This document shows positions 1 through 39,981 of a DNA stretch of 39,981 bases, piece after piece. The position numbers were made by a program, and so were the translations under genes. Each line of letters starts with the position of its first letter. Within the stretch, counting starts at the first letter, position 1. Below the pieces are notes generated by a model that had not been told where the DNA came from, did no database searches, and saw only the letters and a program-made list of their open reading frames with translations. This DNA is from an uncultured Planctomycetota bacterium (lineage in GTDB: Bacteria > Planctomycetota > Brocadiia > CAIUPP01): positions 1 to 39,981 of the forward strand of contig CAIUPP010000013.1 of NCBI GenBank assembly GCA_903901045.1. Direction: 5' to 3'.

Positions 1-131
1 AGGAGTTCCTTCGCGCCGCGAAAGCGCGCACACGGGACGCTTTGGAAAAGGCGATTGCGAAAGCCTTGAACAAGGTCAGCGCCAAGGATGCGGCAGGATG
101 GTTTCAATCGTGCGGCTATACTATTACTTAA
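1..131 (+). CDS. IS630-type transposase, C-terminal fragment (cut by window edge)
   Basis: The frame opening at base 3 encodes 42 residues ending in a TAA at 129-131. The tail contains KAIAKALNKVSAKDAAGWF and closes with FQSCGYTIT, which matches the usual C-terminal end of IS630/Tc1-mariner transposases (a WF..CGY ending). Only the 3' end is in the window, so the DDE catalytic residues cannot be seen. Base use looks normal for the region. The element lies on the plus strand, just beyond the 3' end of the minus-strand GH35 gene, and so marks the left boundary of the carbohydrate locus. The right terminal inverted repeat should lie within the next few tens of bases but cannot be defined without the left end. 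Family recognition is by eye from the C-terminal motif. Confidence 0.7.
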   Translation, partial: EFLRAAKARTRDALEKAIAKALNKVSAKDAAGWFQSCGYTIT

Positions 132-211
132 CCTGCTCTAGGAACATATGCCGTTAGTCAGAACCAACACTCCCGCCGCAGGTTACACCCGGATGGAATT
201 TTGGACGGCAC

Positions 212-292
212 GAGATGTATTACGAGATGGGCCGAATGGTCGTGGATGATCTGGAGCAGATATTCAAGGGGCTGCCACCGCTGCGGTTGCAG
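212..292 (+). pseudogene. Possible C-terminal scrap of a D-2-hydroxyacid dehydrogenase
   Basis: Between the IS630 end and the GH35 gene, the plus strand encodes EMYYEMGRMVVDDLEQIFKG followed by LPPLRLQ. This resembles the last helix of D-2-hydroxyacid dehydrogenases, where the pattern is roughly MGR.vvDnLe.fl.G.pl. No start codon, no Rossmann domain and no upstream continuation are present. The frame then runs on by chance into the antisense of GH35 rather than stopping. If real, it is what remains of a gene destroyed by the IS630 insertion. The match is short and made by eye, so chance similarity is a serious alternative. Confidence 0.25.
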
Positions 293-382
293 CTTGCGTC
301 GCCGAGTCTGTCCTCCCGGCTGCGGAGCAAGCGCATCGTATTGGCGGCCCTCGATGCCCGCAGCGGCATGAAGTGCAAAGGT

Positions 383-2146
383 CTATTCAGGGCGGCCCGG
401 CTCTCCGAGATCCGGGCTGTTCCTGAACTCGACCCGCGGCGACCGGCTCCCATGCAATTCGAAGACCACCAGTTCGTTGTCCCCTAAGCGGAGCAACGGG
501 GCGGGAACGTGCAGCGTTCGCTGTGGACCAATGTCCCAGTAGCGACCCAGATTGAACCCGTTAAGCAGGCAGACGCCTTTGGTCCAACCCGGCAACGCGA
601 GAAACGTATCCGCCGGCCGGTCCACGACAAAGCGTCCCCGATAGAACGCCGGACCGGCAAGGCCGGTTCGTGTTCTCCATTGCACACGGGACAGGTCATC
701 CAGCGGCAGCGGGAAGATCGTCCAGTGGAAAAGGAACTGGGTGTCCAGTCGCACCCCCTCGGTAATGCCCTTCCGGTCGCACATTCGCGGCCCGTAGTTG
801 ACGCGCCCCATGTTCTCGACCAGGAGGTCCAACCGGTGGTTCCCTGGTGCAAATGCCAGCGTCAACGGGTCCTGCGTGGGGTTGCGGTCGACAAATCCCT
901 GGTATTCGCCATTCACGAAGACCTGCGCGCGATCATGGACCTCCTGCAACGCCAATGTCTGCGGTTCGCGCGGCCCGGTCACGACAGTGCGATATAGAAT
1001 GAGGCCGTGGGACTGGCCAAGCATTTCCATCGGCTCGGGCGAAATTCGGTCCACGGGAACAGAAAGCTGGGACAGGGTGTCGAAGAGAGGCGCTTCTTCC
1101 ACCATTTCCACGGGCCCGTATGCCTGCTTAGGGGCCGGTGCCAGCGCGGGCAGGTCGGGCAGTGGAGCGTACTTGCCGATCACTTGGCGAAACGCGTGGT
1201 ACATTTCAGTCGGGTCCCCGGCCTCGTTCAGAGGCGCGCCGTAGTCGTAACTGGTCACGTCCGGAAGATATTCCTTGCCGGTGTCGTTCGCCCCGCTCAT
1301 CCATCCGAAGTTGGTCCCACCGTGAAACATGTAAAGGCTGACGGAGGCACCCTCCGCCAGGATCGTGTCGAGCGCCTCGGCGGCCTCCTTGGCGTCGCGG
1401 TGGTGATGCGTCTTTCCCCAGACGTCGAACCAGCCGTTCCAGAACTCCCCGCACATCAGCGGCCCTTCGGGCTGGTGCTCGCGGAGCTTGGCGAACCTCT
1501 CCTTCGGGTTCGCGCCGAAGTTGGTCGTCTTCAAGAGGTTCGGCAGCGTCCCGCCCTGAAGCGCGGCGTCGCTCGCCCCGTCTGAGGTGAACAGCAGCAC
1601 ATCGATTCCGCGCCGTCGCATCCCTTGCTCCAGGTGGCGCATGTATTCCTTGTCGTTGCCGTAGCTGCCGTACTCGTTCTCCACCTGCATGGCGATGATC
1701 GGGCCGCCGCGGGAAGATTGGAGCGGCGCCAGCAACGGCAGAAGCGCGTCGAAATAGCGGTCCACCGCGGCGAGGTACGGGGGATAGCTGCAACGCAGCC
1801 GCATGGCCGGGTCCGACAGCAACCACGGCGGCAGCCCACCCAAGTCCCACTCCGCGCAAATATACGGGCCGGGGCGTATGATGACGCGGAGCCCCAGTTC
1901 AGCGGCCGTCGTAACGTACCGTGCAATGTCGAGCATTCCGTCGAAACGAAATGAGCCCGGGCGTGGCTCGTGCAGATTCCAGGGAACGTACGTTTCCACG
2001 GTATTCAAGCCGCAGGCGGCAAGCTTTGTGAGCCGGTCCTTCCAATACTCCGGGACAACCCGAAAATAGTGGATCGCTCCGGCAAGAATCCGCGTGGACC
2101 GACCGTTCATCCAGAAAGTGTTCTGGCGCGTAGTTAGAATACTCAT
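383..2146 (-). CDS. GH35 beta-galactosidase
   Basis: Predicted 587-aa retaining beta-galactosidase of glycoside hydrolase family 35, removing terminal non-reducing beta-galactose. The N-terminal TIM barrel carries the family block around IHYFRVVPEYWKDRL and ETYVPWNLHEP. The acid/base is the second Glu of VENEYG (about E158) and the nucleophile is the Glu of CGEFWNGW (about E234). The C-terminal third (about 400-587) looks like the jelly-roll domains of this family, with a late GFNLGRYWDIGPQ block. No signal peptide is evident, so a cytoplasmic location is likely. The ATG at 2146 is chosen because GGGAGAAG lies just upstream; an upstream in-frame start at 2215 would place the repeated leader sequence inside the protein. 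It is the last gene of the minus-strand block, 110 bp after a URO-D-like gene. Confidence 0.93.
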   Translation of the reverse strand: MSILTTRQNTFWMNGRSTRILAGAIHYFRVVPEYWKDRLTKLAACGLNTVETYVPWNLHEPRPGSFRFDGMLDIARYVTTAAELGLRVIIRPGPYICAEWDLGGLPPWLLSDPAMRLRCSYPPYLAAVDRYFDALLPLLAPLQSSRGGPIIAMQVENEYGSYGNDKEYMRHLEQGMRRRGIDVLLFTSDGASDAALQGGTLPNLLKTTNFGANPKERFAKLREHQPEGPLMCGEFWNGWFDVWGKTHHHRDAKEAAEALDTILAEGASVSLYMFHGGTNFGWMSGANDTGKEYLPDVTSYDYGAPLNEAGDPTEMYHAFRQVIGKYAPLPDLPALAPAPKQAYGPVEMVEEAPLFDTLSQLSVPVDRISPEPMEMLGQSHGLILYRTVVTGPREPQTLALQEVHDRAQVFVNGEYQGFVDRNPTQDPLTLAFAPGNHRLDLLVENMGRVNYGPRMCDRKGITEGVRLDTQFLFHWTIFPLPLDDLSRVQWRTRTGLAGPAFYRGRFVVDRPADTFLALPGWTKGVCLLNGFNLGRYWDIGPQRTLHVPAPLLRLGDNELVVFELHGSRSPRVEFRNSPDLGEPGRPE

Positions 2147-2262
2147 GGCGACTTCTCCCAATCTTTCTTCCTGAAATGCCTTAGAAACCCGGCTGCCCGC
2201 AAGCTGTCCGACCAACCCGGTGCCTTTGACAGTGCAAACTATCTCGAAAGGCGTAATCAGAG
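2144..2262 (-). repeat. Stop-to-start intergenic repeat, copy A
   Basis: On the minus strand this 119-bp segment begins with CTCTGATTACGCC, whose TGA is the stop codon of the upstream URO-D-like gene, and ends with the ATG of GH35. It aligns almost without gaps to 26792-26911 (copy B), which likewise runs from the stop codon of a prepilin-like gene to the ATG of an unrelated secreted protein. Well-conserved blocks include GTTTGCACTGTCAAAGGC, CCGGGTTGG and TTTCAGGAA, followed by a GGAGAAG-type ribosome-binding site. The strong hairpin of copy B is only partly preserved here. Confidence 0.75.
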
Positions 2263-3408
2263 CTGTCCCTGTCGGCTGTAGCCCCCGAGACCGAACATTC
2301 GCTCCTTCAGGTCAAGATAGTAAAGGTAGTCTTCCACTTTGACGTTGGGCGGGCAGCGATGGTCGCAAAAGGGGATGTAGCCGCCGCGTTCGACGAGAGG
2401 CACCAGCGTCTCCAGGTATGTCCGGATGGCTTCCTGTCCGCTGCCGAGGGCGATCTTGTCCACGCCCCCCATGATGCGCAGCGCGCCGTCATACTGGCGC
2501 AAGAGTGCGCCCGGATGGGTGCAGCCGTTGACCTCGAAGGGAAAGAGGCAATTGATGCCGCCTTCGATGAGCCCGGGGAGGATGGGGCGCACGTCTCCGT
2601 CGCAGTCGGTGTACCACAGGTCGATGCCGTGGGCATGGAGTTTCCTGCTGATGCGTTTGTAGCGCGGCACGACCACGGAGTTGAAGAACTCCACTGACAC
2701 AATGGGGCCGTTCTTGAAGCAGATGTCCTCCCACCCGCTGGCATAGTCGAAATCGAGCGGGTCCAACACCTGGTCGAGGAAGTCCTCCACCAGAAGACAA
2801 CTGGTCTCGACCATGTCCTCGACCATGTCGGGGTAGTCGTAGGTGGCGTAAGCCAGCCCCTCGAAGGTCAGCATGTCGCGGACCTTGCCGATCATGGAGC
2901 CGCAGGAGACGCCCAGCGGAAAATCGCGAGTGGGCGGGAAGAGTTGCTTGAGGTTCTCCACATCAACCTTCCGGGCGGGATCGTCGCGCCGGAACCGCTC
3001 TTCCTTGACCCGCTTCCAGTCCTCGGGCGTTACCACACTGGGACGGGTGAAATGTGGGATCGTGTCGTGCCGGTCCTTGGGAAGCTCCGCGAGCAGGCCG
3101 TCCTCATTCTGGATGGTCAGAGTGTTGGAAGTCTCCCGAACCACCTTGTGCGGGAACGGCGGATTCATCCATACTCGGCCCCCAACTGCGGCCATGCGGT
3201 CGAAATTGAAGAATGCGTTGGCGTCACTTTCGTTCGTAATGCCGTTCTCCACGAAGAGCGGCCATTCGCGATAATTCTCCTCCCAATAGCCGAACTCCAT
3301 GTTGAAACATCGGTCCACGGGCTGATAGTGCATCTGGCGATTGAAACGCTCGCGGTCCGTCATCTTCCCGGCCCACTTGGGACGGAAGGGGGTGATGACT
3401 CTGCTCAT
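2257..3408 (-). CDS. Uroporphyrinogen-decarboxylase-like protein (URO-D superfamily)
   Basis: 383-aa protein of the URO-D/methyltransferase superfamily (PF01208-like TIM barrel). It opens with the typical MTDRERFNRQM..QPVDRCF block. It is not expected to be a haem-pathway HemE; family members also include corrinoid- and coenzyme-M-related methyltransferases. It shares an unusual set of motifs with the paralogue at 10863-11948: GWEDICFKNGP (225-235), TDCDGD (267-272, where methyltransferases carry the HxC zinc motif) and IPFCDH (345-350) followed by PPNV. The ATG at 3408 is preferred for its GGAG nine bases upstream; ATG 3423, one base after the preceding stop, is possible. It lies between the GH78 remnant and GH35. 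Substrate unknown; a role in processing a modified sugar is inference from context. Confidence 0.8.
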   Translation of the reverse strand: MSRVITPFRPKWAGKMTDRERFNRQMHYQPVDRCFNMEFGYWEENYREWPLFVENGITNESDANAFFNFDRMAAVGGRVWMNPPFPHKVVRETSNTLTIQNEDGLLAELPKDRHDTIPHFTRPSVVTPEDWKRVKEERFRRDDPARKVDVENLKQLFPPTRDFPLGVSCGSMIGKVRDMLTFEGLAYATYDYPDMVEDMVETSCLLVEDFLDQVLDPLDFDYASGWEDICFKNGPIVSVEFFNSVVVPRYKRISRKLHAHGIDLWYTDCDGDVRPILPGLIEGGINCLFPFEVNGCTHPGALLRQYDGALRIMGGVDKIALGSGQEAIRTYLETLVPLVERGGYIPFCDHRCPPNVKVEDYLYYLDLKERMFGLGGYSRQGQL

Positions 3409-3424
3409 ACGCCGTGACTCCATT

Positions 3425-3796
3425 TCATACTGAATGTATTGCCTCGAATCCGTCGGAAGTGAACCGGTATATACCGTAACCGACCTCAAATACTGCCGTC
3501 TGGCCCTCTTCCATTCGCGCATATCGGACGCCTCTGCTCTTGACAACCGGCTTGCCGCTTTCGCGCACGTCTGCTGGGTTCCTCACTGGAATTAGTACTG
3601 TTGCGATCGTATTAGCTGGAATGGGCACTTTGGAACGGAGAACCCAATTCAGTCGCGGTCTTGATATGTCTACGCCCAACGGGCTCGTGCGGTATTCATC
3701 GCCGCACGAAAACGGCCGCGTGTGGTCCAGTGCGTATTCGCCATAGTTCAGCTTCCACGTACATTTGTCAAGAAGAATGACCGAATGGACAGTCAT
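3425..3796 (-). pseudogene. Collapsed GH78-type alpha-L-rhamnosidase (N- and C-termini joined)
   Basis: The 123-aa frame is open, but its parts belong to the two ends of a much longer enzyme. Residues about 34-55 (DEYRTSPLGVDISRPRLNW) match the N-terminus of bacterial alpha-L-rhamnosidases, where the consensus is EY..NPLGID...PRLSW. From residue 56 the sequence jumps to VPIPANTIATVLIP and later EVGYGIYRF, which match the extreme C-terminal beta-sandwich of the same family (IPANTTATV...EVGSG.Y.F). The roughly 800 central residues, including the (alpha/alpha)6 catalytic barrel, are missing. The junction is near base 3631 and is in frame. The ATG overlaps the region just after the 35-codon remnant upstream, and the stop sits one base before a downstream ATG. 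The segment is less GC-rich than its neighbours, consistent with drift. It cannot be catalytic. Confidence 0.7.
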
Positions 3797-3800
3797 GCAA

Positions 3801-3908
3801 CTATAAGTAATACACGTTGATGCAAGAGCCTTCCTTGACTATTTTCACAACCCGCCGGGCCACATTGGCACCAATCATATCCGTCGCCCCCGTAACCCGG
3901 ACCTTCAT
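3801..3908 (-). pseudogene. Truncated N-terminus of an NAD-dependent epimerase/dehydratase
   Basis: A 35-codon frame starting MKVRVTGATDMIGANVARRV and stopping at TAG (3801-3803). The opening matches the first beta-alpha unit of extended short-chain dehydrogenases (MKVLVTGATGFIGSNVARRL), with the middle glycine of the GxxGxxG dinucleotide-binding motif changed to Asp. Everything beyond the first helix is lost. Its ATG overlaps the stop of the GH42-like gene (ATGA), and a good AGAGAGGAACC ribosome-binding site precedes it, so the start signals are intact while the enzyme is gone. Confidence 0.6.
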
Positions 3909-5908
3909 GCCTGGTTCCTCTCTGAACCACTCACACTCAGGACTGCCAGAAGCGAGAACGCGGGAAGAGGGATGCGAAGAGTTCCGCCTTCGGTTATGAC
4001 GTTCAACGTGCGTTCCCCCTCCGGCGTCTTCCAGTGGAAGCGCGGCGAGGCAACAGCAAGTGCCCGGCGATTCAGGAGCAATGTGCTTTCACCGACAGGC
4101 TCAGGATGCCTGTAGTTGACCAGGCAGAAGCGATAGCCGCTGGCGGTCCGATAGCACTCCATGCCTGCGGTCCTGGGCAGGTCCGTGCGCACGCGCCAAT
4201 CGGCACCCAGCAATTCCTCCACCGATTGCGCAAACGTCTCGGCATTCTTGGGCGGATTCCAATACCGATGCGTGTACCACGGGTACTTGCCGAAGCGGGG
4301 CGCCGTGGACCGTTCCGGCAGGTCGAAGGCCAGTTCCGGCAGATGGATCGCCCGTGCCGCGCCGCCAGCCTTGTCGCGTTGTAGCCCTTCGCTCTTGTCC
4401 GGAGCGATCTGCCGGGAGAAGATCTGGCTCAACCCCCACGCCGGTCGGAATTGGTTGAGCGTCGTGGCGCGTCCGGTGTTGCCGGTGGAGAGCAGCCGTC
4501 CGCCCGCAGCCACAAATGCTTCCAGTTGCCCGATTTCGCTGTCCGACAGACATTTCGTGTCCGGCAGGATGACAAGATCAAACTCTGCCCGTAGGCGCTC
4601 GCTCTGCAACTCGCTGTTGTCAATCAGGGCAAAGGGCACATGGCGTTCGAAGAGCATCTGCTCAACCACATAGGGCGAAAGGCCGCTGGGGAATGGGTTC
4701 AGGAGCATGCTCTCGTGATGACGCAACACGGCCACATGATGCCAGGGGCGGCGATTGAGAAATAGCGACTCATTCGCCACGAGGAACTCCAGGAACGCCC
4801 GATCTTCCGGTGCGGTCATGCGGAACTCTTCGTGCATGACCGTCTCGACAAAGCCCAGGCAACCATAGTTGAAGGCGGCCGCCTCGACGAGCATCAGCGG
4901 GGTATTCTCTCCCCGGATCGTCGTGTAATAGCAAACCCCTGTTCTCGTGCGCGACCCTCTCTTGTAAGGCCGGAACCGCGACACGGGCATGCCATCGTCC
5001 GTCGTACGCACGGGGTTGTCTATGGAGTCCTCCACACAGGCGAGTTCCACATCATTGAACGGCTCCATTTCCATACGGGGACAGCTGTACGTGGTGATGC
5101 CGCAGAGATTGGAGCCGTTATAGAAGATGGACACGTCGGGCGATAGACTGCGGGCATACGCAGCATAGCGCTGCAACGCGCGCCGGCCGGCCTGGGCATG
5201 ATAGAGTACCCAGGCGATGTCGCCCGGTTCGCTGATTTCCTGGACGCTTGCCAGATATTCTTCATTGCCTGGCGGCGGGGGAAGCAACTGCTCCGCGCGC
5301 TCGTAGCCGGCGGCCGCGATGATCCCAGGTATCTCCTGACGCACGAATTCGGCAAATCCCGCCATGCAGTACTTGCAGTGGCACAGTTGATCGTGCCGAA
5401 AACAGAACGCATGATCGAAGTGGATAACATCGGCCTTCACCTCATTGACCGCCACTTGCAGCACCTTCTGGAAGTACTCGAAGCTCTTTGGCGAGTTGTA
5501 GCACCACCGCCTGCGAAAGTACTGCGCCCCAAAGGACCATTCGGAGGCACCCCGGGCGAGCATTTCGGGCAAATCGGGATGGCGGTAGACTTCGTCAAAG
5601 AACGTACATCCGACATAGACGCCCACGCGAATGCCATGGGCGTGGAGCTTCTTCGCCCAGGCGGCGGCCTCCGCAATGGATTCCCGTTCGACTTCCAGGC
5701 CGTAACCTTTGTGGAAATGGATATGGGCCAGATTGATGCCCATCTCCTTCATCCGCCGGATGGCGGCGTCGCTGTGGGATTCCGCCCAGAATGCGTCTAC
5801 GTCAAAGTGCGCTCCCTCTCCACGACGTTTGAGGAACATCTTCGGTTCCCAATTGCCCAGAATACGCCACTGCCGCTCTGGCCCGGTTCGCGATTGCGTC
5901 TCATGCAT
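3905..5908 (-). CDS. GH42-like protein with beta-galactosidase trimerisation domain
   Basis: 667-aa protein with an N-terminal TIM-barrel-like region and a Cys cluster CHCKYC at 176-181, as seen in GH42-related proteins of this kind of bacterium. A flavodoxin-like trimerisation domain follows at about 410-480 (FDLVILPDTKCLSDSEIG, then EAFVAAGGRLLSTG). A C-terminal beta-rich tail of about 130 residues closes the protein. It is probably a glycoside hydrolase or a non-catalytic relative; catalytic residues cannot be assigned with confidence and the substrate is unknown. There is no signal peptide. The ATG at 5908 has AGGAG seven bases upstream. Its first codons overlap the 3' end of the GH106-like remnant and its stop overlaps the epimerase remnant, so it is sandwiched between two decayed genes. 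Confidence 0.65.
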   Translation of the reverse strand: MHETQSRTGPERQWRILGNWEPKMFLKRRGEGAHFDVDAFWAESHSDAAIRRMKEMGINLAHIHFHKGYGLEVERESIAEAAAWAKKLHAHGIRVGVYVGCTFFDEVYRHPDLPEMLARGASEWSFGAQYFRRRWCYNSPKSFEYFQKVLQVAVNEVKADVIHFDHAFCFRHDQLCHCKYCMAGFAEFVRQEIPGIIAAAGYERAEQLLPPPPGNEEYLASVQEISEPGDIAWVLYHAQAGRRALQRYAAYARSLSPDVSIFYNGSNLCGITTYSCPRMEMEPFNDVELACVEDSIDNPVRTTDDGMPVSRFRPYKRGSRTRTGVCYYTTIRGENTPLMLVEAAAFNYGCLGFVETVMHEEFRMTAPEDRAFLEFLVANESLFLNRRPWHHVAVLRHHESMLLNPFPSGLSPYVVEQMLFERHVPFALIDNSELQSERLRAEFDLVILPDTKCLSDSEIGQLEAFVAAGGRLLSTGNTGRATTLNQFRPAWGLSQIFSRQIAPDKSEGLQRDKAGGAARAIHLPELAFDLPERSTAPRFGKYPWYTHRYWNPPKNAETFAQSVEELLGADWRVRTDLPRTAGMECYRTASGYRFCLVNYRHPEPVGESTLLLNRRALAVASPRFHWKTPEGERTLNVITEGGTLRIPLPAFSLLAVLSVSGSERNQA

Positions 5909-6002
5909 GGCGAGTCTCCTGTTTGCTGTTCCAAGCCCAGAACGGCTTTCCGCGATAGATGCTTCTCGGCGTGGCGAAATCGGCGAGCAGTTTCTTGTTC
6001 AT
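5901..6002 (-). pseudogene. Truncated N-terminus of a GH106-like glycoside hydrolase
   Basis: A 33-residue frame reading MNKKLLADFATPRSIYRGKP followed by FWAWNSKQETRHA. The block P..YRGKPFWAWN is the characteristic start of large GH106-like alpha-L-rhamnosidase-type proteins (YRG.PFWAWNG.L). After WNSKQ the frame ends in TGA inside the first codons of the next gene. The ATG overlaps the stop of the MFS gene (ATGA), the arrangement expected of an intact coupled gene. The remaining 700 or more residues are absent from the window, so this is a relic. Confidence 0.6.
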
Positions 6003-7417
6003 GGCGCGCTACTCAGGCTCTTCAAGTTCATTCCGCTTTCTTCGGCTGGTTCGGATTTAGGCCACCGGGACAGGATGACGATCAGGACCAAAGATATACT
6101 GCTGAAGAACGCGGGGAAGAGGTAGATCATCCGGTAGTTGTTGTGGAAGACATCCAGCAGCCTGCCGGCCAGCGGGCTGAGCACGGCCACTCCGGCCGCG
6201 CCGACAATAGCGCTCGCCGATCCCCACTGGCCATATTGAGCACGCGGATACTCGTCCACCATCCACTTGAGCACCGCAATGTAGAGCAGGCCGCTGGGAA
6301 TAGACATCATCGGAACCAGCACGAACGCGGAGAGTCGACCGTGTATCCCGACGAAGCAGAGCAGATTGCAGAGGATAACAGCGATCACACCGACTATCAG
6401 TGACTTATAGCTGCCCCATCGGTCCACGAGCGCGCCCATCGGCGCCGCCAGCACCAGCGAGATGATCAGGCCGATGCTCCCCAGCCGTCCGTACTCCGTT
6501 TCGCTCAGCCCAATCTGGTCGCGATAGAAATATAGGAAGAAGATATTCGCCGCGCTGCCCCAGCCCATCGTGCCATAGATAAGGAAGACGACCCAGTTGC
6601 GCGCCGAGCCGAAGCACTCGCCAGCGTAGTTCCGGATGGGCGAATACCAGTGCCCATGGTCCTCCTTGATTTCCGGGTAGCCTCCCTCTCGCACTTTCCA
6701 ACACATCAGCATGAACGAAATGCCGTACAGCCCCCCGAAGACGGCAAAGAAGAGCCGCATGTGCGCGTGGGCATGCCCGAACAGGAACCAGTTGAAGCCC
6801 AGCGCCGCCACGCCGCCGCACACGCGAAAGAGGCCCATGAACCGGCCGATGAGCGGTTCGGGAACCGTATCGGGCACCAGGTAGTAATAAACCGTGCATG
6901 TAAACATGTTGAAGACCTGGAAGCAGGCGATCAATATCCCAAACGTGAGCACCAGCGGAGCCACGGGGCACAGCGCCAGGACGGCGCGCGCCGATTCGTG
7001 CCGCATCAGGGCCGCCGCGATTTCGGGCGCCCACGGGATCAGGATCAGAAAGAGCGTCACGAACGGAGTCGTAAATAGCAGAAACGGACGCCGTCGCCCC
7101 CAGCGGCCGCGGTGGCGGTCGGATGCATAGCTGATAACGGGGTTCAGAAGGATGTTGCAGATCGTGAAGATCGTCGTCAGCAGCGCGGCCTTGGCCTGAT
7201 TGCTGATCTCGTAATCACCGAGTTGCATGACCAGCAGCCCCGGCATCGCCTCCATCAGACAAAAGACCACGTCGCCCCACAGCAGCCAGCCGAACAGCGT
7301 TGCTAGCGCGGCAGGGGTGTAGTGGAGCGTGCCGCAGGTGTACTTGTCCTGCGCCACTCCCGTCGCTCCGGCGTCTCCGATGAACCACTTATGAAACCGC
7401 TGCGTCGTGTTTCCCAT
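5999..7417 (-). CDS. MFS sugar transporter (GPH/MelB-like)
   Basis: 472-aa integral inner-membrane protein with about 12 hydrophobic helices. The loop between helices 2 and 3 has the major-facilitator signature SDRHRGRWGRRRP (99-111), the form typical of glycoside-pentoside-hexuronide and related cation-coupled sugar symporters. A central cytoplasmic stretch (about 245-275) divides two six-helix halves, and a related DRWGSYK loop recurs in the second half. It probably imports an oligosaccharide or glycoside by cation symport and is the only transporter in the window. The ATG at 7417 follows AAGGTGAG closely. The gene lies 54 bp after a secreted 982-aa protein and overlaps the GH106-like remnant. 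The exact substrate cannot be read from sequence. Confidence 0.88.
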   Translation of the reverse strand: MGNTTQRFHKWFIGDAGATGVAQDKYTCGTLHYTPAALATLFGWLLWGDVVFCLMEAMPGLLVMQLGDYEISNQAKAALLTTIFTICNILLNPVISYASDRHRGRWGRRRPFLLFTTPFVTLFLILIPWAPEIAAALMRHESARAVLALCPVAPLVLTFGILIACFQVFNMFTCTVYYYLVPDTVPEPLIGRFMGLFRVCGGVAALGFNWFLFGHAHAHMRLFFAVFGGLYGISFMLMCWKVREGGYPEIKEDHGHWYSPIRNYAGECFGSARNWVVFLIYGTMGWGSAANIFFLYFYRDQIGLSETEYGRLGSIGLIISLVLAAPMGALVDRWGSYKSLIVGVIAVILCNLLCFVGIHGRLSAFVLVPMMSIPSGLLYIAVLKWMVDEYPRAQYGQWGSASAIVGAAGVAVLSPLAGRLLDVFHNNYRMIYLFPAFFSSISLVLIVILSRWPKSEPAEESGMNLKSLSSAP

Positions 7418-7471
7418 AGTCTCACCTTGTCTGACAATCCGAATACCGAGGCCTGTTCGCCAATCCTGCGA

Positions 7472-10420
7472 TTAGCGCGCCGCCGCTTCGACCAACGGCT
7501 TGAGGTCTTGCGCTTTGACGGCCACGACGTAGTCCATACGGTACTTCGTGCTCCATGTCTGTCCCGCTTTCAGCGGCTGCGCCCGGTACATCCATTCGAT
7601 GCTGACGGTCTTCTGGTCCGGACCGCACCAGCTATGGAACTGCGAGACTTCCGGAGCCTCGACCTTGCAGACCACGGCGTCGTCACCGGCCGCGTTGTAC
7701 TGGGCGATCCAATTCCCAGTGGTGGCGCCGGTCCGGCCGGTTCGCTCAATATCTTCATTGCCGGGCGACATCGGTTCGTTCGGCTTTGCCCAGTAGACGT
7801 CCGCTGCCGGCGCCTTGGCCGGCCCGGCGGCCGTCTGCATGTAAACCTCTTGCACCATCTCCCTGGCAGCCGGGATATCGGCCGTGAAGAACATGTGGTG
7901 CGCCCAGAAGGCAAAATTCACAGCCGGAGCCGGCCCGGGGTTTTCCACCGTCACTTCAACTTCGATGCCCGGCTGGGTTTCACGAATGCTGATTGTCTTC
8001 GTGACAATCAGGTTGCTGAGCGCCGCCGTCGTCTTCTTCTGCCGGAGAGTCAGATAGGCAACGCCGCCATGTGCCGAACCGGATACTACTTCATAGGGCA
8101 TAATCTCGTCGCCGGACCACATCGCGCCGGTGGGAACCCAGAAGAGATCCTTACCGGCGCCTCCGTAGAAGTCGAAGGCATTCTTGATCGGATCCGCATT
8201 TTCCCGGATCAAGTGCCAGCCGACAATCCGGCCGCCTTTGTTCGGCCGGACTTGAACTTCCTGCCAGGGACTTTTCATCGAAATGCCGACCTCGTTCCCG
8301 ACCATGGTCCTCGTGATGGAGAGTCCCCCTCGTTCGGCCAGTTTCTCGGCCCTCACGTCGGGCTTGCAGTATTGAGCCAGCGCCTTCTCGCAGCTTTCAA
8401 GGCTGACGCTGTTGGCCGCCCGCGGGGCGTCTTTGGCGGGTTCCACCATGAGGAGCGTAACGCCGTATTGCGGCGGCGTCCTGATCACAACCCCCTTGGC
8501 CAGGCGCGCCGATGAAACCGTGCAGGACTTGGCGTCCTCCCAGAAGTTCGTCTGCTCGCTCACATCCGTCACGCGATACTCGCCCTGCGGAAGGCCCATA
8601 CAGGCTACGCGAGCGAAGACCTCCTTGTCGGTGTTAACGTTGATGATCCCCACCAGCCGCGTGTTCCCATTCGCGATGCATCGGTGGAGGACGCTGGCCT
8701 CGAAATCGGGGACGCTTATCCGGCGTTCTTCCTTGCCAACGGTCATGAGTATGTGGTGCTCGGGAATGAAGGCGATGGTCACCCCGGCGGGGTCTTTCTG
8801 CCCGTCCAGGATAATGTCCTCAAGCCGGCTGATTTCCCGGTTCGTCCGCGCGATCCAGGAGAACTGGCGCGCGCCGAATTCGCACATAAACATGCCGTAT
8901 CCCCTGGCGCCGCCGAGGAGCGCCCCCCAGACGAAGGCGCGCAGCGCTTCGCCCGGGTCTCCGCCTCCGCTCCCCAGGTAGTAGTCCCGCGCCTGCCCCC
9001 AGAAGAGCGGCTCCAACGGAACCGCCACACGCGGCGCGATGGCCCGCGACCAGATGAAGGCATCCTTCACCTGCTGCACGCCGTGCTCGTACCACATGGG
9101 GTACATTACGTCCATGATTTCCTGGAAACGGCGGGTGGGATAGGGGTTCAAATAATAGGTCATTCTTCCCGCCTCGTCCTTCCCGACTTCGATCATGTCC
9201 GACATGACACTGTTGTCGTTGGTCATGACCTGTTGCGGCAGCGCCCCCAACCTGACGGTCGGGTTGGCGGCCTTGGCGACGTCGTGGAACAACTTGTGAA
9301 CGGCCAGCGTCTGTTCGGCCCGGAAATCCCCCCATTGCGTCCGATGCTCCGCCCATATCTTGGCCGGGGTCAACGCCGCGGCGTCCAACCCGAACCGCGC
9401 GGCAAACGCCCTAATCCCCGCCGGAGAGAACCCGTTGTCCCAATTCGCGTTCCACTCGATATCCTGCGATACGACCTCTTTCCCTAGCGCAAAATTGCGA
9501 TAGTTCTCAATGTCCCCGGCCCACGGCTTTCCCTTTTCGTCCAGGATCCATTGCAGGTCAGTGTCGTACGGCCAACCGCCGGTGGCTATCGGCCTCCCAA
9601 GATGGTCCTGATTCCGGTAGTCGGGGTTGTCGGTCCTGGCGTTCTCCGCGGCGGGAAAGCCGGTGATCCCGGCCTGGTCGCCGACGATTCGCATCCCCTT
9701 CTCGCGCGCGGCAATCAGAGATTCGGCCGTGAGTGCCCCTGCGACCAGGTCCGTAACGCCCACCCGCTGCAGGAACGCCAGAACCGGCTCCAGCTTGGCC
9801 GGCGAGATCCTGACGTTGGAAGGAGCCCAGAGCCTCACATGAATTCGCTTCGGCTGCTGCGTTTCCAGCGGCATCGGGAGCAACTGGATGGGCGCCACCC
9901 TTTCCGCTTCCACACCCCACGGCGTGACGAAATGCCATGCAAAAACGCCAGGGGCCGCGCGGTCCGCCGGCGTGGGCCTGGGAACCCACGTGCTGTAGAG
10001 GACCTCCCATCCTATCTTGACCTGAACCGCACTGCGGAACAGGCCCTTGAACTGGTATCGCTTGTACGGTTTCCCGTCCCGAGTCACGTCGCTGACGACA
10101 GGCGCATGCATCGCCGGGTCAAACTGGTCCGTGGCGTCCAACAGGTCCACATACGCGGGGACTTCGACGACAGCCGCCCACTTGTCGGAATCCTCCGGAG
10201 TGACTTTGGCCGCGTCGGCTAGCGGATAGCATAGCTCTTCGAGATTGGGCGCGCCGTCAATGAGGTTGCAGGTCATCGCCTCGTCGCTGACGGGAAAGAC
10301 TTTCGATCTGGGCGCAACTTCCTGCGCGACTGCAAGGCCCACGCCGAAGCAGCACAACAGCGCGACTGACAACCACTTTTGCGAATGCGTACCCAACGAC
10401 ATCTTGCTTTGCGCCCTCAT
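7472..10420 (-). CDS. Secreted 982-aa protein of unknown family (paralogue A)
   Basis: Not assigned to a named family. Residues 1-33 form a signal peptide (basic start, hydrophobic WLSVALLCCFGVGLAVA, AQE junction). The protein is collinear over its whole length with 22046-24994, which is also 982 aa. Shared blocks are VVEVPAYVDL, PGVFAWHFVTP, QDIEW (DIEW 320-323), GFSPAGIRAFA and WGDFRAEQ, then a C-terminal part of about 300 residues that resembles a galactose-mutarotase-type supersandwich. The middle (about 200-560) looks like a TIM barrel, and DIEW offers conserved acidic residues, so a periplasmic glycoside hydrolase or lyase is plausible but unproven. RBS AGGAGGAG lies seven bases before ATG 10420. 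It sits between an ASRT-family protein and the MFS transporter. Confidence 0.75.
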   Translation of the reverse strand: MRAQSKMSLGTHSQKWLSVALLCCFGVGLAVAQEVAPRSKVFPVSDEAMTCNLIDGAPNLEELCYPLADAAKVTPEDSDKWAAVVEVPAYVDLLDATDQFDPAMHAPVVSDVTRDGKPYKRYQFKGLFRSAVQVKIGWEVLYSTWVPRPTPADRAAPGVFAWHFVTPWGVEAERVAPIQLLPMPLETQQPKRIHVRLWAPSNVRISPAKLEPVLAFLQRVGVTDLVAGALTAESLIAAREKGMRIVGDQAGITGFPAAENARTDNPDYRNQDHLGRPIATGGWPYDTDLQWILDEKGKPWAGDIENYRNFALGKEVVSQDIEWNANWDNGFSPAGIRAFAARFGLDAAALTPAKIWAEHRTQWGDFRAEQTLAVHKLFHDVAKAANPTVRLGALPQQVMTNDNSVMSDMIEVGKDEAGRMTYYLNPYPTRRFQEIMDVMYPMWYEHGVQQVKDAFIWSRAIAPRVAVPLEPLFWGQARDYYLGSGGGDPGEALRAFVWGALLGGARGYGMFMCEFGARQFSWIARTNREISRLEDIILDGQKDPAGVTIAFIPEHHILMTVGKEERRISVPDFEASVLHRCIANGNTRLVGIINVNTDKEVFARVACMGLPQGEYRVTDVSEQTNFWEDAKSCTVSSARLAKGVVIRTPPQYGVTLLMVEPAKDAPRAANSVSLESCEKALAQYCKPDVRAEKLAERGGLSITRTMVGNEVGISMKSPWQEVQVRPNKGGRIVGWHLIRENADPIKNAFDFYGGAGKDLFWVPTGAMWSGDEIMPYEVVSGSAHGGVAYLTLRQKKTTAALSNLIVTKTISIRETQPGIEVEVTVENPGPAPAVNFAFWAHHMFFTADIPAAREMVQEVYMQTAAGPAKAPAADVYWAKPNEPMSPGNEDIERTGRTGATTGNWIAQYNAAGDDAVVCKVEAPEVSQFHSWCGPDQKTVSIEWMYRAQPLKAGQTWSTKYRMDYVVAVKAQDLKPLVEAAAR

Positions 10421-10476
10421 GACGACTCCTCCTGTCTTGTTTTGTTTCCTGCAACAGCTTAAGCGCCAGCCTGAAC
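10352..10476 (-). repeat. Leader plus signal-peptide module, diverged copy
   Basis: On the minus strand the 56 bp before ATG 10420 (with TTCAGGCTGGCGCT, AAGCTGTTGCAGGAAACA and a GGAGGAG ribosome-binding site) align with the second half of the repeat at 26792-26911. The similarity continues past the start codon: about 49 of the first 69 coding bases match those of the unrelated LamG-like gene at 26794, including ATG and TGGTTG..GTCGCGCTG. The encoded signal peptides align as M..Q..M..G..S..WL.VAL.C.F. Counts are by eye. Confidence 0.55.
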
Positions 10477-10851
10477 TTATTCACAAAAACCGACGCCGAC
10501 ATAATACGCCATGTTCGCCTGTGTCGTATCGAGGCGCCCGAATTGTGCGACGAGCGGCCGGTCCGATTTGACGCGAAGGGCATACTGAGTCAGGGGGGGA
10601 ATGACCGTACCTCCGATCTCATCCGGATGATCCAACCGAAGGGTGCGGACCCGCTCCGCTTCCACGTTCGTGGAAATGTCATGGATCGCGGGCCTATCCG
10701 TAAAGTAAAAGCTTATTCTCACATTGGCCGGTTCATTTCCGGTGTTGAGGAGCATCAGGGCCTCATGCGCCTCCATTTTGCTGTCGCCGGTTTTCGCCGG
10801 GAGGTAACCGTCAGGGAAGTACCACGTCTTTGCGCCACCCTTTGTCTTCAT
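10477..10851 (-). CDS. ASRT-family (sensory rhodopsin transducer-like) protein
   Basis: 124-aa soluble protein matching the Anabaena sensory rhodopsin transducer family (PF07100-like). It contains KTWYFPDGYLPA, MEAHEALMLLNTG, ISFYFTDRP, AERVRTLRLD and the closing VAQFGRLDTTQANMAYY. The length is right for this beta-sandwich domain, which has been proposed as a general small-molecule, probably sugar-binding, module. No rhodopsin gene is nearby, so light signalling is unlikely here; a sugar-sensing or binding role fits the locus (inference). ATG 10851 is preceded by AAGGGAG. It lies 11 bp after the URO-D-like gene and 56 bp before the secreted 982-aa gene, in one direction with both. Confidence 0.8.
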   Translation of the reverse strand: MKTKGGAKTWYFPDGYLPAKTGDSKMEAHEALMLLNTGNEPANVRISFYFTDRPAIHDISTNVEAERVRTLRLDHPDEIGGTVIPPLTQYALRVKSDRPLVAQFGRLDTTQANMAYYVGVGFCE

Positions 10852-10862
10852 TTGTTCTCCCT

Positions 10863-11948
10863 TCAGACCTTGCCGGATGCTTCCATCACGAGTTCCCGGT
10901 AGTATCGATAGTTGTCAAAGGAGACATCCGGCGGCACGGCGTGATCGCACGCCGGAATAAACCCACCCTCTTCGAAGCAGGCCCGCAATTGGGGCAGGAC
11001 TACGTTCCGAATGTCGCTCCGCGTGCCGGCCAGCACGCGTTTGTCAATGCCGCCAAAGAAGCCGATGCGCTTTCCGTACTGCTTGCGCAGCGATACGACG
11101 TCCATTCCGGCCGCGACCTCCATGGGGTGCATGATGTTGACCCCCGCGTCCAGCCAGAATGGGACAATCTCCCGGATGTCCCCATCGGAGTCCACCATTG
11201 CCACAGGGATGCCCGCCGCATGCACCCTGTCCATGACCGCCCGGTAATAAGGCACGCAGTAACGCTTGAACAGACTTGGCGAGATCAGGGGGCCGTTCTT
11301 ATACGCAAGGTCTTCCCAGAACATCACCCAATCAAGTTGCATGCCGGATTCCAGGACCCGATTCAGCAATCCCAGCGACAAGTGCGTGAGGCACTCAACC
11401 ATCTCTTCGATCAACGCCGGGTCGTCATACAACAACACGGAAATCTGCTCCATGCCCCACCAGTTGCGCATGTACCCATAGGTTCCTCCCAGCCACATTC
11501 CCAGGGGATAATCGCGGTCAGGGCATTTTGCCACGAGTTCAGGAAGATCAGGCGGGAGACGTTCAGGCGTATCGGGATTGAGCCGAGACCTGTAATCTTC
11601 CCAGTCTGCACGGGATTGCAGAGGGTAGCTGATCCACACCGGCATGGCGGGCGGGGGAACGTTCTTCAGTTTCTTGACAACTTCGCCCCCCGTCCGCACG
11701 GTCTGGTACTCTTCCGTCTCTTCCACAACCACCCTCTCGTAGCGCGGCAGGACGGCCAGATTAGCGGGCACTCTCCATTGGAACGGGTCGAAGTCCATTC
11801 CGAAGTATTCATTAAGGTCGACGCCCGGAGGCAATCCCTCCCGCTCCCATCGTTGCTGGGTTGAATCGTAGGCGAAGTAGTCGCCGGACGCGGGGCGATC
11901 CGGCGCGCCGAATGTCATGGTCTCCAGGAAGCGTTGTCGTCGGTTCAT
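10863..11948 (-). CDS. Uroporphyrinogen-decarboxylase-like protein, paralogue 2
   Basis: 361-aa URO-D-superfamily TIM barrel beginning MNRRQRFLETMTFGAPDRP. It shares with 2257-3408 the motifs FWEDLAYKNGP (210-220), VDSDGD (252-257) and IPACDHAVPPDV (331-342). The HxC zinc site of MtaA/MtbA-type methyltransferases is replaced by DSDGD, and CDH is retained, so a rearranged metal or substrate site is possible. ATG 11948 has AGG eight bases upstream and starts one base after the M24 stop; a GTG at 11957 would add three residues. It is probably translated with the M24 gene. Cytoplasmic, reaction unknown; conversion of a sugar or acid released from the target glycan is speculative. Confidence 0.78.
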   Translation of the reverse strand: MNRRQRFLETMTFGAPDRPASGDYFAYDSTQQRWEREGLPPGVDLNEYFGMDFDPFQWRVPANLAVLPRYERVVVEETEEYQTVRTGGEVVKKLKNVPPPAMPVWISYPLQSRADWEDYRSRLNPDTPERLPPDLPELVAKCPDRDYPLGMWLGGTYGYMRNWWGMEQISVLLYDDPALIEEMVECLTHLSLGLLNRVLESGMQLDWVMFWEDLAYKNGPLISPSLFKRYCVPYYRAVMDRVHAAGIPVAMVDSDGDIREIVPFWLDAGVNIMHPMEVAAGMDVVSLRKQYGKRIGFFGGIDKRVLAGTRSDIRNVVLPQLRACFEEGGFIPACDHAVPPDVSFDNYRYYRELVMEASGKV

Positions 11949-11949
11949 G

Positions 11950-13119
11950 CTAAGCACCTGCCTTTCCGCAGAGTTCCCGGATCAGTGGGGTCAATGATTC
12001 CGCTCCCTTCGGGCCGATGACAAACCCCTCCTCGATGCGATTCGACCCGCAGGGGTGGCCGAAGAGGCTGATGTCCGAATTCACGCACATTCCCGAGCGC
12101 AGGGGATAATCCGCTTTCTCGTTGGGGTATGGGGATTCGGCCTCCGCCAGACCAATGCCATGCATGGGTGGATAGACATCGTACTGCGAGAGCTTGTGCT
12201 TCCTGAACACATCCCGGACGGCTCGCACCATTTCCCCGGCGTTCGCGCCGTGGTGCAAATAGCCGAGTTGGACGTTAGCTGCCTCAAAGAGCACGGCAAG
12301 GAACTGTTTCTGCCCCGCGCTTGCCTTGCCCGCAACGAAGGGGAACTCCACAGTTGCCACGTATCCCTGATACTGCACCGCCATGGCCGCCATGATCATG
12401 TCACCGTCCTGGATGACGCGCTCCGTGGCCCGGCCGATTATCGTCGCCGTGCGCGGACCGCTCCCGAAGACCGTGAAATTGATGTCTTCCGCCCCCGCAA
12501 TCCGCGCGGTGCCCTCCGCGGCCCCGGCAGCCATGGTTTCCGTATGACCGGGCACAGCAGCCTCGATTAGTCTGGCGTACCCCAGGCAAGCCTGTCGTCC
12601 GGCTTCGCGCAAACACGCGATTTCCGCCCTGGACTTGACCAGGCGCATTTCCTGGATGAGCGACGCGGCGTCCACAATCTCGGCGCCCGGCGCGACGCTC
12701 TTGACGCGTTCGAAGATCGGCGCGGGAATGTCCCACTGGCCGACCAATCCCAGCCTCTGGCCATTCCCCAGCGTCTGGCGGATAACCTCTTTGAGGGAGG
12801 AGAACTTCGCAAGCGGGTAGTCAATTTCCTCCGGCACCGACACGCAGGCGAATTCCTGGACGTTGCGCACGTCCGGCCAGACGTTCATCTCACGCGCATA
12901 CCGCTCCCCCTCCGGCGCGCTCGCAAGGATTGGATCGCCCTTCCGAGGAATGAAGCACATGGCCCGCTCGAAGATCGGCCAGAAGTTGCAGACGTAACGC
13001 AGGTTCTCTTTTCGGTACTCGTCGCCGTAGACCATCAGGCCATCGAAATGTTTCTCCTCCATCAGGCCCTGAACACGCTCAAGCCGTTTCCGAAACTCCG
13101 CCTTCTCGATTCTGATCAT
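11950..13119 (-). CDS. Creatinase-like M24 family protein lacking two metal ligands
   Basis: 389 aa. The N-terminal creatinase/prolidase domain spans about 1-155 and the pita-bread M24 domain about 160-389. Of the five usual dinuclear-metal ligands, the two Asp positions are A245 and T256 (in MIMAAMAV and GYVATVEF), the first Glu is D349, and only H320 (MHGIGL) and E363 (NRIEEG) are retained. It is therefore unlikely to be a metallo-aminopeptidase and is closer in logic to creatinase, which uses the same fold without metal to cleave an amidino C-N bond. The start at 13119 has GAGGAG nine bases upstream. It lies next to the esterase remnant and a URO-D-like gene. Substrate unknown. Confidence 0.8.
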   Translation of the reverse strand: MIRIEKAEFRKRLERVQGLMEEKHFDGLMVYGDEYRKENLRYVCNFWPIFERAMCFIPRKGDPILASAPEGERYAREMNVWPDVRNVQEFACVSVPEEIDYPLAKFSSLKEVIRQTLGNGQRLGLVGQWDIPAPIFERVKSVAPGAEIVDAASLIQEMRLVKSRAEIACLREAGRQACLGYARLIEAAVPGHTETMAAGAAEGTARIAGAEDINFTVFGSGPRTATIIGRATERVIQDGDMIMAAMAVQYQGYVATVEFPFVAGKASAGQKQFLAVLFEAANVQLGYLHHGANAGEMVRAVRDVFRKHKLSQYDVYPPMHGIGLAEAESPYPNEKADYPLRSGMCVNSDISLFGHPCGSNRIEEGFVIGPKGAESLTPLIRELCGKAGA

Positions 13120-13122
13120 GTC

Positions 13123-13620
13123 TCACATCTCCTCACTTTCATGGGTCCGAAGCCTGGGCGCCGGCCCGGCGGAGCGCCGCAACAAGCAACGTGGATTGAT
13201 TCGTCGGCACGAGATTATCCGCTGCGCCGTGGACGGCCAAGCAGGGCGGCGCGTCGTCTTAAGTCCGACCAAAGCGCATAAGTGCCCTCCGGCCGACCCT
13301 CCCGTCAGCCCGATCCGCTGCGCGTCGAGCCCATGAACGACCGCGTTGCCGGCAACCCAGTCCAGCACTGCAGAAATGTCCTCTTCCTGTGCCGGATGGC
13401 AATGAGTTCCCGTGTGCCGATAGTTTGGATTGACCGAAGCAATGTTGACCTCGGCCAGGACACGAGAGTAAGGCTCCATTATTTCCTTCTCCCCGTGTAT
13501 CCACCCGCCGCCAAAGATGCACACCACCACCGGGAAAGGGCCCACGCCATCCGGCGTGAAGAGTTCCAACTTTCCTCTGTCGCTGTCGGCGCGGCAGGGC
13601 AGGTTTCGCGTGACTCTCAT
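13123..13620 (-). pseudogene. Alpha/beta-hydrolase esterase with internal deletion and frameshift
   Basis: The first 120 residues are a normal BD-FAE/HSL-like esterase start: oxyanion motif FGGGWIHG (36-43) and nucleophile GGSAGG (S109). After ALVGL (residue 120, base 13263) the frame turns into low-complexity RRPAWPSTAQR. In another frame, from 13258 to the TGA at 13139-13141, the strand encodes DDAPPCLAVHGAADNLVP and then NQSTLL.AALRRAG, which is the late acid-residue segment of the same fold. About 80 residues between these parts are missing, and the C-terminal part with the catalytic His is absent. The ATG still overlaps the isomerase stop (ATGA), and the region near the stop provides the ribosome-binding site of the M24 gene. 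Inactive relic. Confidence 0.72.
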
Positions 13621-15083
13621 ACGGTCAGCTTCCTCATGCCCAAAGCGTCCGCAACGACATCCAAGTCCTTTGCGATATGGCCAGGAACCAGAATCACGTG
13701 ATGCGCCACTCCCGCGCGCAGAATCTTTTCAACGTACTCGCGGACCGGCATGGCCACCCGGACCATGGCGTGGATTTCATCGCATGGCAGGCAGGGGAAG
13801 GAAATCGACTTTCCCTCGGAAATAAGCATCTGCCATCCGTCCGCCGTGTCGAGAAAATGCCCCAGCGTCACGGGACCGGGCTTGACGATGAACTGGTAAT
13901 TCATCCCGCTCCCCTCGAATCCCCATTCCTCCGGCGAACGCGTCAGGGTGACGGCTTGCGGCCCGGCGGCAAGCTCCGGCGTGCCGATGCCGTGTCCCAG
14001 AAGAAAGACCGCATTGTGGGCGACATCGAACTGGCCCCATTCCGTCTGGAGCGGCATGTTGCCGGTGATCTCTCGCATGATCTGCATCATGATCAGGCCT
14101 CCGATGTCCCCTTCGCAGGCGACCATGACACCCTGGTTCTCCATTAACATGGAGGCCCCGAACCGGGCCGGAGCGCCGGTCATCTTCTCGATATAGTGCT
14201 GTCCGAGGAAACACAAGCCGTCCAGCCGGAACTGTTCCACTAGGGCCCGCATCGCCAAGCCAAGCCGGCAGGACTTGCGCGCGTCCTCCAGCGTCACATG
14301 CCGCACCGTGAAGCGCTTCATGGCCGAACGGGCTGCGGCATCCGCCTCCGCTTCGGACACGTCGTTCCAGAGCCGGATCAGATGGTCGGCCTGGACCGTC
14401 ATCACCTCCGGGCCGAGAGAGCCCTTCACTCGGGTGCGGTCGTACTCAAGGTCGAACATGCCGCGGAACACCTGGCCAAGAAGACCGAGGGTCTGTGAGC
14501 GCAGGTCGGCGGTGATCCTCTGCGCGCGGACCAGTCCCCAGATGCGCCGATAGACGTCGTTGTTGTCCGTCTCACCTACCACCACTTCATACTTCCGGCG
14601 CATCTTTTGGAACGAACCGGTGAGTTGGGCGATGCCGATCAATGCACTGTTGCGCATGGTTGCCGGGTAGTCATCCGTTGGCGAGAGGTCCGACCCGGTC
14701 TGTGTATTGAACAGGATCACCGTAGCCCCCCGGACGTGGTCGAGCGCGCGCAGGGTGATGAAATCCGGCAAGTAGGTGCCTTCAACGACCACGATCGCCG
14801 TCACGCGCGCTTCGGCAAACGCTTTGCCCGCCTCCTCCGCGCGATCAAGCGTGTCCACCATGCCGGGATAGACGACTTCGACCTGTTCGCCCAGGCGCGC
14901 CGCTACGCGCTGGAGGTCCTTCTCCACAATCTCTTTCAGCGCCGGGTACATGCGCCAGTATTCAAAATAGCCGCAGCCCAGAAGCCCGATCTTTGCTCCT
15001 CTTCTGATCTCTTTGGCGCTCAGGATGTCCCCAAACGCCGAGCCTTCGGCCGCCTCGAACGATGTAACGGCAGGTTTATCCAT
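13617..15083 (-). CDS. L-fucose/L-arabinose isomerase-like protein
   Basis: 488-aa protein of the FucI/AraA sugar-isomerase clan. It has the two Rossmann-like N-terminal domains (KIGLLGCGYFEYW, then VVVEGTYLPDF and ILFNTQTGSD) and a late segment MENQGVMVACEGDIGGL (E324, D326) where the clan places its metal-binding Glu and Asp. A C-terminal HHVILVPGH offers the conserved His. The likely reaction is aldose-ketose isomerisation of a deoxyhexose, pentose or similar sugar; the exact substrate cannot be told. The start at 15083 is chosen for GGAGGG immediately upstream, and it overlaps the deacetylase end by 8 bp. Cytoplasmic. With GH78- and GH106-like remnants in the same block, a former rhamnose or fucose pathway is tempting but unproven. 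Confidence 0.8.
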   Translation of the reverse strand: MDKPAVTSFEAAEGSAFGDILSAKEIRRGAKIGLLGCGYFEYWRMYPALKEIVEKDLQRVAARLGEQVEVVYPGMVDTLDRAEEAGKAFAEARVTAIVVVEGTYLPDFITLRALDHVRGATVILFNTQTGSDLSPTDDYPATMRNSALIGIAQLTGSFQKMRRKYEVVVGETDNNDVYRRIWGLVRAQRITADLRSQTLGLLGQVFRGMFDLEYDRTRVKGSLGPEVMTVQADHLIRLWNDVSEAEADAAARSAMKRFTVRHVTLEDARKSCRLGLAMRALVEQFRLDGLCFLGQHYIEKMTGAPARFGASMLMENQGVMVACEGDIGGLIMMQIMREITGNMPLQTEWGQFDVAHNAVFLLGHGIGTPELAAGPQAVTLTRSPEEWGFEGSGMNYQFIVKPGPVTLGHFLDTADGWQMLISEGKSISFPCLPCDEIHAMVRVAMPVREYVEKILRAGVAHHVILVPGHIAKDLDVVADALGMRKLTV

Positions 15084-16005
15084 GGGTCCCTCCGTTCTGC
15101 TTCTCTTGGCTACGCGCAAGTGCTGGCAGCGTTTGGCATGCCTCTGAGAGCGTCAGCATGCGCAGTTCAGCGCCTGCCGCCGCGGCGCGTTCTTGAGCAT
15201 GTCTGATCAACTCACGGTACAGCTTGAACCCGCAATCTTCTTCGCCTTCCCGAATCGGTGAAACATGGCAGATGGGCACGAAGGGGATGCCGGCGTCCAT
15301 GCAGGCGTCGAAGTCATGAATCGCCAGTTTCAGGGTGGCGTCGAACATTGCCGGCTTCAGATACCAGGTGTATTCCGCAGTGAGGGGAAGCACCCGCAGA
15401 CTGCCGGCATATTGCAGGCTGTCAAAGACCTTGCGAGTGATCGGGCTCGGAACGCACGCCCCACGATTCAAGAGGTCCCATCCGCCCGGCTGCATATGCC
15501 GCGAGCTGTCATAGACGAAGCGCTCTGCCTCGAGGGCGTGAAAAAGGTTGTCACAGATCGAGAGGCACGGTCCTCGGAACCCCTGGATCGGCAGGCCAAG
15601 CGCCTGCTTCAGGATGTCCCGTCCGCGCGCCAGTCGCCGGCGCAACGGCGCTATGGCCAGTTCCTTTTCGATTTCCGCCCGGTGATTCTTCAGGCGCTCG
15701 CGGGCGGGTCCCTCGTGCGACAGCGCAAGAACCATTGCAGGCGGAATGCCGAATTCGAACCGGTCGTGCTCCAGCCCGTGCTGGCCGACCTCGTGGCCCG
15801 CCGCGATGGCGTCCTTGAGAATGGAGACGTATCCGGGGCGTTCGCGCAACGCCTTCCCCTGGGCGAGCGGGACCGTGAACAGCGTGGCCTTCAGTTCCTG
15901 TTTCGCGCAGAAGTCGAGCAGCCGCCGCAGATGTTCCTCGGAGGAGTAACCTTCGAAGCAGAGGTCGTCTACTGTGAAGCAGAAGAGAACGGGGGAACTC
16001 TTCAT
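15076..16005 (-). CDS. Polysaccharide deacetylase (NodB/CE4-like)
   Basis: 309-aa protein with a NodB-type fold. Motif 1 is FTVDDLC (D13, D14), motif 2 is QHGLEHD (H76, H80, the H-x3-H metal pair), and RGPCLS follows as the motif 3 region. It should remove N- or O-acetyl groups from amino sugars or oligosaccharides using a bound divalent metal. There is no signal peptide, so it acts in the cytoplasm on imported product. ATG 16005 follows GAGGG and overlaps the PIG-L stop in an ATGA, so the two deacetylase genes are translationally coupled. The next gene starts 8 bp inside its end. Confidence 0.85.
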   Translation of the reverse strand: MKSSPVLFCFTVDDLCFEGYSSEEHLRRLLDFCAKQELKATLFTVPLAQGKALRERPGYVSILKDAIAAGHEVGQHGLEHDRFEFGIPPAMVLALSHEGPARERLKNHRAEIEKELAIAPLRRRLARGRDILKQALGLPIQGFRGPCLSICDNLFHALEAERFVYDSSRHMQPGGWDLLNRGACVPSPITRKVFDSLQYAGSLRVLPLTAEYTWYLKPAMFDATLKLAIHDFDACMDAGIPFVPICHVSPIREGEEDCGFKLYRELIRHAQERAAAAGAELRMLTLSEACQTLPALARSQEKQNGGTHG

Positions 16006-16691
16006 GCGAGGTCCCTCGGGTCTTGAACGGCTTCGGGCACAAAGCACGACTGCTTGAGCACTTCGGCGTACTTCGTGCCGATGCGGCTGCCATGATGGCG
16101 CGCGCGGGCTTCGAGCTGGTCGGTCATCTTGTCCAATTGGTCCTGCGCCGCCCCGAACTGCTTCCAGGCCTCTATCTTGGCCTCGAACGTATCGCTGACG
16201 TCCACGATATGTGTCGGTTCGGGCAGGTCATGAATGACTTCGAAATGATAGAGCGCGCGAGCGGTCCACGGTTTGCCCAGGTCGGCGCTACAGTCCCATT
16301 GCGCCTGCCACCACGCGTCGCACGCCAGCCGCGCCATGGCGTGGTGCTGGAAATATTCCGCCCAATAGTGGGCGAGGATCATGTCCGGTTTCACCCGGCG
16401 AATGGCCTCGATGCACTGGCGATAGGTGGCGCGATTCTCCTGCACGGCGAAATCCGGCAGGTCGAGACATTGGAAGTCCTCCACGCCAAGAATCTTGTGC
16501 GCCGCCACCGCTTCCGCTTTGAATCGTTCAATGGCGCGCGCTCGCCCGCCGCGTTCGGTGAACGCCTCATCGCCATTGCCGAAGCAGACGACAGAGACCT
16601 CCACCCCGGAGTTGACAAGCTTTCGGATGATCCCGCCGACCGCGATGACGGAATCGTCGAGATGCCCTCCCAACACCAGTACTCGTTTCAT
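16002..16691 (-). CDS. PIG-L/LmbE-family N-deacetylase
   Basis: 229-aa zinc-dependent deacetylase of the PIG-L family, which removes the acetyl group of N-acetylglucosaminyl or related substrates. The N-terminal signature appears as GGHLDDSVIAVGG (H10, D12, D13); the usual Glu of HPDDE is Ser. The later His region is HYWAEYFQHHAMA. The start at 16691 is taken for AAGGAG six bases upstream; an earlier in-frame ATG at 16715 lacks such a site. It heads a tightly coupled run: PIG-L, polysaccharide deacetylase, isomerase, broken esterase, M24. A 224-bp spacer with no recognisable gene separates it from the upstream 261-aa protein. Substrate probably an N-acetylated sugar, by context. Confidence 0.86.
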   Translation of the reverse strand: MKRVLVLGGHLDDSVIAVGGIIRKLVNSGVEVSVVCFGNGDEAFTERGGRARAIERFKAEAVAAHKILGVEDFQCLDLPDFAVQENRATYRQCIEAIRRVKPDMILAHYWAEYFQHHAMARLACDAWWQAQWDCSADLGKPWTARALYHFEVIHDLPEPTHIVDVSDTFEAKIEAWKQFGAAQDQLDKMTDQLEARARHHGSRIGTKYAEVLKQSCFVPEAVQDPRDLA

Positions 16692-16915
16692 GGCCGCTCC
16701 TTCTATTTGGACCATCGCTTAATTTGTCCAGGACAACATCGAGAACCACGCCGAACGCGACGCCCTCCGGCCTGGCCTCGGTCTGTGGAAAGCCGGTCCG
16801 CAGTTCCATTCGCCGAATCGGGCTTCCCGCCGGCCATAGTGACAGATCCTTCGCGGTATTGGAGAGCCTTCTGCAGCGCATCGGCCGGACAGAGACGGGG
16901 ATTGAGGCCGATGAC

Positions 16916-17701
16916 CTACTTGTGCTCGGCGATCCAGCGCCGAGTCCATTCCACGGCCTCGATTCCCAGATCGCAGATGCAGCTGGCGAGGAAGACCATT
17001 CCTTCAATCCGGCCTTCCTTGATCCAGCGGGCGCCCAGTTCGCACTGTTTCTGCATCCGTTCCATGGCCATCGCCCTGGAATTACCGAAGTCCCACATGT
17101 AGCAACCGAGCACTTTTTTGCGCTGGGGAACCAGACGTTCAACCGCCGCGAAGTTCTCTTCCAGTCGGTCAAGTTCCTCCTGCTTCCAGGTCCAGAATGT
17201 AACTGTGTCACACAATTCCAGGTATGGGCGGACGGGCAGGGACAGTAGGTGCGCATAGAGCACCACCCATAACTCAACGGAACGTCCGGTTTGCGTCAAG
17301 CGTCGGCGAATTGTCCCTATCTGTTCGATGGAAAGCGCTGTCGAGCCATCGGATGTGAAGAAGTCGTCCATGATCACACCGCGGATATTGGGGAAAGTGC
17401 GAAGGATATCCAGCACATGCTCGCGTTCGCTTTCGCTCGTTTCCCCACCCATACCCACGATGGACCAGACGACGTTCTGAACCTCCCGAAGCGGTTCAAG
17501 ACACGGATTGAACGGCAGTACAGGCTTGCCGCTGTAGCGGACCATGATGACATTGGGGACCCCCAGCCAGGCAGCTCCTTCCGCCGGCGTCATCCGAGAC
17601 CCGCGCGGAAGGCCAAATGCGCCTTCGTAGCTCCCGGCTTCGTGCGCCCAAATCCAGAATAGATCTCGTATCGACGACGTGCGCTTTGACTGTTTGTCCA
17701 T
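16916..17701 (-). CDS. Conserved-looking hypothetical protein, TIM-barrel-like
   Basis: 261 aa, family not recognised. The pattern of alternating hydrophobic strands and helices (RGVIMDDFF, VELWVVLYAH, CDTVTFWTW, KKVLGCYMWDFG, GMVFLASC) resembles a (beta/alpha)8 barrel. MDDFF and MWDFG carry candidate acidic residues. No signal peptide remains if the ATG at 17701 is used (AGAGG just upstream); a start at 17764 would add 21 residues with no better ribosome-binding site. It lies between the AAT-like hydrolase (214-bp gap) and PIG-L (224-bp gap) on the same strand. A sugar-related hydrolase is possible from context only. Confidence 0.55.
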   Translation of the reverse strand: MDKQSKRTSSIRDLFWIWAHEAGSYEGAFGLPRGSRMTPAEGAAWLGVPNVIMVRYSGKPVLPFNPCLEPLREVQNVVWSIVGMGGETSESEREHVLDILRTFPNIRGVIMDDFFTSDGSTALSIEQIGTIRRRLTQTGRSVELWVVLYAHLLSLPVRPYLELCDTVTFWTWKQEELDRLEENFAAVERLVPQRKKVLGCYMWDFGNSRAMAMERMQKQCELGARWIKEGRIEGMVFLASCICDLGIEAVEWTRRWIAEHK

Positions 17702-17915
17702 AGGCCTCTCGTTTCCCTCAAGGGATTGTGTTCCCACAATTGTCTCCGCATTCTCTATCAACAAACGTAGTCGGCGAGAGATGGCCTATCCACAAGAGCA
17801 AGGGTTTGCCGGACTTCTTCGGCAGCACATGGACAAGAGCGGAACGTCCCGGCAAAACAGCACGCCGCGTAAAGCGGCCGCTTTCGATTACCGCCGACAA
17901 GTGCTTCTTCCGCCA

Positions 17916-18995
17916 TCACACAGGCACGAGTTCATAGGCATGGAATTCATTGCGGCATGGCGGCGCGTCCGCCACGAATAGGACTCCCGGCCGACTCTGA
18001 GGCAGCGCATACGTCGCGGTCACTGTGCCGTCGTTGCAGATGCAATTGGGGTGGCCGGCGTGCGAACGCAACAGGTGCTGCATCGTCCTGACCGTGCGCG
18101 GCATCGACGCGCGGGCGCGCTCCAGCGTGGCAAACCGCGTCATTGAGTATTCCGTCACTTTCGGCACACAACCGGCGGCGGTCACCTTGGCCACAAGTTC
18201 GGGCATATGGATGTGGTTCGTGTTGAAGAGGAAGTCCTGCTTCCCTTTTGCCGGCTGGAATGCCTGGCAGAACCCGCCCAGACTCTGGCACGCGACCAGG
18301 TTGCCTTTCGCGTCGCCGATCACGAGGCTCTCGGTGGACTGGATGCGCTTCAGCATCTTCAGGGCCTGCGGCACGTCCTCGCATCTTTCCAACAGGATGC
18401 GCCCGCTCGTCGAATTCCGGATCCGTCGCTTTGAATTGTCATAGGACAGTCCCGGCACGGTGCACCCGAGGCTGGATTGCGCGAGGCACAGCCCTGCCGC
18501 GTTCGTGCCGTTGTGCCCCCAGCAGGAACCCGCCCAGATGACCTGCACGTGCGAGATGCCGTTGCGTGGGATGCGACGGATCAGGACATAGCTCTGGCGC
18601 GGATCGTCGAGCGTGCCTCCCACGATCACGCCGTCTTTCTTCGCGATCATCCCAATGCCCGTGCAGCCGCCGCTGGACGGGGTCAGTTCCTTCCTCGGCA
18701 CGTTGTTCCAGACGCGCAGGTGCATCCGCGTGATTAGCGCCAATGGAACGCGGCTTCCCTCGGCGATGCCCCGCAACTCATCGAAGACCCACGGCGCGAA
18801 CGTCTCGTCGCCCCGGCGGATCGGTTCGAGCGCCTTGTCCGACTCTTCATCCGTCCCTTGAAAATCGTGCCGTAGCGCGTAGGCATGGATGTTGGCGACG
18901 ATGACGTGACGGTACGCCTGGCCGTGCTGCAGCCCCATTTCATAATGCGAACCGCGGACGGTTTCGATCGGCATGGCAAGGTTTGGGATGTTCAT
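17916..18995 (-). CDS. AAT/C45-type Ntn amidohydrolase
   Basis: 359-aa member of the acyl-CoA:6-aminopenicillanate acyltransferase family (PF03417, peptidase C45), a group of N-terminal-nucleophile hydrolases that cut linear amide bonds. The self-processing site is GGCTGIGM, leaving C111 as the new N-terminal nucleophile. Downstream VIVGGTLDDPRQ, GLCLAQSS and NTNHIHMPE fit the family. No signal peptide. The ATG at 18995 overlaps the GH2 stop (ATGA), with AGGGG upstream. It is probably a deacylase for an N-acyl compound freed by GH2 or PIG-L; the true substrate is unknown. Confidence 0.83.
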   Translation of the reverse strand: MNIPNLAMPIETVRGSHYEMGLQHGQAYRHVIVANIHAYALRHDFQGTDEESDKALEPIRRGDETFAPWVFDELRGIAEGSRVPLALITRMHLRVWNNVPRKELTPSSGGCTGIGMIAKKDGVIVGGTLDDPRQSYVLIRRIPRNGISHVQVIWAGSCWGHNGTNAAGLCLAQSSLGCTVPGLSYDNSKRRIRNSTSGRILLERCEDVPQALKMLKRIQSTESLVIGDAKGNLVACQSLGGFCQAFQPAKGKQDFLFNTNHIHMPELVAKVTAAGCVPKVTEYSMTRFATLERARASMPRTVRTMQHLLRSHAGHPNCICNDGTVTATYALPQSRPGVLFVADAPPCRNEFHAYELVPV

Positions 18996-21900
18996 GTTCT
19001 TGTCCCCTTTTCTTTTCCTGACCGCGCCGCGCGGCGCGATTCCCGGGCATTGGGGTCGAGAGCGACGTCGCTCTTGTACATTGAAATGTCTTTGGTCTCA
19101 CGGGCGATCAACTCGCGGAGGTCCTCCACTGCCGCTTCGTTCCGAGGCGCGAACTCATCGCTCGAAGCGTAGGAGAGCACCTCGTCGAAAAGATACACGG
19201 TCGCCGGATCATCCCAGTGCAGCGACAGTGCGCAACCCAATAGCCGCCCTTCGCCGACCCGATATTCGTAGAGCAGCGCCTGTTTCCGAACGCGCTTGAA
19301 CGAACTCGCCAGTTCGAGGAGTGGATCGAATGCCAGGTTCAGTCCATTGAAAATCGGCGGGTTGGCGTGATGCAGAAGCGAATAGAACTGCCAGTTGCAG
19401 TAGCCGTCATGGGGAAAGCGCCGGAAGATCGGATGGTCGGCGATGACGGTGGCTATGTCACCGTACGGACGTCCCGAAAATGCGGGGTGGAAAGTGTGCA
19501 TGACCTCGGGCTTCGAATCCTGCCAGAGCAGGACGACACGGCCGCCGCGCCGGAGGAACTCGACCGTCTCGTCGCTGAGGTCTGAGACGATCCGCAACGG
19601 CGCCGTGGGCGCCTCCCTCAGGGAAGGAAGGCGCGCAAACCGGCTTTTGAGTCTCTCAGCGGAAGCGGCGTCCACAGCCGCTGAGACCGAAACCGGTTCG
19701 CGTCGCGGGAAGACCCAGAAGTCCCACTGGTTCTCGAGTTCCACCTTCTCGCCGGAGAGGCGCACGTGCAATGTGAGTTTCCGCGCGTCCGTCAGAACCG
19801 GCATGGAAAACTTGATCGCGCCGAGCGAGGTAATCGCGCCGTTGGGCATGTCCCGGGCAGAGAGACTTCCGCGACTGTGGATTGCTCCGCTATCGTCGCG
19901 GACGTGCCAGACAATATCGGCCTTGGAGATCGGCCCAGGCCCGTAGTGTGAAATCAGCAGTTCCAGGTCGAACAGGTCTCTGCTAAAGAAATTCCGCCGC
20001 GTGGTGTGGTCAAGGAGCAGGACACTCTCGTTGTTGTAGCGGAGGACGTTCTCTCGCGTCTCTCCAGGCTTCATCTCGTAGAAATCGTTGAGCACGCCGC
20101 AGGGATAGCCGGTGCGGTGCCAGTGGTGGTCGGAGCCGCCCAGAAGATCGTACCCCTGGGCCTGCGCGCAACGGCGGGCCATCTCGACGTAGTATTTGCG
20201 CCACAGGGCTGTCACTGCGCCGCTGTTGCGGTAGTAGAGACTCGCCCGGTCAAGCACTCCTTCCTCACGCAGGTGTTTGCGCGCGGCGGCATAGAGGGCC
20301 GTGCCGATGCGCGTGCCCTCATAACGATGTTCGAGATCGAGGTCCAGGTACGTCCCCAGGATGCACAACTCATGGATCAGATGTGGATGATCGTCCTTCA
20401 GCCAGCGCCAAAGTCCGCCCAGCCCTTTCCAGTCGCCTTTCCAGGAACTCGCCCGGTTCAGCCATGCGAGACGGGTCTGAGGCCACCCATATTCCATGTT
20501 GCAGGGGAGGCTCTCAAACACGTCAGAGAAGTCGCCCAGGAGCGCGTGTCGTCTCGAATTGACCCGCTGCTCCGGCGAAAACGAATCAGGCCCGGGACCG
20601 GCGTCGGGTTCGACGTTGGTCGGGCTCCAGCCGTACTCGACCCCCCGCAGAGCCTCCATCGGGCTGAAGAGCGCGTCCGGGACGTGCTTGCGCTGGAGCG
20701 CCTGCATTTGGCGCAGGAACTCGATCATGGCTTCGTCAAGCAGTTCCTCGTTCCCGCCGCAGTAGAGCACGACGGAGGGATGCCGCCGGCAGGTTCGCAG
20801 GATGTCGAGCCACTCGCCTTCGCCGAATCCGCAGGGCGGCTCGACCTGGATCAGGAACCCCAGTTCGTCGGCCGCCTGCATGTACTCCTCGTTCGGCACC
20901 CAGGTGTGGAACCGCAGCCAGTTGAATCCCAGCGATTTCAGCCTCCGCAGGTTGCTGCGATACGTCTCCGCGCAGATGGGCGCCGTGCAGGTGAACGGAA
21001 AATAGTGGTGGTCGCAAACCCCGCGCATGTAAATGGGTGTGCCGTTGAGGCGCAGCAATATCCCATCCCGCTCCAATCGACGAAGGCCAAAGGGCTGCGC
21101 GCACTGATCCTGAACCGCATCCCCCTGTTTCACGCGCACTTCGACTTCGTAGAGGATCGGGGAACGGTCGGACCATGTCCGCATGTTGAAGGTCCCCGTG
21201 GTCCATTGCGCCTGTCCGCCCTCGCCTGCCGCGATGCCCTCGGCCAGGGGCTTGCCGCTCAACGGTTCTCGGACGGACCACTCCGCCCGCCAAGACTTGT
21301 CCGGGACCTCATCGCCGCAACCGGAGAGTTCCAGGTTCCAGACAAGCTCCTGATTGTCCCGGCGCGGATACAGGTACAGGGAGCGGATGCGGAGTTTTCC
21401 CCCAACCTTCAGGCAGACGGGACGAGTGATCCCGGCGCTGCATCCGGAATAGCCGCGGATGGAGCAGCCTCCCCATCCGGTCCGCATGTTGGCCACGGCG
21501 ATGAGAAGCTCGTTCTCTTGTCCACTCTTTAGATGCTTCTCCAGCGACATCTCAAATGGGGTGGAATGCCCAAGGTGATATCCGACGAACTGCCCGTTCA
21601 GCCAGACCCACGCTTCGAGCGCCACGCCGCCGACATGCAAGGTGACCGTGCGGCCGTCCCACTCCGGCGGCGCGATGAAGCGCTTGCGGTACCAGCCCGT
21701 ACCGATGAGATAGGGAAGCGATGCGTCCGGGAGCGCCGCCCCGGACGGGAAGGCAATCGGATGGGCGTTGGGATTGAAAGAGGCCTTCCTCCAATTCGAG
21801 AGTATCCGTACGCGGTCGAGATGGTCGTCCCAGTATGCGGGCACAGGCATGCTGGTCTCGAAAGCCGCCGCATCGGGAATTTCTGAAGGTTTGTCAGTTT

Positions 21901-22003
21901 GTCCGCCTCGCCGGACCATAGTGGTTTGGTCGCGGTCTCTGCCCTTGTCATCAGGCTGATAGGCAAACGCCCACTCGCCATCCAGCGATACGGTCAGGCC
22001 CAT
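18992..22003 (-). CDS. GH2 glycoside hydrolase (beta-galactosidase/beta-mannosidase-like)
   Basis: 1003-aa GH2 enzyme. The N-terminal sugar-binding jelly roll (about 10-200) contains GTGWYRKRF and AWVWLNGQFVGYH. Immunoglobulin-like domains follow, then the TIM barrel with RGVCDHHYFP, acid/base in CGGNEE (E419) and probable nucleophile in NMEYGW (E504). About 400 further residues of beta-rich sequence extend beyond the barrel, longer than a minimal GH2. No signal peptide is seen, so cytoplasmic action on imported substrate is likely. ATG 22003 is chosen because GGAGGAAAC lies directly upstream; earlier ATGs at 22042 and 22030 have none. Its end overlaps the AAT-like gene. Specificity within GH2 cannot be decided by eye. 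Confidence 0.88.
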   Translation of the reverse strand: MGLTVSLDGEWAFAYQPDDKGRDRDQTTMVRRGGQTDKPSEIPDAAAFETSMPVPAYWDDHLDRVRILSNWRKASFNPNAHPIAFPSGAALPDASLPYLIGTGWYRKRFIAPPEWDGRTVTLHVGGVALEAWVWLNGQFVGYHLGHSTPFEMSLEKHLKSGQENELLIAVANMRTGWGGCSIRGYSGCSAGITRPVCLKVGGKLRIRSLYLYPRRDNQELVWNLELSGCGDEVPDKSWRAEWSVREPLSGKPLAEGIAAGEGGQAQWTTGTFNMRTWSDRSPILYEVEVRVKQGDAVQDQCAQPFGLRRLERDGILLRLNGTPIYMRGVCDHHYFPFTCTAPICAETYRSNLRRLKSLGFNWLRFHTWVPNEEYMQAADELGFLIQVEPPCGFGEGEWLDILRTCRRHPSVVLYCGGNEELLDEAMIEFLRQMQALQRKHVPDALFSPMEALRGVEYGWSPTNVEPDAGPGPDSFSPEQRVNSRRHALLGDFSDVFESLPCNMEYGWPQTRLAWLNRASSWKGDWKGLGGLWRWLKDDHPHLIHELCILGTYLDLDLEHRYEGTRIGTALYAAARKHLREEGVLDRASLYYRNSGAVTALWRKYYVEMARRCAQAQGYDLLGGSDHHWHRTGYPCGVLNDFYEMKPGETRENVLRYNNESVLLLDHTTRRNFFSRDLFDLELLISHYGPGPISKADIVWHVRDDSGAIHSRGSLSARDMPNGAITSLGAIKFSMPVLTDARKLTLHVRLSGEKVELENQWDFWVFPRREPVSVSAAVDAASAERLKSRFARLPSLREAPTAPLRIVSDLSDETVEFLRRGGRVVLLWQDSKPEVMHTFHPAFSGRPYGDIATVIADHPIFRRFPHDGYCNWQFYSLLHHANPPIFNGLNLAFDPLLELASSFKRVRKQALLYEYRVGEGRLLGCALSLHWDDPATVYLFDEVLSYASSDEFAPRNEAAVEDLRELIARETKDISMYKSDVALDPNARESRRAARSGKEKGTRT

Positions 22004-22045
22004 TACGTTTCCTCCATGAAAGCGTCGCATAATAGTTCCCACGGG

Positions 22046-24994
22046 CTATGGCGCGGTGGGTATCAAGTGCGCGGGAATGTCCGAGGGTTTGACATCGGCC
22101 ATGTACCGCAGCAGATATTTCGTGTTCCAGCTCTTGCCTACGTCCAAGCGGACCGCTGGACACATCCATTCGAGGGTCAGTTGGTCCATAAGGCCGACAT
22201 CGGTGTATCGGTAGGAACTGAACTGGGTCACGGAGGGGGTCTCGACCTGGCACAGGATCATCTCACCATTGTCGGGGTTGCGCTGAGCAATCCAGTCGCC
22301 CGTCGTCTCGCCGCAGCGCGTGGCCTTCTCCCAGTCCTCCTGCCCCGGCGTAATGGGCGCGCCCGGCTTGGCCCAGAGGATTTCAAGCTTGTCCTTGGGC
22401 ACGAGCGCGACCCCTTTGGCTGTCTGAAGGTACACTTCGGGACAGTCCGCCAGCGTGTTTCCGGGGACGGGATTGGGCCCGAGATGAAAGACGTGGTTCG
22501 CCCAGAAGGCGATCTGCATGGACTTGGCGGCGTTCGCGTTGGTCACTTCGACCTCCACGAACACGTCGGTCCCTTGCTCCGGCACGATGTACTTCTTGGT
22601 GATCACCAATCCGCCGACTTGCGGCGGCTCCTTGAGCACGTGCCGGAACTCCAGCCAGGCGCATCCGGCGTGGACTGATGCGGACACCAGTTCGTAGGGA
22701 GCCCACACTTGCTCGCTGAAACGCATATCCGTTGGAACGTAGAAAATGTCTTTGGCCACTCCGCCTTCACGGCCCCACCAGCCCGACTCGACCACCGTCC
22801 TGTTTCCGTGTTTGATCCGCCACTCCTCGATCATCGCTCCGTGGTCAGGCCGGATCCATATCTGCTGTGCACCGCAGTCCACGAGAATCGCCTTCTGGCC
22901 TTTGATGATCTCTTCGCGCACCGAGATGCCGCCGTGCTCAGCCAGAACGGCGCCTTCGGCATCCGGCTCGCGGTACTTCTCATAAGCCTGCGCCGCCGCG
23001 GCGGCGGGCTGGCGGGTCCAGTGGTCGGGCAGCGCGCCGGCGGCGGGGACCCGTTCCACAAGGATTGCGGTGACGCCCATGCGCGCGGGGGTCGTGACGA
23101 CGACGCCCTCGGCCAGTTCCTCGGCGCTGAACAGGTCCCGCTTCTCAGACGGAACGAGGAGTTGTTCCTCGCACACCAGCAGCGCGCGATAGTCGCCCTT
23201 GGGGAGGCCCGTGAACCGGACCTTGGCAAAGAGGTCCAGTCGCTCGTCCAAGTTGATCATGGTGGCCAGGCGTTGTTCTCCCAGCTTGTAGGTTCTCCAC
23301 ACGGTATTCGCAGCAAAATCGGGCTCGACCAGGGCCGTCTTCCGACCATCTTTGATGGTGGAGAAGGTCCGCTTGGGCATGAAGGTGACGGAGACATCGG
23401 ACACGTCCGGCATCCCGTCCAGCAGAATGTCCTCGACGCGCGCCAGTTCGCGCGAAGCCCGCGCCAGCCAGGACAACTGCAGAGGGCTGAACTCGCACAA
23501 CCAAAAGGCGTACCCCTTGGTGCCGCCCAGGACGCCGGCCCACGCGTTCGCCCGAAGCGATTCCTTCTCCATGGAGTAGGGCAGATAGAACTCCCGGCTC
23601 TGGCCGCTATAGAACGGAACCACGTCCACCTTGACACGCGGGGTCAGCGCCTTGGACCAGTTGAACGCGTCGCGCGCCTGGTCCGCGCCGGGCCCGTACC
23701 ACATGGGGACGATGAAATCAGAGCACTCCTGCAACCGGTCCAGCGGATAGCCCAACGCCAGATACTGCGGCCGGCCGACCTGATCTTTGCCCAATGAGGC
23801 CAGGTTCGACATGAGATTCTCATCGGATGTGATCGTCGTCTGCGGACAGAAGCCGTAACGCACGTTGGGGTTTGCCTTCTTTGCAGCCTGATAGTAGAGC
23901 CGCATGCAGAGCAGGAATTGCTCGGCCCGGAAATCGTTCCATTGCTTGCGGTAGTCCTTCCAGATAATCGGCGCGGTCAGCTTTGCGGCGTCGAGGTTGT
24001 TCTTTTTCGCAAAAGCCCGAATGCCCGCGGGCGAGAAGCCGGAATCGAAGAGCCAACTACCCCATTCGATATCCTCAATCACCACCTCGCACTGCGGGGT
24101 CGGCCAGCTGGCAGCAGCGGCCAAGTCCTTCTTCCACGGTTCGCCTTGAGTGTCAATGATCCACTGGAAGTCCTGCTTCCCATGGTCGTCGGTCCCCCCA
24201 AGCGTCGTCGGCTCGCTACGGCAATTGAAGTCCTTGTAATCGGGCTCAGGGCTGGGCGCCGACCATCGCGGCAACTCAAAGCCGCCGCCGATTCGGATTC
24301 CTTTCTCGGACAGGTGGCAGGTGCGCAGTTCATCGGGTTCCCCGGTACAGACCACGTTGAATCCCGCGCGCGAAAGCAGTTTCATCACGGGTTCGGAATG
24401 TCCCTTTTCGACATAGGCGAATGCAGAACACTGGTCGAATATGACTGTCAGGCGCTTGCACGGCGGCACGGCCGGCAGCTCCGGAAGGAGTCGAATGGGG
24501 TATTTCTGCTCCGGTTCCGTCCCGCCGGGAGTGACGAAATGCCAGGCGAAGACGCCGGGTTGCCGCCGATCCGCCTCGGTGGGCCGCGGAACCCACTGGC
24601 TCCAGAAGAAACCCGACCAGTTGGCGAAATAGGCGGCATGGCTCAGCGGGGGCGGAAGTGTGTATCGCCGGTACGGACGGCCATCACGCTCGATCTCTTC
24701 GACTTTCCGCACGGCCGTTCCGTTCGAGCCGGTGACGAGGGAGACCAGCTCGATGTAGGCGGGAACTTCGATGACGGCGAGGAAGTTCTCTGTAGCGGCT
24801 TTCGGCGCTTTCGCATCCGCGGGACAAGCGAAGTGCTCCACGTTCGGAAGGTTTTCGATCATCCAGGCAACGTGGTCGTCGCTGACGGGCCATACCTTCG
24901 AGACGGCCTCGCGCCCGGCCTCCGCCGCCTGCGCCGCGCCTGAAATGCAGACCGCCAGAAACAGAACGCCACAGAGCAACAGGTCCTTTCTCAT
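22046..24994 (-). CDS. Secreted 982-aa protein of unknown family (paralogue B)
   Basis: Full-length paralogue of 7472-10420. The signal peptide MRKDLLLCGVLFLAVC ends near AAQAAEA (about residue 24). Shared blocks are KVWPVSD, VIEVPAYIEL, PGVFAWHFVTP, IEDIEW (E310 in DIEW), GFSPAGIRAFA and QWNDFRAEQ, with a C-terminal mutarotase-like region containing QIAFWANHVF. The identity is clear but moderate, so the duplication is old or the copies have different substrates. ATG 24994 has AAGGTGAG a few bases upstream; a GTG at 25003 is possible. It precedes GH2 by 42 bp. A periplasmic carbohydrate-active enzyme is the best guess, with no family name to offer. Confidence 0.75.
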   Translation of the reverse strand: MRKDLLLCGVLFLAVCISGAAQAAEAGREAVSKVWPVSDDHVAWMIENLPNVEHFACPADAKAPKAATENFLAVIEVPAYIELVSLVTGSNGTAVRKVEEIERDGRPYRRYTLPPPLSHAAYFANWSGFFWSQWVPRPTEADRRQPGVFAWHFVTPGGTEPEQKYPIRLLPELPAVPPCKRLTVIFDQCSAFAYVEKGHSEPVMKLLSRAGFNVVCTGEPDELRTCHLSEKGIRIGGGFELPRWSAPSPEPDYKDFNCRSEPTTLGGTDDHGKQDFQWIIDTQGEPWKKDLAAAASWPTPQCEVVIEDIEWGSWLFDSGFSPAGIRAFAKKNNLDAAKLTAPIIWKDYRKQWNDFRAEQFLLCMRLYYQAAKKANPNVRYGFCPQTTITSDENLMSNLASLGKDQVGRPQYLALGYPLDRLQECSDFIVPMWYGPGADQARDAFNWSKALTPRVKVDVVPFYSGQSREFYLPYSMEKESLRANAWAGVLGGTKGYAFWLCEFSPLQLSWLARASRELARVEDILLDGMPDVSDVSVTFMPKRTFSTIKDGRKTALVEPDFAANTVWRTYKLGEQRLATMINLDERLDLFAKVRFTGLPKGDYRALLVCEEQLLVPSEKRDLFSAEELAEGVVVTTPARMGVTAILVERVPAAGALPDHWTRQPAAAAAQAYEKYREPDAEGAVLAEHGGISVREEIIKGQKAILVDCGAQQIWIRPDHGAMIEEWRIKHGNRTVVESGWWGREGGVAKDIFYVPTDMRFSEQVWAPYELVSASVHAGCAWLEFRHVLKEPPQVGGLVITKKYIVPEQGTDVFVEVEVTNANAAKSMQIAFWANHVFHLGPNPVPGNTLADCPEVYLQTAKGVALVPKDKLEILWAKPGAPITPGQEDWEKATRCGETTGDWIAQRNPDNGEMILCQVETPSVTQFSSYRYTDVGLMDQLTLEWMCPAVRLDVGKSWNTKYLLRYMADVKPSDIPAHLIPTAP

Positions 24995-25205
24995 GCCTCT
25001 CACCTTTTCATTCCGAACAAAAGGAAACAGAAGAGCGACCGTCTATCGGGACAGGGCCAGGAACCTCTCCATGAATTGCTGGACGGCTCCCTGTGCAACG
25101 TGTGAATGAACCATTCGGATTCTATTTCAGCATGGCCTTCGAATCCCACGCAATCTCTCCGGCAACCCCTCAGGTGCGCCGTTCGCTCGATCAGCCGCCG
25201 AGTGA

Positions 25206-25643
25206 TCAGCGACGACCGAACGCGCTCTTCCCGCACCTTGGGCACTTGTAGTCGGGCGGGGGTGGGGGGGTATCCAGCGCCCCTATCGGATGTTTATCCT
25301 TCCCTTGCGGTTCAATGGGAGGCTGCATTTGGGGAGGCCGCATCTCAGGAGCAGGAATGGGCCGGCCGCACGCCATGCACGTCATCACGTCAACCATGGT
25401 GTATTCGCCGGTCTTGGGACTCTTGTAGTGACAGGACTTGTCAGGCGCATATTTGCCTTGCCAGTCGCCGAACCGCTCTGTCATAACTTCCAGAGTTTTC
25501 AGGTCAATCCTATCAATCTTCTGATCCATCAACCACGCCGGCGGCTGGGGAGAGCCGCTCGTGGTCCGTTTCACAGTGATCACCACTCCGACGACGATGA
25601 CGACGAGCAGCACTGCGGCGAGCACGATCTTCTTGCGTCCCAT
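25206..25643 (-). CDS. Membrane-anchored zinc-ribbon-like protein
   Basis: 145 aa, family not recognised. Residues 5-23 (IVLAAVLLVVIVVGVVITV) form one transmembrane anchor after a short basic start, so the rest should be outside the cytoplasm. Two Cys pairs, CMACG (about 89-93) and KCPRCGK (about 134-140), could bind one zinc or iron. They are separated by a Pro-rich linker ending in a run of prolines. ATG 25643 follows GGGAGGAAG. It lies downstream of the LamG-like and prepilin-like genes, and the three may form one surface or export module. Function unknown. Confidence 0.65.
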   Translation of the reverse strand: MGRKKIVLAAVLLVVIVVGVVITVKRTTSGSPQPPAWLMDQKIDRIDLKTLEVMTERFGDWQGKYAPDKSCHYKSPKTGEYTMVDVMTCMACGRPIPAPEMRPPQMQPPIEPQGKDKHPIGALDTPPPPPDYKCPRCGKSAFGRR

Positions 25644-26044
25644 ACTTCACTTCCTCCCATAAGCTCTTGCGGAGTTCAGAGCCTTTCGTTGACCTGGCCC
25701 CACTGAAGGGTGGCCGGCGCGCGAGTTCGTGCGCGGGCAACCTGCCGAACAGCGCCAGAACCACAGTCCCATTTCTACGCGGAATGCCCTCGCCTGAAGC
25801 ATTTGAGGCATACAGTGTGGCTCGCGGGGTGGCCCAAGCCAGGAGCGGGGGGGCGTCGCGTGTTTGGATGACAAAGTCATCCTCGCCGGCGCTCGGGAAG
25901 CACTTCTGGACCCGGCGGCTGCGCCGATGCGGACAACCTTTCCCCTGCGCGGCCGTCAACTGCCGAAAGCAGCGCCGCAACTCTTCCGTTGAGGGGGATT
26001 TCCCGCCTGGCAGGGGCGGATTCGCGAGGAGCGCGAACCCGCGG
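25644..26044 (-). other. 401-bp non-coding gap with several predicted hairpins
   Basis: No convincing gene on either strand: the open frames here have no recognisable domains or ribosome-binding sites. The region does contain inverted repeats: a 9-bp stem at 26018-26040, a CCGCC/GGCGG stem just beyond it, and a perfect 7-bp stem GGATGAC-AAA-GTCATCC at 25866-25882. It separates two genes for exported proteins on the same strand. It may hold a processing or termination region and a promoter for 25643, but no clear -35/-10 pair was found. Confidence 0.4.
26018..26040 (-). terminator. Stem-loop just after the LamG-like gene
   Basis: Five bases past the TAG at 26045-26047, the minus-strand RNA can form a 9-bp stem (GGGUUCGCG with CGCGAAUCC, loop CUCCU). 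Its one non-Watson-Crick pair is G-U in this orientation but a mismatch in the opposite one, which favours a minus-strand transcript. No U-run follows, so it may stabilise or process the mRNA rather than terminate it. Confidence 0.35.
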
Positions 26045-26794
26045 CTACTCAAGCCTTTCGTTCGCGAAATTGTCAATGCTTCCGATGAAGGGCTCGTTGA
26101 ACGCGTTCCCTTTTGTCGTTTCGTCATACCTCGCAAAGTTGCCGATATAAGCCTGATCGGCTGCATTGACAAGCAAGGTCGTTGTGCTCTCCGTTGAAAA
26201 ATCTTCCACCTTGTCGTCAATCAGCAGGACGTCGCCGTCGGCCCCATAGTAGAGGTCGAAATGATGCCATGCCTTCAAGGCCACCGGAGCAGAGGTCAGA
26301 TTGCGGTAGCCGTTCCCCATCGAGATGCTGGCGTATACTTCTCCTTTGACAGTGAATAACATAGCCATTTTGGTGTTGCCACCGGTACCGACGCTCAAGA
26401 GACAGCAGGCTTGCCCAACACCCGGGAGTTCAACCGGATAGAAGTCAAACGATATGTGGGCTTTGGCGGGCAGGTAATAGGGTATGTAGACGTGGCTTAT
26501 CGGGTCGGCGCCCTTGGGGAACACGAGGGCCTTGTGCTTTTCATCTGCGGCATCTTTCCCCGGGCCGAGCGTCGTAGAACCAAACAGATCTTGCTTCTGC
26601 TTGGTTGCAAAGTCTTCCTTCCAGGCGGTGATCACCTTCATCGCTTTGAACTTTGCCACAAGCGCCTTGGCCTGCTCATCGCTCCGGGCGTCGGCGAAAA
26701 CGCGCACTGGCAGGAGGGAGAAGACGCACATCAGCGCGACCGGCAACCACCTTCGCGAACGCGGCCCAAACAGCATGCTATCCTGCGTTCCCAT
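26045..26794 (-). CDS. Secreted LamG/concanavalin-like protein
   Basis: 249 aa with a signal peptide (RSRRWLPVALMCVFSLLPV, cleavage near VFA at 34). The mature part fits a LamG/concanavalin A-like jelly roll: ISFDFYPVEL, a central VGTGGNTKMAMLF, then WHHFDLYYGADGDVLLIDD, and the closing FIGSIDNF, a common ending of this fold. Such domains bind sugars or mediate adhesion and are often non-catalytic. ATG 26794 follows AGGAG eight bases upstream, and a start further upstream would run into the repeated leader. It lies between the prepilin-like gene and the zinc-ribbon gene. Its leader and signal peptide resemble those of the unrelated gene at 7472-10420. Confidence 0.7.
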   Translation of the reverse strand: MGTQDSMLFGPRSRRWLPVALMCVFSLLPVRVFADARSDEQAKALVAKFKAMKVITAWKEDFATKQKQDLFGSTTLGPGKDAADEKHKALVFPKGADPISHVYIPYYLPAKAHISFDFYPVELPGVGQACCLLSVGTGGNTKMAMLFTVKGEVYASISMGNGYRNLTSAPVALKAWHHFDLYYGADGDVLLIDDKVEDFSTESTTTLLVNAADQAYIGNFARYDETTKGNAFNEPFIGSIDNFANERLE

Positions 26795-26911
26795 GTCGTC
26801 TTCTCCTAAATCCTGTTTCCTGAAACGCCTTCGGCGCCAGGTTGACCGTGCGTTGTCCGGCCAACCCGGCGCCTTTGACAGTGCAAACAAACTCGAACGG
26901 CGTAATCAGAG
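26792..26911 (-). repeat. Stop-to-start intergenic repeat, copy B, with strong hairpin
   Basis: 120-bp counterpart of 2144-2262, running from the prepilin-gene stop (TGA in CTCTGATTACGCC) to the LamG-gene ATG. It holds a hairpin at 26833-26873: two 16-base arms (GGCGCCGGGTTGGCCG and CGGTCAACCTGGCGCC on the minus strand) around a 9-base loop, fully paired in minus-strand RNA with two G-U pairs. No U-run follows the stem. The distal end carries AGGAGAAG as ribosome-binding site. Confidence 0.75.
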
Positions 26912-28324
26912 TCCGTCCACTCCCACGTCGATGCCGGACGCCGTGTCAAACCTGTGCCAGATCATCGCCGATCCATTCCCATGACTGATGTTTTCAGGCC
27001 AGCTGTTATAGGTGGCGAAGCTTGAGTGATCAACACCTGCGACGGAGCCCCAATCAACAATGTTGGGCAGCATCGTGCCGGCAGCCCATGAATAGGAGCA
27101 GTTCATGTTCCACCATATGATCTGCTGCTGCGCGTCGCCATACCACTTCGCCGAGGCGTCGCCATACAGGACGTTGTAGCCGTCGCGATGCCCATACCAC
27201 CCCTCTCCGGGCCAGTTGTTGCCGCCGTTGTTGGCGGAGAAGGATGTCGGGCACCAGAGGCCGTTCCGGCTGAACGTGTCGCTCACGATCGCGCGGCCGC
27301 CGAGCTGCTTGTCCGTCTTGAACATAGGCTCGCCGGCGTACACGACGCGGTTCGGCTTGGCCCCCAGCAGTCGCACCCAGGCGGGGCCATCGTAAGCCGA
27401 GACGCCTTGGCCTATCGAAGCTTGAGACGCCATCAAGCGGTAGTTATAGCTGCATTCTATGCCGACATAGGGGCCGTACGTATTGTTGTCTCCCCAATTG
27501 CCTGTCGGAGCGGAAGCCACGGGGTAGGCCGCATGCATGACCGAGTGCGGATCGAGGTTGCTGAATTTGCGTATTTCACTCAACGTGCTCAGCGCCTGGG
27601 TGTAGGCGCCGCCTGCATAACCATTGCCTGTAGTGTAGTGGGAGTTGATACCGGGCGGATACGCCCAGTCGTCGCCCATGTTGGATGCGGTCGGACAAAA
27701 GAAGGCGCTGATGTCACCGAAATAACCTGCGGCCGCCAGTGTGCCCAAGCCGATCGGACCCAGGTTGAGGTCGCCGGCCACCATCACGTTGGTGGTGTCA
27801 TAAGGAGACCCCACCGACAGGTAGGTTTGATGTTTCTGCCCGACGAAGATCGTTCGATAATTGCGCATGGAGTCGAGCCATGTGCCGTCGTGTGTGGAAG
27901 GGGCACACGTGTAAGTGATGCCGGTGAAGCCGGGGGCTTTCCCCGCCAACTGCGGCTCCGTGTATACGCCCCACTCGGCCCAGTCGGTCGCCGCGCCGGT
28001 GTAGATGATGGTGTTGAACCCAGTGGGGGCGTAGATTCCCCCCTTCGTGGAGTCGGTGTAAATCGTGCCCGTTGCGGAGTTGATGTTGCCGGTCGGGGTC
28101 CCCCAACCCGGCCAGGATGGGAAATAGCCGCTGTAGTCACCGGTGTAGGAGGCCAACGCCACCGACATCTGCTTCAGGTTGTTCAAGCACGCCGTGCGCC
28201 GCGCTTTCTCTCTTGCCGCCGCCAGGGCCGGCAACAACATCCCGGCCAAAATAGCGATAATAGCGATAACGACTAACAACTCGATCAGCGTGAACGCCGA
28301 CAACCATGCCCGACAGTTCCTCAT
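26906..28324 (-). CDS. Prepilin-type protein with GxxDG-like C-terminus (DUF1559-like)
   Basis: 472 aa. The N-terminus has a short leader then [20 protein letters not shown], the type IV prepilin/type II pseudopilin methylation motif with the conserved Glu at +5, followed by [20 protein letters not shown]. The large exported domain ends with [20 protein letters not shown], the H-x-DG signature widespread in PVC-group pseudopilin-like proteins. It should be processed by a prepilin peptidase and exposed at the cell surface. Many such proteins are encoded beside carbohydrate genes in these bacteria; a binding role is suspected, not proven. ATG 28324 has GGAAGGGAGG upstream. It is 25 bp downstream of the regulator gene and may be cotranscribed with it. 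Confidence 0.88.
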
Positions 28325-28349
28325 GGTACGACCCTCCCTTCCTTAAGGA

Positions 28350-29498
28350 TCAGACCGCCGGAACACCCGACGACGCCCGAACCACTAGTTGCGGAAACAC
28401 GTGGGGACGGACCGCTTTTTCGCCGCGGAGGCGATTCACAATGTAGTTAACGGCTTCCTCTCCTTGCTGCGCAAAATAGCGCTCGACGGTTGTCAGCGCA
28501 GGGATGCTTCTCGCAGATTCCCAACAGTTGTCGGATCCGACAACCGACATGTCGCCAGGGACACTCATCCCGCGCGCTTGCAGAAGGCTGAGCACCAGCA
28601 GGGCTCGCGCATCGTTGTTGCACAGGATCGCCGTGGGCCGCGGGGAACGCGACAGCAGAATATCCAAGGCCCTGACCGTGTCTTCAGGACCGTAACTCTC
28701 CGAGTGCAACGCTTCCACGTAGAGATAAGGGTTCGGTTCCAGTCCCGCGCGAGAGTAAGCCCGCAGGTAGCCTTGGCGGCTGCCCCACGCAACGGACCGT
28801 TCGACCGACGCCGAATCGGTGGGCATCGGCAGATTCAACAACGCGATGTCCCTGTGGCCCAAAGCGAGAAGGTGCGTCGTGGCCTGCTCAAAGCCGCAGT
28901 CGAGGTTGCATTCGACAAAGGGCAGATTTGTCTCTCCCGTCGCCATGACGACGCAGGCTGGAATATCACGCTCGATCACCTCCTGGGCAACGACGCCAAA
29001 ACCATCCGCCTCGTATGCGTGGTCAAAGAAGAGCACGCCAAACCGCGACTTTGTGTAGTGCTGCAGCCTGAACTCCGCTCCATTGGTCAGCGAATGGAGC
29101 CGCGCGTGCCGCCGTTGCACACCGTGTGTTATGCCGCGCAGCCATTCGACCCCTCTCCAGTTATGGCCGTCGAGAAACACCGGGTTAATACAGAGGACGA
29201 TTTCCAGGTCAACGGCCATCTCGGCAATCGGCGCTACAAACGCCCCGGAATTCGTCCGCGTGACAATCATGCCTTCGTCTCGAAGCATCTCGAAGGCTCG
29301 GGCGGCTGTGCGTATGCCCACGCCGTATTCCCGTGCGATCTCTCGCACCGTCGGCAGTTTCGTTCCTGGCGAGAGCTGCCGATCCTTAATGATGGTGACA
29401 AGGTCATCGCGAATACGGTTGCTCAAGGGTACGCGCGACTGTGGATCCGTCGGGCGCTTCATGTCGGCCAGTAGCACGCGTGTTGAACTCACGGTCAT
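28350..29498 (-). CDS. GntR-headed transcriptional regulator with LacI-type sensor domain
   Basis: 382 aa. A GntR winged-helix domain occupies about 20-90 (PLSNRIRDDL, LPTVREIAREYGVGIRTAAR, LRDEGMIVTRTNSGAFVA). A periplasmic-binding-protein-like sensor domain of the LacI/GalR type follows (LALGHRDIALLN, PTAILCNNDARA, MSVVGSDNCWESARSIPALTTV). This AraR-like combination usually makes a sugar-responsive repressor. ATG 29498 follows GAGAGGC. It is transcribed divergently from the Gfo/Idh/MocA gene, and repeated GTATC sites lie in the space between, so it probably controls both blocks and itself. Confidence 0.9.
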   Translation of the reverse strand: MTVSSTRVLLADMKRPTDPQSRVPLSNRIRDDLVTIIKDRQLSPGTKLPTVREIAREYGVGIRTAARAFEMLRDEGMIVTRTNSGAFVAPIAEMAVDLEIVLCINPVFLDGHNWRGVEWLRGITHGVQRRHARLHSLTNGAEFRLQHYTKSRFGVLFFDHAYEADGFGVVAQEVIERDIPACVVMATGETNLPFVECNLDCGFEQATTHLLALGHRDIALLNLPMPTDSASVERSVAWGSRQGYLRAYSRAGLEPNPYLYVEALHSESYGPEDTVRALDILLSRSPRPTAILCNNDARALLVLSLLQARGMSVPGDMSVVGSDNCWESARSIPALTTVERYFAQQGEEAVNYIVNRLRGEKAVRPHVFPQLVVRASSGVPAV

Positions 29499-29507
29499 CG
29501 CCTCTCG

Positions 29508-29559
29508 GTATCTGTGAATGTGCGCGCGTATCTATGAATTTTCACTTGTATCATTGTGT
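29508..29559. promoter_or_regulatory. Three direct GTATC sites at 20-bp spacing (candidate operators)
   Basis: GTATCTGTGAAT at 29508, GTATCTATGAAT at 29528 and GTATCATTGTGT at 29548 are direct repeats with exact 20-bp periods. They lie between the divergent regulator and oxidoreductase genes, and the third overlaps the predicted -35 box of the plus-strand promoter. This is the arrangement expected of cooperative repressor sites read on one face of the helix. Confidence 0.5.
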
Positions 29560-29575
29560 CTCTTTATGGTAATAT
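29546..29575 (+). promoter_or_regulatory. Predicted sigma70-type promoter of the right-hand block
   Basis: TTGTAT (29546-29551) and TAATAT (29570-29575) are separated by 18 bases, a good match to a housekeeping promoter, reading towards the Gfo/Idh/MocA start at 29694. Transcription would begin near 29582. It lies in a locally AT-rich stretch within a GC-rich region. Confidence 0.5.
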
Positions 29576-29693
29576 ACCGCCAGTGAGGGTCTTTGTCAAG
29601 AAGTAACCAAAGAATTTCTTCTTCCATTCGCGCTCGTGGAAGCGGCGCAAGGTGAAGATCAACACGCAGTTTGTTGCGAAAGTGAGGGTGTTA

Positions 29694-30884
29694 ATGTCTG
29701 AAGGCATCATCGTCGTCGGCGCCGGAGCGCGAGGGCTGGCTTTCATCCAGATGCTTACACGACAACTTCACCGCAAGGTTGTCGCGGTCGTCGAGAACAA
29801 CCCTGACAAGGAAGAACTCGTTCGACGCCGGCTCAAAGTGATTGGCGCTCCTAACACTCCCCTTGTGCGCACGTTCGCGAAGGCGCTCCCCTTCATACCG
29901 GCCGGGTCGCGGAGGGTGGTTTTCATCATGACGCCGGAGTGGCAGCACTTGCCAATCTTCCGCCAAGCCATCGCCGCGGACTGTCACATCTTCCTCGAGA
30001 AGCCGGTGGCAACCACACGGCGAGACGCCCTCGAAATCCGCAGGCTTGCGCGACGGAGCCCGCGCGTGGTCCACTTGGGATTCGTGCTCAGGTTCGCGCC
30101 TTTCTATGAGAAGATCAAGCGCATCGTGGATTCCGGGGCGCTGGGCACGCTGGTGTCCATTCAGATGAACGAGCGTTTGGGCTTCTCGCACGGCGCATGT
30201 TTCCACCGGGGCTGGCACCGGAAGAAACGCTACACGGGCGGCATCATAAATGAGAAATGTTGCCACGACCTCGATCTGCTCTGCTGGTTGAAGGAGAAGC
30301 AGTCCACTCCATCCAAAGTGATGTCCTTCGGCGGTCGGAACTTCTTCCCGCACCGGGATACGCCGGAGCGTTGCGAGGAGTGCGGATTGCGCAAGTGTCC
30401 GTGGCGCATGCGTCTCAAGATAGTTGATCCGAACATGCTCATCCGTGGGGCGCTGCCCAAGGATCCGACGGTTTCGGACTGGAGCCGATGCGTGTTCAGG
30501 TCCGACAGCGACGTCATGGACCACCAGTGCGTGCAGATCGCTTTCGCCGACGGCACCCAGGGCGTTTTTAACTTCGTCACAAGCTCCAGCACCCCCGGCC
30601 GCGACCTGTTAATCCACGGCTCGGACGGATACCTTGCCGGCGATCTCCAAACCGGCACATTCACTTACCAGAATTACTGGAGCGGACGAACAAAGAGGGT
30701 GTCCGTCGGCGCTCTGGGGCCGCACGGCGGAGGGGATGTCGGTATCGTCGAAGAGTTTCTCAAGAACGTGGCCCACAATCGCAAGCCGGTTCCCGGCGTT
30801 GAGGAGGGCGTCCGGGCCAGCCTGATCGCTTTCGCCGCTGACCAGAGCGTGGCAACGGGCCGCGCGGTAACATTGCGCTCGTGA
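29694..30884 (+). CDS. Gfo/Idh/MocA-family oxidoreductase
   Basis: 396-aa NAD(P)-dependent oxidoreductase. The Rossmann domain starts IIVVGAGARG (9-14) and the family EKP motif is FLEKPV (E102-P104). The substrate domain has INEKCCHDLDLL (K188, H191, D192 or D194), placing the Lys and Asp/His pair used by sugar and inositol dehydrogenases. A Cys group C227, C230, C235 (CEECGLRKC) is the form seen in some longer members and may bind a metal. ATG 29694 is preferred for GAGGG upstream; an in-frame ATG 42 bases earlier is weaker. First gene of the plus-strand block. It may oxidise a released sugar or act in a redox-assisted glycoside cleavage, but the substrate is unknown. Confidence 0.88.
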   Translation: MSEGIIVVGAGARGLAFIQMLTRQLHRKVVAVVENNPDKEELVRRRLKVIGAPNTPLVRTFAKALPFIPAGSRRVVFIMTPEWQHLPIFRQAIAADCHIFLEKPVATTRRDALEIRRLARRSPRVVHLGFVLRFAPFYEKIKRIVDSGALGTLVSIQMNERLGFSHGACFHRGWHRKKRYTGGIINEKCCHDLDLLCWLKEKQSTPSKVMSFGGRNFFPHRDTPERCEECGLRKCPWRMRLKIVDPNMLIRGALPKDPTVSDWSRCVFRSDSDVMDHQCVQIAFADGTQGVFNFVTSSSTPGRDLLIHGSDGYLAGDLQTGTFTYQNYWSGRTKRVSVGALGPHGGGDVGIVEEFLKNVAHNRKPVPGVEEGVRASLIAFAADQSVATGRAVTLRS

Positions 30885-30900
30885 AACAGAGGCGGGGAAC

Positions 30901-32952
30901 ATGGCTTCTTCAATCGGGGACGCGTCATTTGAGAAGTGGTTTTGGATCGAGTTGATCGGATTCGACAATACGCAGAGCGATTTCGGCGTCCGCGCGTGTT
31001 TCGAGCGGGCGGGATTCGTTCCCGAAGGGGTGACTCTTCTTCTGTCGAACTCGGACTTCATCAACGCCCCCGAGGGGCTGGAACAGGACGCCCCGCTTCC
31101 GTTCGACTGCTGCTCGTATGGCGGACATCCCCGCAATGCCGAACGGGAACGCCAGGTGTGGACCCGATGGCAAGTGAAGGGGCTGGTGCAAGAGCTTCAA
31201 CGGCATGGCAGTAAGGTCTACTGCTCGGTCTTCGGCTCTTCCATGTCGGCGGGATGGAACGACAAACATCGCGAGGTCCTTTTCCATTCCACACGGCAAC
31301 GCGCCGAGACCAGAGTGATTTGCATATGGAAACGTTTCAGCGACAACACGTACTATGAGGATTTCTTCGTCCGCAAGCTCGTGGCGGTGATGCAGGATTA
31401 CGGGTTTGACGGCTACCATGGCGCGGACTGTTACAGCCCTCAACTACTGGCGATCTATGACGGGGACTTTTCGGATGACGTGGTGGACCAGTTCCTGAGC
31501 GCCACGGGAATCGCCCTGCCATCGGGCGTCAAGAAGAAGTGCAACGGCGACACGGCATTGCTCGAACAGCGGGCACTCTGGATATGGAAAACGCGGCGGC
31601 GGGAATGGATCGCATTCCACGTCCAACGCATAGTATCCTTCTGGCGGAAGGTGGCAGATGCGCTTCATGGCCTCGGAAAGGCCGTCGTACTGAACAGCTT
31701 CTGGACGCGCGATCCGTTCGAGGCAGTCTACCGCTATGGCTCCGACTACAGAAAGCTGGCGGAAGCCGGGGTGGATGGGTTCATCGTCGAATCAGCCGCC
31801 GCTGCGCATGAGAGCATGGAGTTCGGCGAGCCGGGGTCGCGCATTCTCTGCAACTTCATGGCCGCTCAGCTTCTGATCAAGGCCCATGCGCCCGCAGCGC
31901 CGCTTCGCTGGTTGCACGGAGTGAAGGACGTGCAGGAAGGCTGGGACACGCTGCATGATACGCCGCGCGCCCTCGACAGCGAAATCTTTGCCTTGAATAA
32001 TCTGTACTGGAACGACCCCAAGGGAAAGACAAGACGCTGCGCGAACGGCCTGGTGGTCTGCACGCCGGACGGCATCATCCAGGAGGATTGGCGGCGGCTT
32101 CGGCAGACGTGGGATTTGTCCGTATCTCTCTCGCCCGCACGCGTATTGGGGGCCACTCTCATTTGGTCCGAACAAGCCTTTGAAAGACAGATGGATGATT
32201 TCATCACTACCCGGCGATGGACGACTCACCGCCTTGTTCATCACCTGATCGCCCGCGGCGCCCCGATTCATGCGGTTGTGGACGTGAAGAACCTGGACGT
32301 CGCCAACGGACCCCTTCTGCTCCTGAATCCACATCTCTTTCCCGAAGAAGAAATCAGAGAGGTCATGGCCTATCGGAGAGGCCCTGTCATCACGATCGGC
32401 GGGAAGGCAACGGCGCTCCCTCAACCCGAATTTCGATTTGAGGACGTTTATCCGCCCAATCAGCTGATTTGTGGCGTTTATCGAGCCGGCCAACGCTTTG
32501 ATGTGAGCGTCGTCAAGGAGGGCGACGAGACCCCGCCGGCGGAGATGTCGGACATCAGCGATCCGGCCTCCTGGGTCGACGAACTCTACTTCCGCAGAGT
32601 CTCCGACAGCTTCTTGAAGAGCTGCGCCGAGGTCCTTTGTGCGTGCAGCCACGGCATGAAGATCCGGGGTAATTGGGGCCTCAGCATTCGCGGCGGGGCG
32701 CTCGCGATTGGATTGACGGCATTGGAAGAGACTCCGGGCAGAATTCGGGTGCTGCTCAGGAATGACAGGTACGTTTACGCTATCCCGCGAATTGAAACGG
32801 GGCGCAAGATCAAGTCGATGCGCTTGTTGACAGGCGGTTGCTTCATGGTCCTGAACTACTGGGCGACTTGCGGGTACTGTTCGGAAACGGAATTTGAGAT
32901 CGGCAGGATACCGCCGAGAGGGACGTCCGTGCTGGAGATAACCTTTGCGTGA
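30901..32952 (+). CDS. Large putative TIM-barrel carbohydrate-active protein, family unassigned
   Basis: 683 aa without signal peptide. The N-terminal half (about 10-330) has barrel-like strands with KVYCSVFG, YGFDGYHGADCYSP, KAVVLNSFW and GVDGFIVES, suggesting a glycoside-hydrolase-like barrel with candidate acidic residues (D of GYHGAD, E of VES). The middle (about 440-520) resembles a flavodoxin-like domain, and the end is beta-rich. ATG 30901 has AGAGGCGGGG upstream and follows the oxidoreductase by 16 bp. The domain order (barrel, Rossmann-like, beta) resembles the GH42-like gene at 3905-5908, but the sequences are not obviously alike. Function unknown. Confidence 0.6.
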   Translation: MASSIGDASFEKWFWIELIGFDNTQSDFGVRACFERAGFVPEGVTLLLSNSDFINAPEGLEQDAPLPFDCCSYGGHPRNAERERQVWTRWQVKGLVQELQRHGSKVYCSVFGSSMSAGWNDKHREVLFHSTRQRAETRVICIWKRFSDNTYYEDFFVRKLVAVMQDYGFDGYHGADCYSPQLLAIYDGDFSDDVVDQFLSATGIALPSGVKKKCNGDTALLEQRALWIWKTRRREWIAFHVQRIVSFWRKVADALHGLGKAVVLNSFWTRDPFEAVYRYGSDYRKLAEAGVDGFIVESAAAAHESMEFGEPGSRILCNFMAAQLLIKAHAPAAPLRWLHGVKDVQEGWDTLHDTPRALDSEIFALNNLYWNDPKGKTRRCANGLVVCTPDGIIQEDWRRLRQTWDLSVSLSPARVLGATLIWSEQAFERQMDDFITTRRWTTHRLVHHLIARGAPIHAVVDVKNLDVANGPLLLLNPHLFPEEEIREVMAYRRGPVITIGGKATALPQPEFRFEDVYPPNQLICGVYRAGQRFDVSVVKEGDETPPAEMSDISDPASWVDELYFRRVSDSFLKSCAEVLCACSHGMKIRGNWGLSIRGGALAIGLTALEETPGRIRVLLRNDRYVYAIPRIETGRKIKSMRLLTGGCFMVLNYWATCGYCSETEFEIGRIPPRGTSVLEITFA

Positions 32953-32967
32953 AGGGAGAACAAATAA

Positions 32968-32992
32968 GGGCGGGGAGCGGGGGGGGGGCGGG
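32968..32992 (+). other. G-quadruplex-like tract with a G10 run
   Basis: GGG-C-GGGG-AGC, then ten Gs, then C-GGG gives four G-runs with loops of 1-3 bases, a strong quadruplex-forming pattern on the coding strand just upstream of the GH4 gene. The ten-base G run (32979-32988) is also a place where replication slippage, or an assembly error, is likely. Confidence 0.5.
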
Positions 32993-33070
32993 ATGCTCAT
33001 CATGCCCTGGCTCTATCATTATCATTGGTACATTCTTTGGGGGCTGGTCACCCGTCTATTTTCTGAGTAA
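32993..33070 (+). CDS. Possible 25-aa hydrophobic small protein
   Basis: ATG 32993 opens 25 codons reading MLIMPWLYHYHWYILWGLVT then RLFSE and TAA, 11 bp before the GH4 start. It is rich in aromatic and hydrophobic residues and would span a membrane once. The only upstream purine tract is the G-rich quadruplex region, so translation is doubtful. It could be a leader peptide, a small membrane protein or chance. Confidence 0.25.
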   Translation: MLIMPWLYHYHWYILWGLVTRLFSE

Positions 33071-33081
33071 GGGAATGAATC

Positions 33082-34464
33082 ATGTCCGGTCCGAAAATCA
33101 CGGTTGTGGGCGCAGGGAGTTTCTTCTTCGGCAGACCCATCATTCATAAGGCGGCTACCAGTCCCATCATGGCCGGTGGCACGTTGGCGCTGGTGGACAC
33201 AGATCCAAAGACGCTGGCCACCATGATGAAGCTGGCGAAACGCATCCTGGCGGAGTCGAAGTCCGGCGTGACGGTGATTGGCTCGACTGACCGCAAAGAG
33301 GTGATGAAGGGGTCCCATTTCGTAGTGCTGACCTTCTCTGACCGTAACGCGCATTTTCGGGGCATCGATACCGCAGTCGCGGCAAAGCACGGAATCCGCA
33401 TGTGCTCGTCCGACACCATCGGCCCTGGTGGTATCTTCCGCGCGCTGCGGGAGATTCCCCACGCGCTGGCCGTGGCCAAAGACGCGCAGCGGCTCTGTCC
33501 GGAGGCATGGGTCATTAACTTCATCAATCCCACCGCAGTGCTGGGCATCGCTCTGATGCGCTACGCGCCGCAGATGCGTTCGTTCGCCCTGTGCGACGGC
33601 CTTCACGAGCCGTACCACACCCTGCGATTGTGCAAGTGCGTTGGACTGTTGCCGGAGAATGCAACGTCGGTTTCCGCGGAGATGATGTCCAAGCTGGAAA
33701 TGAAGGTCGGCGGCGTCAACCACGTCACCTGGCTGACGAGCTTCAAGTTCGAGGGCAAGGACCTGATGCCCAGGGTGCGGCGTTGGCTTGTCAGCGAGAT
33801 GAACAAAGAAGCCAAGACCCCGTGTCCCTTTGCCAAAGGGCGTCACAACTGGGACTACGCGCTGCAGCTGTTCGACCTCTACGGCGCCTATCCCATGGTC
33901 ATCAGTCACACGAAGGAGTACGTGCCCTTCTGGCAGGGCTATGGCGTGCTTCCGAACAAGCCCGAGCCGGTCAAGCTGTTCGAAGCCGATCAGCGGGCAC
34001 AGTTCATGGCCGACGCCTGGAAGGTGACCGAGGAATATGCCTCCGGCAAGCGCACGGTCAAGGAATTTATTAAAAAGATCCACAACGACCATGCCACAGA
34101 CATCATTGAGAGCATGTGGGGCGGGTTGAATAAGCCGTTTTTCATCAACACCGCCAACCGTGGTGCGGTGACGAACATGGCGCCGGACGCCTTCCTGGAG
34201 TTGCGCAGCGACGTGGACATGCGCGGACCGCGGCCGCAGCCTTTCGGTCCCCTGCCGAGGGGAATCCTGGGCCTGACGCAATTGGTTCTCGACACGCACG
34301 AACTGACGGCTGAAGCGGCGGTGACGGGCGACAGAACCATCCTGCGTCGCGCGATGCTCACCGACCCCATTGTCAACAACATCGCCGACGCCGATGCCTG
34401 TATCGCCGAACTACTCGAAACGGAGAAGGACGCGCTGCCATCCTATTGGTACAGGCGCAAGTGA
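33082..34464 (+). CDS. GH4 glycosidase (alpha-galactosidase/alpha-glucosidase type)
   Basis: 460-aa enzyme of glycoside hydrolase family 4, which uses NAD+ and a divalent metal in an oxidation-elimination mechanism. The Rossmann start is KITVVGAGSFFFG. The metal-binding Cys is C171 (ALCDG) and His is H214 (GVNHVTWL), with INPTAV, SSDTIGPGG and INTANRGAV in the expected places. It acts in the cytoplasm on a glycoside, possibly galactoside, glucoside or uronide; sequence by eye does not settle it. ATG 33082 is preceded by AAGGGAA. It follows the 683-aa gene by 129 bp and precedes DUF4838. It complements the retaining GH2, GH35 and GH36 enzymes in the same locus. Confidence 0.9.
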   Translation: MSGPKITVVGAGSFFFGRPIIHKAATSPIMAGGTLALVDTDPKTLATMMKLAKRILAESKSGVTVIGSTDRKEVMKGSHFVVLTFSDRNAHFRGIDTAVAAKHGIRMCSSDTIGPGGIFRALREIPHALAVAKDAQRLCPEAWVINFINPTAVLGIALMRYAPQMRSFALCDGLHEPYHTLRLCKCVGLLPENATSVSAEMMSKLEMKVGGVNHVTWLTSFKFEGKDLMPRVRRWLVSEMNKEAKTPCPFAKGRHNWDYALQLFDLYGAYPMVISHTKEYVPFWQGYGVLPNKPEPVKLFEADQRAQFMADAWKVTEEYASGKRTVKEFIKKIHNDHATDIIESMWGGLNKPFFINTANRGAVTNMAPDAFLELRSDVDMRGPRPQPFGPLPRGILGLTQLVLDTHELTAEAAVTGDRTILRRAMLTDPIVNNIADADACIAELLETEKDALPSYWYRRK

Positions 34465-34525
34465 GGAGAAGGAAACCCGGAGGAGTCCGGCAACACCGTG
34501 ATGTTTGTGCCAGGAGGTCTTGAAT

Positions 34526-36262
34526 ATGCCAAGTGAGCGCCGATTTCATGTAATCGCGGAAGGCAAAACCGCTTACCGGATTCGCGTACAGCCAAATGCG
34601 AGCGAGCCGGAACTCTTCGCGGCGGAGGAACTCCAGAAATACCTCCGACAGATGACCGGCGTCGAGGTTCCCGTCTCAGCACGATCACGAGGGAGCAAAA
34701 CCATCCATGTCGGTGTGGTGAGCGGCGATGATTCTCCTCTCCGAAACGCAGGTGATGACGGCTTCATCATTCGGACGAGGAAAGAGGCGCTGGTCCTCGC
34801 CGGAGCCAGTCCGAGGGGGGCGCTTTACGCCGTCTACGCGTTTCTTGAAGAGGTCCTCGGTTGCGCGTGGCTGAAACCTGGAGATGAATTCGTTCCGGAG
34901 ACGAATGACCTCTCGGTGCCGGCGCTCGACCGGCTGGAAATTCCCGATTTCACCACGCGAATGCTGGTTCACTTCCCTTGTCCTGCGCCGGCCACCCGAA
35001 ACCAGATCGATTGGATGGCCAAGCGCAGGTTCAACGAATCGTTCCTTGCTACGAACAACGATCTTAGCGCATGGGAGAACGGCGCCATGTGCGACCGGGT
35101 CGTTCCCGACCTCCGGCGGCGCGGACTAAAGGCGCGAATGCCGGGGCATGCCTTTACGGCTTGGTTGCCCCCCGCGCGGTATGCCGGCCGCCATCCGGAG
35201 TACTACGCGCTGATCGGCGGTGAACGGCGTCCGGAAGCCTCTCTATGCCTTTCCAATTCGGACGCCGCCAAAGAGGTGGCGGCGAACATCGGCGCCTTTG
35301 CCGACCAGCATCCTTTCGTTAAGCAGATCACACTCTGGCACAATGACCATAATGCGGGGTGTGAGTGCGCGAGATGCAGGGAATGGGAGGACAGGACGGA
35401 GACCTCCGTCGCTCTGGACCCTTCCGGAAAGACGTCCCGGTTTGTGCGGACCGTATCACAAACCGGGGCCGAGATGCGGTTCGTCAACCGGGTGGCGGAA
35501 ATTCTGGAGCGCACTCACCCGGAAGTCACCGTTGAAACGCTGGCCTATCTCTCGAACTATGCTCCGAGCCGTCGGGTTGTCCCACGGAAGAACGTGTGCG
35601 TGGGTTTCGCCCTGTTTGACAGACTGCTCCGCCCGGAACTGGCCGGCGAGCCGGTCTTCAGTCGAGGCAGCCGCCTTCGCCCTATGGCTGACTACCTGCG
35701 GCAGTGGCGCGCCCAGACGGAGCGGCTGTACCTCTATGAATACTTCGGCTTTTTCCATGATTTCGCGCCTTTGTGGGATGTCATGCGCGCGGATTTCCAA
35801 TCATACCTGCGCTACGGCATTTGCCAGATCGGAAGCGAAATCGGCACCCGGAACGACCTGCACATGTACTTCCTGTCGCGGCTCTCATGGAGCAGCCGGA
35901 CATCGGTGGACAATATACTTCGGGACTACTGCCGTGCTTCCTATGGTCCGGCCGCAGGAACCATGGAGGAATTCTGGCAAGTCCTTCGACGCGCCCACTT
36001 GCCATGGAACTACGGGTTGATCGCGGCTCGCCGTGCCGGAGTCACACCAGGCGGATGGGATGCCGGGCGCCGCAGCGAAGCCCGCTGGGCGCGCGCGGAG
36101 CGGCGCTGCATGGAACAGTTGGATTCCGCCGTCCGGAAACTGAGAGGATCGCCCCTCCTGCCGCGAGGGACAACCGCGCAGTCCGACCCTCGCGCGCTGG
36201 ACCGTGTGCGCCAGCTTCGGTCCGCGTGGGCCGAACCGGTTATTCCGTGGTGGGCCACTTGA
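34526..36262 (+). CDS. DUF4838 protein with GH67-type N-terminal domain
   Basis: 578 aa. The first 120 residues (ELFAAEELQKYLRQMTG, LVLAGASPRGALYAVYAFLE, GCAWLKPGDE) match the alpha-glucuronidase (GH67) N-terminal-like domain often fused to DUF4838. The central barrel-like region has SLCLSNSDA and the CECARC cluster (C279, C281, C284), characteristic of DUF4838. No signal peptide, so cytoplasmic. Function is not established; linkage to polysaccharide utilisation is usual for this family. ATG 34526 follows AGGAGG at eight bases; an upstream in-frame ATG at 34505 is less likely. Only 61 bp separate it from GH4 and 24 bp from GH36. Confidence 0.8.
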   Translation: MPSERRFHVIAEGKTAYRIRVQPNASEPELFAAEELQKYLRQMTGVEVPVSARSRGSKTIHVGVVSGDDSPLRNAGDDGFIIRTRKEALVLAGASPRGALYAVYAFLEEVLGCAWLKPGDEFVPETNDLSVPALDRLEIPDFTTRMLVHFPCPAPATRNQIDWMAKRRFNESFLATNNDLSAWENGAMCDRVVPDLRRRGLKARMPGHAFTAWLPPARYAGRHPEYYALIGGERRPEASLCLSNSDAAKEVAANIGAFADQHPFVKQITLWHNDHNAGCECARCREWEDRTETSVALDPSGKTSRFVRTVSQTGAEMRFVNRVAEILERTHPEVTVETLAYLSNYAPSRRVVPRKNVCVGFALFDRLLRPELAGEPVFSRGSRLRPMADYLRQWRAQTERLYLYEYFGFFHDFAPLWDVMRADFQSYLRYGICQIGSEIGTRNDLHMYFLSRLSWSSRTSVDNILRDYCRASYGPAAGTMEEFWQVLRRAHLPWNYGLIAARRAGVTPGGWDAGRRSEARWARAERRCMEQLDSAVRKLRGSPLLPRGTTAQSDPRALDRVRQLRSAWAEPVIPWWAT

Positions 36263-36286
36263 CGACAGCCGACGAAGGGGAGTCTC

Positions 36287-37906
36287 ATGGCAGCCATGGA
36301 TTCGTATATTGATCGCATATCGGTTGATTTGCCGCCGCAGGCTGATTTCTTCCATCGCGGGAGTAACAGCATCACGCCTGCGGAATACGGTCCTTTCATT
36401 CACCGACTCGCCGGGTTCGATGCACTACTGGCTTCACAGGACTTCGTGATTCTGGGGGCCCCGAAGGAGCGGGACTACCGCCTGTTCGGCGCCGTGACCG
36501 CCTCTCGCTCACTCACCTATTTCCTTGCCCATCGCGAGCATGGACGTTTTGCCAGCGTTCTCGTGTACCAACCTGAAATTCGCCGCGGTGAAACGCCCGA
36601 AGAGGTGGTCTGTCTTCGCGGCGACGATTGGCGGGACTTGTTGCAGGAGTACGCAAACATTGCCGCCGAACGCGCCGGTGTGAGTGTGCGCAGCGCGGGA
36701 GAAACCGTAACCGGCTATTGTTCGTGGTACTTCTCGTATGCACAGGTCAGCGAACAGGAGTTTCTTGCCAATGTGCGGGCTTTGGCCGAGCACCTATCGG
36801 CCTTTTCAGCGCGATTTGTGCAGATTGACGACGGCTACCAGCCGTTCCAGGGTGATTGGCTGGAGCGGAACGATCGTTGGCCACGCCCTCTGTCTGAGAC
36901 GGCGACAACAATTCGTTCTGCGGGATTTCAACCGGGAATCTGGCTGATGCCGTTTCTGGCATCCACCGCAAGCAACGTTTTTCGTGATCATCCCGACTGG
37001 GTTGTCCATGACGAGGCCGGCAGACCGCTATGGGTGCGGGGTTGGTCTCCTGCACCCGATGACTGCTGGGCCTGTCTGGATGCGACAGATGACCGCGTGC
37101 AACAGCACATGCGGGACGTGGTGGGACGCTTCTGGGAATGGGGTTTTCGCTACTTCAAGCTCGACGGACTGGGATTTGCCCCGCAGCGAGGCCGCAGAGC
37201 CTGCTCGAACGCCACCGGCATTAGCGCGTTCCGGACGGGTCTGAAGGTCATCCGCAACGCCATTCCCGATGCGACGTTGCTCGGCTGTGGCGGACCTTTC
37301 CTTCCATCACTGGGCTTGGTTGACCATGCACGAGTCGGACCGGACACCGGTCGGACATGGCGCGCCGCCGGGTTGCTAGACGAATCGGGTAACGTGGCGA
37401 GTACGACGGAGACACCCTATCCCTCCGCCCCTTGCCTTGAGAACGCTCTCCACGCATCGCTGTCCAATTGGTGGCAGTACGACCGCTGGTACCGTGCGGA
37501 CCCCGACGTAGTCATGGCGCGCGACAACAACACACATCTGACCTTCGGCGAGGCGCGCATGTCGGCTCTGGCCGCCATTCTCTGCGGCATGGTCTTCACC
37601 AGCGACCGCCTGGACCTGATGTCGGAGGAACGCCGCCGACTACTCACTGTTGCCGCTGCCTCACGCATTCGCGCGGCACGGCCCGTTCTGTGGGAAAAAG
37701 ACCCGTGGCCTTGCGCCTTTGCGGGAACACTGGACGGACGGTCGGCACTGGCGCTCTTCAACTTCGCCAATCACCCCAGACAGTGGGACATTGGCAATCT
37801 TGGGTTTTCCGGCGGAGCGCGAGAAGCTCTTCGCCCCTGTGATATTGCTGGCGATTGCTTTACGCTGCCTCCTCATGACGCTGCGCTTCTGGTGCCAATT
37901 CCTTGA
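36287..37906 (+). CDS. GH36-type alpha-galactosidase
   Basis: 539-aa clan GH-D enzyme. The barrel carries CSWYFSY, VQIDDGYQ, GIWLMPF, nucleophile in YFKLDGL (D293) and acid/base in VGPDTGRTW (D353). The N-terminal beta-sandwich is short (about 145 residues against about 300 in classical GH36), as in the compact bacterial forms. It should release alpha-galactose, or possibly alpha-N-acetylgalactosamine, from oligosaccharides in the cytoplasm. ATG 36287 follows AAGGGGAG. Located 24 bp after DUF4838 and followed closely by a URO-D-like gene. Confidence 0.85.
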   Translation: MAAMDSYIDRISVDLPPQADFFHRGSNSITPAEYGPFIHRLAGFDALLASQDFVILGAPKERDYRLFGAVTASRSLTYFLAHREHGRFASVLVYQPEIRRGETPEEVVCLRGDDWRDLLQEYANIAAERAGVSVRSAGETVTGYCSWYFSYAQVSEQEFLANVRALAEHLSAFSARFVQIDDGYQPFQGDWLERNDRWPRPLSETATTIRSAGFQPGIWLMPFLASTASNVFRDHPDWVVHDEAGRPLWVRGWSPAPDDCWACLDATDDRVQQHMRDVVGRFWEWGFRYFKLDGLGFAPQRGRRACSNATGISAFRTGLKVIRNAIPDATLLGCGGPFLPSLGLVDHARVGPDTGRTWRAAGLLDESGNVASTTETPYPSAPCLENALHASLSNWWQYDRWYRADPDVVMARDNNTHLTFGEARMSALAAILCGMVFTSDRLDLMSEERRRLLTVAAASRIRAARPVLWEKDPWPCAFAGTLDGRSALALFNFANHPRQWDIGNLGFSGGAREALRPCDIAGDCFTLPPHDAALLVPIP

Positions 37907-37936
37907 AAACACTCGCAACTGTTGGAGACCATGCCC

Positions 37937-39037
37937 ATGGACACGCCGAAGACATGCCCCTTCCACCGAGTTCCACCGCTTTCACTTAAGCCGGACCTGC
38001 AGGACGCTGCGAGACGATGGGACGCGTTCTATGCGGGCGAACTGATTGACCGGCCCGTGGTGTGTGTTACGGCGCCGCGCAATGGCGCATGTAACGCAGT
38101 TCCTCCCTTGCTCACGTATCGTGACAAGGCGTTTGGCAACGTGGATACGGTGTTACTGAGCGCCTTGGCCGGCGCGGAAGCCACCTATCACGGTGGCGAG
38201 GCAGTGCCGGCATTCTTTCCGAGCCTGGCCGCGGATGAGATTGCCGCCTATATCGGTGCGGAGATCAGGTGGAGTCCCGACTCGCCGGATACGAACTGGT
38301 CTGTTCCTTTCGTGCGAAACTGGGAACAGGCCCTGCCGCTTCGAGTTCAGGAGGATAATCCACTATGGCAGCGCGTGCTACAGCTATACGTGCGCGGCAG
38401 CGAACTGCTCGAGGGAAAGATGCTATTGGCCCCACTGGACTTCCACTCGAACATGGACTTGCTGGCGGCGGTTCGCGGACCGGAACAGTTATGCATGGAC
38501 CTCGTCGAGCAGCCCCAGGCGGTTGAAGAGGCGATGAAGTCCGCGCGAGCCGTATTCCCTGTTCTCTGGCAAAAGATCACGCGAGCCGGGAAGATGTCAG
38601 AACGCGGATATTGGCAATATATGTTCTCCATGGACGGGGCCGCGTTGCTCTGCTGCGATTTTATCGCCATGATCAGCCCGAGCATGTTCAAACGTTTCGT
38701 CCTCCCTGCGCTGGAAGAGGAAGCGGCGATGGTGAAGAACGTATTCTTTCATTGGGACGGTCCGGCCGCGCTCGTACATGAACCGCATATTCTGTCGAGC
38801 AAGGCGTTCTACCTGCTGGAGTTCGTGCCGGGCGCAGGCTCCGGGGGATACATGGCCTATCTGGAGCACCTGAAGCGGTGGCAGGCGGCCGGCAAGGCTG
38901 TCTGGGTTGAAGGGACGCCCGAGGAAATCAAAGCGCTGCATGGCGAACTGTTGCCACAAAGGGTGGTGTACTCGACGCGCGCCGCATCAGAGAAGGACGC
39001 CGACGAATTGCTTCGCTGGTTCGTCAGACACACATAG
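37937..39037 (+). CDS. Uroporphyrinogen-decarboxylase-like protein, third copy
   Basis: 366 aa, more distant from the two other URO-D-like proteins in the window. It has RRWDAFYAGELIDRPVV near the start and FSMDGAALLCCDFIAMISP, FHWDGP and LEFVPGAGSG in the barrel, the positions where the family has its metal and substrate loops. The DSDGD and CDH motifs of the other two copies are absent, so substrate probably differs. ATG 37937 has GGAG nine bases upstream; ATG 37931 and a TTG at 37922 are alternatives. It ends only 7 bp before the transposase frame, so the insertion lies immediately after this gene. Confidence 0.72.
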   Translation: MDTPKTCPFHRVPPLSLKPDLQDAARRWDAFYAGELIDRPVVCVTAPRNGACNAVPPLLTYRDKAFGNVDTVLLSALAGAEATYHGGEAVPAFFPSLAADEIAAYIGAEIRWSPDSPDTNWSVPFVRNWEQALPLRVQEDNPLWQRVLQLYVRGSELLEGKMLLAPLDFHSNMDLLAAVRGPEQLCMDLVEQPQAVEEAMKSARAVFPVLWQKITRAGKMSERGYWQYMFSMDGAALLCCDFIAMISPSMFKRFVLPALEEEAAMVKNVFFHWDGPAALVHEPHILSSKAFYLLEFVPGAGSGGYMAYLEHLKRWQAAGKAVWVEGTPEEIKALHGELLPQRVVYSTRAASEKDADELLRWFVRHT

Positions 39038-39044
39038 CCTAAAG

Positions 39045-39293
39045 ATGTCCCGGCATGGAATGGCCCCCATCTGGCACTGGATCGCCACGGCGAAGACGAT
39101 GATCGAAGCGCTGCAGGACAAGGAGAGCGGGAGGCCATCGAAGCCGCACGACCCGCAGAAGGAGGGACTCCAGAAGCGCCTGGAGGACCTGGAGGAACGC
39201 GAACGGATACGCCAGCAGGTGGAGCACATCCGCTCCGTGGTGGATGAATCGAAGACGGCGGCGGAAAAAAAAATGAGGCGATACGCATGCTGA
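39045..39293 (+). CDS. IS3-like OrfA (HTH/coiled-coil subunit), programmed frameshift candidate
   Basis: 82-aa frame beginning MSRHGMAPIW. From about residue 40 it is a charged coiled coil (KRLEDLEERERIRQQVEHIR), the usual leucine-zipper-like segment at the end of IS3-family OrfA. Its 3' end has a run of nine adenines (39265-39273), after which OrfB begins at 39287 overlapping the TGA. A -1 slip on the A-run would join the two frames into one transposase. ATG 39045 is only 7 bp from the URO-D stop; the terminal repeat may begin at TGTCCC (39046), in which case ATG 39099 is the real start. Confidence 0.55.
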   Translation: MSRHGMAPIWHWIATAKTMIEALQDKESGRPSKPHDPQKEGLQKRLEDLEERERIRQQVEHIRSVVDESKTAAEKKMRRYAC

Positions 39294-39981
39294 TCGAACA
39301 GGTCGAAACGATACGGACGGAGATGGGTGGGTCCTGCCGCCAGGTGATCGAGGCGGCGGGCCTGCCCTGGGCCACGTTTCATCGCTGGACGGCCCGGCTC
39401 CGGAACGAGGATCCCATTGTGCAGACGCACGGTCCCAAGAAAGACGTGCAACTGAATCTCGACGACATCCTCGCAGATGTGCGGCAGATGGCGCACCGCC
39501 GGTGCCGGAGCTTCGGGACGAGGGAACTGTATGAGGCCCATAGCGATCAGATCTCACGCCGGGGGCTGCAGAAGATGGTTAAACTGGAACGCTGCCGGCT
39601 CAAGGCGGAGAAACGAGCGCGCCTGCGGAGGATCACATGGCGGGTGCCTGGCCTGGTGTGGGCGATGGACGGGACGAAGATCGGATCCGTCGAGCTCCAG
39701 CAGGTGCAGGACCTGGCCTCTCACTACAAATTTGAGCCGTTTCTGGCCGACTCGGTGAGTGGCGAGCAGGTGGCGGAGCACCTCGAACGGATCATTGAGG
39801 TGCATGGTGCTCCGCTGATATTGAAACGCGACCGGGGGAGCAACCTGCGCGACAAGACCGTGCAGGCGGTGCTGGAGAAACACCTGATCATCCCGCTGGA
39901 CTCGCCACGGCAGTATCCCCGGTACAATGGCGCTATGGAGCATGCTCAGGGAGAGATCAAGGGCGTGCACCGGGTGGGACC
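39287..39981 (+). CDS. IS3-like OrfB transposase, integrase core (cut by window end)
   Basis: Open frame from 39287 to the window end (231 codons, no stop). An N-terminal HTH-like part (SCRQVIEAAGLPWATFHRW) is followed by the integrase core: first Asp in VWAMDGTKIG, second in LKRDRGSNL and Glu in PRYNGAMEHAQGE, together the DDE triad of rve-type transposases. It would catalyse cut-and-paste or copy-out transposition when fused to OrfA by frameshift. The 3' end and right terminal repeat are outside the window. Confidence 0.85.
   Translation, partial: MLIEQVETIRTEMGGSCRQVIEAAGLPWATFHRWTARLRNEDPIVQTHGPKKDVQLNLDDILADVRQMAHRRCRSFGTRELYEAHSDQISRRGLQKMVKLERCRLKAEKRARLRRITWRVPGLVWAMDGTKIGSVELQQVQDLASHYKFEPFLADSVSGEQVAEHLERIIEVHGAPLILKRDRGSNLRDKTVQAVLEKHLIIPLDSPRQYPRYNGAMEHAQGEIKGVHRVG

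Follow-up and report, generated by a model that had tools for sequence, protein, structure and literature searches.

The genes for a GH35 hydrolase and a LamG-like protein in one gene cluster are preceded by homologous leaders (copies a and b), and this homology extends from stop codon to start codon. The leader of the LamG gene is also homologous to a third, partial copy (c), from mid-leader through 27 codons. All these similarities are confined to a 40-kb contig (C13), the whole of which is the window, i.e. the complete stretch of DNA analysed (39,981 nucleotides). We favor, with a probability of roughly 0.6, the explanation that the repeat is a 5′-leader module of one catabolic cluster, and that local duplication and rearrangement inside this cluster gave rise to its copies. 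The leader repeat is an unusually clean instance of an ordinary process and not a new element family. It offers a clean case of unrelated cluster genes gaining common expression signals via copied lead-in DNA, with one pair also gaining a secretion signal, and bears on the assembly of polysaccharide and sugar-use clusters.

Homologous leaders of two unrelated genes

Copies a and b are located on the minus strand at the positions given in the initial annotation (Table 1). Alignment of the two copies over 120 columns showed an identity of 80%, somewhat higher than the three quarters that had been roughly estimated, and a single-base gap corresponding to the one-base difference in length noted before. 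The local score of the pair is 120 compared with a maximum of 28 among 1000 dinucleotide shuffles, and the genome-wide DNA search returned the match with an E-value of 1.4e-23, confirming that the copies are homologous beyond chance. Pfam supports the assignments of the flanking genes as URO-D-like, GH35, prepilin-like and LamG-like. The GH35 and LamG proteins have no match to each other, although their leaders are so similar. The description of a cassette with a leader and a ribosome-binding site between unrelated gene pairs thus agrees with the homologous stop-to-start DNA observed here. A GGAG-type site lies close before the ATG in all three leaders.

The repeat had been described as spanning exactly from stop to start. 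Its 3′ end is indeed sharp, with the ATG as the limit of similarity. However, the similarity on the 5′ side ends ~3-9 bases upstream of the TGA, where a common CTC is followed by GGAC.G with a one-base gap. The differences between the copies are unevenly distributed, with 5 of 58 columns differing in the 5′ half and 19 of 62 in the 3′ half (p = 0.003 for a split at column 58 that was picked after the alignment was seen). Judged from the two sequences, this uneven divergence suggests constraint on the 5′ half, or its later exchange.

Table 1. Coordinates of the leader copies and their component features
Feature	Position	Strand	Evidence or remark
Copy a, leader of the GH35 gene (383-2146)	2144-2262	-	80% identity with copy b, 120 columns
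Copy b, leader of the LamG gene (26045-26794)	26792-26911	-	80% identity with copy a, 120 columns
TGA of the URO-D-like gene (2257-3546)	2257-2259	-	5′ end of copy a
ATG of the GH35 gene	2144-2146	-	3′ end of copy a
TGA of the DUF1559/prepilin-like gene (26906-28324)	26906-26908	-	5′ end of copy b
ATG of the LamG gene	26792-26794	-	3′ end of copy b
Ribosome-binding site GGGAG, copy a	2155-2159	-	read from sequence
Ribosome-binding site AGGAG of the LamG gene, copy b	26803-26807	-	read from sequence
Ribosome-binding site AGGAG, copy c	10429-10433	-	read from sequence
Inner hairpin of copy b, possible RNA structure	26833-26873 (arms 26858-26873 and 26833-26848)	-	RNA fold and pair counts
Stretch of copy a matching the inner hairpin of b	2184-2224	-	
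Partial copy c, 56-bp leader of gene 7472-10420 and its first 27 codons	about 10340-10477	-	homologous to the 3′ half of b and the LamG signal-peptide codons
Signal-peptide codons of the LamG gene	26714-26794	-	homologous to 10340-10420 in gene 7472-10420

A partial copy that includes a signal peptide

The third, partial copy, missed in the initial annotation, precedes gene 7472-10420 and has a small gene of 124 residues as its upstream neighbor. The match between b and c begins in mid-leader, crosses the ATG and extends over the first 27 codons, which encode signal peptides starting with MGTQDSMLFGPRSRRWLPVALMCVF and MRAQSKMSLGTHSQKWLSVALLCCF. The DNA local score of this pair is 68, compared with a maximum of 33 in 3000 shuffles. 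At the protein level, the match of the LamG protein with the product of gene 7472-10420 is confined to residues 1-27, and the proteins are otherwise unrelated. Copy c starts inside the a/b repeat and ends inside a gene, so that its ends differ from those of a and b. Possessing only the 3′ half and continuing into coding sequence, it breaks the stop-to-start rule whose generality the initial annotation had proposed to check.

A structure-aware model of the repeat (R1) gave a weak match in the window at 10418-10457 (E = 0.39), pointing to c. A sequence model of the b/c part (R2) recovered all three copies (a, b, c) without any other notable match in the genome. The DNA search queried with c missed b, whereas R2 recovered it; thus, further weak copies may escape detection.

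Copy number and distribution

The searches proposed in the initial annotation were run in the genome itself (4.77 Mb, 154 contigs) and in its relatives. The DNA search of the genome found only a and b as full copies, and a pattern built from the 35 best-conserved bases, allowing up to three mismatches, returned the same two. The only strong matches of R1 were a, b and the mirror image of the hairpin of b. Searches of 74 other genomes belonging to the class and of phage and plasmid collections were negative for the repeat, and they yielded no genome with an intermediate or an empty site. The new repeat family suggested previously is therefore disfavored. 

In a 1.04-Mb sample of the genome, with the window included and crude ORF calls, the a/b leader is the only one with a ribosome-binding site that is common to non-homologous genes, besides the matches of one dispersed repeat family. 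Weak matches in C37 and in other genomes were rejected as chance similarities (19-32 bp, E-values of 0.002-0.14 per genome). On realignment, the best of them covers 27-57 bases in one stretch only.

Gene cluster and proposed copying of the leader

The genes from 383 to 29498 are all on one strand, frequently with short gaps. They include the GH35 hydrolase, two URO-D-like proteins, a regulator with GntR plus LacI-type domains according to Pfam (28350-29498) and, by reading, a transporter-like protein. A third URO-D-like gene is located on the plus strand at 37922-39037. Comparisons within the cluster showed two pairs of paralogues, the products of genes 7472-10420 and 22046-25003 (37% identity over 972 residues) and the URO-D-like proteins UROD1 and UROD2 (30% identity over 360 residues). 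Local duplication is therefore seen in genes as well as in leaders. The former two genes, both on the minus strand, encode proteins of ~980 residues that have no NCBIfam match; the product of 22046-25003 also had no match in a Pfam scan of this paralogue.

The protein encoded by gene 7472-10420 has no homologue in 18 related genomes, and its family has no match in IMG/VR. Its sole further relative found in the GTDB collection comes from a genome of Candidatus Zipacnadia (L099, 44%), and the leader of this relative shows no similarity. The LamG protein has no relatives in the other species' genomes searched. Because relatives of these two proteins were not found in the related genomes searched, old co-inheritance is not separable from recent copying.

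The copied module would consist of intergenic DNA, a strong ribosome-binding site and a start codon, with the signal peptide added in the b/c pair. Ordinary recombination or segmental duplication would have copied it, and different downstream genes would afterwards be read from homologous leaders. The junctions of the module probably fall at stop and start because other boundaries would damage genes. Within the co-directional gene strings the leaders would act as translation-initiation regions, and the conserved 5′ half together with the upstream hairpin may insulate or stabilize the downstream message. Of the mobile or recombining cassette proposed before, the recombining part is retained, as some recombination must have placed the DNA. 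However, mobility of the repeat is disfavored by two full copies and one partial copy within ~25 kb of one contig.

Possible RNA structure of the leaders

Alternatively, the repeat could be a structured cis-regulatory RNA (a hairpin leader, a processing or stabilizing element or a riboswitch-like element) that is common to co-regulated genes of the cluster and kept by selection. Folding of copy b gave a long nested hairpin far more stable than those of shuffled sequences (z = -3.9), whereas copy a showed no advantage over its shuffles (z = -0.7). Both sequences are compatible with one set of nested helices, with 28 of 28 pairs in b and 24 of 28 in a, including one double change between A-U and G-C. 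Retention of the pairs somewhat exceeds that expected for randomly placed changes (p = 0.03), but it is at the chance level when substitutions are kept at their real positions (p = 0.35). The check for conserved stems suggested in the initial annotation thus gave a result that depends on the null model, and base pairs do not appear to be clearly conserved between the copies beyond chance. The 3′ arm of the hairpin is far more altered than the 5′ arm, and the greater number of differences in the 3′ half is not what two equally constrained arms would show. Furthermore, the 5′ arm is entirely absent from c, and the Rfam search returned no family for the window at the gathering cut-off and no notable one for a or b at a relaxed cut-off. 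A structured RNA kept by selection is therefore a rather unlikely explanation of the repeat.

Copy b resembles a over its whole length, most closely in the 5′ half, and resembles c in the 3′ half and the signal peptide. It could accordingly be viewed as a mosaic in a cluster whose genes swap 5′ modules (leader, ribosome-binding site and optional signal peptide) as units, with the module carrying a structured RNA that tunes translation downstream. We regard this combined scheme as speculative and distinctly improbable.

Possible operator, mobile element or peptide

The repeat might also serve the GntR-LacI regulator of the cluster as a DNA operator or promoter region, copied for co-regulation. 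The longest invariant run (columns 24-41) contains TTTG-N6-CAAA, which we take to be the outline of an AraR operator, and the domains of the regulator would be compatible with such a site. However, the motif shows no enrichment in the window (8 found vs. 10.3 expected when one mismatch is allowed). It is also missing from the promoter of the regulator itself, where different direct repeats with a spacing of 20 bp are found. In addition, a scan of copy b for the sigma-70-like consensus gave no promoter match. These results make a copied operator very unlikely.

The direct repeats at the regulator gene are three in number (GTATCTGTGAAT, GTATCTATGAAT and GTATCATTGTGT; 29508-29560, plus strand) with an exact 20-bp spacing, and are flanked by a sigma-70-like promoter (29599-29571, minus strand) on one side and the regulator's start on the other. 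They are a possible autoregulatory operator.

Insertion of a small MITE- or REP-like mobile element with a ribosome-binding site between genes would be in line with the imperfect inverted ends CTGATTACGCC and GGCGTTTCAG that flank columns 2-93 of the repeat, and with the abundance of other dispersed intergenic repeats in the same genome. However, the homology of a and b goes beyond the inverted end as far as the ATG, and c begins within the supposed element and finishes within a gene. The copies thus lack a common pair of ends bounded by target-site duplications or terminal inverted repeats, and inspection of a and b by eye showed no bounding pair of the integron attC cores RYYYAAC and GTTRRRY. 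Together with the two full copies on a single contig and none in the other class genomes, phages and plasmids, this leaves such an element highly improbable. A conserved short peptide on the plus strand, antisense to the flanking genes, can be practically dismissed, as the one plus-strand frame open in a as well as in b (24 of 33 residues alike, 6 of 15 codon changes synonymous) has substitutions spread evenly over the codon positions (7, 7 and 6) and the remaining five frames have 20-22 of 33 residues alike.

Comparison with known systems

Putative mobile promoters, or promoter propagation, reportedly described by Matus-Garcia and colleagues in 2012, involve similar sequences immediately in front of non-homologous genes of a single genome, as do the leaders reported here. 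However, the leaders have 80% identity rather than near-identity, are local to one cluster, and show no recognized sigma-70-like promoter in copy b. They also reach the upstream stop codon and bridge a short interval between co-directional genes of a string. The 2012 work (doi 10.1093/nar/gks787) is cited in PMC4596501 and PMC5906472. REP, ERIC and MITE sequences share with the repeat the intergenic site, inverted repeats and a similar length. In contrast to them, the repeat has only two full copies on one contig, includes a ribosome-binding site and start codon, and has a third relative that extends into coding sequence.

Horizontal regulatory transfer (Oren et al. 2014, doi 10.1073/pnas.1413272111; cited in PMC5906472) reportedly concerns strains that differ in carrying alternative regulatory regions for one and the same gene. 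It resembles the present case in that intergenic regulatory DNA is replaced or moved apart from the gene it drives, whereas the copies described here precede different genes within one genome.

Other repeats of the genome

A dispersed intergenic repeat of ~57-94 bp, unrelated to the leader repeat, occurs at L094:14068-14161 with copies in L067, L031, L081 and L068 of the same genome. This family has the inverted-repeat core GTGGGGACACAA..TTGTGTCCCCAC and was found at many places in the genome sample. A second dispersed repeat, ~130-150 bp long and containing short hairpins, is located at L085:481-630, with copies in L050, L057, L086, L045, L081 and L048. Several of these copies are at contig ends, which suggests that this repeat breaks the assembly. 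Within the window, a 55-bp intergenic stretch at 158-212 has copies in the same genome at L034:8537-8591 (89%) and L075:11356-11410 (82%).

Follow-up and report, generated by a model that had tools for sequence, protein, structure and literature searches.

A rare pair of secreted planctomycete proteins, probably a new candidate glycan-active family of divergent GH42/GHL10-type barrels

A sugar-utilization gene cluster in an uncultured Planctomycetota bacterium (contig CAIUPP010000013.1, positions 1 to 39,981; this whole 39,981-nucleotide stretch is hereafter the window) encodes two large, similar proteins of no recognized family, raising the question of what they are related to and how they might act on glycans.

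7472..10420, (-): copy 1 (P0001), 982 aa, predicted secreted, starting at an ATG
22046..24994, (-): copy 2 (P0002), 982 aa, read from the inner ATG at 24994

A sequence-only reading of the window had described the two as secreted, end-to-end homologous and of identical length, and each of these points is borne out. BLASTP aligns them with 362 of 972 positions identical (about 37-38%; 592 bits, 33 gaps). Both are predicted to be secreted from a typical signal-peptide pattern at the start (basic n-region, hydrophobic stretch, AxA), which likewise appears at the start of their relatives. Both are 982 aa long with the chosen starts: copy 1 from its ATG, and copy 2, whose open reading frame opens at a GTG at 25003 (985 aa), from the inner ATG, where the ribosome-binding sequence is better placed. 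This shared length is a coincidence of gaps and carries no meaning of its own, with members from Candidatus Zipacnadia ranging from 957 to about 994 aa. Codon position 2 shows the fewest substitutions and position 3 the most, both between the two copies (0.47/0.42/0.59 for positions 1/2/3) and between two Zipacnadia members, Z1 and Z2 (0.20/0.14/0.51), indicating real genes under selection. A genome search found these two copies and no other in the genome that holds the window.

Relatives are few and are spread over two phyla. Among 392 genomes of the same phylum, a single-sequence search yielded proteins from just one genome besides that of the window (G126, two proteins 24% identical to the query); the other 74 genomes searched in the class of the window genome yielded no close member and one short C-terminal match (G393). 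A scan of 84,980 species genomes returned one close relative (L032, 44% identical) from Candidatus Zipacnadia, phylum Armatimonadota, with a second close copy in the same genome. Searching 291 Armatimonadota genomes added close members from three more genomes (G716, G435 and, as a partial one, G643), as well as a second tier of proteins that have the barrel motif and the C-terminal domain in common with the family. Within the genomes searched, close relatives (41-44% identical) are confined to Zipacnadia, and the viral contigs, plasmids and phages searched contained no relative of the family. Six full-length members, from the two phyla, are alignable throughout. A recent tandem duplication in the window genome was considered and rejected, as the two copies are as distant from one another as from the Zipacnadia proteins (41-44%). 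A tree leaves the branching order of the window copies and the Zipacnadia proteins open; together with these distances, this suggests that the pair is old or that the copies were acquired separately.

The proteins are built, in order, from a signal peptide, a beta domain, a TIM barrel, a beta-sandwich and a mutarotase-like domain.

9875..10324, (-): copy 1 putative N-terminal beta domain, residues about 33-182 (six-member alignment)
8777..9874, (-): copy 1 TIM barrel, residues about 183-548 (GH42/GHL10 profile homology and fold search)
23381..24478, (-): copy 2 TIM barrel (barrel alignment and profile homology)
8426..8776, (-): copy 1 post-barrel beta-sandwich, residues about 549-665 (fold search, low-confidence model)
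7475..8209, (-): copy 1 C-terminal galactose-mutarotase-like supersandwich, residues about 738-982 (fold search and relative L074)

The N-terminal domain of copy 1 contains a WVPRP/PGVFAWHF block. Residues 506-662 resemble the C-terminal sandwich of GH30, GH27 and GH36 enzymes (Z about 7, low-confidence full-length model). The mutarotase-like C-terminus that had been proposed is supported from two sides. Residues 738-982 match aldose 1-epimerase/mutarotase folds with Z up to 8.2 (the VIA match, over residues 745-967), and Foldseek returns GalM, aldose 1-epimerase and the YidC periplasmic domain at E about 1e-4, both with a low-confidence model; over the same C-terminal part, the relative L074 scores 24.6 bits against PF09095 (AmyA-gluTrfs_C), above the cut-off of 22. 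The top match of a C-terminal profile against the PDB is a hexose-6-phosphate mutarotase (E 0.45), which is not significant by itself.

The central domain had been read as a probable TIM barrel, and profile homology to GH42 and GHL10 barrels, with which a fold search using a modest model agrees, allows its fold and superfamily to be placed with high confidence. The barrel alignment (n=28) comprised residues 183-548 of copy 1, five close relatives and 22 more distant barrels; GH42, GHL10 and GH18 profiles were built from genomes of the window's phylum and then compared by hhalign. Together with its second tier, the close family shows homology to the group of more distant barrels (99.9%, E 5e-37). 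Against GH42, hhalign gave 97.5% for the core plus second tier and 98.7% for the whole superfamily, over ~290 columns and the full barrel, and 41% over a short stretch for the core alone, so that the GH42 link, which extends along the whole length of the barrel, depends on intermediate second-tier sequences. Against GHL10 the values were 96.1% (core), 97.4% (core plus second tier) and 98.5% (whole superfamily), and the locally built GHL10 profile gave E 3e-6 to 0.01 in a six-sequence search. Superfamily profiles compared with PDB sequences ranked GH42 first, including the Thermus A4 beta-galactosidase (1kwg E 1.2e-6 and 2.5e-4), and the narrower core plus second-tier profile gave nothing significant in PDB sequences. 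A GH18-type chitinase barrel, suggested by the D-x-E motif described below, was rejected at an hhalign probability of only 0.4-6.3.

Low-confidence structural models agree with this placement. AlphaFold2 models built from three sequences only, leaving out the relatives from the genome searches, reached a pLDDT of 43.8 at full length and a mean pLDDT of 50.0 (pTM 0.53) for the barrel; the second half of the barrel model is poor, and the beta-7 region is therefore not seen in structure. The best Foldseek matches of the barrel model are GH42 enzymes (4uoq, E 1.2e-3). VIA-align with the same model (pLDDT 50) places it nearest to the C-terminal domain of PgaB (GH153; Z 10.3, rmsd 4.6, 217 residues aligned), with the GH42 structures 5xb7 (Z 10.0) and 1kwg (Z 9.5) and Cwp19 (Z 8.7) following. 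PgaB also has acidic residues at the end of beta-4; unlike the family, with which it shows no sequence match, it retains Glu607 at beta-7 (PMC5765458).

The barrel carries a conserved DIEW motif, as had been noted from the pair itself.

9452..9463, (-): DIEW motif of copy 1 (residues 320-323; D320 and E322), from alignments
24062..24073, (-): DIEW motif of copy 2 (residues 308-311 in the 982-aa numbering), from alignments

It is invariant in 6/6 full-length close members, and across the superfamily barrels the Asp of D-x-E occurs in 27/28 (the exception, L056, has N-x-E) and the Glu in 28/28. The alignment of the superfamily profile with PDB sequences puts D-x-E over the D-N-E of GH42. In the GH42 alignment E322 falls on the acid/base Glu at the end of beta-4, and Ile takes the place of the preceding Asn. 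In relatives this Glu is followed by the same C-x-C..C..AF stretch as in GH42, and the family also shares with GH42 a Tyr near the end of beta-6. The family differs from GH42 in its lack of the beta-7 nucleophile, of the Asn before the Glu and of a Pfam GH42 match, and in its additional N-terminal beta domain and C-terminal mutarotase-like domain. By alignment, the position of the GH42 beta-7 nucleophile would correspond to L472/F473 of copy 1 and appears hydrophobic in 6/6 full-length members. GHL10 proteins such as Cwp19 (PF02638) share with the family a homologous barrel, the absence of a beta-7 nucleophile, a PMxY block at beta-6 and secretion; they differ in carrying FDYIRYP or DDY-type motifs at the DIEW position, and the family has extra domains and no Pfam GHL10 match. 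The GHL10 alignment places the beta-4 motif one or two residues away from its position in the GH42 alignment, and this difference in register leaves unsettled which acid is the acid/base.

The gene neighbourhood adds a candidate partner. At all Zipacnadia loci that can be judged (4/4), a gene for a secreted LamG protein lies directly upstream of the family gene, with overlapping stop and start (TAATG in Z1, TGATG in Z2, TTGA in Z3 and ATGA in Z4), and a homolog occurs two genes upstream of copy 2 in the window.

26045..26794, (-): secreted LamG (concanavalin-like) protein, homolog of the Zipacnadia partner
25206..25643, (-): small membrane-anchored protein with a zinc-ribbon-like end, between the LamG gene and copy 2
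18992..22042, (-): GH2 protein, 3 bases downstream of copy 2
10477..10851, (-): ASRT-domain protein (PF07100, E 6e-32), encoded immediately 5' of copy 1
5999..7417, (-): MFS/GPH-type sugar transporter, downstream of copy 1

The window LamG protein is 33% identical to its Zipacnadia counterpart over 245 aa (E 8e-34); its gene is not adjacent to copy 2, as a single small gene and roughly 1 kb intervene, and copy 1 lacks a LamG gene. A profile of the LamG partner, run against 179 fetched sequences (875 kb, overlapping loci included) that cover GH42, GHL10, GH18 and second-tier loci, had no additional matches outside close-family loci. In one Zipacnadia LamG gene (L034:3042-3850, minus strand), the coding sequence is divided between two frames next to a tandem duplication of roughly 22 bases, reflecting either a real frameshift or an assembly error. 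As the sequence-only reading stated, copy 1 precedes the transporter gene, which begins 54 bases after it, and copy 2 precedes the GH2 gene, which begins 3 bases after it. The ASRT domain is a predicted sugar-binding beta-sandwich (PMC2739507). The cluster also encodes GH35, GH4, melibiase-like and DUF4838 proteins, together with deacetylase-like proteins, an alpha/beta hydrolase and a GntR/LacI-type regulator.

The lack of an enzyme nucleophile in the usual place leads to the proposal that the substrate itself supplies one. Its basis is an analogy with Cwp19, a GHL10 protein in which Gly328 replaces the beta-7 Glu of its structural relatives PgaB, a GH42-type beta-galactosidase and a mannanase (PMC5765458). 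Cwp19 is a lytic transglycosylase, a type of enzyme in which a hydroxyl from the substrate itself takes the role of water (PMC6016235). In the family, Glu322 would protonate the glycosidic oxygen and Asp320, on the same face of strand beta-4, would hold the reacting group, while the nucleophile would be either a 2-acetamido group of the substrate or a hydroxyl giving an anhydro-sugar end as in Cwp19. Outside the cell, the mutarotase-like C-terminal domain may bind or position a polymeric glycan, as may the secreted LamG partner of copy 2 and of all Zipacnadia relatives that can be tested. The transporter encoded nearby would then import the products, for further breakdown by the cluster's GH2, GH35, GH4 and melibiase-like enzymes. 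As a prediction of function from sequence, there are about even chances that both belong to a new GH42/GHL10-like barrel family of secreted glycan-active enzymes with substrate-assisted, nucleophile-less catalysis. The nucleophile-less mechanism, taken by itself and by analogy with Cwp19, is a tentative proposal. The most specific form of the prediction, a glycosidase or transglycosylase with D-x-E and no enzyme nucleophile that works in two phyla as a two-component system with a translationally coupled, lectin-like LamG subunit, is doubtful.

A conventional two-carboxylate glycosidase, with E322 as acid/base and a displaced acid as nucleophile or inverting base, is fairly unlikely. The likeliest such acid is D/E479, in a GQxR[D/E] block just after beta-7, the strand that bears the nucleophile in GH42, where all six members are acidic; the other is D402, after beta-5, which is invariant in the six. 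Neither position is kept outside the close family, unlike D320 and E322, and the GH42 nucleophile position itself is hydrophobic by alignment. Five of the distant barrels (L064, L051, L065, L026 and L007) retain Glu at the beta-7 nucleophile position in a GGE/PAE block, which favours the conventional reading in that the superfamily thus contains ordinary carboxylate pairs; these five, themselves without a Pfam name, likely represent further GH-A-like families.

The missing nucleophile also invites the reading that the proteins are non-catalytic glycan-binding or surface scaffolds, former glycosidases that have lost this residue and bind polysaccharide on behalf of the GH2 enzyme or transporter nearby, LamG being a second binding subunit. 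The several beta domains and the binding-type LamG or ASRT partners would fit such a role. A dead enzyme would not be expected to keep D-x-E without exception in the close family and almost universally in the superfamily, however, and GHL10 lacks the same nucleophile yet is active (PMC6016235), so that a scaffold is unlikely.

Returning to the prediction of secreted glycan-active enzymes, the two proteins most likely constitute a new family in a known superfamily, as a branch of a larger, mostly unnamed group near GH42 and GHL10. The absence of a recognized family, claimed from the outset, holds across Pfam (Pfam-A 2025), NCBIfam (2026) and PDB sequences (2026), in which neither protein has a match: Pfam gives nothing for P0001 even at E 10 and only an unrelated weak match for P0002, and its GH42 (PF02449) and GHL10 (PF02638) models match none of the six full-length members. 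An already described CAZy family lacking coverage in Pfam, NCBIfam or PDB sequences is very improbable given these searches, although the no-match evidence on CAZy comes via these three collections and not via dbCAN/CAZy models, and some CAZy families, such as GH156 (PMC6254351), have metagenomic proteins as their founding members. No Armatimonadota glycoside hydrolase family came up in a literature search. The evidence probably describes a new, rare, secreted, candidate glycan-active family that forms a divergent branch of GH42/GHL10-type barrels. The unnamed D-x-E barrels around it (among L003-L083, from Armatimonadota and the window's phylum) have a homologous barrel and the same motif, and those of the second tier share a C-terminal domain with an EWM(Y) block; they differ in being about 17-25% identical, in their other N-terminal modules (CBM4/9, CBM9), in having no LamG neighbour and, in some branches, in their beta-7 Glu. 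This D-x-E superfamily is present in 25/291 Armatimonadota genomes, where it is largely unannotated, and becomes findable. An unnamed secreted family is thereby defined and placed in a large barrel superfamily, with named residues to test and a pointer to a mechanism without the usual nucleophile, and its dedicated LamG partner provides a concrete candidate two-protein complex.

Several further features of the cluster merit mention. A 103-base leader, its two copies 81% identical, immediately precedes the likely GH35 start (2160-2262) and the LamG start (26809-26911), both on the minus strand; no third full copy was found in the genome, and a stretch at about 10420-10535, just upstream of copy 1, is weakly similar to it. 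It is possibly a shared regulatory or recombination tract. Two URO-D-family proteins (2257-3546 and 10863-11957, minus strand) lie in the sugar cluster without an obvious methyl-transfer partner. A 667-aa protein (3905-5908, minus strand) has no Pfam family above the cut-off, and a short stretch of it matches the alpha-L-fucosidase structure 6tvk (E 9.5e-5). A 683-aa protein (30901-32952, plus strand), with no Pfam or PDB match except a weak GH85 hint (E 0.15), is a candidate for another unnamed glycan enzyme. At 13123-13620 (minus strand), a BD-FAE-type alpha/beta hydrolase covers about half of its family model and is apparently truncated.
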